Below, in pieces: positions 1 through 64,000 of a DNA stretch of 64,000 nucleotides (the stretch's first letter is position 1; each line of letters begins with the position of its first letter). The notes under the pieces were generated by a model. The model was not told the origin of the DNA, did not search any database, and saw only the letters and a list, made by a program, of their open reading frames with translations. A program made the translations under genes and the position numbers. Origin of the DNA: Brachionus manjavacas (taxonomy: Eukaryota > Rotifera > Eurotatoria > Ploima > Brachionidae); NCBI GenBank assembly GCA_019054805.1, contig JAHQIY010000019.1, positions 340,001 through 404,000 on the forward strand, given 5' to 3'.

Positions 1-619
1 TAGAGATCATTTATTTTGATGTTAATTTGATAATGAACCATTATTAGACATAACTTGTCAAGTAATGTTTAGTATTTATTTCTTAAAAGTTATCAAAATC
101 ATTAGATTAATTAATTTATTGAACAAGACTAAACTTTTCTTATCTGTTATTAATCTGTAAATAAGTTTATGTACAAAAATTTTTATCTGTATCTTTTTAA
201 TTGTATTAAACATTTTTATAATCGCATGCGGGTTGAAAAGAAGGTTTTAGACCATTCTGAACTTCCCAAGGGCCACGGCCCTTAAATTATTAATTAAATA
301 AATAAAAATAAAATTAGATTAATTAAGTTTTAAAATTTTAATTGACTGTTTTGATCTTAAACTTCAATTTGCCTTCAAAAGCTTCTAATTAAGTGTTTTT
401 AATTCTTGATTCTACGTGATTATTATTATTGGTATTTGACTACCACACTAAGATATTTTATTTTATTAACTTTTTCTATTTTTTTTGATCGATTTCAACA
501 TGTCACTTTACTCCTTTGTTTTTTATTACCAAAAATTATTAATTGTGTCTCATCCGGGCTAAATTTAATTTCATTTTTTTTCCCAATTGGTCGCACATTT
601 TAAGCGCTTTCTGTGACTA
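1..619. other. AT-rich stretch with no gene
   Basis: No coding exon is recognisable. The only structure seen is a short GC-rich hairpin at 268-283 followed by an A/T-rich tail (entered separately). An open frame at 406-603 has no family resemblance and a composition typical of spacer. Confidence 0.5.
268..283 (+). repeat. GC hairpin with AT-rich tail
   Basis: AAGGGCC and GGCCCTT are perfect 7-bp arms around a 2-base loop. They are followed by AAATTATTAATTAAATAAATAAA. The layout (short hairpin, then AAATA-type tail) matches the dispersed hairpin motif at 4534, 27467 and 27954, although the hairpin sequence differs. It probably marks the 3' end of a retroelement. Confidence 0.4.
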
Positions 620-839
620 TTTCTCATCTTGACTTAGAATTTCATCTGCATAAAGTAAGATTCCAATCTGTTAGATAGTCAATTCTCAACTAGTTCAACC
701 AGTTCCTCAATTTAAGTGGATTTAACAGTTTTGGTGACAACGGACCTCTTTGCTTTACTCCAACTACGGTTTTAAAACTGGTGCTTATTTCATCTTGATT
801 TGTAACATGAGCTAAGGAATTGTCATAGAAATTCTCCAA
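620..839 (-). pseudogene. Reverse transcriptase fragment of a non-LTR retrotransposon
   Basis: Reading the minus strand, a stretch from about 839 to 720 encodes LENFYDNSLAHV, then VVGVKQRGPLSPKLLN, which is the block of non-LTR reverse transcriptases just before the active site (family pattern GV+QG..LSP). After a break, about 660-630 encodes GILLYADEIL, the YADD active-site box with its last Asp replaced by Glu. Stops and frame changes show that it is dead. It lies inside, and antisense to, what appears to be an intron of the acidic-protein gene downstream. Confidence 0.7.
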
Positions 840-957
840 ATTAATAGGCTTAATTATTGTGTCAAATTTTTGTTTTCAATTTTTGTGTGAATGTTTTGAA
901 ATTTTTTAAAACTTTTGTTTGGAGCGACAATAATTTTGTCTGCTATAATTTGACCAG

Positions 958-2141
958 GTATTGAACGTTTGTTTGACGAAACGCTCAATACTGGTGAGCC
1001 CAATAGATGTAAAATAGCCTTAGTCTGACCATTGAATGTTTAAGCCACACTGGACGCCATCTACGGCGGCACTGAAATCCTGCAAACAAACGAAGAAGAG
1101 GAGCAGGAGGTGGCCGAGAGCAGCCAGGCCCAAGTGAACGAACCGATCGACCAGTCGAACAACGACGAGAACAACAACACCAACAACAACCTGACCAACG
1201 ACAACGAGTCGGACGACGACGACCTGATGGACAATGAGGAGGCGCGCGACGAGCCCCAGGCCGACTTTTTGCTAAGACAAAAATTCAACCCGCACGAACA
1301 AGAGTCAGAGGAGGAGGAGGACGACGACGACGAGGACAACGAAGAAGAGCAAGACGAACACTCGACGGACAGCTCGGCGAACAACGACGAAGACGACGAC
1401 GACAACGCCGCATCGGCGCTCAAGCCGGGCCCGAGTCACGCTCACAAGCCAAGAGGCGAGAGCACGTGCAAAGAGGCCGAGTCGAAGCGCTGCCAGCAGT
1501 CTCACGGGGGCCCACACGGCACCACGGATGCGGCCGAGCCCGGCAGCAACGATGACGACGACGACGACCCGGCCACGGTTATTTCGAACAGCGAAAAGTC
1601 ACGCGCCAAAAAGTCCAAACGGATCGAATTCCAGCAGCGCCAAGACGACAGCGACAACGACGCCGACGACCGCCTCGAAGACAAGGCCCGCTCGCACCCA
1701 ACCGCCAACACTTCGGCCAGCTTTGTGCTCGTCAACGAATTCAAGAGCTCGACGTACACGCCAGAGTCGTCCGCGCTGCCCATCATTGACCAGTTGACGG
1801 CAGCGCCAAAGAGCAAAAAAAAACTCACCAAAATGCCGGCGAGCATGTTCGAAGCGTTCGGCTTCAAAAAGTCGCTGCACATGAGCCACGAGAGGGCAGC
1901 GGCGGCCGACGACGACCAGGAGGACGAGGTGAACGAGAGTGACCTCATGTCCACCACCATTGACACCACCAAGAATGACACCATACCTTTTTTGAATCAA
2001 TCGCAGATGTCCATCAACAAGTCGATGCAGTCGGGCGCCCAGCTAAGTGTGAACAATAACAAGCACTTGAGTTTTAGCCAGAGTTCGGCGGCTGCGCTCC
2101 TGCACGACCAGCTCATGGACTCCGTCGACGAAGACCTCTGA
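958..2141 (+). CDS. 3' exons of a very acidic, probably nuclear protein (partial)
   Basis: I propose two exons, 958-993 and 1045-2141, joined over a 51-bp intron with a good donor (G|GTGAGC) and acceptor (TTTAAG). The phase is kept and the joint reads LFDETLNTATLDAIYGG. The visible part is about 376 residues. It is dominated by Asp/Glu runs (for example ESEEEEDDDDEDNEEE), Asn-rich stretches and basic patches (SEKSRAKKSKR), with a hydrophobic-basic segment KLTKMPASMFEAFGFKKSL near the C-terminus, and it ends VDEDL. There is no ATG in frame at the start, so the 5' exons lie further left or outside the window. Codons are much richer in G/C than anything nearby. I do not recognise the family; a chromatin or replication-checkpoint protein would fit the composition. 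A polyadenylation signal AATAAA is at 2328-2333. Confidence 0.65.
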
Positions 2142-2333
2142 TCCCAACCGACTACTTTGCTTTTTTTCTACTTTTTTTTTTTTTCTCAATCTTAAGCGAA
2201 TGTGTAAGTTTTTTTTCGTCAACAGGACAGGAATAACGCTCAATGGCACCCTCGAATATCAACAAGCAACACTCTTATAAAATTTATTTTTGTAATTACT
2301 AATTAATGATAAAAAAAAATTCGGAAAAATAAA

Positions 2334-2780
2334 TGTCTTATTTATAGATAAAATAAAATTTTTAATTTTGATTTGGTTTCGTTTTTTTTGTTGGGTGTAG
2401 AATGCGCGATTGGCAAAAATTGCTCCTGTTAATTCATGGTCCAGAGGAAATGGCAAGTTTTTCAATAGACCTAAAAGGAAAATCAAAAGTGATAAAACTC
2501 AAAATATCTCATTTATTTTAGATGGATTTTTACGGTTGTCTTTTTCCACAAATTAAAATATCAAAGATGTAAAACAAAGAACATATTCAATTAAGAAGCC
2601 AGTAAATTTTAAATGAATGTTAAATTTTTATTCCACATGGTGCAGGTTTCCATTTAAAAGGATAGAAATTAAATAAATTTTGTTCATTTAAATTTTAAAT
2701 AAAAGGCCTGTCAATAAACAACCTGACAAAATCTTGTAAATTGTATTACAATTAAAATTTTATTATTTATTTGTAAATCT
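2334..2780. other. AT-rich spacer
   Basis: Nothing coding seen; mainly A/T runs. Confidence 0.4.
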
Positions 2781-2805
2781 TTACCGAGCTAATGCGCCTT
2801 CAGAA
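2781..2805 (-). repeat. Diverged copy of the hairpin-tail repeat
   Basis: On the minus strand this reads TTCTGAAGGCGCATTAGCTC followed by GGTAA. It matches the repeat at 27467 (TCTGAAGGAGCTTTAGCTCG) with a few changes that spoil the hairpin. Confidence 0.45.
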
Positions 2806-2825
2806 TAAAAAAAATAAAATAAAGT

Positions 2826-3067
2826 TAAATAAGAGATAAAGAAAATAGAACTAGCAAAAAATCCGTGATAGATGAAATGAAAACCATCCTAGAAGAAAAA
2901 GAAAATATATGAAATATGTCAGCCAAAGCAAGTGATAGGATAAAGCTTGAAAACATGCTTAACAAAGAAGAAAGCAAAGATGGAACGATGGAGTCGATAA
3001 GGTACCTTTTTAGAGAATCGAGTGAGAAAAACAGAAAAATCCTAGAATTACTCCTCAAATCATATTA
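2826..3067 (+). pseudogene. Possible coiled-coil fragment of a retroelement protein
   Basis: The plus strand reads, with one stop, a charged helical sequence: SVIDEMKTILEEKENI, stop, NMSAKASDRIKLENMLNK, and later SSEKNRKILELLLKSY ending in a stop. The composition resembles the N-terminal part of a retrotransposon ORF1 protein, and the fragment sits among other element remnants. No domain is certain. Confidence 0.3.
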
Positions 3068-3733
3068 AAATAGACTCAAACGCTTTTTTTTGGTTTTTTT
3101 TTGTTTTTTTTTTACATCGCCTTCAAGGCATTCATTGAAATAAAAAATAATAATAAAAATAAGATAAAAAAAAGATAAATAAGTTAAAAAAAATCAAAAA
3201 AGTTAATTTGAAATAGTAAGAGGTTAGACTTGTTAAAATATTTGATAGCTCAGGAAAAAAAGAAAAACTTTAAGGTAGCAATTACACAATGGAGTTGGAT
3301 ATTCGACAAATCTTGATTCAATACCTTCTCTATATTCTTCTACCAGTTTGACGACCAATGGAACAGAATGACTCAATCATCATTCATCTGTGATATGACA
3401 CGCAATCATAGAACATTCTAAAATATTTTAATTATCTAAATTAAATAATATTTTATCTGTTTTTTATTATTTTATATTATTTGTGAATTTTTATATTCTA
3501 TTATTTAACTTTTAATGTTGAGTATCTTATATCAGAAGGTAACTTTTTTAAGCGGTTAATTCTATCGATTGAATCTTTTAAAAAAAATTTATTTTTTGGC
3601 ATATTGTTCCTTTTTGTTTTAAGTATTTCTTTTTTTCTGAAAATTAAAAAAGACACCGGGGTGGTTTCGAACAACCAATTCCCGAAATTTTTCCAAATAT
3701 GTATATGCAAGACCTAATTAGAGAACTAGAGAG
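3068..3733. other. AT-rich spacer
   Basis: Long T and A runs. An open frame on the minus strand (3501-3710) has no recognisable motif. Nothing else seen. Confidence 0.4.
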
Positions 3734-4110
3734 TTGAAGAACCTTGGAACAAAATGCAGAAGATATTCTGCTACTAACAACCAGTTTGAAGGAGCTACAA
3801 AAGCATTCAAACTATGCGAAAAATATGAAATACACCAGGAAATTAAATTTGATTCAGAGAAATCACAGTTTATTGTATTTAGTAACGCGGAAATTAGGTA
3901 TCTTGGATTATTTTAAACAGAAATAGCAACAACAAAGATCAAGTTAAATCAAGGATAAAAACGACATTTAGATCATTCTCTATCTTAAGAAACAGAAACT
4001 TAAAGAGTGACAATAATTATATGATAGAAATGAAATGCACCCCTATAAAGTGTATGCAAGACCAATACTTACATATTGATTTGAAAACTACGTCCAAATA
4101 AAGGAACAAA
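3734..4110 (+). pseudogene. Second reverse transcriptase fragment
   Basis: In two overlapping frames the sequence encodes AEDILLLTTSLKELQKHSN and then FKLCEKYEIHQEIKFDSEK followed by SQFIVFSNAEIRYLG. This is the order found just after the YADD box of non-LTR reverse transcriptases (acidic box, helix, K.....KS..+VF, ..YLG). Further on, RSFSILRNRNLKSDNNYM and KVYARPILTY fit the thumb region. Frameshifts show it is inactive. Confidence 0.65.
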
Positions 4111-4149
4111 GAAAATGTAAACAATTGATGCGAAAATTGTTTAAAAAAA

Positions 4150-4530
4150 TGCGAATTAAAAAATTAAAACTTAAAAGAGAAGCCTTTTGACTGTATTAGG
4201 ACTAGATAAGATGGAAAATAAATTTTAAATAATTACTTAATTTTAAGTTTTCTAAGAAAAAAAAATCAAACAAAAGACCTGATTTAAAAATCAATCGAAA
4301 AAAAAGGTTGATTACTTCGAATAAAAACGAAAGATTAACAAAGATTGAATCAATTTAAATTGAATGCTACCTTACTATTTCCTTTTTTTAATGAAGCTTC
4401 AACTATGTAAACATCTGTCACATGCAACAACCTATTTCAATATATAAACTTTATTTACATTTTTTTTAGCTTATTTACTTTATTTTTATTTTATCTTATT
4501 AAATTAACTCTGTTTTTTTTTATTTATAAT
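4150..4530. other. AT-rich spacer
   Basis: Nothing recognisable. Confidence 0.4.
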
Positions 4531-4533
4531 TTA

Positions 4534-4559
4534 TTCTGAACGAGATCTATCTCGGTACA
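4534..4559 (+). repeat. Hairpin-tail repeat, interrupted by the MULE
   Basis: TTCTGAA is followed by CGAGAT-CT-ATCTCG, a perfect 6-bp hairpin, then GTACAG. If the downstream transposon (4569-5434) and one copy of its 9-bp target duplication are removed, the tail continues AAAACAAATAAATAAAAATA, which matches the tail of the copy at 27467. Confidence 0.6.
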
Positions 4560-5443
4560 GAAAACAAAGGGTCTACCTTTTCAACACAAAAAAATAACCA
4601 TTCAACACAATTTCAAAACACTCAGCACAAAATGATTTTTCTCAACACAAAAATTAAAATTTGAAAAAATACTTTTAGCACAAAAATTAAAAATAAAATA
4701 AATGCATTCAACACAGAAAATAATTTTGAAAAAAACAGTAAACACAAAAATATATTTTTAATTCTTTCAATGCAACAATAAAGCGTGACTTTACTTACAG
4801 GAGAAAATTGAGCGTTCATCCTTTTTTAATTAAAAGCATGGAAATAATTAAGTACTATTCAATTGATTCAAAAATTTTTGCCGTGGTGCCTAAACTTTCA
4901 AAGTGTAGCATTAAACTGGGAAAAAAAATGTCTTGTTGGGAAAATTTTAAAAAAATTTATTCAAGAACTGTTATAAAGTTAACCTTTACAGTAAAAAATG
5001 TTCTTGCAAGTTTTTCACTAAAATAGGATATTGTGCACATTTATTGGCATTAAAAGAACTGTTTAAAAAAAGGACCAATTTGTCAATAAACCTAAAAGAG
5101 GTAGAGCAAAAAATGCGGAAAAATGGTTTTCTAGAGACTAATTTTTTTAAGTTCTTTTATTTAAGCTTCGAAATATACTTTATTTACTTAATTTACACTT
5201 ATAAATTAAATAAAATAAATTAAATAAAATTTAAAATTTAAAAAAAAAATATTTTATTTGAAATATTTTTGTATTTAAAAAAAATTTTCTTTAAGAATTA
5301 TTTTCAAACACAATTTTTTTGTGTTAAATGTTTTTTTTTAAATATAATTTTTTGTGCTAAGAAGAAATCGAATTGTGTTGAATGTTTTTTTCATTGTGTT
5401 AATCAGAAATTGATTGTGTCGAAATAATATTCCCGAAAACAAA
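4560..5443 (+). mobile_element. Mutator-like (MULE) element with SWIM-domain remnant
   Basis: The element proper is 4569-5434. It is flanked by a perfect 9-bp direct repeat GAAAACAAA (4560-4568 and 5435-5443), the target-site size typical of Mutator-like elements. The ends are imperfect inverted repeats, GGGTCTACCTTTTCAACACA and, from the right, GGGAATATTATTTCGACACA. Many copies of CAACACAA or CAGCACAA near the left end, and their reverse complements near the right end, form subterminal repeats. Inside on the plus strand, about 4975-5130, the frame KKCSCKFFTKIGYCAHLLAL is a SWIM zinc finger (CxC, then CxH), followed by KELFKKRTNLSINL. The catalytic domain is gone, so the element is non-autonomous. 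Confidence 0.75.
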
Positions 5444-5724
5444 TAAATAAAAATAAAATCGAATCAAATAGAATTAATAATTCTGAATTATTGATTCAAT
5501 TAGAAAATGCAACGAAAATATGGGAAATGAAGCATTCAAAAAAATCATAGTAGAAATTAAAAAATCCTTAGAGTAATAGAAAATGGAAGCAAGGAAAAAA
5601 ATAAAATACTGATAAAGCAGAAGTCCATCGGTGTTGTGTTTCTTCTTGATTTTATTTTAAAAACTTTGGTTTAATTTATGATTGAAATAATTTAATTTGG
5701 AATATTTTTTTACAAAAAAAAACA

Positions 5725-6245
5725 ATCTGAATCAGAGTTGTTTAAAAGTCCCAAATTAAGGTCCAAGTCCGGACTTTGAAATTTTTATTAGAAAGAAAAA
5801 CATTCGCTTCGCTTCCATAATAACAACCTGCGACAGAGAAAAAATCATTTTTCTGCAAAAATTACTACCTGGAATATAAAAAATAAATTTTTTCATAAAA
5901 TTTGCTAGATCAGGATTTATAGTAAAAAACTTATGGACTATCTAATGAATAAAGATTTGCCATATTTCAGAATTTTCTTGAAATTTTAGCAAAAAAGCTT
6001 TCGGATTCAGTGAAATCTCAAGATCATGTAAAGCAGTAAAAAATTAATGAAAAAAATACTTCGACAGTAGTAGAGAATTAAGCGAAAATTTTCGTGGTCT
6101 TTTGTTCCAATAATCAACATCAAACAAAATAAAAGTTTTTGACTCAATGTTCAGTTCAAGACTCGGACTTTTAAAAAAAAATCAAAAAAATCCGGACTTG
6201 GACTTGACTTGAGACTTGTGACTTTTAAACAACTCTGATTTGAAT
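5725..6245. mobile_element. hAT-type MITE
   Basis: The element is 5733-6237 (505 bp). The ends are inverted repeats: CAGAGTTGTTTAAAAGTCCC on the left and, read from the right, CAGAGTTGTTTAAAAGTCAC. It is flanked by an 8-bp target duplication with one mismatch (ATCTGAAT at 5725-5732, ATTTGAAT at 6238-6245). TIRs starting CAGAG with 8-bp duplications are the hAT signature. AAGTCCGGACTT, a perfect palindrome, lies near the left end and a near copy lies near the right. No transposase is encoded. Related copies are at 58390 and near 39100. Confidence 0.75.
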
Positions 6246-6579
6246 CTATTAAGTTGCTCAACAAGATTCCAAATGTCTTCTAAACTTTTTAAACTTTTAG
6301 TGATTTATTTGTGCTCAATGACATTATTGAACAGTTAAAAAAAAAAATTAAAAATTAAAAGATTGTGCTTTAATCTTTTGGAGAACTACACTGACTAAGT
6401 TCTTAATGGAAATTACATGACTTTTGATATGTTTTATTAAATAAAATTAAAATTAATTATTGATTAAAAAAAATAAAAAATAAAATATTATCTTTCGTTT
6501 GAATTTGAAAAACTAAAATAAATTCACGAAAAAAAATGAGAAAATTTCGAAAAGGTTTATCAAAAAAGTTCTAACTTCT
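6246..6579. other. AT-rich spacer downstream of the PPP1R3-like gene
   Basis: No gene. It is likely to include the 3' untranslated region of the minus-strand gene that follows. Confidence 0.4.
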
Positions 6580-7188
6580 CTAAATTTTAATAGCACATTT
6601 AAAATCAAAACATTTGTCTTCATTAGTATCTTTGTAAACATCCATTCCAATTTGATGACATACAATAAGTTGAAATTTGTTGTTTATATCGATCAATTCA
6701 TAAATGTCCTGAATGAAAAACTCGTGTGTTTTTATGACAGTGTTTGTAGATGACTTTAAAATTTTGGAGTTTTTTTGCAAAGTAAGCTGGTACTTCCATG
6801 TCTTCCAGTCATCTACACTCCATATCACATAGACCAAGTCGAGCTGTTTGTCTTTGACAACTATTTGGTCTCGGTGTCTGAAAAAATTCACAAATTTATT
6901 AGTCGATTTTTTAGGTTGAGTTTGGTCGCTCTCGTTGAGGGTCAGTATTATGCCGCGCACTGATGTTTGATTATAAATTTCAGCCGAGTTTAAACAAATA
7001 CCATTTTGGATCAATTTTAGGTAGTTTACATCTGCTTTTAGGCGAAAATTTTTCACCAACACTTTATCTGAATAATCTTGTTTCGTGGCTTTGAATATTG
7101 GCTGCAAATTGTGGATAGAATTGAATTTTATTTCGTGGATTAGTTCCAAATCCATGCCGAGATAATCAGCGAACATGACATGCTTCAT
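6580..7188 (-). CDS. PPP1R3-like glycogen-targeting subunit of protein phosphatase 1
   Basis: A 202-residue intronless protein. The frame stays open to 7224, but the first ATG is at 7188-7186. The N-terminus MKHVMFADYLGMDLELIHEI carries a PP1-docking RVxF-type motif (K-H-V-M-F, residues 2-6) followed directly by the FAD..G..LE block of PPP1R3 proteins. A CBM21-like domain follows: VLVKNFRLKADVNYLKLI, VCLNS-like NGICLNSAEIYNQTSVRGII, then VYVIWSVDDWKTWKYQ, which matches the family pattern V..R...DDW.. . Such proteins bring PP1 to glycogen to activate glycogen synthase. Two oddities: about 20 extra residues between the CBM strands, and the C-terminal block that usually carries the YWDNN glycogen-binding residues reads DVYKDTNEDKCFDF. 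Substrate binding may therefore be altered. The family call is by eye from motifs. Confidence 0.75.
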   Translation of the reverse strand: MKHVMFADYLGMDLELIHEIKFNSIHNLQPIFKATKQDYSDKVLVKNFRLKADVNYLKLIQNGICLNSAEIYNQTSVRGIILTLNESDQTQPKKSTNKFVNFFRHRDQIVVKDKQLDLVYVIWSVDDWKTWKYQLTLQKNSKILKSSTNTVIKTHEFFIQDIYELIDINNKFQLIVCHQIGMDVYKDTNEDKCFDFKCAIKI

Positions 7189-9174
7189 TTTTTGTTTGGG
7201 TTTAAAAAGTGATACTTTTTGCACATTTCAAAAGCTAAACAAAAGACAAAAAGTTGATTGAAAGCATGTCATTTTTTACCTGGTCAATACTTGCTAGATA
7301 TGTCTAGATTATTGAGTCTAATTAATTAGAAAGTCAATAGCCTAACTTCTTGTCATTAGGTGTTTGATACTTTTTTTGTTAATTATCGTTCTTAGCTATT
7401 TTGGGTTTGAATGATTCAAGGCTTGAATAAATTGTAGCCAAAAATGCACACAAGTGAAACACTCACTCAAAGGCACATGTTTTTTAGCTCTAATGATTTT
7501 AAAATAAACCAAACAAACAGATAAGATCAAAAAAATTTTTTTTTGTTTGATTTCCGAAAATTTCCGCGGAATTCCGCCAAAAAATTTATTTTTATTATTA
7601 TAAATATTAATAAAATAAAGAGATACTCGAATATGATTTTGTCTATTTTTTTAAATAAAAAATAATTTTTTATTTTGGATCACTTGAGAAAGAAAAATTT
7701 GGATAGAACATGATAAATTAGAATGAATTTAAAATTGGAGTAATCTTATTTTATTTAGGAGATGGGTTCGATGTGGTTTTGAGGATCTAGATTTTGTCTA
7801 TGATTCAAATAATTCAGGTTTAGTCTGTTGAAATTTTTTCCTTTTTTATTTTTAATTAAATTTATTAAAAATAAAAATTTAACAAAACAATGCAAAACTA
7901 TATTTAGTAATTTAAAAAAGATTAATTTAATGTTTTTTTTTAATTTTTTATTAGACTTATGAAAAAATTTAACTTAGAGAATTCTTTATTTTTGACTATT
8001 CTTAAAATCGATTATTTTTTATTTGATAAAATTTTTAATTTTTTTTGATGGGAATCAATTCTTAAAAAATTCTTAAAAAAATCAATTCTTAAAAAAAAAT
8101 TTTAAAATTATTTAGATTTTTTCAAAATAAAAATTTCTAAACTTCAATTAGAATTTATTAAGCTATGGATTAAATATAAGATTAAATTAAAATAAAATAA
8201 CTTGTATTTCTTTTGTTAATTATTATTTCTACCTTAAATGTTAATGTTAAAAAGATTTGATTCATTATTTAAAAAAAAAAAATTTGGTTTTCTTTAATTG
8301 AACTTAGTTAAATGATAAAAATTCTCAACTTCAGGGTTATACAACTCAAAAAATTTAAAATTAAAAACAAGCGAAAAATTATATTGTCTATTCTAAAAAA
8401 ATGAACCTAATCATTTCAGACACAAAAAATTTGAATGCCATACTAATTTATTTTATTTATTTGTTTATCTTTTTGGAGATAATGCTTTTTTTAGATTAAT
8501 AAAAAATCAAAGATTTAAAAATATAAGTAAATAAAAAAAATAATAAAAAAAATAAAATTAAAATATAGTGTAAGTAAGAAGGGTGCTAAAGGCTTAAGTA
8601 CTGTTCAAAAAAAAAAATAAAATATTCCGAAAATAAAATAAATTTTAATATTTGAATTTATGTCTTTGTTTTTTTTAATCAAGTTTTATATATTCCACGG
8701 TCAATTTTCAGATATAACTAAAAAAGTGTTTTATAAAAGGTGTTAAATATTGATCCCAAAAAAGTGTTTTAGTTTTTGAAATAATTTTCCAAAAATCCCA
8801 ATAAATTTTTTCATACTGAAATTTTTAATTTTATTAAAGAAAAATTAAAATTAAGTTTATTTAAAATTATCAGTATTATCTTAGTTAAAAATTTCACGTC
8901 GTTTTTGGTGAATTTTTGAGAAAAGCATTTCACATGATACAAATAAAATGATCTAAATTTAAAATATTTTTTAATAAAAATCAAATATAAAATCAATAAC
9001 TTGAAAAAATAAATTATTTTTTCTAAACTTAGTTCAAGCCGTCGATTAATTAAAAAAAAAAATTCAAACCCAAAAATTTTACTCTTTTTTAAAAATTATT
9101 AAAAAAGTTTTCAAACTATGGAAACTTGAATTTTATCTCTAATCTGAAAAGAATAAATTTTGACAAAATCTAAC
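7189..9174. other. AT-rich intergenic region
   Basis: Runs of A and T, no exon recognised on either strand, no clear repeat boundaries. It contains the upstream regions of the PPP1R3-like gene (-) and the BTB gene (+). Confidence 0.4.
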
Positions 9175-10197
9175 ATGAAATTAAAAAAATACTCACTCAA
9201 ACCAAACGAAGCAGATTTCACTGACTTTCTAGTTTTTAGTCCATTTTCAACCAAGATCTCTTGGCTAGACAATTTACCTGGCATTTTCAATCTGAACCGA
9301 AAATCATCCGACCAAAATCTGAAATCAGACCAGAGCGAGTTTTCTCTTTATTCAAGTCGACTTAGTAAAATAAGCTCTTTACTGAGTCGCCGATTGTTTG
9401 AAAAAATCAGCTCTCGTTCCAACGATTTTAACTCTCAATTGGAAAATTCGCTCATACAAGAATTGAGTCTGAGTCAAAATGAGCAAGAAGCAATGCAAGT
9501 GCTGGGTAAAATGTGGAAAAATGTGCTCTATTGCGATCTGATCATACTCTCCAATGGACGTGAATTCCTTGCTCATCGGATCGCCTTGGCCCTCTTCAGT
9601 CCAAAATACAAAGCTTACTTTCAATCAAAGCAGGAATTTGTTACCAGAATACAGCTCAGTCAGCACCATCCAAAGACCATGAGCACAGTCCTTGGCTACA
9701 TATATAAATCCGAAGCGGATCTAAATATTAAAACTGTTGAGGACATTATCGAATGCACCATTGAGCTCGATGTCAAATCACTGTTGGATGAATGTGAAAA
9801 TTTTCTGGCCACTTTGGACAAAAAATTTTGTCTCCAAGCTCTTCAAATAGCCAAAAAGTTCAAGTTTAAGCAAGCTTATTTCAAAATTTATTGGCAATTA
9901 AGCTCCAATTTTGATCAGTGTATAAAGCAAAATTTTTTTTTGCGCCTAAATTCAAGCTTGTTGATTGAGATACTAAGCGATGAGGGCAGCCGCAATGAGG
10001 CTCTTTTGTTCAAAAAAGTTCTAGCATGGATTTACATGAACAAAGATCGGTACACAAACGAACGATTTGTGGCCATTTTGGAAAAAATAAACTTTGGTAA
10101 AATAGATATAAATGACTTTGATGCCATTATAAACGAGAACTCGTTTGTTCTACAAATACCCGAGTGCTTGAGTTTATTTAAAAGATTTATTAAGTAA
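9175..10197 (+). CDS. BTB-BACK domain protein without kelch repeats
   Basis: A single exon of 340 codons from the first ATG at 9175; the frame is open from 9160 but without an ATG. Residues 1-105 are a Ser/Leu-rich region with no recognised fold. The BTB/POZ domain is at about 112-215, with the hallmark CDLIILSNGREFLAHRIALA (D...... G.....H+..L...S..F), and YIYKSEADLNIKTVEDII fits its C-terminal helices. A BACK domain follows (CLQALQIAKKFKFKQAYFKI, then later SDEGSRNEALLFKKVLAWI). It ends at FKRFIK with no kelch propeller. BTB-BACK proteins dimerise and usually recruit Cullin-3; without kelch repeats the substrate-binding part would have to be the N-terminal region or a partner. The absence of introns in an intron-bearing genome could mean a retrocopy. 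Confidence 0.8.
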   Translation: MKLKKYSLKPNEADFTDFLVFSPFSTKISWLDNLPGIFNLNRKSSDQNLKSDQSEFSLYSSRLSKISSLLSRRLFEKISSRSNDFNSQLENSLIQELSLSQNEQEAMQVLGKMWKNVLYCDLIILSNGREFLAHRIALALFSPKYKAYFQSKQEFVTRIQLSQHHPKTMSTVLGYIYKSEADLNIKTVEDIIECTIELDVKSLLDECENFLATLDKKFCLQALQIAKKFKFKQAYFKIYWQLSSNFDQCIKQNFFLRLNSSLLIEILSDEGSRNEALLFKKVLAWIYMNKDRYTNERFVAILEKINFGKIDINDFDAIINENSFVLQIPECLSLFKRFIK

Positions 10198-11646
10198 AAA
10201 TTGAGAAAAAAAAATTGGCAAAGTGAAAAAGTTAATCAGAAAATAATTTATAAAAGGTTTAAAGTATTTTTTTATTTTTTTTATTTGAATACTCTAGAAC
10301 ATTTTTAAGGAATTAATCAATGCTTGACTTAATTTTTATAGAACATTTGTGCAAAATGTTCAGAATTAATAAAATTACGTTTTTTTACGTAATTTTACGA
10401 ATTTTGATGAAAAACTTTCAATTCAATTTCAAAGTTAATCAGCGGGGTGATTTTCAAAAATAAAGTCAAATTTTTTAAATTTTTAAATTAAATTGATTGC
10501 ACGAATTTTAATGAAGACTTTCACATCGGTAAGGATGTGTAATCTTAAGTAAAATAACACAATCTTATATTAAATGATGTTAGGTTTTTTAAAAATTATT
10601 CAAAAACTTTAACCACCAAAAAAGAGTAAAAGGTAAGATAAAATTTTTAAAAAACAATTAAAAGTAAATTTTTTATTGATGTTTTTAAGTTTGAGTTTCA
10701 AGTCATAACTAAAATTTTTATTTTTTTTGCTCAGTTATGATTTTGACTTAATTAAAATTAATAAAGCCATTTTTGGTAAATATTCATACAATTTCATAAT
10801 AGAATCAAAATATTAATTAATTTTGAAACTAATAATAAAATTCGATTTTGTCAGATTCTGTCTAAAATAACAAGAAAAGATGATCAAAAATTACTTCTTT
10901 TTTGGTTCTGTGAATTTTAATTAATAACTTTTAATTAAAAAAAAATAAAGTCTAGAAAATTCAATAAAGATTTATCAATTATATTTGAAAAAAATGTTCT
11001 ATAAAATTTAGATAAATAATTTATATTTTTAAAATCCAAAACCGCAATTTTTTTTCGGCAAGCATTTTTTTATACAAAAATTCTATCACATTTAATAGAC
11101 GAAAATTAACAAATTAATTATTAAATTTTAGTAAAATAGTTGTCAATTTTTTTTATTCATGGTTTTAACTTTTTAGTTGCACTTTTTTTAACAATTATTT
11201 TTGATTAAAAACTTCGATTTGCCAAAAAATTTATATTTTACTTTTTCAAAATTTTTAAAAGGATGTATTTTGATGAGCATAAGAAGTCGAGTGTTCATAC
11301 TAGATCAAAAAGCGTCGCTGTTTATAACACTCATAGTGATTATGATTAAAACAAACTAAGACTAGTCATTTTATGCCTATTTAAAAATTTTATTTTTATT
11401 TTTAAAATTAGTTTTTAAAAAATTTAGCTTGATTAAATAAACAAATTAGTCATTTAATCGTTTAATCTTTTTTTTGAATTTTAATTATTCAAAAAAATTA
11501 ATTTCATAAATTAATAAGACCTCTCTTGCCAATATTGAGATAAAATTTTAAAGCGTGTGCTGCTTGGCATCAAATTTCATTAATATTACCATAGCGGCCC
11601 GGCATCACTCCAGAGATAAATGATTAATTTAAATTAGATTCGAGAA
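10198..11646. other. AT-rich intergenic region
   Basis: No gene recognised. The last 120 bases, just before the small secreted protein gene, are less A/T-rich (for example CATAGCGGCCCGGCATCACT) and may be its promoter. Confidence 0.4.
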
Positions 11647-11652
11647 TATAAG
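11647..11652 (+). promoter_or_regulatory. Possible TATA box
   Basis: TATAAG in the context GAGAATATAAGAGC, 36 bases before the ATG at 11688. Such spacing would leave only a very short 5' leader. The surrounding DNA is A/T-rich, so a chance match is possible. Confidence 0.3.
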
Positions 11653-11687
11653 AGCTACTATTTTTTCATTTTTCTATTCATTTTAAA

Positions 11688-11975
11688 ATGAAATATTATA
11701 AGATGGTGATAATTTTTTTAGTAATTTTCAAATTGAGTTCTTGCTACGATTACCTTCTAAAAGAACCGAGTGAATACGATGACCTGAACATGCTACGAGA
11801 TTTGTTGATAGAAAAAATAAGAACCAAATCGCTACAGGACAAACAAGCTGAATCGACGCAGAAAAATGTTGGATTTTTTAAAATTAGGCCTTACTATGAG
11901 AAGATTTTGCTTTCAAATGGTGATCAATATCTTGTTCCTAGGGATCATAACAAAAATCATTATTTCATGGGTTAA
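11688..11975 (+). CDS. Small secreted protein, candidate peptide-hormone precursor
   Basis: A complete 95-residue frame from ATG to TAA. MKYYKMVIIFLVIFKLSSC is a clear signal peptide with a likely cut after Ser-Cys or nearby. The mature part is hydrophilic with basic residues and ends HNKNHYFMG at the stop. A terminal Gly after a short hydrophobic peptide is the usual substrate for C-terminal amidation, so an amidated peptide ending YFM-NH2 is conceivable, but no dibasic cleavage site directly precedes it. An AATAAA polyadenylation signal lies at 11990-11995, 15 bases past the stop. I do not recognise a family. Confidence 0.6.
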   Translation: MKYYKMVIIFLVIFKLSSCYDYLLKEPSEYDDLNMLRDLLIEKIRTKSLQDKQAESTQKNVGFFKIRPYYEKILLSNGDQYLVPRDHNKNHYFMG

Positions 11976-12256
11976 ACATTTAAATTAAAAATAAATTTGA
12001 AAAAAAATAGTTTTTTATTTGCCAAGAATTTTTTTTTTACTTATTAACTTAAGCTATTTAGATTTAGATCAAAGAAAATCGTTTGTCAAATATATTTTAA
12101 GCTCATGACAATTATTTTTAGATTTTAAACTTTGAATTAGAAAGTTCTTAGAAATAATTTTAGTTATTTTTTTGTTACCTTACACCCTAGCAAAGAGTTC
12201 CAAGGCTTAAAAAATAACTGAAAAATTTAAAAAAAATTAAATAAATAATTAATAAA

Positions 12257-13179
12257 AAGTTTTGGGGTCTTGTCACCTCTACGGACAATTGTCCCGAACA
12301 ACTGATAAAATGTAAATTTGCGGACAATTTTTTTTTGTTTAAGATTTACCTGTAAATATACGGACAATGAGAAAATTACCTGGACAATTTAATAAAGTGC
12401 TGGACAATTAAAGAAAAAATTAATTTTATTATGATTAAACTAAATATGTTTTTGAGTTTTTATAAATTGCATAATTAGAGGCTAAATTAAGAATTACAAT
12501 TTTTTGATTGTTTTTGTTGCATTGTTATAATAGACTGACGACTTACTTCTAGAATCTTTGCTTGGTCAACTTGTCGTGTTTGTATGGCCCAATAATGAAC
12601 CATTTTTAGGACTATCTTAAGACTAAACGTAGTTGATTCAAAGAATTTACCTTTTCTAATCGACCGACGCACACGGCAAGTCGAACATCGCCAAGCATAC
12701 AAATCTGGAAAATCTGGTCGTTCAACAAACTTAAAATCTTTTTTACATATCTCACAAAAAATTGAAGAAGGAATTAATTTTTTTTGTTTAAGCCAGTTTA
12801 TTATCAGTAAATTATCGTCGAGTTCCATTACTTCACAAAGTCTAAATTTTTCAATCTCATTCAGCTTATTCATTTTTGCTAAGAGTTAAAATAAAACCAC
12901 AAAATAAGAGAAACAAAATAAAAGCAAAAAAAGTCAAACAATACAAGATTTATTAAAACTAAATCTTGTTGCTTTTTTCATCGCATTTTTTTAAATCAAA
13001 TAAAAAAATTAATTGACATAAAAACTTGTTTTTTTTTTATGGACAATTAATTAAATTAGTGGACAATTATTTTTTTACCTGGACAATTAATTTTTTTAGT
13101 GTCCGCCAATTTACATTTTATATTTTTTATTTAATAGTCCGGGACAATTGTCCATGGTGGTGACAAGACCCAAGTTTTG
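12257..13179 (-). mobile_element. Merlin-type DNA transposon, 907 bp, with truncated transposase
   Basis: The element is 12265-13171. It has a perfect 8-bp target duplication AAGTTTTG on both sides (12257-12264 and 13172-13179). The inverted ends start GGGTCTTGTCACC on both sides, then share GGACAATTGTCCCG and, further in, AAAATGTAAATT..CGGAC. Several extra copies of GGACAATT lie inside each end in mirror orientation, forming subterminal repeats. The 8-bp duplication and the internal protein fit the Merlin/IS1595 superfamily. Confidence 0.85.
12487..12873 (-). CDS. Zinc-ribbon N-terminal part of a Merlin/IS1595-like transposase
   Basis: A 128-residue frame with ATG at 12873. Paired cysteines C40/C43 (FCEIC) and C63/C66 (WRCSTC) form a zinc ribbon followed by RVRRSIRKGKFFESTTF. 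This is the DNA-binding N-terminus of ISXO2/IS1595-type transposases, in which WRC..C....S+R.G..F is the usual pattern. A helical segment (SLKIVLKMVHYWAIQT, then VDQAKILEVSRQSI) resembles the following helix-turn-helix. The protein then ends; the DDE/DDN catalytic core of about 150 residues is missing. Such a fragment cannot transpose DNA but could still bind the element's ends. Confidence 0.7.
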   Translation of the reverse strand: MNKLNEIEKFRLCEVMELDDNLLIINWLKQKKLIPSSIFCEICKKDFKFVERPDFPDLYAWRCSTCRVRRSIRKGKFFESTTFSLKIVLKMVHYWAIQTRQVDQAKILEVSRQSIITMQQKQSKNCNS

Positions 13180-14055
13180 TTCAAAAAAATTCATTGTAAA
13201 AATATTTTGTTCACTATTATTATAAAACAGTATAATTTCATTCAATTTTATTCTAAAGTAATTAAATTTTTTTTTAAATCTTTAATATGAAGATAATTCA
13301 AATCTTCAATCTATTTTAAATGTTTCTATTTTAAAATTAATTAATTACATTATTTTTGGTTAACATCTGATATTTTTTTGGCAATTTGGAAATTTTGGAA
13401 AAAAAAGTAAAAAAAGATCCTCGTAGTTTATTTTTATCAAACACTCGAGGGTTCTCACAGTACATTTAAATAGATTTTTTTATAATTGATTATCTTTTTT
13501 TTCCGACAAAAAATTAAAGAAATTTATATATTTCAATATTTTTGAAAAAAATAAATACTGTACTATCTGGAATTTTTAAGTTTCAGATTTCAGATTTTAA
13601 TTCTGTTTGGGGTATTTGATGAAAAATTTAAATTTTATTAAATAGTTTAAAATTGTTAATTTGCGTAACAAATTTAATTTTTCGTCAAATAAGAATTACA
13701 TTTTTAAAAGGCGAAAAAATGCATAAAATATTCATTACAAAAAATGTTCAAAGTAGTAACATTTCTTATAATAGCTTCTAGCAGCTTAACTTCAAAAAAT
13801 ATCGAAGGAACTACTATTTATTCAATCAGAGAATAATTTAATAATAATTTTCAATTTTTACCTGAAATTTTCTGTTAAAGACAAATTAATTCTCTTTTAA
13901 AGCATGATGTGTCTAATTACTATCCAGGGGTCATCATCAATTTTGTTTCCAGTTTTCCTTAGATTAATTTCTCTTCTGTAATTTTCTTTCTTTATTTTAA
14001 CTTTTTTCAATTAATTTTCAATAATTAAAAAAATTAAAAAGCAGACATCTTTTTA
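13180..14055. other. AT-rich spacer
   Basis: Nothing recognised on either strand. Confidence 0.4.
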
Positions 14056-14214
14056 ATGCAGAATACATTTATTGTTCGATTAGATTTTGATTCTCAAAAT
14101 ATAAATTTAATACTAGAAGTGTTAAATAAAGAAATATTAGAAATATCAGGTTCTTTCGAAAAAATCTTTAAATTAAAAAAGGACGTCAGTAAACCTCCCC
14201 ACAAATCTACATAA
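14056..14214 (+). CDS. Short open frame, 52 codons, unknown
   Basis: ATG to TAA, starting MQNTFIVRLDFDSQNINLI and ending KKDVSKPPHKST. The amphipathic sequence and sharp start and stop look more gene-like than the surrounding DNA. It sits beside transposon debris and may be the N-terminal piece of an element protein. No family recognised. Confidence 0.25.
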   Translation: MQNTFIVRLDFDSQNINLILEVLNKEILEISGSFEKIFKLKKDVSKPPHKST

Positions 14215-14828
14215 AATCGTCACTAATTTATTGAAACATTTTTTAATTTAAAAAAGCTAGTTCTTTTTTTTTCACTATAAAAAATAATAATAATAATAAT
14301 AATAATGAGCTACGGTGTTTTGTCCCACTAAACGAAAACCTATATAGGGAACGCTGTAGTAGCTTTCACACAGTGCTGAATATTCCTCTAACTATCGCGA
14401 AGTATTGATTTCGTCAACCATTTTCTTAAACAAATTCTTTGAACTTGCTTTGACTACTTCAGAAGGCAGTCTGTTCCAGTTGTCTACTACTAAAGAATGA
14501 AATTCTCACGTTGGTTGATTCTCGTCAGTTGTTTGGACATTCTGTGTTGGTACCCACGTATGCTCCCCGCTGGACCAGAACAGCTCAACGAATCGCAAAG
14601 TTTGTTTGGATTGTGGCAGTTCACTTTAGTTAAACCATTAACAATCTTGAAATATTCGACAAGATCTCCTCTCTCTCTTCTCTTGCTCAGGGTAGTTAGT
14701 GACTTGACAAATTTTGTTGCTCTTATTTGTACCTTCTCGAGAACTAAAATGTCCTTTTTCGTGTACGGACACCAAGCAACGACAGCATACTCGAGATAAG
14801 GTCTAACGAATGTCACGTAAAGCTTCAT

Positions 14829-15655
14829 TTACGTTTCAATTGACAATGACTTGAACGCTGTAGATAATTGTCCCAGTACCATATTAGCTTTTTTGGCCGC
14901 TACCATAGCTTGCATACGCCATTTCAGATTCGAACTGATTATTATACCTAAATCGCGTTCATTTTCTGTCTTACACATATCTAGTCCAATTATATTTAAG
15001 TTAATATCAAAGTACTTGTTGTTGAATACCATATAACCGCACTTATCAACATTAAAATCCATCATCCAGTCCTCGGCACATCTCACCAGAGAGTCGATGT
15101 CACCTTGAAATGTTGTAAGATCCAATGGACTTCTAATAACATCAATAAGCTTTGTATCATCGGCAAAAAGCTTGCACAGTGTCTTGATTGCTTGAGGCAT
15201 ATCATTTATAAAAATTACAAAAAGCAAAGGACCTAAGACTGAGCCTTGAGACACACCACTTAATACATCTGACCTTAAGACTGGTCTCCAATAAGAACCC
15301 ATTTCTTTCTGCTATATAAAATTGTTCAGCAAAATGAGCAGCCTATCACTGGAACCATATAATTGAATTTTTTCGATCAACACTCTGTGTGAGACTTTGT
15401 CAAAGGCCTTAGCAAAATCAATGAATACCATTACCGAAGTAAAGCCTCGATCCTAACCCAAGCCTTTGGCACTATACCAGTTAGAAAAGACTCTTTGAAA
15501 ATTCTTTCAAAACATACTGAAAATGATTTTGTACATGTAGATAAAACATATGGATGAATTCCATCGGTTTCAGGTGTTTTGAATTGATCCAATTTGGTTA
15601 AATATCCGTAAATATTTGTAGCCGAAAACACATCTAAATCAATATGACATTCCAC
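14829..15655 (-). pseudogene. Reverse transcriptase domain of that element
   Basis: From 15655 down: LDQFKTPETDGIHPYVLSTC (fingers region), then a short gap with a frame break near 15300-15430, then SGVSQGSVLGPLLFVIFIND and the catalytic FADD box (CKLFADDTKLIDV), DKCGYMVFNNKYF, and ENERDLGIIISSNLKWRMQ. All seven main blocks of a non-LTR reverse transcriptase can be followed, but not in one frame. Confidence 0.8.
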
Positions 15656-16289
15656 CGTGCAAAACTTTGGCAGCTCCGGTAATGGCTCTCCAGTATCGTT
15701 ACTTTATGCTTGCTGAAATTAAAAATTATATATTGGTGATCACCGTTTTGTCCATTACCCGGTCGCCATTGCTTTTCTTGATTGATTTAATTTTATCTCT
15801 ACATCTGGTTTGATCATTGATATAGGCAAATATGCATTTAGGTCTTCTCTTAGATCCTTCGATTATTTTAATTTCGTGATTCAATCTTGCTTTTCTAATT
15901 CGAATTTAACTCTTCTGGAAACCTTATTAAAATCGACTCTTTTCTGCTTGTCTTTGGTATTCATTTTCATGCTTAAGAATTCCATGAGAGAGTGTGGTGA
16001 AGTTTGTTTTTGTCCGACGAGCCTACCGGTGCACCAACTTAGACACTGTAAATACTTTTTATCTTATGACTGATCACCAGATCCAGTATTGAGGCTCCTA
16101 AAGCTGGATTCATTACATGCTGTACCAGAAAATTTTCCTCAAGTGCTTCAATAAATTTAGCACTTGCCAAACCCGCCTAACTTCTTCCGGAAACAAATCC
16201 ATGCAAGTTGTCTCATCTTATTTTCGGATAGTTGAAATCACCGGCTATGAGCAAATCACTATATTTAACAGTACTCACTAATGCTTTAG

Positions 16290-16750
16290 CCTTACCAATA
16301 GCTTATCTTTTCGTTTATATCATGTTTCGAAAAAGCAGGCCTGTAAATACAACCTACGAGTAACGTTTCAGATCCAACTACCAAATTACACCATACCATT
16401 TCTCCTAGATTGTCTTTTATGCCATCCTCAAACACCTCGTATACATCACTATCATTTCTTACATAAATAGCAACACCACCACCTCTTATTTGCTCCCTGT
16501 CCTTATGAAACAGAGTATAATTTGGCATATTTTTCGTTGACTTTTCATTTAACCATTACTCAGTGACAAACACAATATGTGGAAACTCTTGCACTTGAAT
16601 CCATGACACGAAGTCGTCCCATTTGTTAACGAGTGACGTTGCATTTAAACAAACACAATTGAGACAACTTAATGATAAGCCTTTGCCGTTTTTATTCATT
16701 CTGATAAATTCAGTGGGATGATGATATGATATGATCTTGTGTTTTTCCAT
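16290..16750 (-). pseudogene. Endonuclease domain of that element
   Basis: Two frames split by a stop near 16555 carry the apurinic-like endonuclease blocks: ..CLNATSLVNKWDDFVSWI, PHIVFVTE (with the catalytic Glu of the VTE motif), and YTLFHKDREQIRGGGVAIYV followed by LVGCIYRPAF. The later His/Asp motifs are not seen intact. Confidence 0.75.
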
Positions 16751-17036
16751 GTCTCATTTTACCATTACCAAATTCAAGTTTACCATTTGCCTCATTACGT
16801 CTTCTTCTCAATTCTCTTTCAACCTCGATTTCATGGCGTGTGATATCCGGGTTTATGAATACGTTGTTGTAGCTTTCACTATTTTTAAGATTTTTTGCCG
16901 AAGCTATTATTAATTTTTGAGTTGTTTTATCGTTTAATTCAACCACTAATGGTGGTGGTTTATTTTTATCCGTAGCTCTGCCACGTCGAAAAAACTTCTT
17001 TACTTTCTCATTCACATTTTGTACGTCTAATTCCAT
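16710..17036 (-). pseudogene. C-terminal part of an ORF1 nucleic-acid-binding protein
   Basis: A 108-residue frame with LVVELNDKTTQKLIIASAKN and VFINPDITRHEIEVERELRR, followed by RRNEANGKLEFGNGK. This is the pattern of the C-terminal RNA-binding domain of LINE ORF1 proteins. Its end overlaps the endonuclease frame. Confidence 0.6.
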
Positions 17037-17040
17037 TAAT

Positions 17041-17709
17041 ATTTAATAACCATTTGTTTATCCTCACCTCATGGTCTTCAGTGCTCTCGTTAGATGGCAT
17101 AGATATACCGCTCATTACTATATTATTCGCCTTTTCATCTCATATTATTTTAAAACTTAACTAATTAGAAAAAAATATAGCAAAAGCAGTACTATATTAT
17201 CTAATCGATTATTTTCAACACAAACTATCTTGGTCAATATGGAACAAAACTAGATTTGTGTCTTTTTGTTAATAAATTAACAATACTAAGTTATTGAGCC
17301 TCTTAAATAACTAATCTAAAACCTTTCTTATAAGTTTTTGAAATAATTCTGAAATATTGAATTATTTATTTTATATATAACTATTTATTCTCTCCTCTAA
17401 AAGATGGAAAAAACTGAGAATATTTATCTCTTAGTAATTTAGACTAAATTCAATTTTACTTAATACAACAAAATTTTAAGATTATACCAATAATTTCTGA
17501 TGGCTATCGTTTTGGAGTATCGGATCAAAATTTACTTACTCCTTATCAATAAATATATAACACATCAAAAATTCAGTCTGTTCCAATTAGAAAATTAAAA
17601 ATTGGATAGAAAAAACTAAAAAATCATATAAATACTTTAGAATTTTAATAATATTTATTCATAATTTTATAAGACAATAGTTAGTTTTTTTTTCTTTATA
17701 AAATAAATT
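17041..17709. other. AT-rich spacer between two elements
   Basis: The part next to 17040 probably still belongs to the 5' end of the retrotransposon. Nothing else recognised. Confidence 0.4.
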
Positions 17710-18150
17710 TTTTTACTATCAATCATTTATTTCTTCATTATCCGTAATTCTATCTGGTTCTTCTGATAATCTTTGCGATTTATCATAGCAATAATCAAAA
17801 AACAAGTAGCTTTTAGTTAGTTCCAATTCTTTGTGTTTGTTTCTGGCATATTCTAAAAACCAAAGAACACTATTAGTGTGTGAACATGTCCCTATCACTC
17901 TTGCACCATTTTTGCATGTTCAGCACCAGCCTTTTATTATATCATCATTAATTGTACTGTACTATTTGCATGTCTCGATTTATTGTCTTAATTCTTAAAA
18001 AATTAGGCTCCTCAATAAAATGCTCTGACATTAAGCCTCCGAGTTCACTCTGCTTAAAATTACTTTTTGAATTTGCTATTTGATAAACTCCAATTGTTAA
18101 TTCCTCTAAATATTCTAGGCTAAGACTCGGAAAATCTAAATTTTAAGGGT
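17710..18150 (-). pseudogene. C-terminal part of a DDE transposase with SWIM-like Cys motif
   Basis: On the minus strand from about 18130 down the frame reads LSLEYLEELTIGVYQIANSK, then QSELGGLMSEHFIEEPNFLR. After a frame change it reads CKNGARVIGTCSHTNSVLWF followed by LEYARNKHKE and an acidic tail ending at a TGA near 17720. The CKNGAR..G.CSH...W.L pattern is the SWIM-like motif at the end of some animal DDE transposases. A TGA interrupts the motif at WC*TC. Its N-terminal half continues at 19080-19260; a retrotransposon separates the two. Confidence 0.7.
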
Positions 18151-18189
18151 CGATCAAGTTTTGTTTTTTCGTTCTTTTTGAAAATTCAA

Positions 18190-19062
18190 TTGCCTAATGC
18201 TGAACTTACAAGCAGATATAAATGAAGTAGATAATTGGTGCAAGATGTGGTCAATGTCCTTAAACAGTAAGAAATGCAAAATCATGCATTACTGAAAGAA
18301 GAACCCAAGAAACAAATATTACTTTCAACATGGAGAAGAAAAAGTATGGTTGCAAGAATCGGAGGTTGAGAAAGATCTGGGTATTATGGTTTCAAGTGAT
18401 GGAAAGCATAGTTAACAAGTAGAAGCGACGGTATCTAAAGCTAACAGTGCTTTAAGTAGAATGAGGAATACGTTAAAAAGCTGTACCCAGCTTTCGTCAG
18501 AACGCATTTAAAATTCGCTTCGGTGGTAAGGAATTCTATGACTAGAAGTGAAACTAATTAGGTAGAGGGAATCCAGAAAAGGGCGACTAAGATGGTACTA
18601 GAATTAAGAGGATTAGATTACGAAGATGAGACTTAGAGAGCTTGGGTTAACAGACCTGGAAACAAGAAGAAAAAGAGGGGACTTATTACAAATATATAAG
18701 ATAAGGAAAGGGTTCGATAGAGTAGATTTGGAAATCAGAGAGAATGAGGGAGTAAGTGAGGGTACAAGCAGGAGACACAATAACCAAATAACAAGGGAAA
18801 AGCAAGGAGGGACCATGAGGAATAAGTTCTTACTTAACCTAACAGCTACAACCTGGAACCTTTCACCCTCGGAAATAGTAGGGATTGATACGGTCGATCA
18901 GTTTAAGGCCAAAATTGATGGACACATGAAGTTGGAGACCTGGAGAAGATCTGTTTATACAATCTGATACTGAGGAACTTTGACTAAATGCACTCACACT
19001 AATGTGTTACAGCTCATTCTTCTACTACTACTACACTACTACTACACTACTACTACTACTAC
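18190..19062 (+). mobile_element. 5'-truncated non-LTR retrotransposon inserted in the transposase gene
   Basis: The plus strand encodes, with stops, the later part of a reverse transcriptase: LQADINEVDNWCKMWSMSLN, KKCKIMHY, EVEKDLGIMVSSDGKHS, KANSALSRMRNTLKS. Then comes an intact C-terminal frame (18626-18967: RRKRGDLLQIYKIRKGFDRV, ending LETWRRSVYTI). The 3' end has a (CTA)n run at 19020-19062, the tail of the element. It is a different family member from the one at 14.3-17.0 kb, whose tail is (AAT)n. Confidence 0.8.
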
Positions 19063-19108
19063 GACTTTAGAGCTATTTATTCACTAATGCATAAATAGCT
19101 CTAAAGTC
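19063..19108. repeat. Perfect 17-bp inverted repeat at the insertion junction
   Basis: GACTTTAGAGCTATTTA at 19063-19079 is repeated in reverse complement at 19092-19108 around a 12-base loop. The right arm is part of the host transposase reading frame (encoding DFRAIY on the minus strand); the left arm is an extra inverted copy next to the retrotransposon tail. Confidence 0.85.
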
Positions 19109-19265
19109 ATCTCCAATAAATCTAATGCTTTTAGTTGGAACAACGTTTTTGAAATATTGCCAAGTTTTGAATAGACCATTAGACGCCTCAATTGTCCATC
19201 TTGTTTTAGTCACTAATCTGGATCGATTAGCTTCTTGGGTGGTATGTTGCTTTTTTTATTTAGAA
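19080..19265 (-). pseudogene. DDE transposase fragment (upstream half of the split gene)
   Basis: From about 19245 down, the minus strand reads QEANRSRLVTKTRWTIEASN, then GLFKTWQYFKNVVPTKSIRF and IGDDFRAIYALVNK before a stop. EAN.SRLVTK.RW.VE..NG is the late DDE block (with the catalytic Glu) of Harbinger/ISL2EU-like transposases. The order fits the C-terminal half at 17710-18150. Confidence 0.7.
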
Positions 19266-19329
19266 AAGAAGGGATTAAAGTATTTATTTATAATTTTTTT
19301 AAAAATCCAAGACATTCTGTGATTACACA

Positions 19330-20016
19330 TTTAAATTTATCTCAAATTTTTATTTCATATTTTATTTCAACTGATTTTAATTTTAATTTTTTTTTTAAAT
19401 AAATAAATCTTTGCAATATAAAAAAAATGTTTTTAAAATGACTTCTGAAGAAAAGCTGAGAAAAAGAGTATCATCATACATCAAAAAATTCTTAAATAGC
19501 AAAATACTAAAAACCAGCCATCGAAAAAATTCAGAAATTCTGTTCAAAATGAATAAGTCCAAGATTTATTACTTGATTTAAAAAAGTTTTGAAAAGTGAA
19601 ACGATAATTTTTTAAATTAAAAAGTTTATTATTGTAACAAACAATTTTTTGAATTATTTATTTTGCTTTTATTTTACTAAATTAGTTAAGATAATTTGAA
19701 TAAAATGACGATTTAATTAAATTAGTGACATTTTTCTATTTTGTGATATATTTTTTATTTTTTTTTATGAATATTTTACCGAAATCTAAAAAACAAATCG
19801 AATAAGATAATTGTTAATCGGTTTTGTTTTTCTTTAACTCAATTAGTGGATATTTTTGCTGGATTTGTGAATACAAATTATTATGCTCATTAAAAAAAAT
19901 TTTATTTTCAGACTGAGTATTCTTAATAGCGAATTCATCATTATATTTTTATATGCAATAATTAAAAATTTTATTGTAAAAAATGTGCCAAAAAAAATTT
20001 TTATTAGAAAAAAATT
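19330..20016. other. AT-rich spacer
   Basis: Nothing recognised; includes the likely 3' end of the TAF8 transcript. Confidence 0.4.
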
Positions 20017-20852
20017 TCAATTAGAGAAAAGACCAGTGATTAATGGTGACACTTGGTCAGAATTTTCATTTTCATTCCGTATTACTAAATAAAATTAATA
20101 ATTTTTATTCTTTTTTAAATTAAATTCTTACGCATATAAGCTGTATCTTTGGAGTCTTCATTAAAGATGGACAATTGTTTGGCGCTGAACATGGTCAATT
20201 GATTTTTGAGTTTGAATTTAACAAGACTTTTTTCGATGTTTAGCTTCTGTTCGGCAATTAGCTCGCGAGTTTTTTGGTATTCGCGTTCTGATTTACTGGG
20301 ACATTCGGTTTGAATGTAAGTATGAGGATCAGGAAAAGGTGGAAAGTGGTCAAAAACATAATTTTGATGAGGCCTCGGTTTGATCACATGAAGAATTGCA
20401 GGTGGTTTTTGTATACTGGCATAAGCGGCTAGAAAAAAACAAGAAATTTAAACAAATTTTAAAATGCTATTCAATTATGTTTAATTAATTTATAAAATAT
20501 TACGTTCAGCAATTTTTTGATATTTTTCATTGTTTAGATTTTTGTAGAATTTGTACAAAGAGAGCACATCTATACCGATTTCGATCAGTGCCGATGCCAA
20601 ATCGTGAAAAGTCGGCTCTGTTCGATTCTGAAGTTCGGCAAAAAGTTTTGTTTGAATGCTTATTTGACTAATAACTTAAAAATAAAAATAAAAAACAAAA
20701 TAAAATAATTGTATTTTTTCAGTACAGGCTATGAACATTTCAGCCAGAGTTTCAAGAGCGAAAGCCTCCGTTTTGACAAAGCCATGGTTAAGGGCTACAT
20801 TTGATATAAAGCTATGCAGTATTCTGCGTCGGAGAATTTCAGCATCTTCCAT
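20017..20852 (-). CDS. TAF8, subunit of transcription factor TFIID
   Basis: Four exons on the minus strand: 20726-20852, 20504-20674, 20132-20428 and 20017-20084, with introns of 51, 75 and 47 bp, all GT-AG and all phase-consistent, giving 220 residues. Exons 1-2 form the histone fold (MEDAEILRRRILHSF, FALETLAEMFIACFISQISI, FHDLASALIEIGIDVLSLYK), which pairs with TAF10 in TFIID. Exon 3 carries the TAF8 signature HFPPFPDPHTYI (about residues 127-138) and the following helix EREYQKTRELIAEQKLNIEK with SLVKF. The last exon (IRNENENSDQVSPLITGL) is inferred from the strong donor C|GTAAGA at 20131; without splicing the protein would end six codons later. The protein is shorter than the vertebrate form, which has a long basic tail. 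Confident on family, moderate on the last exon. Confidence 0.88.
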
Positions 20853-23800
20853 ATTTTTTTAAATAAAAAAGAAAATTAATTTTGGTTTGAATTTTAATAT
20901 TTTAACTGTGGCAAAAGTAACTTGTTAAAAGAAGAACTTTTTTTTTGTTATTTCAAAATTTATATTCCAGGATTTGCTTAAGTAAGCGTAAATTAATTTT
21001 TAAAAGATGGAAAATTTGAGATAAGACCACTAAGATTATTTGAAATAAGTAACTTTTGGCATAATTTTTCTAAATACATATTTTGAATGCTAATTAAACG
21101 TCTCAATTAAAAGTTTTCAAACATTGATATTTACCTAGAAAATTTAATTTTTTTTAGAATAAGAGTCAAAAAAATTTAATTATTAAAAAACAAACAAAAA
21201 ATTTGAGAAACACTTCAATTTAATTTAAATGGCTTTGTTTAAGCAAAAAATTTAAATTAAAAAAATGCTTTTTGAAGGTCATCCGACATAATTTCTGAGA
21301 TTAATTTTGGCTTGGATATTAAAAAAAATTGAAAATAAATAGCATTAAGAAAAAAAAGCAAATATTTATTTTTAAAATACTTTATGTCAACAAAAAAGAG
21401 TATAAAGAAGAAATAAGTAAACAATATTTTTCAAGATACTAAGCAGCTGTCTTGTTAATTTTATCAAATTTTTATTAAATAAAGTTATCTAATTCAAAAC
21501 ACAATTAAAAAAGTAAGATAAAATTTAAAGCAAACAAAATTTAGTGAAATATTTCAGCTATTTTTTTCTATTTGAAAGATATGAAAAAATTTTGAATGAT
21601 TTTAAAAATACTTTAATTAAAAAGCCGGTTTTAAACTAAACAAAAAAGCTCTGTAAACCAGAAAAATAAACTTTGAACAGTAAACATGAATAATCAAAAA
21701 AAAAGCTTTTTAAATATTAATTATACAACCATTGATCAAATAAATAAATATGAAAAAATTCAAGATTTTTTTAAAGTTGAAAAAAAAAACGACCAAAAAT
21801 ATTTATTAAAACATAATCAAAAATCTTAGGAGATTATTTGTTTTTTTTTTTTAATTTTTTTAAAGTCTGAATCTTAAATTTAAAAAAGAATGATAAACGT
21901 TAGAGATAAAAAATGGTGTCATTACTTTGCATTTTTTAAAAATTAAATAACTCTAAAATTATTAAGTAACAATTACTTAAGGCATTTTTATGTCTAGATT
22001 AAAAAATATTTTACATTCATTAAAATCTATTTAAAAAATTCATGTCTAATGCATTTTTTAATTACCTTGTTGTTAGAGTTTTAGGCATTGAGTGTTCGTT
22101 TACTATAAACTAAGTTTTCTAAAGAACAATTATTTAATAAGCATTTATTTTAGTTTTATTATTATGCCAATTTTAAAATTGATTTTTCAAAAATTACCCT
22201 CTGGATTACGCAGAAAAAAGAAAAAATTCTAAAATAAAATAAAGAATAAATTTATTCTGAAGATTTCTCGGAATTCAGTTGATAGACTTACAAAACAAAT
22301 ATTTTAATTTTTTAAAACTCATTTGTTTAAAAATTATTTAATTAATTTTGATTTTTTGTCATGCCGTTCTAAATTTTTTTTAAATGGATAATTGATAATT
22401 ATTACATCGAACTCCTTAACAATAAACTTATTGAAAAATTTGATCTATGTCTGAGAAAAAAAATTTTATTCTAACTTTTCCAGTAAAAAAATCTAAATTA
22501 AGTCGATTGAAAAATTTTTTTGATACTAACACTAGCAGCACAAAGCATTTTTTGGTATTTTTTTAATCCAAAATACATTTTTAAAGAAAAAGAATTTTTT
22601 TTATTCAAAGATTATTGAAATATCAGTTCAAAAGATATGAGGATTTAAAATTATTTTTAAATGACTCGCTTGATGCTTCTGATATTAAATTTAATAATTT
22701 TCTATCATCTTAATTAATTTAAAATAATAAAATAATAGCAACAAAAAACGCAAAAATTGATTACAGTTATATACAAGTTTAGAATACAAATGCATGTGCC
22801 ACTTCAAACATACAATAGATGGTACTTGGAATGCAGAAAATAAATTATGCTCAACTTCCAACATATGGCTAAAAGGAAATATTTTTATACTTTAGATGCA
22901 ACTCAAAAAAACAATTAATTTTTTAAAATAGATTTCTTTATATTAAAATAGCGATATGTTCAATAAATTAGAGAAATCTGTATTTAAATAGCGGTGTTTT
23001 TATTAAAATTAGCAAAATTATGAAAAAATACGGTAACAGAGTGTCGAACAATAGAGAATTTGTTTGAGTTAAAAAATACTTTATTTAGAAATATAAAAAC
23101 AAGAACGAACAAAAAAAAAAGATTAAACATGATGTTGAAATACATCAAATCACATGAGCATACAACAATATAAACAATTCTGCTTTAAAAAGCCACATAT
23201 AAATTTGAATTTGTTTTAAATACGCAAAGTATAAAGAAAAAATTTTTTGTGAAAGTAAATTTTTATTTTAACTTTTCTATTACAAAAAAAAACAAAACTT
23301 AAAATTAATTTTTTTTTAAATATTTAAAAATTTTATTTCAATACCGGACTCGAGTACTAGTGAATTTATTTAAAAAAAAAAACAAATTGTGTAAATAAAT
23401 TTTTATTTTAACTTTTCTAGAAAAAAAATCTTCAAATTAATTCTTTAAAAAATAATTAAAATTCTAATTAGTTTTGTTTGTGTGTAAAGTTAAGTTTAAA
23501 AAAAAAGAAAAAAACTTCAAAATTCTAAAATTAAAAATTCTTCTGCAAAAAACCTGGTAGAATGAGAAAAAAAAAAAAAGAAAAAAAAGAAGAAAAATAA
23601 AGATAACGAAGGAAAAAAATTAAAAATTAACAACGGCACAAAGCGATAATTCCTAGACTCCACGAGAGCATGGAGTCACCAAAAAACAATCTACTTCAAT
23701 ATACAATTTATAAATTTTAAGGCCATTTTTCATTCATAAACATTGAGGAAGGAGCAAACAAAAAAGTAAAGAGAGAGAGGAGGAAAAAATAGATCAAGAA

Positions 23801-23914
23801 CAAATCACCTGATTGAAATCAATTAAATTGCCAACCCGTCGACAAATTTTTTATTTTTTATTCAAAATTGTTGCTTGAGTGTGTGAGTTTGTGTGTGTGT
23901 GTGTGGTGTCGCAT
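20853..23914. other. AT-rich intergenic region, 3 kb
   Basis: Very A/T-rich on both strands with no recognisable exon. The final 350 bases contain purine runs, a (GT)n stretch at about 23889-23904 and probably the 3' untranslated region of the TGIF gene. Confidence 0.4.
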
Positions 23915-24913
23915 CTAGTTGCGATTCTTCTGCTCTTCCTCCCACAAACTAACGGCCACATCGACCAACAGCCTCAAATTTGCCGTGTGGTCGTCGGACA
24001 GACCGACAGCCGCGGCCTGCTGCTGCACCGGCATCTGATAACCCTGAACTGGTTGTAGCAGCAAGATACTCTGCATGTGGTGGTGGTGGTGCTGCTGCTG
24101 GTGCTGCTGGTGTACGTGTTGGTGCATTTTGAGCATGTTCTGTTGTTCGGTGTAGTTGCGGATTGTTTTACGGTTGAGGAACTTTGTCTTGCGCGCGCGC
24201 TCCTCCTCTTCGTTGAGGAGAAGGTCGGCTACAGTGTGGTGAGCGGGGTCGCATTTGGGGCTGGAGCCGGGGGCGCTGACCGGGGTGAGCAGGTTGAGCT
24301 CGTCGGCGCACGGCCTGCCCTCGGCGCTCTTGTCGCTGATCAGCTCGTAGTACTTGGATATGTGGTTGGACTTGGGCGGCTGCTGGACGATGCTGAGGCT
24401 GAGCGCGGCCGAGTGGCTGCGCGGCGGCTTGACCGCGCTCGACTTGCGGCTGATGGTGTAGTGGCCCGGGTCGTTGCCCTCCTTGCGGATGATGTCGGGC
24501 AGGAGGCGCCGCCGCGCGTTTATGAACCAGTTGCAGACCTGGTGCACGGTGAGGTTGGCGCGCTTCGACAGGCTTATCTTTTCGTTCTCGGTGGGATAGG
24601 CGTTGTAGCGGTGCTCGTACAGCCACATCTTGAGCACTTTGACCGAGTCCTTGGGCAGGTTGCCGCGCCGCTTTCGGCTCTCGGGCTCCGAGAACTCTTG
24701 TTTGAAGCGTTTGCTGTGCCGGTAGTCGGCCAGCTCGATGTGCAGCTCGTGCTCGCAGCACTCCGACTCCATGTCCGTTTCGTCCGTGTCGCTCGTCTCC
24801 TCCTCTTCCTCGCTGGTGATGGACTGGGGCCGGCGCTTTTTGGCGTCCGGCCCGTAATCCCCCTGCGCCTCCACTACTAAACTCTCTGGTTTACTGGCGT
24901 TCAACAACATCAT
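23915..24913 (-). CDS. TGIF-type TALE homeodomain transcription repressor
   Basis: A single exon of 332 codons. The frame is open to 24928, but the first in-frame ATG is 24913-24911, directly followed by a second. Acidic region at residues 35-55. TALE homeodomain at about 80-142: the three-residue loop extension is seen at [12 protein letters not shown], helix 3 is [20 protein letters not shown], and Ile50 is the TALE-class residue. Asn51 and Arg53 needed for DNA contact are present. A His/Gln-rich tract follows, and the extreme C-terminus has [16 protein letters not shown], which matches the conserved C-terminal motif of TGIF proteins. TGIF binds TGTCA-type sites and represses retinoid and TGF-beta/Smad targets. 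The gene is far richer in G/C than its surroundings, and I see no intron. Homeodomain family call is firm. Confidence 0.93.
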
Positions 24914-25154
24914 TGTCTTAGATAACAATCAACAACAACAACAATTAATTTATATCTAAATCAAACAACAAACGGTTTGGAAATATTTCAATTTTTATAG
25001 CAGTTGGTTGCATAATTTTGACATTCCCCCCTATCTGCTTGCGCCAATTCAAGCCCTATGCGATCACGTGATCAATTGACAGACTAAATTCTCGACTCAC
25101 ACACACACAGAACTCAACTGCATTTACAACTATCTATTGTTGATTGCGATTGTT

Positions 25155-25573
25155 GAAAGAGAAAGAAAAAGAGAGAGAGAGAGCAACGTCAAAAAGAAAG
25201 AGAATAAAAGAGAGAGAAAAAAAACGTGCTTTGCATTTATGTCAAAACCTAGATTGTGATTACGAGTGAAAATTTGAAAAAAAAAAAAAAAAATTTTTTC
25301 TTCTATTTTAGCTAACTGGTGTCGAGATCAAGTGTGTGTGTGTGTGTTTGTGTGTGTGGTACTTTTTTATGCATTTGATTGACTCAATGTGAAGTAGAAG
25401 AAGAACAATCAGGTCTTCTGCAATGTCTGTCTGTCTTTGCTCAACATGCGCTCAATAAATTGAAGCCAAGTGTATGTGATTACCGTTAGGTTATCATGTG
25501 TGCGTGTGTATGCTTTAATTGTGCATAACGAAATACAACTAAAAAGAGAGAGAGAGTGAGAGAGAGAGAGAGA
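25155..25573. repeat. GA/CT and GT/CA simple repeats in the TGIF promoter region
   Basis: (GA)n around 25168-25184 and 25210-25218, (GT)n at about 25331-25358, and a longer interrupted (GA)n at 25541-25573. On the TGIF strand these are CT and AC repeats. GA repeats near promoters bind GAGA-type factors in some animals; here that is only a possibility. Confidence 0.7.
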
Positions 25574-27466
25574 AATTTTTTGTAAAGCACCGGTATTTAT
25601 CTATTTTAAATTGAGTATGGGATTAAGATGAGAGATCGAATTTCTAGATCTAGAATTGATACAATTTAATTATAATCTATTTGACTTTATGACACCTTAT
25701 CGCTTTTCACGCTTTGTCAATCTTGCACCTAGGGCTCTCTTTTATTTTTTTTGCTATTTTCTTTCTTTTTGTCTTGTCAGCAGCAATTAAGAGCTTAAAT
25801 AGCTACGGATCAAGCTAAGGTCGTTCCTATTCACTGCATTCGAGACATGTTGATCAGGATCGTGGAGAATTGGAAATGTTCGCTAAACGGCCTTGACCTC
25901 GTACACAATTGATTGGGATTGCAATAGAACAGCAACATCAAAAAAGAGATAGAACAATCCCTGGATGGATTGTTCTATCGATTGCACAAATTTGAATTAT
26001 TTGACATTTCAACCTTGACCTTAATGAGATTGAAATCGCAACAAAGTGTCCTCGGCATCGCAGTCTCTGTTTCAGTGATTTTTTACTCTAAGCTTACAGA
26101 AAATCAACTCTCTTTCGAGATATTCTATCAAATAAAATAGAGAGCACATTGTGCTAACTGAGTTAGAGATTTAGTAGTAATTAAATTTTTTGCTTATGCA
26201 AATGGAACAAAGTACACAAATATATTTGATAATTTTGAAATAAAATTAAAAAAAAACTTTTTTTTCCATCGTCTTGTTGTTGACCTTAGTCAAAATTGAT
26301 TTTAGAATCGAAAAAAAAAATAGAAAAAAAATTAAAAACCTGATACTAATCTTTGTGCTAGAGCATTTAAATAGAGCTTTTATTTTTGTTAGGTTTGATG
26401 GCCATAAATTTTTATAGTCCACAATATAAAACTCTTTATTTTTGTTCAAGTCGCAGTGCACACAAACACACAAACCTATCGAAGTAATTTATCTCAAAAA
26501 TTTTATCTCACTAGATAAACTATGCGTCTGGATGACAAGTATTATTAAGGTTTAAAGTTTACGTATGTCGCGATAAAAGGCGATCAGATGTGAAGAGTTT
26601 CACTAGGCTTTATCTTAGCACAGATAAAGCCTCAGTTGAGTTGACCAGGCCTTCTGTTCTCAATTGCACATCGATTGTCAACGCACAAACAAGTTCAATG
26701 TGCCTAGCAACCACCATTCGATCAAATCACTCTGATTTATATACTGCTATCGAAATTTAGGTTATTCCATAATTAAAGCCAAGCTTGGTTCAAGTGTCTC
26801 TAGTAGAAGAGTGAACTTTAGAGCAAATATAACATTTTAATAATTATTTGCTTTGTTTATTCTGCACGCTTGGAATAGAAATTCTTGAAATAATAATCTA
26901 GCCCTAAACAAATTCCAACGATTAACACCGAATTATAATTAAAACCATTATTCGAAATTTTAACTAACCGCTACTTGGCCAAATCATCTAAATCTAATTT
27001 ATTTGTATGCCTTTTTAGAAAATATGTGTGCGCGTTCGTTCATTAGGGCCATATGTGCTCACTGCTCTCTTGCTTCAAAGCCCATCATCCATCATGGCCC
27101 AACCATCAATGCTCGAGTGCACGTGTCTTCATCAATTCTCAATTGCGAACAGTAAAACTGTGACCAGCTCTGTCACTTTTGACACACGCTCAATAATTGC
27201 TCAATTTAGCATCTACCATAATAGCTTGTTCAAAACAGCCGAAGAAAAAAAAGTTGACTTGATGATCGTCTTTTCTAAATACGATAAGAAAATAGTGTTT
27301 TCTTACTATTTCTTCTTTCTTTCCTGAACTGTTCAACGCTTAAATACTTTTCACATGTCACCTCTTACAATTTATCAATTTTTTTTATTGTCTTTTTATT
27401 GTATTTTAACTTATTTTAATTTTCTTATTTTTTTTCTTTACATTTTTCTTTTATTTTTTTTTTAAT

Positions 27467-27510
27467 CTGAAGGAGCTTTAGCTCGACACAGATAAAACAA
27501 ATAAATAAAT
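27467..27510 (+). repeat. Hairpin-tail repeat, best copy
   Basis: TCTGAAG, then GAGCT-TT-AGCTC (27473-27484, perfect 5-bp hairpin), GACACAGATAAAACAAATAA and more ATAAATA. It has the look of the 3' end of a LINE or SINE. Confidence 0.6.
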
Positions 27511-27953
27511 AATGTTTTATTTGAAATAAAGTAGTAGAAAAAATCTGGCTCTTAAATTTGATTCTAAATTGACTTTTAATTCAATTAAAGACTAAATCTA
27601 ATAAAGATATTGTCAGGCAACAACAAAAAAATCTAAAGCCTAGCGGTTTTGGCTTTCAAATGTGTGCATGTTTAATCCTCTATCATCATTAAAAATGGTC
27701 ACTAGTTTGGTGTTTGTAATAATTGCAGTGTAAAATTGTGACACCCTATTAACATAAAAAAAGAGACATGACATATGATGCAACCTTAATAAATCCTTAG
27801 TTGAATTCTTACATTATTTCAAATTTTATTTATTCACTTTTGTTGCACAACCGAAATAAATTAAATCTTGTTTGTTAAAAAAAGTTTAATTTTTTTTGTT
27901 TATCGACTTATTTTCTTTAATATTTTAACCATAATTTAATTTAACTTTTTAAT

Positions 27954-27999
27954 TTGAAGGATCTATAGCTCGGTACAGAGATAAAAAAATAAATAAATT
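27954..27999 (+). repeat. Hairpin-tail repeat, second copy
   Basis: TTGAAGGATCTATAGCTCGG, then TACAGAGATAAAAAAATAAA. It matches the copy at 27467 across the whole motif, but the left arm of the hairpin has changed. Confidence 0.5.
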
Positions 28000-28149
28000 A
28001 CTATTTCTTTTTTGATTCTTTTTTTTCTGAACCGATCAATACAAAAATATGAATCGTCTAGCATTACTCTTTTCTAATTTAATTTTCTAATTATTCAAAC
28101 TCTCAATTCTATTCTTTTTCTCCTCCTTAAAAAAAAATAAAATGAAAAA

Positions 28150-28601
28150 TCTGTCAAAGATAATAATATAATAACAATAGTGAGCTACGGTGGTTTATCT
28201 CAGCTACGGAATGCTATAGTAGCTTTCCCAGAGTGCTTAATAATCCTTTAACTATCGCGACGTATTGATTTCGTCAACCATTTTCTTAAACATGTTGTTT
28301 GAACTTGCTTTGACTACTTCAGGAGGCTATCTGTTCCAATTTTGTTAAGTATGAATTGTTCTCGTTGGTTGATTCTTGTCAGTTGTTTGGACATTCCGAG
28401 TTGGTACCCACGTATACTCCCCGCTGGACCAGAACAGCTCAACAAATCGCAAAGTTTGTTTGGATAGTGCCAGTTCACTTTAGTTAAACCATTAACTATC
28501 TTGAAATATTCGACAAGATCACCCCTCTCTCTTCTCTTGCTCATGGTGGTTAGTCCCGAATTCTCTAATCTCTTCTCATATGATAGATGCTTAGATAACA
28601 T
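28150..28601 (-). mobile_element. 5'-truncated copy of the 14-17 kb retrotransposon
   Basis: On the minus strand from 28601 down it encodes LSYEKRLENSGLTTMSKRRE, then RGDLVEYFKIVNGLTKVNWH and SCSGPAGSIRGYQLGMSKQL, about 90% like the corresponding part at 14490-14828. The 3' untranslated part (TGAGCTACGGTGGTTTATCT at 28181 on the plus strand) and an ATAATAATA tail also match. It retains a SYEKRLENSG segment that the larger copy lacks. Confidence 0.8.
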
Positions 28602-31600
28602 CCTTTTTTCTCATACTCTGTCCATATAAATAAATTAAAAATTAAATAAAAAATCAATTATTTATTCTTTCTTTCCTGAGTCGTACAATTTATTTTATTT
28701 ATCTATTATTTATTTCCACAAAATCTCAATAATAAAATATTAACTTTATTAACTTTTTTCAATTTATCTATTTTAACTCTCTATACATGTTATTTTACCT
28801 TATTTTTACGACTTTTTTGAATTTCAAATGCAAATAAACCAACAAATAAATAAACAAATAAGTAATAGAAAAAAAGTTTATGTCTTGAGTTTTCTTTTTA
28901 TTTGTATTTTTGTTCGGACCTAAGCTCCTTCAAGATAAATAGAATAATATTTAAAACAAACTTGTTTATAGTTCCAATGTGTCCATATAAAGTTAAATGT
29001 TTGATAATTAATAATAAAATAATAAAATAAAATAGCCAAGATTTAAAGGGTTGCTAATATGGTAGATTGAAGAAAAAACAAATAAAAAGTTTTATATATT
29101 ATGCTTCTTTTGTTTGATTTTAATTCTAATCTCAATTTAGCCATAAATTGATTGATTTCATCAAAAAAGAACAAAAAGTATTCTAAAATGGTATAATAAA
29201 TAAGAACAAAGTATATAATCATGGACGAAATAATTAGGGAGGCCATTTCTTAATGCCACATACTCCCAGGATAAAAAAAACTCTAACTTTGGTTGTTTTT
29301 TAGTCTGTTTTAAAGTTTATTGTTAAAAGTCAATCGAACCCAATTCTACCTGTGCTCAAACTCTTAACTCAATAGTATACGCCAACTTTAAAGCTGTTGA
29401 GAATTTTTTTTGCTGAGTTCTGTCAATCGCTGGGCTAACAAAAAAAATTTTTACTTTTTTTTAAGATTTTTAAATATTTTAAGACAAATTTAGAAAAAAA
29501 TTGATTGAGTTGCCATTCTAAAATTTAACAAAATTGTTTTTTGTTAATTTTGAAATAATTCAAAAAAATAAGATGTTTTTTTAATTTCAAAATTAAGGCT
29601 CAACATTATAACTAGAAAACAGAAGAGGTTGAAAGTTATGTAAATTCAAAAATTAAAAATTTGCCTTTTTCACTGGATTAAGAGGATAATTTAACAGAGG
29701 TAAAGAAACTTTTCAAGCATTCAAGGCTTTAATATCATCCCAACAAGGTTCTTCTGGAAAACTGTCAAAACCAGCTCTAGTTTTACAAATTATTTGGAAA
29801 AATTCCCGAATCTTTTAACTCCTTTGTAGCTGTATTCAAGAAGATTCTGATCTGTTTGCCCATCAAATAACCTCTTTAAATTGTTAATGATCTAAATTCA
29901 GAATCAAACCGTGGGGATTGCTGGTTTATATTTTTTTTGCCAATTTAAAAATTAAAGCTAGGAAAAAAAACTAAAAGATAAAAAAAAATTCAAATTCAAT
30001 TACGGTCAAAAAAAATTCATCTAGACAAAAACTCAAAATAATTCAAGATCTAGATTTGCACGATAAAAGCACTTGTCTTATCAAACCGGTGCCTATCACA
30101 ACTTATTTATTTAGCCGACGATACGGTGCTTTTGTGCGTCGTACGATTTATTGAGGTAAATTTCACTTTTGTTTGAAAAATCTTATCTAAATTTAGACTT
30201 TAGAAATAACATAATTTTCTTGATTTTAATTTTGGCTCATTTCGAACCAACTCAAACTTCTATTCTATGTGCGTCACTTTGAATCCGGCCCAGCAATTCT
30301 TGCTGCTAATCGACCGGCAAATGTTTGCATAAAGTTAAATTTTGAAAAAAAAAACACTCAAGCTCGTTTAGTCTCCTATTCACAACGTAATTAATTACAA
30401 AAATATGCTTGAAAGATAGTAAAAATACTACAGAAGTTATCAATCTATCTAATTTTAAACACTGCCTTGTTTACTCTCTCTTAAATAGAATAAGATTAAT
30501 TGCTTTTTTCTCTTTCTCTTTTCTTTTTTGAGAAATGCAATTTACTATCATTTTGATATGTTAATTAAACCTGATGGCCAACCTTGAATTTAGTGTCATC
30601 AATCATTTGAATTTGAAATCGAGCACTGCTTCATTTAGATAGGCCTCAAAATGTTCCTTGTCGAATGCAGCTCTTTCAAATCATAATTTCGACATTTTTT
30701 GACATATCTCGAAATTATGTAAAAATAATTTCATAGTGAACAAAAAAAAACTCAAAATCCCCTCCGAATTCAATTAAATTATCTAAATGTGATGTTTAAC
30801 TAAAAAACAAGCTGAAATTTGTTCTATTTGACAAAGATAAATAATTTGTCTCCAAGTAACGTGGTCAAGGCCACATACTATTCGCCGCCGTCACCCCAAT
30901 CACATCTAATTTACTTTTCTTCAATCAAATATTTATGTGTTACTTAGGCTCACAACTTGAATGAAACCTTGCAACAATATCGAAATATTTAATTAGTTTC
31001 TCTTTGAGAGCAAATACACCTAACCGTCTTATATCGATTGTAATTAAATCGATTCTGAAAGCCTCCAAGCAACACACTAATAAGCTAAACAAACTCTAGC
31101 TTTGATTGTTTTAAGTTTGTTGTTAAAAGTCAATCAAACCCAATTCGGCTATACCCACGCTCAAACTCTAACCTATCTTAGCTGCGTCACTAGCATAGTC
31201 TGTTTTATTACATTCCCAATCTCTTTCTTTAAGGGATGAATTTGCAGGCTCTTCTTGATAGAATGGAGCGGCTTTGATCTAATCAGCAACTCAAGTCAAG
31301 CCAAAGCGTGTTGTAGAAGTTTTTCTTTTCAAACTATATTTGATTACGAGTCAATTTATTTTTTGCTTTAATAAACGTATATTAAAGGTAGCTCTCTCGG
31401 AGGCATTAAATAATTTCAATGAGATAAAGTGATATAGACAACAAAGTGAATGTATGTGTGTTTGTGTGTGTGTTGACAATTGCAACGTGAGTTTTTCATC
31501 GAGCTTAACAGTAAGGAGAACTCGCTAATCGAAGATAAATAGTGTTTACCGAGGAGTTCTTATCGAAATAGTTTTTAATGAAAGATCGAGTTACGGCTTT

Positions 31601-34600
31601 TGTTTTAGAATTGCGCAAAAATGCCAAGCTAAGTTTTTTTCTCTCTCTCTCTTGATAAATTTTATTGCTGAATCTTTTCAAACATGTGCCGAAAGCATAA
31701 TTTTTTACATAATTAAATTTCGGGGGAAATTTGGACCTTGGAATCGTTTCCACTCGAAACAAATTGCTTGATTGGAAAAATGCCGACTTTTAATTTACAT
31801 TCATTGACCTGATTAAAGTCTTTTGTTCTTTGGCATAATTTTAATTCTGCATTCAGCAAGGTTGTTAACAAAGCTTAGCAGTCGCATGGCCCTCAGCCAT
31901 CTAGAACAAGTCGTCAATAAACAATTCAAAACTGAACAAAAAAATCATTAATTTTAGCACTAAAATAACATCTAGCGGGACCGCTATCGTATAATTTCTC
32001 CCCCGGCACTTTTCCTCTACACAATTATCACATTTTAATAATGAATTACTACTCATCTTTATTTCTATTCAATATGCTTATAAAGAAAATAAATATTTTG
32101 TTGTTGTTGTTATGTTTTATTTTATTATTTGGGAAAATTTATGATAATACTTGATGACTAGTTGAAAAAAAATGCTTGGTCATTAAAATATTGTGTCATC
32201 CTAGCTGCGAACTGCTTATCTCTCTATCTAAATAGCAATAGTCAGAGTGAAGCAAAAGAGAAGTGAGAAACTTGTGCTCCATAAATCAAACATCGGGCTT
32301 AATTATTCTCAAAATAATTAATTTATCTAAACGATGTGTATGTTCTTACTTAGCAATTACGTTTTTGAAACTTTTTTTAACATTCCAAATCCCAAGCTAA
32401 TTTTGGCAATAAATAAAACTGCTTGAGTATTGAGGCAATAAAAATTAATTTAGCCAACTTAAGAATCTTGAGAGCTTTTTGCTCAAATTATGACTTTTAA
32501 TGTCAATTGCCATTCGAAATTTAAACTGGCTTTTATCTAAATTTAAATGAAAATTTCAATCGTTTCTAAACACACTATAAATTCATTAATGAATTTATTT
32601 TAAAAACACAAGCAATTAATTCAAGCCTAATAGATTTTATTTGAAAGTAAATAAAATAAATTGGGATGCCTGCAAAAGAAAAATCGAAAGCTAAATTCAT
32701 TAAGATCATCAATTATTTCTATTTGAAAATAAAATTTTTATTCTTTTTACCTTGATTTTAAAAAGTACTTACATCGAATTTTTTTCAAAGCCATTCTTTC
32801 ACTAGATTCATTCACTAAAATAGTTTTAATCAATTTTGTTGTTGTTGTTGCTGAATAGAGATTATTTTTCTAAAACGTGATTAAAAAAATTTATAAATTT
32901 TGATTATTAATTTTAGTAGCAAATAATTGTAGTAATGCTAAATATTTTAAAATTTTCTGAAATAAAAATTTTAGATTTTAAAATTTTCATTTCTTAAAAA
33001 ATTTAAATTGACTAAATTTTGACTATAATTTTGAAAAATAAATAAATTTTAGCAAAAGAATTATCTTAGATTGTCAATAAAAAATTCTTTATGTCAGCAT
33101 TTACTATTTACCGCCAAGTTTAGGAATACAAATAAGCAGTGCTAATACTAAACTTAAATTTAAAATTAAAATTAAATAAACTGGGAATTTTTTAAGATCG
33201 GGAAGAAAACACCTGAAAGAGGGCTCAGAGAGATGAACTTAAACACTGTCAAGCAGAAATTGTTGCCAATTATCATTAGCTTTTTTGGTTGAAAGTAAAT
33301 CCTGATTACCATATATAGGAAAAAATTCTATTATTTGCCGAAAAATTGTTTCATTAAAATGAAATTCAGGAATCAAGAATACTGAGCATGTTAATTTTTT
33401 TTCTTCAAATTAAAAAATTGAAAAAAAAATTAATCACGTTTTTGGAGGAAAAAAAAATTTGAATAGAAGAAATTCTTTAAAGACCACACTTCTTTTACTG
33501 TCGAGGAAATGTGATGATCTAGAAAAACAAAGGAAAATATGACTTTTGGAAAAATATCAGGAGACTTAACTTTTTAATTGTTCAAATAGTTACCAACCAT
33601 TTTTGCTATTTAAGTTTTTCTGCCACATTTCAACATTGAAATTTCTCGAAAAAGCTCTCAAGCGATAAAAACAAAACCTGTATCTTATTCAACAAAAGCC
33701 ATCAAAATATGTTCTACTAGACCTGTGTTACGCAATAGACATTATTTGGCATTCACATCAAATAAACCATGAAGGATGCAGACAGGTGCCGCGGAACTGA
33801 TCCCGACCGACTAAAAAATGGTCGCACAAGCAAAAATGCTTAAAATTAAGATAAACTCATGAAAAAATAAGGAAGAAATTCAAACTTCATACTCGCTTGA
33901 AAGAAAAAGATAAATTAAAATTAAAAAAATACGAAGAGATTGTTTAACTAGATCGACAAAGAGCTAAAGAGAAGACCAAAAGCTTGTTGAGAAGTCCCAG
34001 AGTCTCTCTAAATTAATTTTTTAAATAAAAAATAGATTTTAAATTAGAATTTTAAGAGTAAAGTAGAAAATATGCTTGGATTGAAACAAAGATCAAATAA
34101 CTTTGTTCCAATCAATCTTTAAAATGCATATGAGCACAAATTTGATTTTCAATTTAGAAATTTCTACTATTGACTCTATTAAGAAAGAATTGTTAGAAAT
34201 TTAAATAAAATAATGAATGAATGCTTTACGCTTCAAATTTTCCGAGATTGAATCAGATCTGTTGTCATGAAACAAATTGAAGCTGATTCGAATGGAAAAA
34301 ACAGATTTGATAGCTCACTATGGATTTTGAACAGGTTCAAAATAAAGTCAGGGCCAAAAGGCCAAGAAGTTACTCATACCAAGACTAAAATGGAAAAGTA
34401 TAAGACTTTTAAAGCATTTGATTAATATAAAATTAATACTAAAGAAAAATTATTCTCTAACAACTGTTACAATTTCAGTAAATCAAAATTGTAAAAAGTG
34501 TAACAGACCTTTGAAAAAAGAAGACATGTTTGGTTTTCGAGAAAATTTTTTATTTTTTATTTTATTTCATATTTTTCAAAAAAATTTTGAGAAACATCTG

Positions 34601-36359
34601 TATTTAGTTCAGAAAAATTCTTTCTAGAAGCTTAATTTCTAATTGATGGAAGACTATATTGTATAGATAATCAATAAATTTGAAAACTAGAAAAATGACT
34701 AATACTGATGCAAAATTCTAAAATGTAACTTCAGACGGACTTTGAGAATTTCTCTAAGCCAAAGTAAAGCATAACAAGGATCATTTAAAAAATTAAAATA
34801 AATTAATAATCTATTGATTAAAGTAAAGGATGGACCTTATCTGAATCAAAAGGCAAAAAGATAAAATTTTTTTGATGATTAGCCTAATGAATGAATATTT
34901 AAGATAAAATTGAAAATTTAAAAAAAAAAAAGCCTAGGAAATAGTAAGTAATACCAATTTTTTGGCAAATTAAGGAAAATTGCAAAAATGTCAAAAATAT
35001 TGAAGAATTTTGGCGTTTTTTTATGAAAATTTAAAATTTTTTTTATATTTAAAAATTTTTCAAACAATAAACTTATTCAAAAAAAAACCGAAATTGACGC
35101 AAATTTTAGTTAAATTCATCATTTAATAATGGTTTAAAAACCGTAAATAATTTCTCTAAAATGTACCATGATTGAATAGATTGGAATTTAAATTGTATTA
35201 AATTTGCCCAGTTCTAATGGATAAAAATGCAAGTTTATATGCTGCACCATGCTTCATTGACAAAACTAATTTTTAACTTAAAAAAAAAATTTTCAAATAT
35301 GTTGTTCCGATCGTTGATTTCCATCAAATAATTTCTTTAGAAGTAAGGCCCATATTTAAGTTTAAGTACGAACCAGATTAAATTTTATTAAGAATTCGGA
35401 AATAAAAATTAAAATAAAATTTGAAAAAAATAGAATGTTAAAAAGTGAATTTAAAACAAGAAGAATGGTCATTGTCAAAAGAACATAAGAATTATGTTAA
35501 AATATCAAAAATATTTTCTTTAAAGTAAGAAAATGTTTTTTACTGTAGAAAAAGATACAAATAAATAAGATTGAAAATTGATGCAAAAATAGTCTATTTA
35601 TTTTTTATTAATAATGGAATTGTGAATTTTACAACATATAAAAAGATCAATAATTAAAAAACTCAAAAGTTTTTTTGCCAAAAGACCAAAATTAGTTCTT
35701 TAAATAGCGTCGTAACCCATTCTTCTACAAATACACTACTGCAAAGCAATTTTCGTATTTTTGTAATAAGTGGACGTTATTTAGAAATTTTGCAGAGACT
35801 GTAATTAGATGGTTCTTTGATTTTTGATGGTAATGATTCAATTTGTATTATCAATTTTTGTCTTTTAGATAAAAAGCTATTGAATTTTTTAATTTTTGTT
35901 CTTTTTTTTGTTTTGAAATTCACAATGCTTAATTATTCCTGATCACCAAAACTTAATTATTAAAAAAAAATTTTTAATAAATTTTTTGATAAAATACTTA
36001 AATAATCAGTAATTTAAAAATTAGAATTTAAGTAAAGTAAAACAAAAATGTTTAATGAAATATCAAAATTTGCAAAATCTCTGGATAATAATTTCAATTC
36101 TCTACCTGCCAAATAATTTAAATGATGTCATTGTTGCGTACCTTTCGGAGTTTAAGCAGACTTAGATTTTACTCTAAAAATAATAATTAAACTGCTGACC
36201 AATTTGAAGAACTGATTTATTTTAATAATAAATCAATTGACATAAAAATTGACTCAATTGGGCATTGTTATTTGAGTTAAAATTTAATTTAATTAAAAAT
36301 TTTGGAAGAAAAATAAATTAAAAAAAATAAAATTTTTTATTTAATAATTTAAGAAAAAA
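28602..36359. other. Long gene-poor region
   Basis: No gene can be supported. A diverged hairpin-tail repeat (minus strand) is at 28914-28937. A pair of similar 90-bp stretches is at 29281-29370 and 31087-31175. Near 29710-29800 a short open minus-strand stretch encodes GFDSFPEEPCWDDIKALNA before a stop; it might be an exon or element fragment but has no partner. Around 33775-33830 a GC-rich patch and at 34240-34500 fragments such as LWILNRFKIKSGPKG and CKKCNRPLKKED suggest transposon debris. 30-32.3 kb is less A/T-rich and could hold regulatory DNA of the TGIF gene. Confidence 0.4.
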
Positions 36360-37033
36360 TTATAAAATTCTACAAACTAAACATTTTGGGCTATTGGTAT
36401 CTTGATTTCTAGGCACTGAAGACATTTGATTGATGGCACTTATTTGATTAGTGTTTTGAAAAATGCTATTTGGCACCGAAGACTCGTAGGGGTTTGCCCG
36501 ACTACTTTTTATAGATTCGATAAGTTTTTTTTTAGATTTTTTCTCATCTTTATTTAGATCAATATTCATCAAAAAATATGATGACGGATTGACATGTCTG
36601 GCGATCATGGCAACTATCTCATTATTTCGTTGCTCTCTATCAGCTACTATTCCGCATCCACCGTGACCACCAACACCAAAATAATCCACATAAACCAACT
36701 GGCTAAATATGAGGCCCATTCCACCCGGAGGCGGCCATGGAGTTGCTGTCAACATAATCGGAACAATTGGTTTGCGTATCAAGTCCGCCAAGGCCATTTC
36801 ACGATTGCAATAATGAGAAACCACAAACTTGGGCGTTATGCAGGCCACAACCACTTTTGCATTTCGAATAGCCTCGTCTATTTTTTGATAGAGTAAATTT
36901 CCTCCGCCAATTTGTCCAATATCCATGAAACAATTAAATCCAGCTTTTTCCAAATGCTCCCTGATTTTAACAACTAGCTCTTGCGAGTCCCATTGATAGC
37001 TTATAAATACCGAAGAATTAACTGTCTCTTTAT
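36360..37033 (-). other. TIR-domain exon of the fusion gene
   Basis: The last exon. It begins after the acceptor TTTATTTTTAG with the codon split G|AT. Strand A is SSVFISYQWDSQELVVKI, then LEKAGFNCFMDIGQIGGGN, then KVVVACITPKFVVSHYCNRE. Glu1207 (in NREMALADL) stands where SARM1 and plant TIRs have the NAD-cleaving glutamate. PIVPIMLTATPWPPPGGMGL closes the fold. A basic Lys-rich and then Ser/Asn-rich tail runs to NSPKCLVCRIL. Confidence 0.85.
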
Positions 37034-40000
37034 CTAAAAATAAATAAATTAATTTTATAAAATTTTTATTTTTAGTCAAAAAAAAAGCTACTTTTTCTAC
37101 AATATTTTTTTTCTCATTTTTTTTTAAAACATACCTCTTTCATTATTTATTACTTTGATGACATCATCTCTGCTTATTTGCTCCAAATAATTTATCAAAA
37201 ATTCAATTGTCAAATTAGTGTTGTCACTTGACATGATCCAGTCGCAAATCAGCTGCAGTGGGGGGTTATCGCTTTGGCTGAAATAGCTAATGCGGCTTTT
37301 GTTATAGCCTAGAAGACGTGCCAGTGCCAGCCAGTCGTTTTCGTTCTGAACCACTTTGATTGTCTCATCTTTGCTCGTTTTGAGCATTTTGGCCACATTT
37401 TTAACCCAGTTCGGCAGGCTGTTTTCTTCATAGTACATATTTTTGTCTGAAAATGATTTGACAGCATTCAATACTGGACCCTTATGCACTTAAAAATAAA
37501 TTTTATTTTATTCATTGCCAAATCTGGCGTAACTTTATAAATAAATATAATAATTATTATCTAAAAAGAAAATTTTTAATTTAAAAAATTTACATGATAT
37601 GTTTTGAATTGGAAACCAACTTTGGTAAATAAGGGTCTTGACGCGTCGGTATTCACAGTTTACTATCTAAAAGAAAAAATTTAAATTTGAAATTAAGTGA
37701 GGATTTTTTTACATTGTTGGTCAAGCACTCATCTAGATTTAAAAAATGGATGCATTCGTTGTGAGAACACAATTTTTGCTGATGTAGATGGCACACTTTG
37801 CCACAGTGGCATTGAACACAAGCGTTGAATTTGAGTCGTTTGATCCACATGTTTTTCAAGTCAATTAGAACTGTTTCCATAAAATTGCGTACTTTGGCAC
37901 ATGAATTTGGCACTGGCAAGGTATGCTCGCTTTCCTCGTCGTCCATTCGAATTATCTGAATTTTTATCCGGGCATATTTTATCGGCGCTAGCTCGATCAC
38001 AAAGTCATGTTTTTCATCTAAATAAAATCTAGCTGTATTTGAGTACAAATTGACTGATTTGTTCACATCCGATCCATTCTTCATCAATGTCCATCTCGCG
38101 GTTCTTGTAATTATTCGATGAAATAAAATCTCTTTATGAAAAAATTAATAAAACTAAAATATAATTAATTAAAAATATTTAAAAAAAAATTTAATTTACT
38201 TAATTTCTTAAAAATAAAATGGTTTCATATTTAACACATTAAAAAATTTCATGTTACAAAAAAACAATATTTTTTTTCATTAGAAAAGCATTTTTTGTGA
38301 AATCATATGATTTGCCTTAAAAAGTTATTTCTGAATTTTATGAAAAAAAAATTTGAAATTTCCTGAAATGACCAAAAATATAAAAATTTTTTTCACCGCT
38401 TAAGGTCAAAACAATAAGGGAATAGCCCAATATCATTTTTGACACTTGATACAAATTAATAAGAAATCTAAATTATTTAAGAAAAGCATTCTTTTGTAAT
38501 TTTTACATTCAACTAAGATTTACGACATCTTTTGTATCTAAAAAAAAATTATAGTAAGATAAAATTTTAAATAACTTTATGACGTGATTCTTTTTTAATC
38601 TTTGATAAAATTTAGTTCAAACATATCAGATAAGTTAATTAATGAATCATTATTTTTATTCTTTAAATAAAACAATTATTTAATTTTATTGATTTCTAAA
38701 AAAATTCAAGAAAACTAAATGCTACTGATGAAGAATTTAGAAAATAAAAAAATAATTTGTTTCTGAGAATAAATAGTCTCAAAAAATCACTTAACCATAA
38801 TTTTGGAAACTACTTGTTCGAAATCGAGTCAAAATTCAATTTGCAAAAGCTTTCATTTAATTTTTTAATTCTTTCATTTAAGATCAAAAAATGCCTTTAA
38901 ATCTTATGCTGATTATCAGTAAAAGATTTTTTTTGAATTTTTAAATTTTAAAATTCAATGAATTTTTATTTAAAAATTTTATTTGGTTGAATTTTGATTA
39001 TAAATCTTTTAATTTATTTGGTGTTTATATGATAAATTAATATTCATCTCTTTACTTATATTACTATCTTCAAAACTCTTTAAAAATCTTAAATTTTTTT
39101 TTTGTCCAAGTCCAGACTTTTTTTTAATTTTCTTTCATAAGTTCAAGTCCAGGCTTTAAAATTTTGAATATTGTGAAGAAAATTCTGATATTTGGCAAAT
39201 CTATTGCATTAGACAACCCAAGAGTAAATAAATTTGCTGATATGAAGCCTGATCTAGCTAATTAAAAAAAAGTCCGGACTTGGACTTTTTTTTTGGGACT
39301 TTTAAACAACTCTGGTCTATTTTGAACTATAGAGATGAGATATGTTCCCATAACTTTTACACCATGATCAACCCAAATTCTTAAAGCTTGTAAAATACTC
39401 TACAAAAAATTTAGTCATGACTTTTGCATCTAAAATATTTAAAAAAATTTAAAAAGGGATTTTAACAAATTAAACAAATTTTTATTTAAAATATCAAAAA
39501 AAAATTAAAATTTTTAAATTCTAACTTTAAATTTGTTTTTATTTGTACTAAAGCACACTATCTATTATCAGAGTTGAAATATTTAAAAAATATCTTTAAA
39601 CTAAACAATTTCAAAAAGATGTAAAAGATAGAACCACTAAAGCATCCAAAATGGGCTAAATTAATCGAAAATCTAAACCTACAAATAAAAGCATCTTTTT
39701 AATTGAATACAGAATTTTTAATTGAAGAAAATAAATAATAATATTTGGGAAAAATGCTAAATCAAATTGTGAAAAACAATCTCATCACAATTAATCAGTT
39801 GACCAAAATACAAACGGTTTTGTGAAGTTCAGCACAAAAGAACAGAACAAAGTTTAAAAAAATTAAATAAATACTTTTCTAAAAGTTTAAAATTAGTTCT
39901 GTGGATGCAGCATGATGCAACATTCAAAGTTGCATCAAGCATAATAATATACAGCATAAGTCTGCTATATATTATAATTGAAATTTAATTTCTGCTAAAA

Positions 40001-43000
40001 TCCGCAAATTTATCAGACTTAGATATTTGATGCAACTTTGAACATTGCACTATATTGCATTTACAGAACCAAGTTTAAACCTTTAGAAAAATAGTTATTC
40101 AATTATTTTTACATTTTTTTCTGTTCTTTTTACCAATTTGTACTGAATTTCACAAAATTGTATTTTGGTAAATTGATTAATTGTGATGAGATTAATCAAA
40201 AAAAATTATTTTTTATATTTTTCTTTTTGATAAAAATAATTTTAAGACTAAAAACTCAAAGAATTTAATCTAGTTCTACCAAGTGCGGCGTCTTACAAAT
40301 TTTTATCAAAAATTTTATGCTAAAAATTTTTTGGGTTTTCTCGAATTGAAAAATAAAAAAATAATTTGAACAATTGAAAAAAAATTTAGAAAAGTTGACT
40401 CAAAAATTTGGCATTTATACCCAAGTTCAGAAAATCACATTTATTCATTTAAAATACCAAAAAATTAAACTTGCCTGTAAAAAATCCGCAAAAATCATAA
40501 AAAAACTCTACAACATGTACATTATTAGCATCCAATCTGAGTCTATTTTTTTGGAATGAATTAATGCCAAAATCAGACACGTCCTCAATGAAACTGCTTT
40601 CATTCATGGAGCTTTCGCTGTTTAAATTTTGATTAGTATTAAATCTAATAATAGGGTTGTCATTGTTTTTGCTGTACTTAACAGTTGCCCGACTCGGCAC
40701 TAAATATTCTCGACAAATACCAAAATTTTCTTTAGCACCTGTCTTTTCACATATCAAGTCAAATTTTTTCATTAGACCCATCAGACCTGGCTTTTGGTTG
40801 ATCTCATCCTTCCACAAAACATCCAGCAGCCGGTCCTCCAAAATACCATGCTTGTCGAATTTTTCCCACAAATTAGACAATTTCTCATTCATTACCAAAC
40901 TGGTCTCGGATGCGTACAAAATTTTATTAAAAATTTCTATCAACTTAAAAGGCCTTAGTATGATGGTGTTGCGTAAAAAAATGTCATTTGCATTGCCATA
41001 GTATATAATAGTGCCCAAGTCGTTTAAAAAATTTAAACAAGTGCTCAATTCTTCTTGAGTGCGGATGTCTTTTTCGTGTGCCAACTCGCATATTTGCGAA
41101 AGGGATGCATAAAAAAGACCCTTTTGTTTCAATTTGTCCAAGCTTTTTTCAAACTTCATCCATCTGACTGGCTGCTGTTCGCCCATGTACGGCTCCTTGT
41201 ACGCAACTAGTTCAATTAACCTCTTCAATATGTAAATATTGGAGTCATTTGTGTACGAGTCACACTGGCATAAATCATCCAAAGGTATAAATGGTTCGAT
41301 CACGTGATTAGCGTAGATTTTCGTAGAAATAAATTCTTTCAAGTAGTCGAACTTGCGGTTTATTTCTTGATCGCTTAGGTTGTTTTTGTTAGTGCCGACT
41401 ATTATTATAGGTGGCAATAGAGCCGAGTATTTGAAGTTGATTACTAAATTTTGGTCGAGTCTTATTTTAGAGTGGATGTCACTTGCCGAATTGGATTCGG
41501 ACACTTTTGCCGTGTGACTGTGTATACTTTTGAGCAATAAGTCAAAGTATTCAATATAGGTCATTTGATGATTGTTACAATGAGAAAATGCACAGGAATA
41601 AACTGGTTCATTGAAGTCCTTGGTCAAGTCAAAGCAAACCAAATAAATGGCTCTTGACGAATACAGAATTTGGTATGTTTGGTCAGCTTGGTAAAGAATT
41701 TTATTTTTTAATTATGATTTTATTAGAATAAATTGGAGAATATCCGTCAAAATAGGGAATTTTTAGAATAACTTTTTTATGACTGTCAATAAATTATCTG
41801 ACAAATCTTAATATCAGAAATTAAATTATTAATTGTTATTAATTATTGAGAATTCTTAATTTTTTTTAGATTTCTCCTTGACTTATACATAGATGGCGCA
41901 ATAGACATTTAATTTAAAAATAAATTCAGAAAAGAGTCTAAATTGCATCAAAAAGAAGAAAATATTTTGAATAATTTTTTAAAATTGGTTTATTAAAATT
42001 AAATTCCATGATTTGAATGCTAGAATTTTTAAAATAATTGTCCTATCATGACTCCTAGATCGAAGAGACTAAATTTGAGAATTAAGGTATGAATTTTCGT
42101 AAAATTTTGGACTTTTTAAATTTTTGAAAAATAATAAGTTTAGAAGAAAAACAAATATTAAAAATTAATCTCAAAATTCACCTGCCTCAAAACAATTTTT
42201 ACAATTTTTTTAAATTCAGGATACCAAATTTTCTTAAAATATTAAAACTGTCATGGCATTGTGAAATTTGGTACAAAAAACAAAAACAAGATATAAAAAA
42301 TGCCAAAGCTCAAGTTCTGAAGGAGCAAAACATGTCCTGTAAATTGTAGCAACTGAAACATCCTTTGTACCACCAATATACTGATTCTGCAAAACTATGC
42401 AATACAACAGCAAAATTCAGAATTTTGTGAATTTTAGTACAAAAACAGAAATAATATATAAATTAAACCAAAGATTTGATTTGGACAAACGAAAAAGTAT
42501 TCTGTATATTAGAGAACTTAAATTCAGCGCAAAGACAACTTAAGAAGATGCAACTATTCTGCAGAGTAATTTAAGCATACTTAAATGTGTTCGGATTTTT
42601 TAGAAATTTTTGCAGGGTTATTTGGGTGATCCAATTAATTGAACCTGCTTAAAAAAATTTAATTTTTTCATTTTATGAAATTTTTAGCTTACTTTTTGTT
42701 TTTATTTTATGAATATACAAAAAAACAAAAAGTGAGGTCTTTGATCATCGATTTGACTTCAATTAGAGACACTTTTTTCTTCGCTGAATAGTTTTTTTTT
42801 TAATTAATTAAAAAAAATTTTCCAAGACACATTTAGAATATAGCAAAAGTTTAAAATTCTATACTTTTGAGTTGCTAAGTGTATTTAAATGTGGTTTAAA
42901 TGCTTTGCAAGATTTTGAATCTGGGATTATACATTAAGTAGTGGTACAGAGGATGTAGCAGATGCTACAATATACAGAATACTTTTTCGTTTGTCCAAAT

Positions 43001-45178
43001 CAAATCTCTGGTGTAATTTATATATTATTTCTGTTTTTGTACTAAAATTCACAAAATTCTGAATTTTGCTGTTGTATTGCATAGTTTTGCAGAATCAGTA
43101 TATTGGTGGTACAAAGGATGTTTCAGTTGCTACAATTTACAGGACATGTTTTGCTCCTTCAGAACTTGAGCTTTGGCATTTTTTATATCTTGTTTTTGTT
43201 TTTTGTACCAAAATTCACAATGCCAACTGTCATTTCTTTACTAAAAAAAACTTAAACTTATCTCTTGATTTGAAATAAGAAATTTATGGCTTAAAGAATA
43301 AATTTAAGACCTGAATAATATTTTTAACCATTTTTTTAATAAAATTTACCTCAGCGATTTTAATTTTAAATTTAGTTTTTTTTAATTTTTTATCATAAAA
43401 TTGTAAAAACATTATTAAAAAATATTTTCCATGAAGTAAGAAGGTAATCATATTTATTGTCGATTTTTAAGATCCCAAATAAATGAACAAGTATGGTCAC
43501 CTAAGGAATTTTATGTATTCAGAATTATGCACAATTAGTGGGTATGGTAAAACATAGTATGTTACACACTCTTCTTTCTCAAATTTTTGAATTTACAATT
43601 CTTAAATACCATTTTTTTTTAGATAATTTTTGAGCATGATAATAAAGATCTGATCACAAACTTCAATTTTCCAAATAAATAAAAATCATTACCTATACTC
43701 GAAATAGTAAGTGAAAGACGATTTTTGGCAATCTTCTCCAATTCATTTGTTTCTTGTTCTTCCATCGATTTGACAGTTATTCTACTTCCCATTGTTTTAA
43801 ATTTGATAATTTTAATCTCATTTAAAACAACTTGTTTATAGAAAAGAAGCAAAATTTTACTACATGATAAATGTCTATATAGACTAGTCTCGAATTCTTC
43901 AATGGCAATTTTCAAAATTAAATCCTGATTGAAACTTAAATTATCTCTGTCTGTCAAAATTGATTGTATTCTGTCAAAAATGGAATTTTTATACAACTCA
44001 CGGTAAATATTTACCGCAATTTGTCTATAACTACTTCCACTCGGATCCTGTTTCATATCATCTAATTAATTTCAAAAAAAAAAATTATTTAAAATATTTA
44101 ATTTCACAAAAAAATTTTTTATTTTTTATTTTAAATTTTTTATTTTAAATTTTTTATTTTTTCATTATTTACTTGGATCTATATCTGATTGATTGAACTC
44201 ATCCAATTCTTCAATTTGGTATAAATCATCATCTGAGTCATTACTTGTGTCCGAATCTTGCTCATCACTGGTCTCACTATTGACGCAATAATCATCTACC
44301 GAATCGACAGAATTCGACTTTTCCAATTTAAACCTAGTCTTGTTGGTGTGATAGAACGAGTCAACTGATGTTGATCTGCTCATTGTTGAATTAATTCTTT
44401 TAGTGTATCTTCCTGTCCTGAGCTGCCACACGGACTCTTCTATTTTGACCCTAAATGAAGCTGATAAGCCTAATTTCATTTTTTGCCTTTGACTTAATAA
44501 ATTTTTATTAAAATTTTATATTTCTAAATATTACAATTACTTTGAGTTAACCAGGCAGTATTTTAGATTTTTTTTGGCATCGTTGTCTTGGCCGACAATC
44601 AAGAGCATGGTTTTGTAAATTGGCTTGGATCCCCCGGTTACACATGCGCTGTGGAAGTTGTTGACTGCGTCAAGACCTCTTTTCTTTATCTCATAGGGCG
44701 TTTCGTCCGAGGGCAAAAATTGGACAGTGCCTGTTGAACCATATATGTCAAGTAAGAGCCATAATTTTTGAATACTAGTTGCTATTTTGTCAAATAGCGT
44801 AGCTTTAACAACATTGTTTATTTCTAGATGTAGACAGTTATTTTGGTCCAGAACTATAGTAAGTCTGTTGCCGTGTTTTACGTAGGACCTTTTGACACAT
44901 GTTATCCAATATGAGTCCATGTTGCACAGGGTCGGATAGGAAAAATCGGCTAGTTCACTGGAAAGTAGAGTGGACGGGTTTTTAGATGTGAGACCGATGC
45001 GTAAACTACCAGTCCATGTGCTTTGGGGAATTTTTTCCACCATGAATGTGACGCGCTGAAGTTGGGTTAGCGGACTGCTGGAAAATGTTATGCCCTGGCA
45101 AAAACCACTCGAGCGTTTGGCTTGGGAAAAATCGGACGACAATTCTATGTTTTTTCCATGGACCGAGTGAAAATACAT
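36360..45178 (-). CDS. Neuralized-Roc-COR-Death-TIR fusion protein
   Basis: Eight exons on the minus strand: 44541-45178, 44173-44492, 43693-44061, 40475-41686, 37713-38131, 37594-37666, 37135-37488 and 36360-37033. They join in phase to 1352 residues from ATG at 45178. Order: Neuralized (NHR) domain 3-156 (FHSVHGKNIELS, FSYPTLCNMDSYWITCV, GTVQFLP). Start of a Roc GTPase with altered P-loop, 190-212. An insertion of about 230 residues, acidic at 285-318. Rest of Roc (ADQTYQILYSSRAIYLVCFD, PPIIIVGTNKNNL). COR from about 615 (PVRWMKFEKSLDKLKQKG) through GFFTEILFHRIITRTARW. A Cys/His cluster at 951-973. A Death domain at about 1060-1125 (NDWLALARLLG, SRDDVIKVI). A TIR domain at about 1135-1275 (VFISYQWDS, GGGMGLIF-like PPPGGMGLIFSQLVYVDYF). 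The C-terminus CRIL resembles a prenylation site. The intron after exon 4 appears to be GC-AG. Long inverted-repeat elements sit in introns 3 and 4. Individual domain calls are firm; the joining of all exons into one gene is inferred from phase and domain order. Confidence 0.78.
39069..39314. mobile_element. Degraded copy of the hAT-type MITE
   Basis: The right end is clear: AAGTCCGGACTTGGACTTTT, then GGGACTTTTAAACAACTCTG, ending at 39314, as in the element at 5733-6237. The left end is weak; CAAAACTCTTTAAAAATC at 39069 may be its remnant. No target duplication found. Confidence 0.5.
39779..40193. mobile_element. Inverted-repeat (foldback) element in intron 4 of the fusion gene
   Basis: The left arm starts AATCTCATCACAATTAATCA (39779) and the right end is its reverse complement (to 40193). 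The arms continue with ACCAAAATACAA..TTTTGTGAA.TTCAG.ACAAA, and again around GATGCAAC..TTCAAAGTTGCATC near the centre. Nothing is encoded. No target duplication is evident. It shares its TTGTGAA..T..G.ACAAAA motif with the elements at 42255 and 57742. Confidence 0.65.
42246..43233. mobile_element. Foldback element with 256-bp arms and 9-bp target duplication
   Basis: The element is 42255-43224. It is flanked by a perfect 9-bp direct repeat AACTGTCAT (42246-42254 and 43225-43233). The arms, 42255-42510 and 42969-43224, are near-perfect reverse complements starting GGCATTGTGAA. The spacer of about 460 bp encodes nothing recognisable. A 9-bp duplication with very long inverted repeats fits a Mutator-type (TIR-MULE) element. 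It lies in intron 3 of the fusion gene. Confidence 0.85.
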
Positions 45179-46197
45179 TTTTTATAAAAAAATTAAAATT
45201 TTATTCCCGATACTTCTGATTTAAGGTTTGTTTTTTATTTGTTCAGCTTATAATAATTTATACCTTTGTCAAGGTTCTTAGTGTTTTACTTTAATTTAAG
45301 GTCTGATTCGAACATAATTTCAGGATGTCATTTGATAAAATCATGAAAAAAAATGATTTTTGTTTAATTTAATATATTATAAATGAAAGATTACGATATT
45401 TGTTTTATCAATTTTATTTTTTTTTTGTTAAATGGAAATATTTTAATATTTGTTAATAAATTGTTTTAAGAAAGCTGTTTTTAAAATGCTAAATTAACTG
45501 CCTATTTTCCACTTCCTCTTAGAATTTCAAATTAATTAAATTTTCATTTTTATGGTAAAATTTTTGAAACAAAATGCCTAAAATTTAAATTTATTTTATG
45601 CTAAATTAAAAACAAAACATTGAAAAAATTGTCAAATTTTTTTATCATTAATCCTTGAAATATTAATTTTCTAATTTTTGTGAGAAGAAAAAAAATTAGA
45701 TTATCGAAAAATTTTTAAAGATATTTTCAATCCTAAAATTTCATTTATTCAATATTAATTTTTATGTGATAAATTTTTTTGCTATTGCTTTTATAAATGT
45801 CCCGAAATTACGGAATTAAATAAAATTTAAAATTTTCTGATTTTTTTGGCGGAACTTGGGCCATGGAATTTCAGATTTCTAACCTCTTTTAAGTAAAGAG
45901 AAAAATTTTTTAATAATTTTATTTTTGAGAAAAAAAATAAAAATAAAACAAATACAGACAATTTTTTTTATTTAAAAAAAACCAAGGCATAATGAAATAA
46001 TTACCAAAAACTATTCAACAAAAAGTTTTTTTTTAATAAAGCATTTAAAGAGATATTTAGTTAAACCTAATATCAACACAAAATTATTTGATTCTCGATT
46101 TTTTAGTGAATTTTTTGACATTTACTTATTTTATTTTGAGTTTTATGAAAAAAATAAAAATCTTTATTTTTCAATATTAATAATATAAATTTTTAAA
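45179..46197. other. AT-rich spacer
   Basis: Between the fusion gene start and the UNC-93-like gene stop, both on the minus strand. Nothing recognised. Confidence 0.4.
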
Positions 46198-47773
46198 CTA
46201 AAATTTCTCATCTTTTGCTTTAAAATTATGTCTAACCTCGAGATATATGTAAGAAAATATGCCACTAATAGTAATGGCAATGAAAACAAAAATCTTTATT
46301 TGGGTGCAAAAGTATACAGAGAGGACAGATCCCAAGACTAACCCGATTGTTTCAAAGATGATAGCAGCGCTGTATGCCGAAGGGTTTGAGGGGAAAAAAA
46401 TTCCAAAAATGGCTCGGACTTGGGAGGTGGCAAGGCAGTCTGTAAAAGCAAGCGAAACTGCCATCAAGAAAATTATGTAGATTCCTGAATTTGGATTCGG
46501 TGTCCATGACAACATGAATACCTGAAGAATCAGAGACTTCATCAGCATGAGCACTACAGTTGTCTGCAAGCCGATGTATTTTACGAATCGGCCGGATATT
46601 AGTGAAAACAAAGAAGCTGCCAGGCCGAATGTAATGCTAACCCAGCCGATAAAATTCACATTTTTCAAGCAGGAAACAAAACTCTTGTGACAAAATTAAA
46701 CTTTAGTTCTTAAAAATTTTTAATTTCTAAATTACTCGATGAAATTCGAACCACAAAAAAGTAAGTTCGTAGCCAAGAAATACCGCTATGGGCATAAGCA
46801 ACCATATTTTTAGCTGTTTGAACAGATCGAACAAATTTTGAAATTCATTTTTAAATTTAAAAACTTAAATGAAATTTTTTTTTAATAAAGAGAAAAAATT
46901 TTTTTTTTTATTTTACTTATTTTTTGAATTCCAATTTTGCCGCGTTCAATTTTGTTCATGTTTTCGTCGTATTTTAAATCATCTACAAAAAAAAATGCGA
47001 TCAAAATGGACAAAATGCATGCACCATTGATAGTGGCACATAGACCGTAAACTGATGAAACAGATGGTTTGGAAGCCGACTCAGGCAATTTTGTACCAGG
47101 ACAGTTGTTTACACCGCAACTATCTGCGTAGTCAAATGTAGCATTGACTGGCAGATCTTTTAGCTTCAAAATGGTGCCGATCCAGAGAGCGCCCAGAACA
47201 TAGTCTATTTAATACAAATTAAATGAAATAAAAATTTTCAATTTTAGTTACTAAAAAAAAATATTGATCCAAAGGTGCCGAAGAGCAAGGTTTGTGCATG
47301 CACGAAAGTGACATTTTTTATCAAGGAGTATTTTTTGCTCAAAACAGTGAAATAAATGCCAAGAGTGGTCCATGAAAGACTGTTGGCAAAGCCGGACAAT
47401 ATTGAGCCGGGAATCAGTGTTGACCACGTTGGAAAAGTGTTTGCTATAAAAAATAACAAATAGCATGTTTGGGCAAGCATGAGGGTGAATTTAAAGCCGA
47501 TCAGTTCTATGATCACTTGTGGCCATACAAGACCGGTCAAAAATTGCACCAAATAGACTATGGCTTGGCTGCCATTGCCAAGACTACCGTCCTGGTTTAG
47601 GACACCTTATGGACGACATTTATTCAAATTTTTGAAATTTTTCTATATTTACTTGATATCATTGCGATTACATCAAAAGATGCAAATATAAGGATAAAAC
47701 AAATATTAAAAGCAATGAAATTTTTATAAACTGTTTGTATTTCATTTAGCCTCATGCATTTTTGGAAGAACAT
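46198..47773 (-). CDS. UNC-93-like multi-pass membrane protein
   Basis: Five exons: 47653-47773, 47252-47605, 46917-47204, 46736-46863 and 46198-46683. Introns of 47, 47, 53 and 52 bp, all GT-AG and in phase, give 458 residues, close to the length of vertebrate UNC93A. It begins MFFQKCMRLNEIQTVYKNFI. The family block SSVLNQDGSLGNGSQAIVYL follows TM1, corresponding to the QSSLN..GGLG..S motif of UNC-93 proteins. Later blocks fit too: SWTTLGIYFTVLSKKY, ELTFLWFEFHRSFVSCLKNV (family pattern FLW.DFT.S+V.C), and IGWVSITFGLAASLFS. About ten to twelve membrane helices are expected (major-facilitator fold). The family includes a potassium-channel regulator in worms and Toll-receptor chaperones in vertebrates; which role applies here cannot be told. 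Confidence 0.88.
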
Positions 47774-49354
47774 TTCTAAAGTTAGCGTTCAAAAGTAAAT
47801 TGAAGTCTATTTATACTCTGGAGAATAAGGCCAAGTAGTGGATTAAACTTTAGTTTGTGTGACATTTAAATTAGACTAATTTGCGAAGATGGTTTTTTAA
47901 ATTTAATAAAATATTTTTAACCTTAAAATTGGATATGATTCTACAATTGTTTAGATAATCCTTCAAAGACAAACAAGCTTTGAGTAACCCTGTTTGTTTT
48001 CATACGAGCGGAACCCTTAAAATGTAACACCATTTCGAAGTTGGGTAACAAATAGAGCTTTTTTTATTATGAAACAGACTCAAGCTAGTTGCCAAACATT
48101 ATTATGTAAAAAGTTTTAATTTATTAAATAAAGTAAAAAATAATTTAATTTTAAAATTTTTATTTATTTCTTAATTTTTAGCAACATGTTTGTTTATGGA
48201 TAATGGATTTAAATAGAAATAAACTTATTTAAATTACGCAATTAAAGGTAATAGAAATTTTAAAAATAATTTCTTCTCAACTTTTTATCTCTAATAAAAT
48301 TAATTCATGCTTATAAAACGTGAGGTTTGTTTTAAGACACTTTATTAATTGTAATGAAGAAAATTAGTTTAAAGAAATCATAAAATTTCGTTTTAGAATT
48401 TAATTTTTTAATTTTTTGATTTAAAATAAAAACAAAAGTTAAACAAAAATCAATTGATCGCTTTTTTTTATTTTCTATGTTGTCGGTTTAATAGTTAATA
48501 AAAATGAGAACCTAAAAATATTTTGAGAAAAATATGAGCATAGAGTTGATTTTAAGTAAATAAAAAAAAAATCTTGTTAAAAAATTGAATAAAATAATTA
48601 CCTTCATTCGATGAAGTTAAAAAAAGTTTACATTATTTTCAGCTTTTTTTTTTTTTTTAATTTACGAATATTTACTGAGACACTAAACGATTACTTTTGG
48701 GTGTTCAATAAAGATTAAAAATTCGTTAAAAATAAAAATTTGTTCTTAATAATGAAAAGTGAAATAAAAGACAATAAATGAGAAGATTTCTATTTATTAT
48801 CAAGTTATGATTAGTAAGAATTAAAAATATTTAAAAAAAAATATTTAAAAAATATAAAAATTAAATCAAATGTTAATTGAAACAAGCATATAAAAAAAAT
48901 AATCTTTCCCATCACATTAATATTCATTAAAGTTTACTAACAGATTTTTGATTACATTAATGTTTAAATTATTTTAAAACAAAATTTTTAAATATTTTTT
49001 TTAATTGATTTAAATTTTTGACCGATTCAAGAATGCGATCAAGCATTCTATCTATTTTTAATATGTATTTAAGTGCGGCAGTAAAATTCAGAAATTCAGG
49101 AATTTTTAGTTCATTTAGTCAAAAAATTAATTTCATATTGTAGAAATTTAAATCTTAAATAGATTTTTATTTGAATTTAATGAACAATGAATTGGTTTTT
49201 TCAAAAAACTATTTTTCTCTAAGGACTAGCAGTGTAAATTTGAAATTTCAGAATTGACATAGGTACAATTTTTATTTCCAACTGTTTTAAACTTTTAAAT
49301 TAATTAATTTGAAACAAAAATTAAAAATTAAATGTATTTTAAAATTCAAAATCA
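47774..49354. other. AT-rich spacer
   Basis: No gene. The region next to 47773 is the promoter of the UNC-93-like gene; the rest is A/T-rich with nothing recognised. Confidence 0.4.
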
Positions 49355-49660
49355 GGTTCCATTTTTTTAAAAAGGTGATAAATCAATGCCGAGCAATTAT
49401 CGTCCTGTGTCTTTAACTTCTAATCCGTACAAAATTATGGAAAGCATAATAAAAACCAAAATGGAAGATTATATTATATCTAAAGAACAGAATGGAAAAG
49501 TCAAGAAAAATTCATCTACAACTAATCTTCTGGAATCTCTAGATTTCATCTCAATGAGCCTAGACAAAAACATTCCTGTTAATGTGATTCAGGTAAATTT
49601 TGCGAAAATATTTGAAACTGTGCCGCAAAAACGACTAACAGCTAATAGTTTTGATGTTTT
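49355..49660 (+). pseudogene. Reverse transcriptase fragment, N-terminal part
   Basis: VPFF*KGDKSMPSNYRPVSL (one stop) followed by SNPYKIMESIIKTKMEDYII, then STTNLLESLDFISMSLDKNI and VNFAKIFETVPQKRL. These are the first blocks of a non-LTR reverse transcriptase (KGD..P.NYRP+SL, FAKAFD.V). The frame loses similarity after about 49650. The matching later part is at 50415-50870. Confidence 0.75.
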
Positions 49661-49677
49661 GAAACACTTAAACTTTT

Positions 49678-50415
49678 CCCCACAAAGAAAAAATTTTCAG
49701 TTCAAAAATAACTTGACTAAGATAAAAACTTCTAAGCAAAAACTGACCCTAAATATTTTAGATAATAAAATGCCTATGATTAAACGTAAAAAAAAAAATT
49801 CCAAATTTTTGGAGATAAACAATTCCAAAAAAAAAACATATAGACGGTACTTAAAATTAATCAATTCACTCAAAGGAAAAAATTGATTTGTGAATTTAAG
49901 CATGGTTTATCATTTATCTAACACTTCTAAACAATTCGCATACGAGCCACGTCCCAGTACCAGAGTCCAAAGAGCTGCCAAATCAATGGTTTCTTGGACC
50001 AATTTCAGCAAAGTAGCCAAAAGAATCTATGAGTTCAATGATTATTACAAACTAGAAGCTAAGAAACGGACATAAGGATGCAAATATTTTATTAATTTGG
50101 GTTATTTTAGTCACCAGTTAGCCCTAAATAAGCTCCTGGAAAACGACGAATTTGCTAATAGACCTAAAAAAGATCGTCCATAATTAGCTGAAAATTGGTT
50201 TTCCTTAAAATAGATTTTAATTTAATTTTTTTACATATATTTTATAAACACTATTTGAATAAATATACAACAAACATATTAGATTTTTTTTCACCACAAA
50301 AATTTTGTTTAAACCAGTTATTTGATTCAATAAGTAAAAATAATTTTTTTTGAATTCGGCACAAAAAAATTGTATTTTGTAGTGATTTGTGTTAAAAAGT
50401 TTTTGGTTTGTAGGG
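49678..50415 (+). mobile_element. Decayed element with SWIM-type remnant, inside the retrotransposon
   Basis: The plus strand about 49890-50200 reads NLSMVYHLSNTSKQFAYEPR, then YEFNDYYKLEAKKRT, stop, GCKYFINLGYFSHQLALNKL, LENDEFANRPKKDRP. CKYFINLGY.SH is a degenerate SWIM finger (first Cys pair and last Cys lost), as in Mutator-like transposases. The tentative ends are CCCCACAAAGAAAAAATTTT on the left and, from the right, CCCTACAAACCAAAAACTTT. No target duplication could be found. Confidence 0.5.
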
Positions 50416-50870
50416 AACCATTTATCACTTTGATTTTCAAGTGGACTCAAGATAGGCTTCTTCTCTTCAACTCAAAAAAATGTGTGGTCATGCATTATGG
50501 TCATAAAAACAAAGATTTTCATTTTATCAATGGTAAGCAGCTATCAATGTCAGAAACCGCAAGAGATCTTGTAGTTAATTTCATTTCAAATCTGAAATGG
50601 AAAATCAAGTGAAAGAGGCTACAAAAAAAATCAAACCAAATGCTGGGTGGCATCATTTGCTCGTTTTGATTGTAGGTTACTTAGATCTTTGTATATAACT
50701 TTTGTTTGTCCTATTTTGGAATTTGCGGTGCCTGTATCGTCTCCAATTCTTAAGTCTGACTGTGAGAATGTTGAAAGAATTCAACGCAGAGCCACGAAAT
50801 TTGTTTCTTCAATTATTCAAGTTTAAAAATTAAAATCCCTGAAATACGCATTTTCGAGACTTCAAAGTTT
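50415..50870 (+). pseudogene. Reverse transcriptase fragment, C-terminal part
   Basis: KWTQDRLLLFNSKKCVVMHY, then GKQLSMSETARDLVVNFISN and LKWKIK with a stop, then ITFVCPILEFAVPVSSPILK and ERIQRRATKFVSSII. This is the end of the palm and the thumb of the same kind of reverse transcriptase as at 49355. The middle, with the catalytic Asp box, is missing, so the insertion was accompanied by a deletion. Confidence 0.7.
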
Positions 50871-51862
50871 GATTTGACCATGTAACCCAATGCAACCTCA
50901 TTATTTGAGTTCAGTTTCTGAAATTTCGTTCAAAACTGAGTGAGCTTGCCAATTTTGATCCGTATTCATAAAGATTCTTAAGGTTTAAAAATGAATTTTC
51001 ATCATATTTCAATTTTTTCTTCAGATTCAAACCAAAAAAAGTTGAAAAAAGCAAAATTAATTTTTTTATTTAAATTTAAGCTTAATTTTTTAATTCATTA
51101 ACCTCTATTTTCTGGTTAAATTTTTCTATACAAAATACCTAATCACACTCGCTATTTGGGCGCAGTATCCAAATGAAGCCCGGGCTAAAAATTTAAAATT
51201 TTTTTAATATAAATGGGGCTTTAAATTAAAAATTGAATTTGACTGAGCTTCTAAAGATTTTGTTCGATTTTTGGTTCCAAACAAATTATAAAACTTGAAA
51301 AGTAAAAATGAAAAAAAATTCTGATTCTACATTAAACTGCTTTGTTGCGACCCTACCAATTTCGTTGATTGTTATTCCATCACCAGAATAATAGCCATTT
51401 TGAACATCGTCATCTTCTAAATATTTTTCTAATTTAGTTTTACATCTTTAAATTTATATTTTACTGATAAAAATTTTAATAAATGGTTATCAAAATTTTT
51501 TTTTTATTAATTTTAATGATATAAAAAACCATTTGATTTTTTTTTAACCCTTTAATCCTGGGATAATTGGCAAGGTTTTACAGTACCTGTAATTCATCAA
51601 AACCATAATTTTAACAAAAAAAGATCTTTCTTTAAACTTGATCTTAAGTCGGCTTAGTTTTGAAAATAATAAAAAAATTATTTTTTAAAATAAAAGCACA
51701 CATATTCAAACCAAATAATAAATAAATAAATAAAAACTACTTGCATTATTTAATCTACATTTTTTGGCAAATTTTAAAAGTGAACTTTAGACCGCCAACA
51801 AAAATCTATTTTATAAACTCAAAATTATTTTCATAGAATTCAAATCTACTCCTTGAAACAAA
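50871..51862. other. AT-rich spacer upstream of HADHB
   Basis: Nothing coding recognised. The last 100 bases before 51863 would be promoter and leader. Confidence 0.4.
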
Positions 51863-53720
51863 ATGGCATATAGTCTAAAATTGACCAAGCAAGCCCATGC
51901 ATTGAGGCTCTTTGGGCTGTCAACTCGCTTTGCCTCCACAGCTCCTGCGCGCAAAGCCAAGAGCCAATTTGACAAGAACATAGTCTTGATCGACGGTGTC
52001 CGTACACCATTCCTGCCTTCTTTCTCCGCTTACAAAGACCTTTTGGGCTATGAGCTGGCCCGCAACGCCTTGCTAGGCATTGTCAAAAGAACTAATGTAA
52101 ATTTGTCTGATGTTGACTACATTATAATGGGAACTGTTATCCAAGAAGTGAAAACAGCCAATGTTGCACGTGAAGCAGCTTTAGCAGCAGGTTTTCCACA
52201 AAAGATACCCGCTCACACTGTCACTTTGGCATGTATTTCTTCGAACCAGGCGATCACTACTGGTATTGGTCAAATCCTGTCCGGTCAATCGGAAGTAGTA
52301 ATTGCCGGCGGTGTAGAAACAATGAGCGATGTGCCCATTCGTTTCAGTCGTCCCATGAGAAAGCTACTTCTTTCACTCAACAAGGCAAAAACAGCACAAC
52401 AACGCTTGGCTCTTTTGTCAAAAATATTCTCCTCAAAGCCATTGAGCCCAGAACTTCCGGCAGTAGCGGAGTTCTCTACCAACGAAACTATGGGTCACTC
52501 CGGAGACAGACTAGCTGCCGCGTTTGGTGTTTCCCGCCGCGAACAGGACGAATTTGCGCTCAGATCACACACATTAGCTGAAAAGGCAACTAAAGAAGGT
52601 CTTCTGGCCGATGTTGAACCAGTTTTTGTTCCGGGCAAAAGCGAACCAGTGACCCGAGACTTGGGTATTAGGGTGTCAACTATGGAAAAGCTGTCTAGTT
52701 TGAGACCAGCTTTTGTCAAAGAGCATGGAACTGTGACTGCAGCCAACGCGTCCTATTTGACAGATGGTGCATCGGCTTGTTTGATAATGACTGAGGAAAA
52801 AGCCAAACAGTTGGGTCTAAAGCCAAAGGCGTATCTGAGAAATTTCACCTATGTCGCGCAGGACCCCAAAGATCAGCTTCTTCTGGGCCCAGCTTATGCG
52901 ACGCCAAAAATTCTACAAAGTTCGGGCCTAGCAATCAAGGACATTGATGTGTGGGAGTTTCATGAAGCGTTTGCGGTAGGTACCAAATAAAAATGAGAAT
53001 TTTTTTTTACTTTTTTTTTATAAAGACATTGCATTAAAAAATTAATTATCAAAAATATTAATTATAGTTTTCTTGCTTTTTTCTTAATTTCATTAAACAA
53101 TTTATTCAATTGTTGAATAATTGGATAACTTTTTAAGAAAAAATCAGAATACTCTTTTTTCAAGCAGAAAATATTAATTTAATATTTTTTTTTGTTCTTA
53201 AAAATTTTTGAACATTTATCCGTTCATACTTATCTAATTTTTTCTTAAATTATTTTTCGATCAAATATACAATTTAAATAAAAAAATTGTCATACTTGGC
53301 AACAAAAAAAGAATGGAATACTTTTACCTACTAAAAAGAATCTTTAAATGAACATATTTTTTAGTGTTTTTTAATATTTTTGTTAAAAGGGTCAAATTAT
53401 GGCAAATTTAAAAGCTTTGGATTCGGACTGGTTCGCTAAAAATTATATGGCCCGTCAAGAAAAAGTAGGTTCGATTCCAATGGATAAATTTAACAAGTGG
53501 GGTGGTTCGTTGTCAATTGGGCATCCGTTCGGAGCTACTGGCGTCCGTTTGGTGACTACTGCTGCGAATAGATTGCATCATGAAAATGGCCAGTATGCTT
53601 TGATTGCGGCTTGTGCAGCTGGAGGACATGTAAATTTAAAATTGAATTTAAAGCTAATTTTTAATTTACTTTTTTAATTTAAAGGGCCATGGTATGTTGA
53701 TTGAGCGATATCCACAATAA
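51863..53720 (+). CDS. Mitochondrial trifunctional enzyme beta subunit (3-ketoacyl-CoA thiolase)
   Basis: Three exons: 51863-52975, 53390-53629 and 53685-53720, introns of 414 and 55 bp with GT-AG ends, all in phase 0, giving 462 residues (human HADHB has 474). The N-terminus is a mitochondrial import sequence (basic and Ser/Ala-rich, no acidic residues before residue 37). All thiolase motifs are present: nucleophile Cys124 in [18 protein letters not shown] at the end of exon 1, GHPFGATG (His about 416), and the base Cys about 446 in AACAAGG. Exon 3 encodes [11 protein letters not shown], as in other HADHB proteins. It catalyses the last step of long-chain fatty-acid beta-oxidation with the alpha subunit HADHA at the inner membrane. 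An AATAAA lies at 53782-53787. Identification and splice sites are firm. Confidence 0.96.
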
Positions 53721-55656
53721 ATTAATAATTTAATAATCGATTTACTTCTTGTTTAACAAATTTAAAATATTTTTAGAATTTAATAAATATTTTTAATGTA
53801 TTTTCATATTTTTTGTAATAAACGATAAATTTTATTTACAAAATATATAAAAATTGATTGAATGATTTTTTTTAAAAGTTTTTAAATTGTGTTGAAATGA
53901 ATCTAAATACTTTTAGATTAATAACTAAAAATTACAAAAAAAATTTAATAGTTCATCTAAGTATTTTTTATTTATAATTTTTAAGTAAATTTCTTTTTCT
54001 TTTAGTCGAACCGTAAAATCAAAATCATATGATTTCATTTAAATTCTAACTAAATTTTAACTTCTATTTAATTAAGGATAATTAATATGCCACCAAAGCC
54101 TAAATTTTACAAAAAAATAAAAAATATTACTGAGATGATTATCAGATGGAAGTTGATGCTGAACCTGATCATAATGATAATTATCAAGAATCTTTATATT
54201 CATCATGGTCTGAAACAGAGAGTAGGATAGTCAAGTTTTCCTTCCAGAAGTAGAGATAGCCTCGATATATATTTCCTTTATTTCATAGTTAGTTGATTTT
54301 ATACAATCACCTTAACCCACTAAGCGTTTGATTAGTTTCTTGATTTTAAGTGTTTTAAGGTAAATTGCATTAATTTACTTATTATAAAATTAAAAATAAT
54401 TTTAAAATTTTAAAGGCAGTTTGACGTCTCTTTAAGTAATAAAGATTTGTTTCTATCTCAGTTGAATTTGCCTACATTTAGTAGTTCTTCACAACAATTA
54501 GCCAATTTTAAAAATAAGCAAGTTGATGAGCTATTAAAGAATTTCGAATTCTTTACTCTAAAGATTTATTTATCTAAAAAGTATGAAAAATTAAATGATT
54601 TTAAAAATAATTCTGCCGAAATGGAAAATAAATTAGAAACAAACGAAAAAAAACAACTTAATTATTTTTTTTTCGTTTTATATTTTCACTGACGTGTTTT
54701 TGATAATAAAATGTCTTTAATGGTTATAGCCTAACTCGAACTTTTCTAAAAGTCCCGAAGAGTTCGAGTTAAGTGTGTTACACTGAACAACTTTTAAAGG
54801 TAGATAATTCAATTAGTAACTTAGAGAGACAGATCCTAAACAAGCAGAAAGCTTTAAGCTAAATGCGTAGATGTGCGTTGTAAAGCCAATTCCTTCTAAC
54901 ACTTAAATTCCAAAGATAATAAAACTGATGAAACTTTATTAAAAAAAGACACAAAAAGCTTAAAGTAAATATTGTTTTATTTAAAATTGTCAAAGAGAAT
55001 AAGATAAAATGTAAAGTAAAATTTTTCTTAAAAAAACAAATTTAAGAAAAAAAGTTATGCTAGATTTGAAAATATTTCTAATTTTTTTGTTCAAATTTTT
55101 CCGAAATGGAAGTAGCTTCGTCAAAAAAAAATTAAAGAAGGCAAAAGTGAATAAATAAAATCCTTTAAAAGATACCATTTTTGTCGAATTTTTTATTGAT
55201 TTTGAAGCTTAAAATAGGGGACACAAATTCAATGGAAAATCGGGTAAGGTTTTTGAAATAAATTTAAAAATAATTTTAATTTTTATCAATAATTATTTTT
55301 TTAAGCTTGTTTTTTTAAATCTGCAAAACTCTGCAAATTTTTTTTAAAAGCAGAATAATAGATTTCACTTAGTTAAAAGCCTTTTTTTAATATTGGCTTC
55401 AAAGAAGTGATGTCCTGCAGGTTCAAAGATTCGGATGACCCAAACTTTGGAAGCATTAAAATTAAGAAGGTCTTTTTCAGACATTTAAGTTATTCATGAT
55501 TTATTTATAGAGTTTTTTTTGATTTTAATTAGCTTTTTATGCTCAACTCTAAAAATCTTTCTGCAAAATAAATTTAAACTTTTGAATAAAATAATTTATT
55601 TGAACGACTCGGCTAAAAAATGGGCTAAAAAATTAGATTTTAAAAAAAGGGAAAAA
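53721..55656. other. Spacer with element debris
   Basis: A plus-strand stretch at about 54135-54250 reads DDYQMEVDAEPDHNDNYQES and LYSSWSETESRIVKFSFQK, and 54447-54692 has an open frame (QLNLPTFSSSSQQLANFKNK). Both look like pieces of one transposon protein, but I cannot name it. A hairpin is at 54731-54771. At about 55425-55495 a minus-strand fragment (SEKDLLNFNASKVWVI) resembles one in the GC-rich repeat at 60.5 kb (SKRECLNFSASKVTAI). Confidence 0.4.
54731..54771. repeat. 11-bp hairpin
   Basis: TAACTCGAACT and AGTTCGAGTTA are perfect arms separated by about 19 bases. It may be an end or internal palindrome of a decayed element. Confidence 0.5.
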
Positions 55657-57036
55657 TTAACTATATTTATCATACAAACATGTAAAAATTAATGAGAATA
55701 CAAAAACTGCTATTACTGTTGATAGAATTCCATTTTTGAACAAAATTTCCGTATGCGATTCAAATTTAGCAGATTGATTTCTTTTCTTAGCTTCCTCCAA
55801 TTCTTCGGCTGCCTCCATAATTTTCTTGACTGAATCACACTCTTCATCATAGTCAAAATTAACACCATCACAGTCCCACAGCCATTTGCTTGCTATTACA
55901 TCCAATGGTGCCGGATACTCGATCCAGTCCAAAATTCTGGCTATGCTCAAAAAATAGACATCACTCTTCTGAACCATTCCATCGGGCTTCACAGTTGTAG
56001 CTTTGCTCACAAAATCTACCAATGCTTTGGTTAACGCATCTCCATATGTGTCAAACCAACTTAGCTCTATATTAATAACATACGGTGCTTTGTTTGTCGT
56101 GTAGTGTCTTTTAAAGTTATCTATCAAAAATTCTGTCAGAATTGTGCTGTTGATCAATTCCTTGGGAAAACAATTTTTGGTCTGAAGTCTATTTTCGGCT
56201 ATTTCGTCCCTTATAAGAGTGGGGCACGGGTACTTGCCTTCGACATTCAAATAATGCAGAGGCACAATCCATACCGAGCTCATTGAGCAGTTCGATTGAC
56301 CATTGCACAGGGATTTTTTGGTGGGACAAGTGGGGCATGTGTAGTTGGCCGGAAAGTCCAAGGTATGCGGCCACAGTCTAAGTCCATTGTGGTTCTTGAT
56401 GTCCTCAGGCCTAACAATCACTGACGAGTCGTATTTGAAACCAAATTTTTTCAGCGCTCTAAAATGAGCGTTTCCTCTTTGGTCCAAAAATGGCACTCGG
56501 AAACCGCGCAGAAATGACTTGTTTATCCGAGACTTATTGGCTATGTTCTTTTTTTGTTTAAGTATGTTCTCTTCGGCAGAGTCCGATCTCCACTTGTGGA
56601 AATTTTGACCCTGAAATTCACAGTCTGTGTACGGACAAGTGTACTTTGGAGCGGTGACACTTATTTCGTTGTTGTTGTTGAACAAAGTTTGCGCAAAACA
56701 GTAATCAGTTTTTTCATGTCCGGTATCGGACACGAAAAATGTCGCCTGAATGGGACACCCATTGGGGTTTTTGAACAAAGGATTTAGGATTTTTCTGATG
56801 TATTTGGAGTGCAATGATGTAAGAACGCCATTGAATGTGAGCGCAACCATCATTGGGGTGTCCGCAAAGTGAACCGACATTGGTCGCTCTGGATTTGAAC
56901 ATTTGCACAGTGGAAGCCGGCAATTCAAAAAGTTACAGTCTTCGATTTTTTCCTGCTTGATCATCTCCTGAGCTGTAAAGTCATGGCATGGCAAATTAAG
57001 TAGAACAAAGCTCAGTGAAAAAATAAAAAGCTTCAT
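55657..57036 (-). CDS. Chitin-deacetylase-like membrane protein, probably catalytically dead
   Basis: A single exon of 459 codons from ATG at 57036. Residues 1-22 are a signal peptide. A short Cys-rich segment (CNFLNCRLPLCKCSNPERP) precedes the polysaccharide-deacetylase fold: MMVALTFNGVLTSLHSKY, NPNGCPIQATFFVSDTG, SFLRGFRVPFLDQRGNAHFR, LWPHTLDFPANYTCPTCPT. These match the insect CDA family in order and spacing. The metal-binding and catalytic residues do not: the TFDD motif is TFNG (residues 67-70), and the HS..H motif that follows ATFFVS is absent (NNEISVTAPKYT). A hydrophobic segment near residues 432-452 (LSTVIAVFVFSLIFTCLY) would anchor the C-terminus in the membrane, unlike secreted insect CDAs. 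It may bind chitin or a related glycan without cutting it. Confidence 0.85.
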   Translation of the reverse strand: MKLFIFSLSFVLLNLPCHDFTAQEMIKQEKIEDCNFLNCRLPLCKCSNPERPMSVHFADTPMMVALTFNGVLTSLHSKYIRKILNPLFKNPNGCPIQATFFVSDTGHEKTDYCFAQTLFNNNNEISVTAPKYTCPYTDCEFQGQNFHKWRSDSAEENILKQKKNIANKSRINKSFLRGFRVPFLDQRGNAHFRALKKFGFKYDSSVIVRPEDIKNHNGLRLWPHTLDFPANYTCPTCPTKKSLCNGQSNCSMSSVWIVPLHYLNVEGKYPCPTLIRDEIAENRLQTKNCFPKELINSTILTEFLIDNFKRHYTTNKAPYVINIELSWFDTYGDALTKALVDFVSKATTVKPDGMVQKSDVYFLSIARILDWIEYPAPLDVIASKWLWDCDGVNFDYDEECDSVKKIMEAAEELEEAKKRNQSAKFESHTEILFKNGILSTVIAVFVFSLIFTCLYDKYS

Positions 57037-57741
57037 CTTCTTTTTTTCAAAAGAAATTTATTGAAAATAAATTTTACAACAAAAAAATCTTGTTAATTTT
57101 ATAGTTTTTTGAAAAATTTACTCATGTACTAGAAGCATTTTATTTTAAAAATAGACAAGTCTCGCTTAGCTTTAGAATATTGTTGAGAATTAATATTTTA
57201 ATCTATTTTTATAACTTATTTTGAATTATATCATCAAAATAATCAATTTTTTGTTTTTATTTTTTCTAAATAAAAAATTTTAATGAATTAATAAATGGCT
57301 GCTGTACGATCATACTCCAGAATTTAAATAAAATACCACAAATAACTTGATTGACCACAGTTCAACATAAATCCCCAAATTTTTTAGCTTTTAGATCTGT
57401 TAGTTGAATAAAAAACCGTACTAAAAAATAAAGAATACCAACTGATGAATGAATCTGTATTTTGAGGCGTGTGTTAAACCTTCTGACAAAAATAAATTAT
57501 ACGCTGACAAATTTTTTCTGACTAAATTAATTAATGTACTGACAAATTAATTATTAAATGACTAATTAAATTAAATAAAGACTATTCAAATTAAGCATTG
57601 ATAAATCAAATTTTAAAGTTAAAATAAAATAAATTTCTTATGGCTATTTTAATAATTAAATAAAATTATTAATCTGTGCTGACAATTTTTGAATTCACTT
57701 GTTGAAATTTTTGAAAAAACTTCTTATCCTTCGGTATGTAT
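57037..57741. other. AT-rich spacer
   Basis: Upstream of the deacetylase-like gene. Several TGACAAATTA-type repeats around 57480-57560 (CTGACAAA, CTGACTAAATTAATTAA, CTGACAAATTAATTA) are noticeable, but nothing else is recognised. Confidence 0.4.
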
Positions 57742-58118
57742 TTAAAATCCTCAAAAGACTGGCACTGTGAATTTTGAAGCAAAAAACAAAAACAATAATC
57801 TTAAAATGAAATAACTTTTTTACTAAAAGTCTAAAAATAGTTCTGCAAAATGTATCAGCTGGTACAAACATTGTACCACCCAAATTTAGTTTCTGCAATA
57901 ACTCTGCAATTTAATTTTAATGATTTTCTAATACTTTTAGTGCTTTGCAAACTTGCAGAGTTTTTGCAGAAACTAAATTTGGGTGGTACAAAGTTTGTAC
58001 CAGCTGATACATTTTGCAGAACTATTTTTAGACTTTTAGTAAAAAAGTTATTTCATTTTAAGATTATTGTTTTTGTTTTTTGCTTCAAAATTCACAGTGC
58101 CAGTCTTTTGAGGATTTT
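57742..58118. mobile_element. Foldback element, near-palindromic
   Basis: From AAAATCCTCAAAAGACTGGC (57744) to its reverse complement ending at 58118, the two halves pair over about 170 bases each, with a short centre near 57925-57940. It contains GGCACTGTGAATTTTGAAGC, similar to the end of the element at 42255 (GGCATTGTGAAATTTGGTAC). GGTATGTAT before and GGTTTTTAT after could be a 9-bp duplication with two mismatches. An open frame across it is a by-product of the palindrome. Confidence 0.7.
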
Positions 58119-58381
58119 GGTTTTTATCTCCTAGTCTATAAGTATTGAGTTAGGGCTTCAAAATTGCTTTTAAGAGCTAATGAAGATATTTAAATTTCTT
58201 TACATTATTTTTCTAAAATAAATTTCTTATCTTTTATTTATGCATTTTTTTTATTCCAAGCCCCTTTGCATTTTTCAAGTTTGTATTTTGTTCAAATTAG
58301 TTTCAGCTTTGTAAATAGAATTTAATGATTGAGTGGGAAAATATTTTTTTGATTTTTTTGTTGGTCTGAACGAATAGCTGG

Positions 58382-58602
58382 GAATTTACCAGACTTGTTT
58401 TTAAGTCAAAGTTTTTTTTAACAAACTTAATTTGAATTTTTTTTCTATTTATTTATTCATTTAAAATTAAGTTAAACTGGAGTTCGATAAAATAAATGAA
58501 AAATTTAAATCCCGTCTACAAAAAAAATCACTAACTTGACTTGAAAAAAAATAAAAAATTTAAGTCATTGACATGTGACTTAAAAACAACTCTGGAATTT
58601 AC
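58382..58602. mobile_element. Short hAT-type MITE
   Basis: The element is 58390-58594 (205 bp). Ends: CAGACTTGTTTTTAAGTC on the left and, from the right, CAGAGTTGTTTTTAAGTC. The 8-bp target duplication GAATTTAC is perfect (58382-58389, 58595-58602). It is related to the longer MITE at 5733-6237. Confidence 0.85.
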
Positions 58603-58711
58603 CAAATTCAATACGGAGACAGATCATGCAAACCAAATCCTCAATTTCAAAAATGTTCAATCTTTATTTGAAAATCATTAAAAAAAATTAAATTTAAAAA
58701 ATCGTTCAAGA

Positions 58712-60205
58712 TTATTTTTTAATAAAAAAAACTCTATTTTCATTAAATTTTAAACACTTATAAATAATTTGAATAAACAAATCGATAAATTCGACTATGC
58801 TCAAAATACTAATTCCCATGAATAAGCCGAGAGAGCCCCCAACGCTGCCAACCAAACCGTCCCATGTTATACTTGCACTCTCTGTTATCTCGGTCTGCTT
58901 AAGGAATTCATAGTAAATATTTACAGCTAGAATACTTTCACGATATTCTCCAAGGCTAACATTTGATCTGTTATTGAACAAAAGCTTGACTGCATCATTC
59001 TTAGAAATTTCCTTGGCATAAGAAGCTGAAGGGTATCTACTCTCTGATTTAATGAAACTGTAACTCACTGAATCACATTCCAATGGGCATACTTTTTTTA
59101 TTCTACTCTTATATTCCGATGTGGTGATTTGCAGGTAAGTTGTTACGTAGCATAACTGCTCCTCTATTGTATCACAAGGATTTTTATTTTCCGAAATTAA
59201 ATTCGAGGATATATCATCACATTGGCACTTTTTGTATACCTCTGTCTGAATGTAAGCAAAGAAGCAATCAACTTGACGATAAGTCAAGTTCGATCTGAAC
59301 ACTTTTCTGTAGTATTCTGAATCAAAGGAATCAATTGAATCTAAATTGTTGACGCATTCACTGTAAGGAATGGGCATTAGTTTGTTTTTTTTTCTCTCTA
59401 GGACTATATTAACATTAGAGCCCGGCATTAACTCAAAGCCCTCTCCAACCAAAGGCTGCACGAGGTTGTCATTGATAAAAATACTTGCTCCAGATACGAT
59501 ACTTAAAGACTCGAGGCTATCAGCAACACCAATGTACAATTCTAGCATCAGACCGTTGAATTTTCCAGTATGGTATGATTTTTTCACTTGGCTTAGTTGG
59601 TTCTTACTTTGAATTGTGTTGAAGCGATAGCAGTTTCCATACAAGGTGTCATAGTACCACAACCACTCACTTTCATCGCATTGCTGAAAGCTGAAAATAC
59701 AACTGATGAACATTTTGTTAAAAGGAATTGAGAAACTGTTGTTTGTGTGCGGCAGAGACGATTTCAAATAGATAAAGGCCAAGTATCGCACAAAGTTGAA
59801 ATTGAAATAAAATTTTGAAAATTGTCCAGGAAATATTTGGTTCAACATGGCCGAGTCAGTAGGATTAACCAAGTTGTTTTCGATCAAAAAAGACTTGGCG
59901 TGTTCAAAGGCTGCTTCGGTCAAAATATGATTGGTATTGCAGATTGTTATGGCGGGAAAGGGCAGTGAATCTTTTTCTACCACTCTCACCTTAGTCACAA
60001 CATCATAGTTCAAATAATTGATTACGTTTAGGGTTATAATGAAAAAGCATAAGCCAATGGAGAGCACAAATAGGACAGTCCACATGACTCTGAGGATAAG
60101 AAAATTCTTGCGAAAAATGTGCGGAAATCCGTGCATTGAAACATTTTGGGTCCATTCTTTGAAAATTTCCCAGCATTTGGATGGATTCTTTTTTTGCTCG
60201 CTCAT
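58712..60205 (-). CDS. DEG/ENaC family sodium channel subunit
   Basis: A single exon of 497 codons; the first ATG in frame is at 60205 (the frame is open slightly further without an ATG). TM1 is about residues 34-60 (ILRVMWTVLFVLSIGLCFFI) and is followed by the family motif FPAITICNTN. A large extracellular region is Cys-rich (CDESEWLWYYDTLYGNCYRF, then YRQVDCFFAYIQTEVYKKCQ and CDD...CPLECDSVSYSF). TM2 has the pore signature GSVGGSLGLFMGISILSIVE, containing the G-x-S selectivity filter (GIS). These trimeric channels carry sodium and are gated by peptides, acid, bile acids or touch; the sequence does not say which. The length is typical. Absence of introns is notable but not unique here. Confidence 0.92.
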   Translation of the reverse strand: MSEQKKNPSKCWEIFKEWTQNVSMHGFPHIFRKNFLILRVMWTVLFVLSIGLCFFIITLNVINYLNYDVVTKVRVVEKDSLPFPAITICNTNHILTEAAFEHAKSFLIENNLVNPTDSAMLNQIFPGQFSKFYFNFNFVRYLAFIYLKSSLPHTNNSFSIPFNKMFISCIFSFQQCDESEWLWYYDTLYGNCYRFNTIQSKNQLSQVKKSYHTGKFNGLMLELYIGVADSLESLSIVSGASIFINDNLVQPLVGEGFELMPGSNVNIVLERKKNKLMPIPYSECVNNLDSIDSFDSEYYRKVFRSNLTYRQVDCFFAYIQTEVYKKCQCDDISSNLISENKNPCDTIEEQLCYVTTYLQITTSEYKSRIKKVCPLECDSVSYSFIKSESRYPSASYAKEISKNDAVKLLFNNRSNVSLGEYRESILAVNIYYEFLKQTEITESASITWDGLVGSVGGSLGLFMGISILSIVEFIDLFIQIIYKCLKFNENRVFFIKK

Positions 60206-60346
60206 ATTTTTTGTTTTCGTATATTTGACAAAAATTTCAGTCAAATCTTTCAGAATTAGGAGATTAAAATTTAATGAGAATGGAAAAAAGTATTATTATT
60301 TTTAGCATTAAGAATATTTAATAAAGTAAATAAGATTTGAATTCAC
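60206..60346. other. Upstream region of the channel gene
   Basis: Short AT-rich stretch; nothing recognised. Confidence 0.4.
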
Positions 60347-60800
60347 CATAACTCTGCCGTAAGCCGGTCCCAAGCCCTGGATGAAAAAAGAGGAGGGTGG
60401 TGGCAGCCACGCAGTGTGGTCTTCTACGAATCTGAAGAAGAGCTGTATTACGGGTACATAGATCTACGGGTCTTTGTCCTAGTCTTGTCGTATGAGGGTG
60501 CCGCTGGCTTCGACCAACACCCAGTATAGAATCTTAGCAGAGCAAGAACTTGTTTTACAGCTGACCCTCTTTGGATAGCCGTAACTTTGGAAGCGCTAAA
60601 GTTAAGACATTCTCTCTTAGAGAGATGTCGCTTGGTTTGTGGTTCCAAGCTAGTCTAAATAGTTGTCGAGTTCGCAGCCCTTTAGTGCTCGGATGAGTGG
60701 CGCTGTTTATGATGAACGTCCCACGTGCTTCTTAGGGGAAGGCGCCGTCATAACTATGCCGTTTGCCGGTCCCAAGCCCGGATGCAAAAATAGGAGGGTG
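60347..60800. repeat. GC-rich repeat bounded by 53-bp direct repeats
   Basis: A block of about 450 bp with G/C content near half, sharply different from its surroundings. It starts and ends with near-identical copies of CATAACT.TGCCGT..GCCG, continuing GTCCCAAGCCC.GGATG and AGGAGGGTG (60347-60399 and 60749-60800). The interior minus strand (60448-60648) is open and reads HLSKRECLNFSASKVTAIQR. From memory, GCCGGTCCCAAGCCCGGAT is found at the ends of some R2/Dong-type retrotransposons, but I cannot confirm this. Confidence 0.6.
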
Positions 60801-62044
60801 ACCAAGATTAATTAATTTTTAAATCATCAATGTTATATTATTAATTACAGTTCTGACTTGAAACCATGCTTTTGGTAATTTTTACTTAAAATTACGTAAA
60901 TTATCGTGAAAAAGTGAATATTAAGGTAATTTTACAATAGTAAATTTACGAAATCTTTATGAAAATATATAAAATTAGTTTAATTTCCACTTTTTGTACG
61001 TAAGTTTAAGAAATTTTCCGTAAAAATAACCAAAAACACCGTGTCAAGTTAAAACTGTATCAAATATCGTTGAAAAATTCGAATTTTAATCTTCAAACAT
61101 AATTTTTCTATCCTTAATTTCTTTTTAAAATTTAAGTTTATTCTTGATAAATTTATAAATAAAAATATGATTTTCAGTTCCTTTGAGAGCGAGCTTTAGA
61201 CAATGAGCTTACTATTATTTAAATATCCTTTTGTATGCTTTTTCCATAGTTCCTTTTTTGTCTAGAATAAAAGGACATTTTTTGTGTCCTTAAATCCATA
61301 AAGAAAAACTCAAGATTAATTAATTCTCGCAATATAATAAAATGTATTAAAATACAATATAATAGCAATACAAGCAATTTTATTTAAATAAGCTCAACAG
61401 AAGTGTTTTTTTTCAAATTTAAAAAAAAAAAATTGAGAAATATTTTTTTAAATTTTTATTCAATTTAAACTTTATTCTTTATTTTTTCAATAATTTCATT
61501 GTTTATCAATTAAAAGTAATTTAATTAATAAATGAAAAAGAGGAAGATACACAAAACAAAGACCAATGTTGCATGAGCTTTAAACAAAAATCAAATTCAA
61601 AGTTAAACTAATATTCACATATTTTCAATTGTTATATCTGACGTTGTCATCTAAAACTTTCGAAGCATTTAGCTCTGAGTCAATTAAGTAAAATTAATGG
61701 TTGTCATTTGAATATTCAAAAGAATGACAAACTCATCAAGCTGAATACCTGGAACACAAACTCGGTAATTTTCAAATACCTAAAAAATTTTAAAATCCAA
61801 AAGTATAATTTTAAGTCCATAACTAGGTTAAGCCTGTCCGAGTCCTATATCAAAGGCAATAAATTAAGAAATTAATGGAAAGTAAAATTTAGGCAAAGTA
61901 GAAAAAAATTACCTTTTTAAAAGTTTGCTATTTGAATTCATTCACGAAATTGATAACTTAACAAAAAAAAAGGTAAAAAAATTATGTAACTGCATATAGC
62001 GACAACAACCTTTGTAGCTATTTTTATTTTATATTTTTTCTAAA
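60801..62044. other. AT-rich spacer
   Basis: Nothing recognised on either strand. Confidence 0.4.
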
Positions 62045-62365
62045 ATGTCGCTGACGATCCGAATTCGCAGCTTGTACCAAGAGAATTCGATAAGTCTGTC
62101 AAAAAGTATACTTTCAAACGCCAACGACAAGAGCCTCATTCAAAATTTAAATCTAATCCCGGCCAGCAAGTACAGTCTCATCGAATGCCGACTCAAAATA
62201 TATTTCATCAGCTCAAATGGCAAAAGAATTAACCTGACTAAGCAAAACGTCAACGAGCCGAGCGACACTAATCGCATAGTCTTCAAAATTGACAACAAGC
62301 CAATTCGGTTTGGAGACAGATTGGAAATTCTATGCTTCAAGCCAAACAAGTTAGCCGTCAAGTAA
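62045..62365 (+). CDS. Small protein of unknown function
   Basis: A complete 106-codon frame from ATG to TAA. It begins MSLTIRIRSLYQENSISLSK and ends RFGDRLEILCFKPNKLAVK. No signal peptide or membrane segment. Alternating hydrophobic residues (LIECRLKIYFIS, NRIVFKIDNKPIRFGDRLEI) suggest a beta-rich fold. Codon use and base composition are more balanced than the flanks, which supports a real gene. No family recognised. It might be one exon of a longer gene. Confidence 0.5.
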   Translation: MSLTIRIRSLYQENSISLSKSILSNANDKSLIQNLNLIPASKYSLIECRLKIYFISSNGKRINLTKQNVNEPSDTNRIVFKIDNKPIRFGDRLEILCFKPNKLAVK

Positions 62366-63028
62366 AATATATTCTTTTTTCATTGTTACTTTATCATGAG
62401 ACTTTAAAATGAGGATTTAAAAAAAAATTTATCACCATTCTAAAATATTTTATTAATAAAATAAATTAATTATAAAATTTAATACAGAAGCAAATTTTAT
62501 ACTAAGCATTCACTGCTAAAATTAATTTTCAAATCTGCAAAGCTCTGCATTTTTAAATTAAAATCTAAAAATTTTATTTTGTAAGTGTAAGAATTTTAAA
62601 TTTTTTTTAATGCTTGATCATTTAAGTGCCTTTTTGGTCAAAAATAATTAAATTAAATGAACATTGAACTTTACCTTTATTTTTATAAAAAAAATACTTG
62701 TGTATTGACGGAATTTTAGAATTTTTTCTAAGCCCATTTGAATTATTTTCAACAGTCCTAATGCTTGAGACTTAGGCTTGTTAAGATGAGATTAAGCCTA
62801 CACTCACCAAGCATTTATGTCGTGTTTTTTTAATCCAAAATATTTTGAAAAAATTTAAGTAATTATACTTAGTTATAGCTTTTATTTTTGAAGAAAAAGT
62901 TAAAACATTGAGGATAAAAAAAATTATTTAATTATTTGAAAAATGTGCTAAAAAATGATAACAAATTTAAGAAAAAGTCCCTAAAGCCTTGGCCGTTTGG
63001 AATGGAGACTTAGTTCTTCAAGCATCTT

Positions 63029-63078
63029 TCAAAGGAAATATTTTCTTTATTATTTTATAAAGAAAATATTTCCTTTGA
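63029..63078. repeat. Perfect 22-bp hairpin
   Basis: The arm TCAAAGGAAATATTTTCTTT (plus AT) at 63029-63050 is exactly reverse-complemented at 63057-63078 around a 6-base loop TATTTT. Confidence 0.85.
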
Positions 63079-63350
63079 TATAGCTCAGCAAATTTCAATC
63101 TTAGATATTCAAAAAAAAAAGTTCCAATTTTAGACAAGTAGCAAAAAATATGTTCTAATAGACCGAATTTAACCAAATTTTGTATAAATATTAAATAGAT
63201 TTTAACAAATAAGAAAATTAAAAAATCTAGTTGTTCCATGGTTTGCTAAAAGAAAAAGTCCACCTAGAACACCTTTACCTGTAAACCACATCCGTTCTCC
63301 AATTTTCTCTTATTCGCTTTATTTTAAAGAGCAATAAATAACTATTAAAA

Positions 63351-63378
63351 TGAGCCCTAAATTTTTTTTTAGGGCTCA
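63351..63378. repeat. Perfect 11-bp hairpin
   Basis: TGAGCCCTAAA and TTTAGGGCTCA around six T residues. It stands out for its GC-containing arms in AT-rich DNA. Confidence 0.7.
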
Positions 63379-63744
63379 ATAATTAGTAATTTAAAAATTA
63401 GTCTCTTTTCTGATATATAAAATGTCCATCCATTCAATGTGATTTCATTTCAATTCATTGTTACTTTTTAAATCTTACATTCTTCACTTTCTTTAAGATT
63501 CATGATTGACCCTTAATATTTTGGCACAATATTTTTAGTAAAAATTCCACAGAAATAGTAAAAAACCCATAAATATATAAAAAAGAAATAATATTAATTT
63601 TGTGTCAATTTTTTTATTTAAAATTAATATAAATAGTAAGAATACCCAAAAAAATTAATTTTTCTATTTAATCAATAATGAAAAATATTTTTAGTAAAAA
63701 AAAAAAAAAAAAAAATTATCAGAAATTTAAATTTTTTTTCCTTG

Positions 63745-64000
63745 TACAACCATTTGGACAATAAAAACCTTTTTTTTCTTCATTGGGGCATTACAAGTTT
63801 TACAAATATTCTCTATTGATAAAGCTGCATCATTCGACTTGTGTCTTTTAGATGATGTTGGAGCTTATTCAAGTTCTTTATCCGAATCGTCTTCAGATTC
63901 AAGTATGACATTCTCTTCGTTCTGAATACAGTCCGCTGGTTGATGTTGTAGGCACGACCTTGTTTTATTTTTTGATCCTCGCTTTGGCTTGTATATCCAT
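63745..64000 (-). pseudogene. Transposase C-terminal fragment (AT-hook and zinc ribbon)
   Basis: On the minus strand from the right edge: YKPKRGSKNKTRSCLQHQPA (AT-hook-like), then ENVILESEDDSDKELE, a stop, APTSSKRHKSNDAALSIENI and CKTCNAPMKKKKVF. A basic linker, an acidic patch and a CxxC zinc ribbon in this order are what I would expect after the SWIM finger of Mutator-like transposases of this genome (compare RPKKDRP at 50.2 kb). It has a stop and a frameshift and runs out of the window. Confidence 0.5.

Follow-up and report, generated by a model that had tools for sequence, protein, structure and literature searches.

Does a single gene in the rotifer Brachionus manjavacas join Neuralized (NHR), Roc, COR, Death, and TIR domains in one protein, and, if so, is such a protein new? 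To address this question, we analyzed a 64,000-nt stretch of contig JAHQIY010000019.1 (hereafter "the window"; positions are counted from its first letter), in which eight minus-strand exons had been predicted to form one gene. With a model that rests on genomic sequence, we consider it very probable that this is one gene with the order NHR–Roc–COR–Death–TIR; our confidence in the gene and its architecture is reduced because the Roc region has little profile support and exon 3 has none. Most likely, the gene is genuine and its kind is already known, since the same or a very similar architecture has been described before.

Results

Gene Model and Domain Order

How well do the eight exons hold together? 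Joined at the positions given in Table 1, which are exactly those of the original prediction, they reproduce a frame of 4059 nt that is in phase at all seven junctions and has one stop, at its end. The donors are GT at six junctions and GC at the remaining one, while the acceptors are AAG at four and TAG at three. AAG also ends both introns of a thiolase gene in the same window that were joined by eye on the basis of thiolase motifs. The initiating methionine lies one codon past an in-frame stop, and an AATAAA hexamer is found ~20 nt downstream of the gene's stop codon.

Coding potential was scored against 57 noncoding stretches (mean, -0.26; maximum, 0.14). Seven exons scored between 0.13 and 0.34, with exons 5 and 8 under the noncoding maximum and exon 5 slightly higher in another frame. 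Exon 3 had a mean of -0.10, and the model stays in frame when it is left out; its open frame spans 148 codons, for which 0.02 occurrences are expected per 9.8 kb. An alternative acceptor for exon 2, at 44450, keeps the frame as well. The uncertain parts of the gene model are thus the acceptor of exon 2 and the whole of exon 3.

Table 1. Positions of the gene, its exons, and other features in the window
Feature	Position	Strand	Basis or remark
Whole gene, 8 exons, 1352-residue protein	36360-45178	-	Joined frame, single terminal stop
Exon 1: start codon, Neuralized (residues 3-155), probable Roc start	44541-45178	-	Pfam PF07177, PDB 2yue, profile register
Exon 2: first part of Ser/Asp/Glu-rich insert	44173-44492	-	Codon score 0.15; no Pfam family
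Exon 3: remainder of insert and Roc beta-3 RLSLTISSI (by eye only)	43693-44061	-	Least certain exon
Exon 4: Roc remainder and COR-A (residues 615-760); GC donor	40475-41686	-	Pfam PF16095; bacterial Roc-COR profile
Exon 5: part resembling COR-B, plus Cys/His cluster (residues 951-973 and on)	37713-38131	-	Very weak alignment; cluster by eye
Exon 6: 73 nt, after Cys/His cluster	37594-37666	-	Splice sites, frame
Exon 7: Death domain (residues 1060-1126)	37135-37488	-	Pfam PF00531
Exon 8: TIR_2 (residues 1137-1247) with E1207, tail KCLVCRIL, stop	36360-37033	-	Pfam PF13676; SARM1/AbTIR alignment
Foldback element in intron 3 (972 bp), outside the gene product	42254-43225		Arms of 257 nt, 99% complementary
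BTB-BACK gene	9157-10197	+	Pfam
TALE-type homeobox gene, TGIF-like by eye	23915-24928	-	Pfam
UNC-93/MFS transporter gene	46198-47606	-	Pfam
Thiolase gene	51857-53677	+	Pfam
ASC sodium channel gene	58712-60292	-	Pfam

Four of the five proposed domains were found by Pfam in the whole protein in the order that had been proposed, all above curated cutoffs: Neuralized (2.3e-33), COR-A (1.4e-13), Death (7.1e-7), and TIR_2 (2.2e-22); the Roc domain, said to lie between the first two, was not seen by Pfam. A fifth family, TIR (PF01582), matched at 6.9e-4, under its cutoff. Neuralized, Death, and TIR_2 thus occur together in one predicted protein, the combination that defines the invertebrate Neuralized–Death–TIR proteins. 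In searches of PDB sequences, solved Neuralized domains match at 9.5e-22 (2yue) and 2.1e-21, the COR part matches 4wnr (named a Leucine-rich-repeat protein) at 2.5e-5, and the Death part matches the p75NTR death domain at 0.004. COR seems to run across the exon 4/5 junction, although the in-register alignment over that junction reaches only 0.3 bits, which is not significant, and no COR-B match was found by Pfam in the protein. The Cys/His cluster that follows was recognized by eye.

A Probable Roc Region Lacking the GTP-Binding Motifs

Is there a Roc domain ahead of COR? The Pfam Roc family (PF08477) gave no match, either to the whole protein at E ≤ 1 or to two Roc pieces at E ≤ 10. This silence is meaningful, because the bacterial proteins that we scanned as controls (3 of 12) all gave strong matches to the same family (1.5e-22 to 1.5e-27). 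We then turned to a bacterial profile, for which exon 4 led to a cyanobacterial plasmid COR protein and this in turn to 12 plasmid Roc–COR records, all 12 of which were used. Depending on the piece, the rotifer protein scored 56.8 to 62.0 bits against this profile (61.6 bits when the piece began at exon 4), while the best of 200 shuffles reached 9.0. Most of this score comes from the COR piece, which alone yields 53.4 bits and, together with the COR-A match, identifies the COR domain expected of a Roco protein. The Roc piece of exon 4 alone scored 7.4 bits, a value reached by none of 500 shuffles (top, 5.8), and exon 3 alone scored -0.5 bits and added at most 0.4 bits to longer pieces. By these separate scores, COR can be called firm, a Roc domain preceding it likely but weak, and exon 3 unsupported.

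The original prediction held that each domain is recognizable by its own motifs, which fails for Roc. The expressions GxxxxGK[ST], DxxG[QA], and [NT]KxD occur nowhere in the 1352 residues, and GxxxxGK[ST] is also absent from all six frames of the gene region; functional G1, G3, and G4 motifs, as expected of Roco proteins, were not found. Among the members of the bacterial profile, GxxxxGKT is present in 12 of 12 and WDF[GA]GQ in 11 of 12; an NKxD-like string appears in 5 of 12 under the expression that we used, which makes G4 a poor test.

Where would the degenerate motifs lie? The register of the bacterial profile, here a weak guide, places a degenerate P-loop, LLIVGQDNDAKKN, at residues 192-204, at the end of exon 1. 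The likely P-loop itself, GQDNDAKKN (196-204), falls in the exact profile register with 3.8 bits, a score reached by 2 of 1,000 shuffles, and at least five of 133 other 52-residue segments of the protein outscore this place: two overlap Roc, while three, lying in residues 1011-1072, overlap each other and fall outside Roc. The remainder of Roc in exon 4 carries ADQTYQILYSSRAIYLVCFDLTK. The G3 position is SSIADQ by eye versus LSLTISS when the profile alignment is carried further without gaps, and the G4 position, again by eye, is TNKNN in exon 4. Between the P-loop and beta-3, exons 2 and 3 would contribute an insert of ~230 residues that is rich in Ser, Asp, and Glu and in which no known Pfam domain was found.

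From its sequence we read the region as a Roco-derived pseudo-GTPase with a long insert, because the P-loop GxxxxGK[ST] is absent from both the protein and the gene region. A working GTPase was considered and rejected, the GTP-binding motifs being absent from the protein. Nucleotide binding may nonetheless persist in Roc proteins whose motifs are atypical.

TIR Domain and C-Terminal Tail

Which TIR domains does this one resemble? Its nearest PDB sequences are TRR-2, AbTIR, and SARM1 (1.1e-4 to 2.2e-4), and no MyD88 entry appeared among the 43 PDB sequences found at E ≤ 1. E1207 aligns with a glutamate of SARM1 and AbTIR that is catalytic in those proteins; TRR-2, the best match, has a threonine in this column. 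The TIR piece matched four NCBIfam families, all under curated cutoffs and one of them a flavodoxin, and 15 PADLOC families, mostly TIR-type; the Roc–COR piece matched no family in either collection. The protein ends in KCLVCRIL, and its last four residues, CRIL, agree by eye with the CaaX consensus, Leu being the final residue; the tail may be prenylated and anchor the protein to a membrane.

Plasmid searches returned one COR record and four TIR records. No relatives of the TIR exon were confirmed among 25 viral_contigs and 99 genome_contigs pattern stretches, nor any of exon 4 among 1 and 62, respectively; because these collections hold viruses and prokaryotes, the null result says nothing about animals. 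Two single-exon structure models were unusable (mean pLDDT of 36.6 and 40.3).

One Gene or Several, Adaptor or Enzyme

Could two or three neighboring genes have been stitched together, with NHR and an acidic tail (exons 1 to 3), Roc–COR (exons 4 to 6), and Death–TIR (exons 7 and 8) belonging to different transcription units? Introns 3 and 4, which are long (2006 and 2343 nt), do hold AATAAA hexamers (five and eight, respectively), neither exon 2 nor exon 3 contains a known domain, exon 3 lacks profile support as a part of Roc, and exon 7, with a Met ahead of its Death domain, could start a gene. In exons 4, 5, and 8, however, the stretch that runs from the upstream stop to the domain lacks an in-frame ATG, so that no gene can start there, which argues for one gene. 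About half of intron 3, moreover, is the foldback element, the degenerate P-loop, weakly placed as it is, would link exons 1 and 4, and a very similar set of domains has been reported from other animals. Given the missing start codons and the weakly placed exon 1 P-loop, we judged separate genes to be quite unlikely, and the single gene of the original prediction gains support from the domain matches, the in-frame splicing, and the start-less exons. Very unlikely, in our view, is a decaying or misassembled copy (a pseudogene) of a normal Roco–Death–TIR gene under relaxed selection: the absent G motifs, the low codon score of exon 3, and the foldback insertion in intron 3, probably a recent one, would fit such a copy, but 1352 codons run without a frameshift or internal stop, the codon score is positive in seven of the eight exons, and the other four domains exceed their Pfam cutoffs.

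Taking the locus as one gene, we asked whether its product might be a pure adaptor or scaffold of the MyD88 type, whose TIR and Death domains recruit partners without an enzymatic role. This is possible, though we would place it somewhat below an even prospect. MyD88 is defined by Death followed by TIR without other large domains, and here NHR and COR precede them; the TIR domain matches TIR_2, SARM1, and AbTIR, with no MyD88 entry of the PDB at E ≤ 1, and it keeps E1207, yet one glutamate proves no activity. On the other side, the Death–TIR order does resemble that of MyD88, the best PDB match lacks the glutamate, and an Aplysia Death–TIR protein with a ROCO domain is filed as MyD88-like in the available text of PMC9334734.

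Intron Elements and Gene Neighborhood

Read by eye, direct repeats of 7 bp (ACTGTCA) border the foldback element of intron 3, which looks like a recent insertion; pieces ~70% alike are found near 57760-58102. Intron 4 contains a second, more diverged inverted repeat (39846-40119, with 93-nt arms that are 80% complementary).

Elsewhere in the window, protein fragments resembling non-LTR retrotransposons were seen by eye at 14490-15703 (-), 28314-28610 (-), and 49371-49886 (+). A RAGATH-11 RNA was detected at 60610-60729 (+) over the full length of the model, scoring 108.1 bits where the gathering score is 79.4. This stretch has 48% GC versus 29% in the window and is perhaps part of a mobile element; the term RAGATH-11 is absent from the open-access literature library that we searched. 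The genes around the locus (Table 1) make up an ordinary animal gene neighborhood. Together with the AT-rich sequence and the shortness of the introns, such genes would be in keeping with a lophotrochozoan, perhaps a rotifer. A 466-aa frame at 55657-57057 (-) is chitin/polysaccharide deacetylase-like by eye, with no Pfam family at E ≤ 0.01, and a frame at 6580-7224 (-) matches the carbohydrate-binding module CBM_21 at 0.0041, under the curated cutoff. No tRNA was found in the window.

Discussion

What might such a protein do? In our preferred reading, this is a single intracellular signaling protein of the invertebrate Roco–Death–TIR kind; that it works through an NHR sensor, a clustering hub, and a Death/TIR output, as set out below, we regard as an even call. 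Most likely, NHR would recognize a partner or ligand, and Roc–COR would act as a COR-mediated dimerization hub and protein-binding surface instead of a GTP switch, because it has no recognizable GTP-binding motifs. Clustering would bring Death and TIR domains together, with Death recruiting other Death-domain proteins and TIR either passing the signal on or cleaving NAD+, the latter being an option because the glutamate on which SARM1-type TIRs rely is retained in this domain. If the CRIL tail is prenylated, these events could take place on a protein tethered to a membrane. The output is probably innate immunity or cell death, and the immune or death scaffold role that had been suggested is plausible from the domain content.

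A more specific version, which we hold to be unlikely, would make the protein a prenylated, membrane-tethered TIR enzyme in which a nucleotide-free pseudo-Roc–COR has replaced the GTP switch: NHR would cluster the chains upon binding a ligand, Death would stabilize the cluster, and TIR would destroy NAD+. Were this true, the protein would kill or signal, and TIR resistosome-like receptors would have a counterpart in animals. More generally, an animal Roco–Death–TIR protein that has apparently lost GTP binding and kept COR would suggest that the hub works without a nucleotide switch. An independent link between the two kinds of domain is provided by human LRRK2, whose ROC domain is reported to bind NHR3-4 of NEURL4 in the available text of PMC4565672. 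With NHR and Roc–COR on one chain, the rotifer protein parallels this binding and would be a simple place to test it.

How does this architecture compare with known systems? The Roco proteins LRRK, MFHAS1, and DAPK share the Roc–COR core, and DAPK1 also has a Death domain; they begin with repeats or a kinase and lack Neuralized and TIR domains. SARM1 has a TIR domain like the one found here, and MyD88 has both Death and TIR, while neither has NHR or Roc–COR. The closest systems known are in other invertebrates, and the suggestion that no ROCO protein is known to be capped by Neuralized and to end in Death–TIR does not stand, since a combination of this sort is in print for an oyster and a centipede (PMC5094078) and apparently for a sea hare (PMC9334734), as far as the available text of both papers goes. 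The sea anemone protein NG3 has a central Roc/COR with Death and TIR, as here, but carries a kinase and SH3 where the rotifer protein has Neuralized (PMC5094078, available text). For Crassostrea gigas and Strigamia maritima, PMC5094078 describes the combination closest to NG3, with neuralized where NG3 has its kinase and SH3, so that a single protein would hold Neuralized, Death, and TIR_2, as in the rotifer; the available text does not mention Roc/COR or intact G motifs for these two. For the Aplysia TIR/COR proteins, the legend to Fig. 6 of PMC9334734 lists NHR, ROC, COR, Death, and TIR, the same set of domains, although this likeness comes from the legend and not from the domains or their order in each protein; a Death–TIR protein of Aplysia that has a ROCO domain is LOC101861518. 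This kind of NHR–Roco–Death–TIR protein goes unnamed in the available parts of PMC8195603 and PMC6321704, and the open-access library, where the searches were aimed elsewhere, yielded no paper about the absence of Roc motifs from such proteins. Set beside these known systems, the detail that the rotifer gene would add is a decayed Roc with a 230-residue insert, the TIR glutamate E1207, and a CaaX-like CRIL tail, all as predicted from its sequence.
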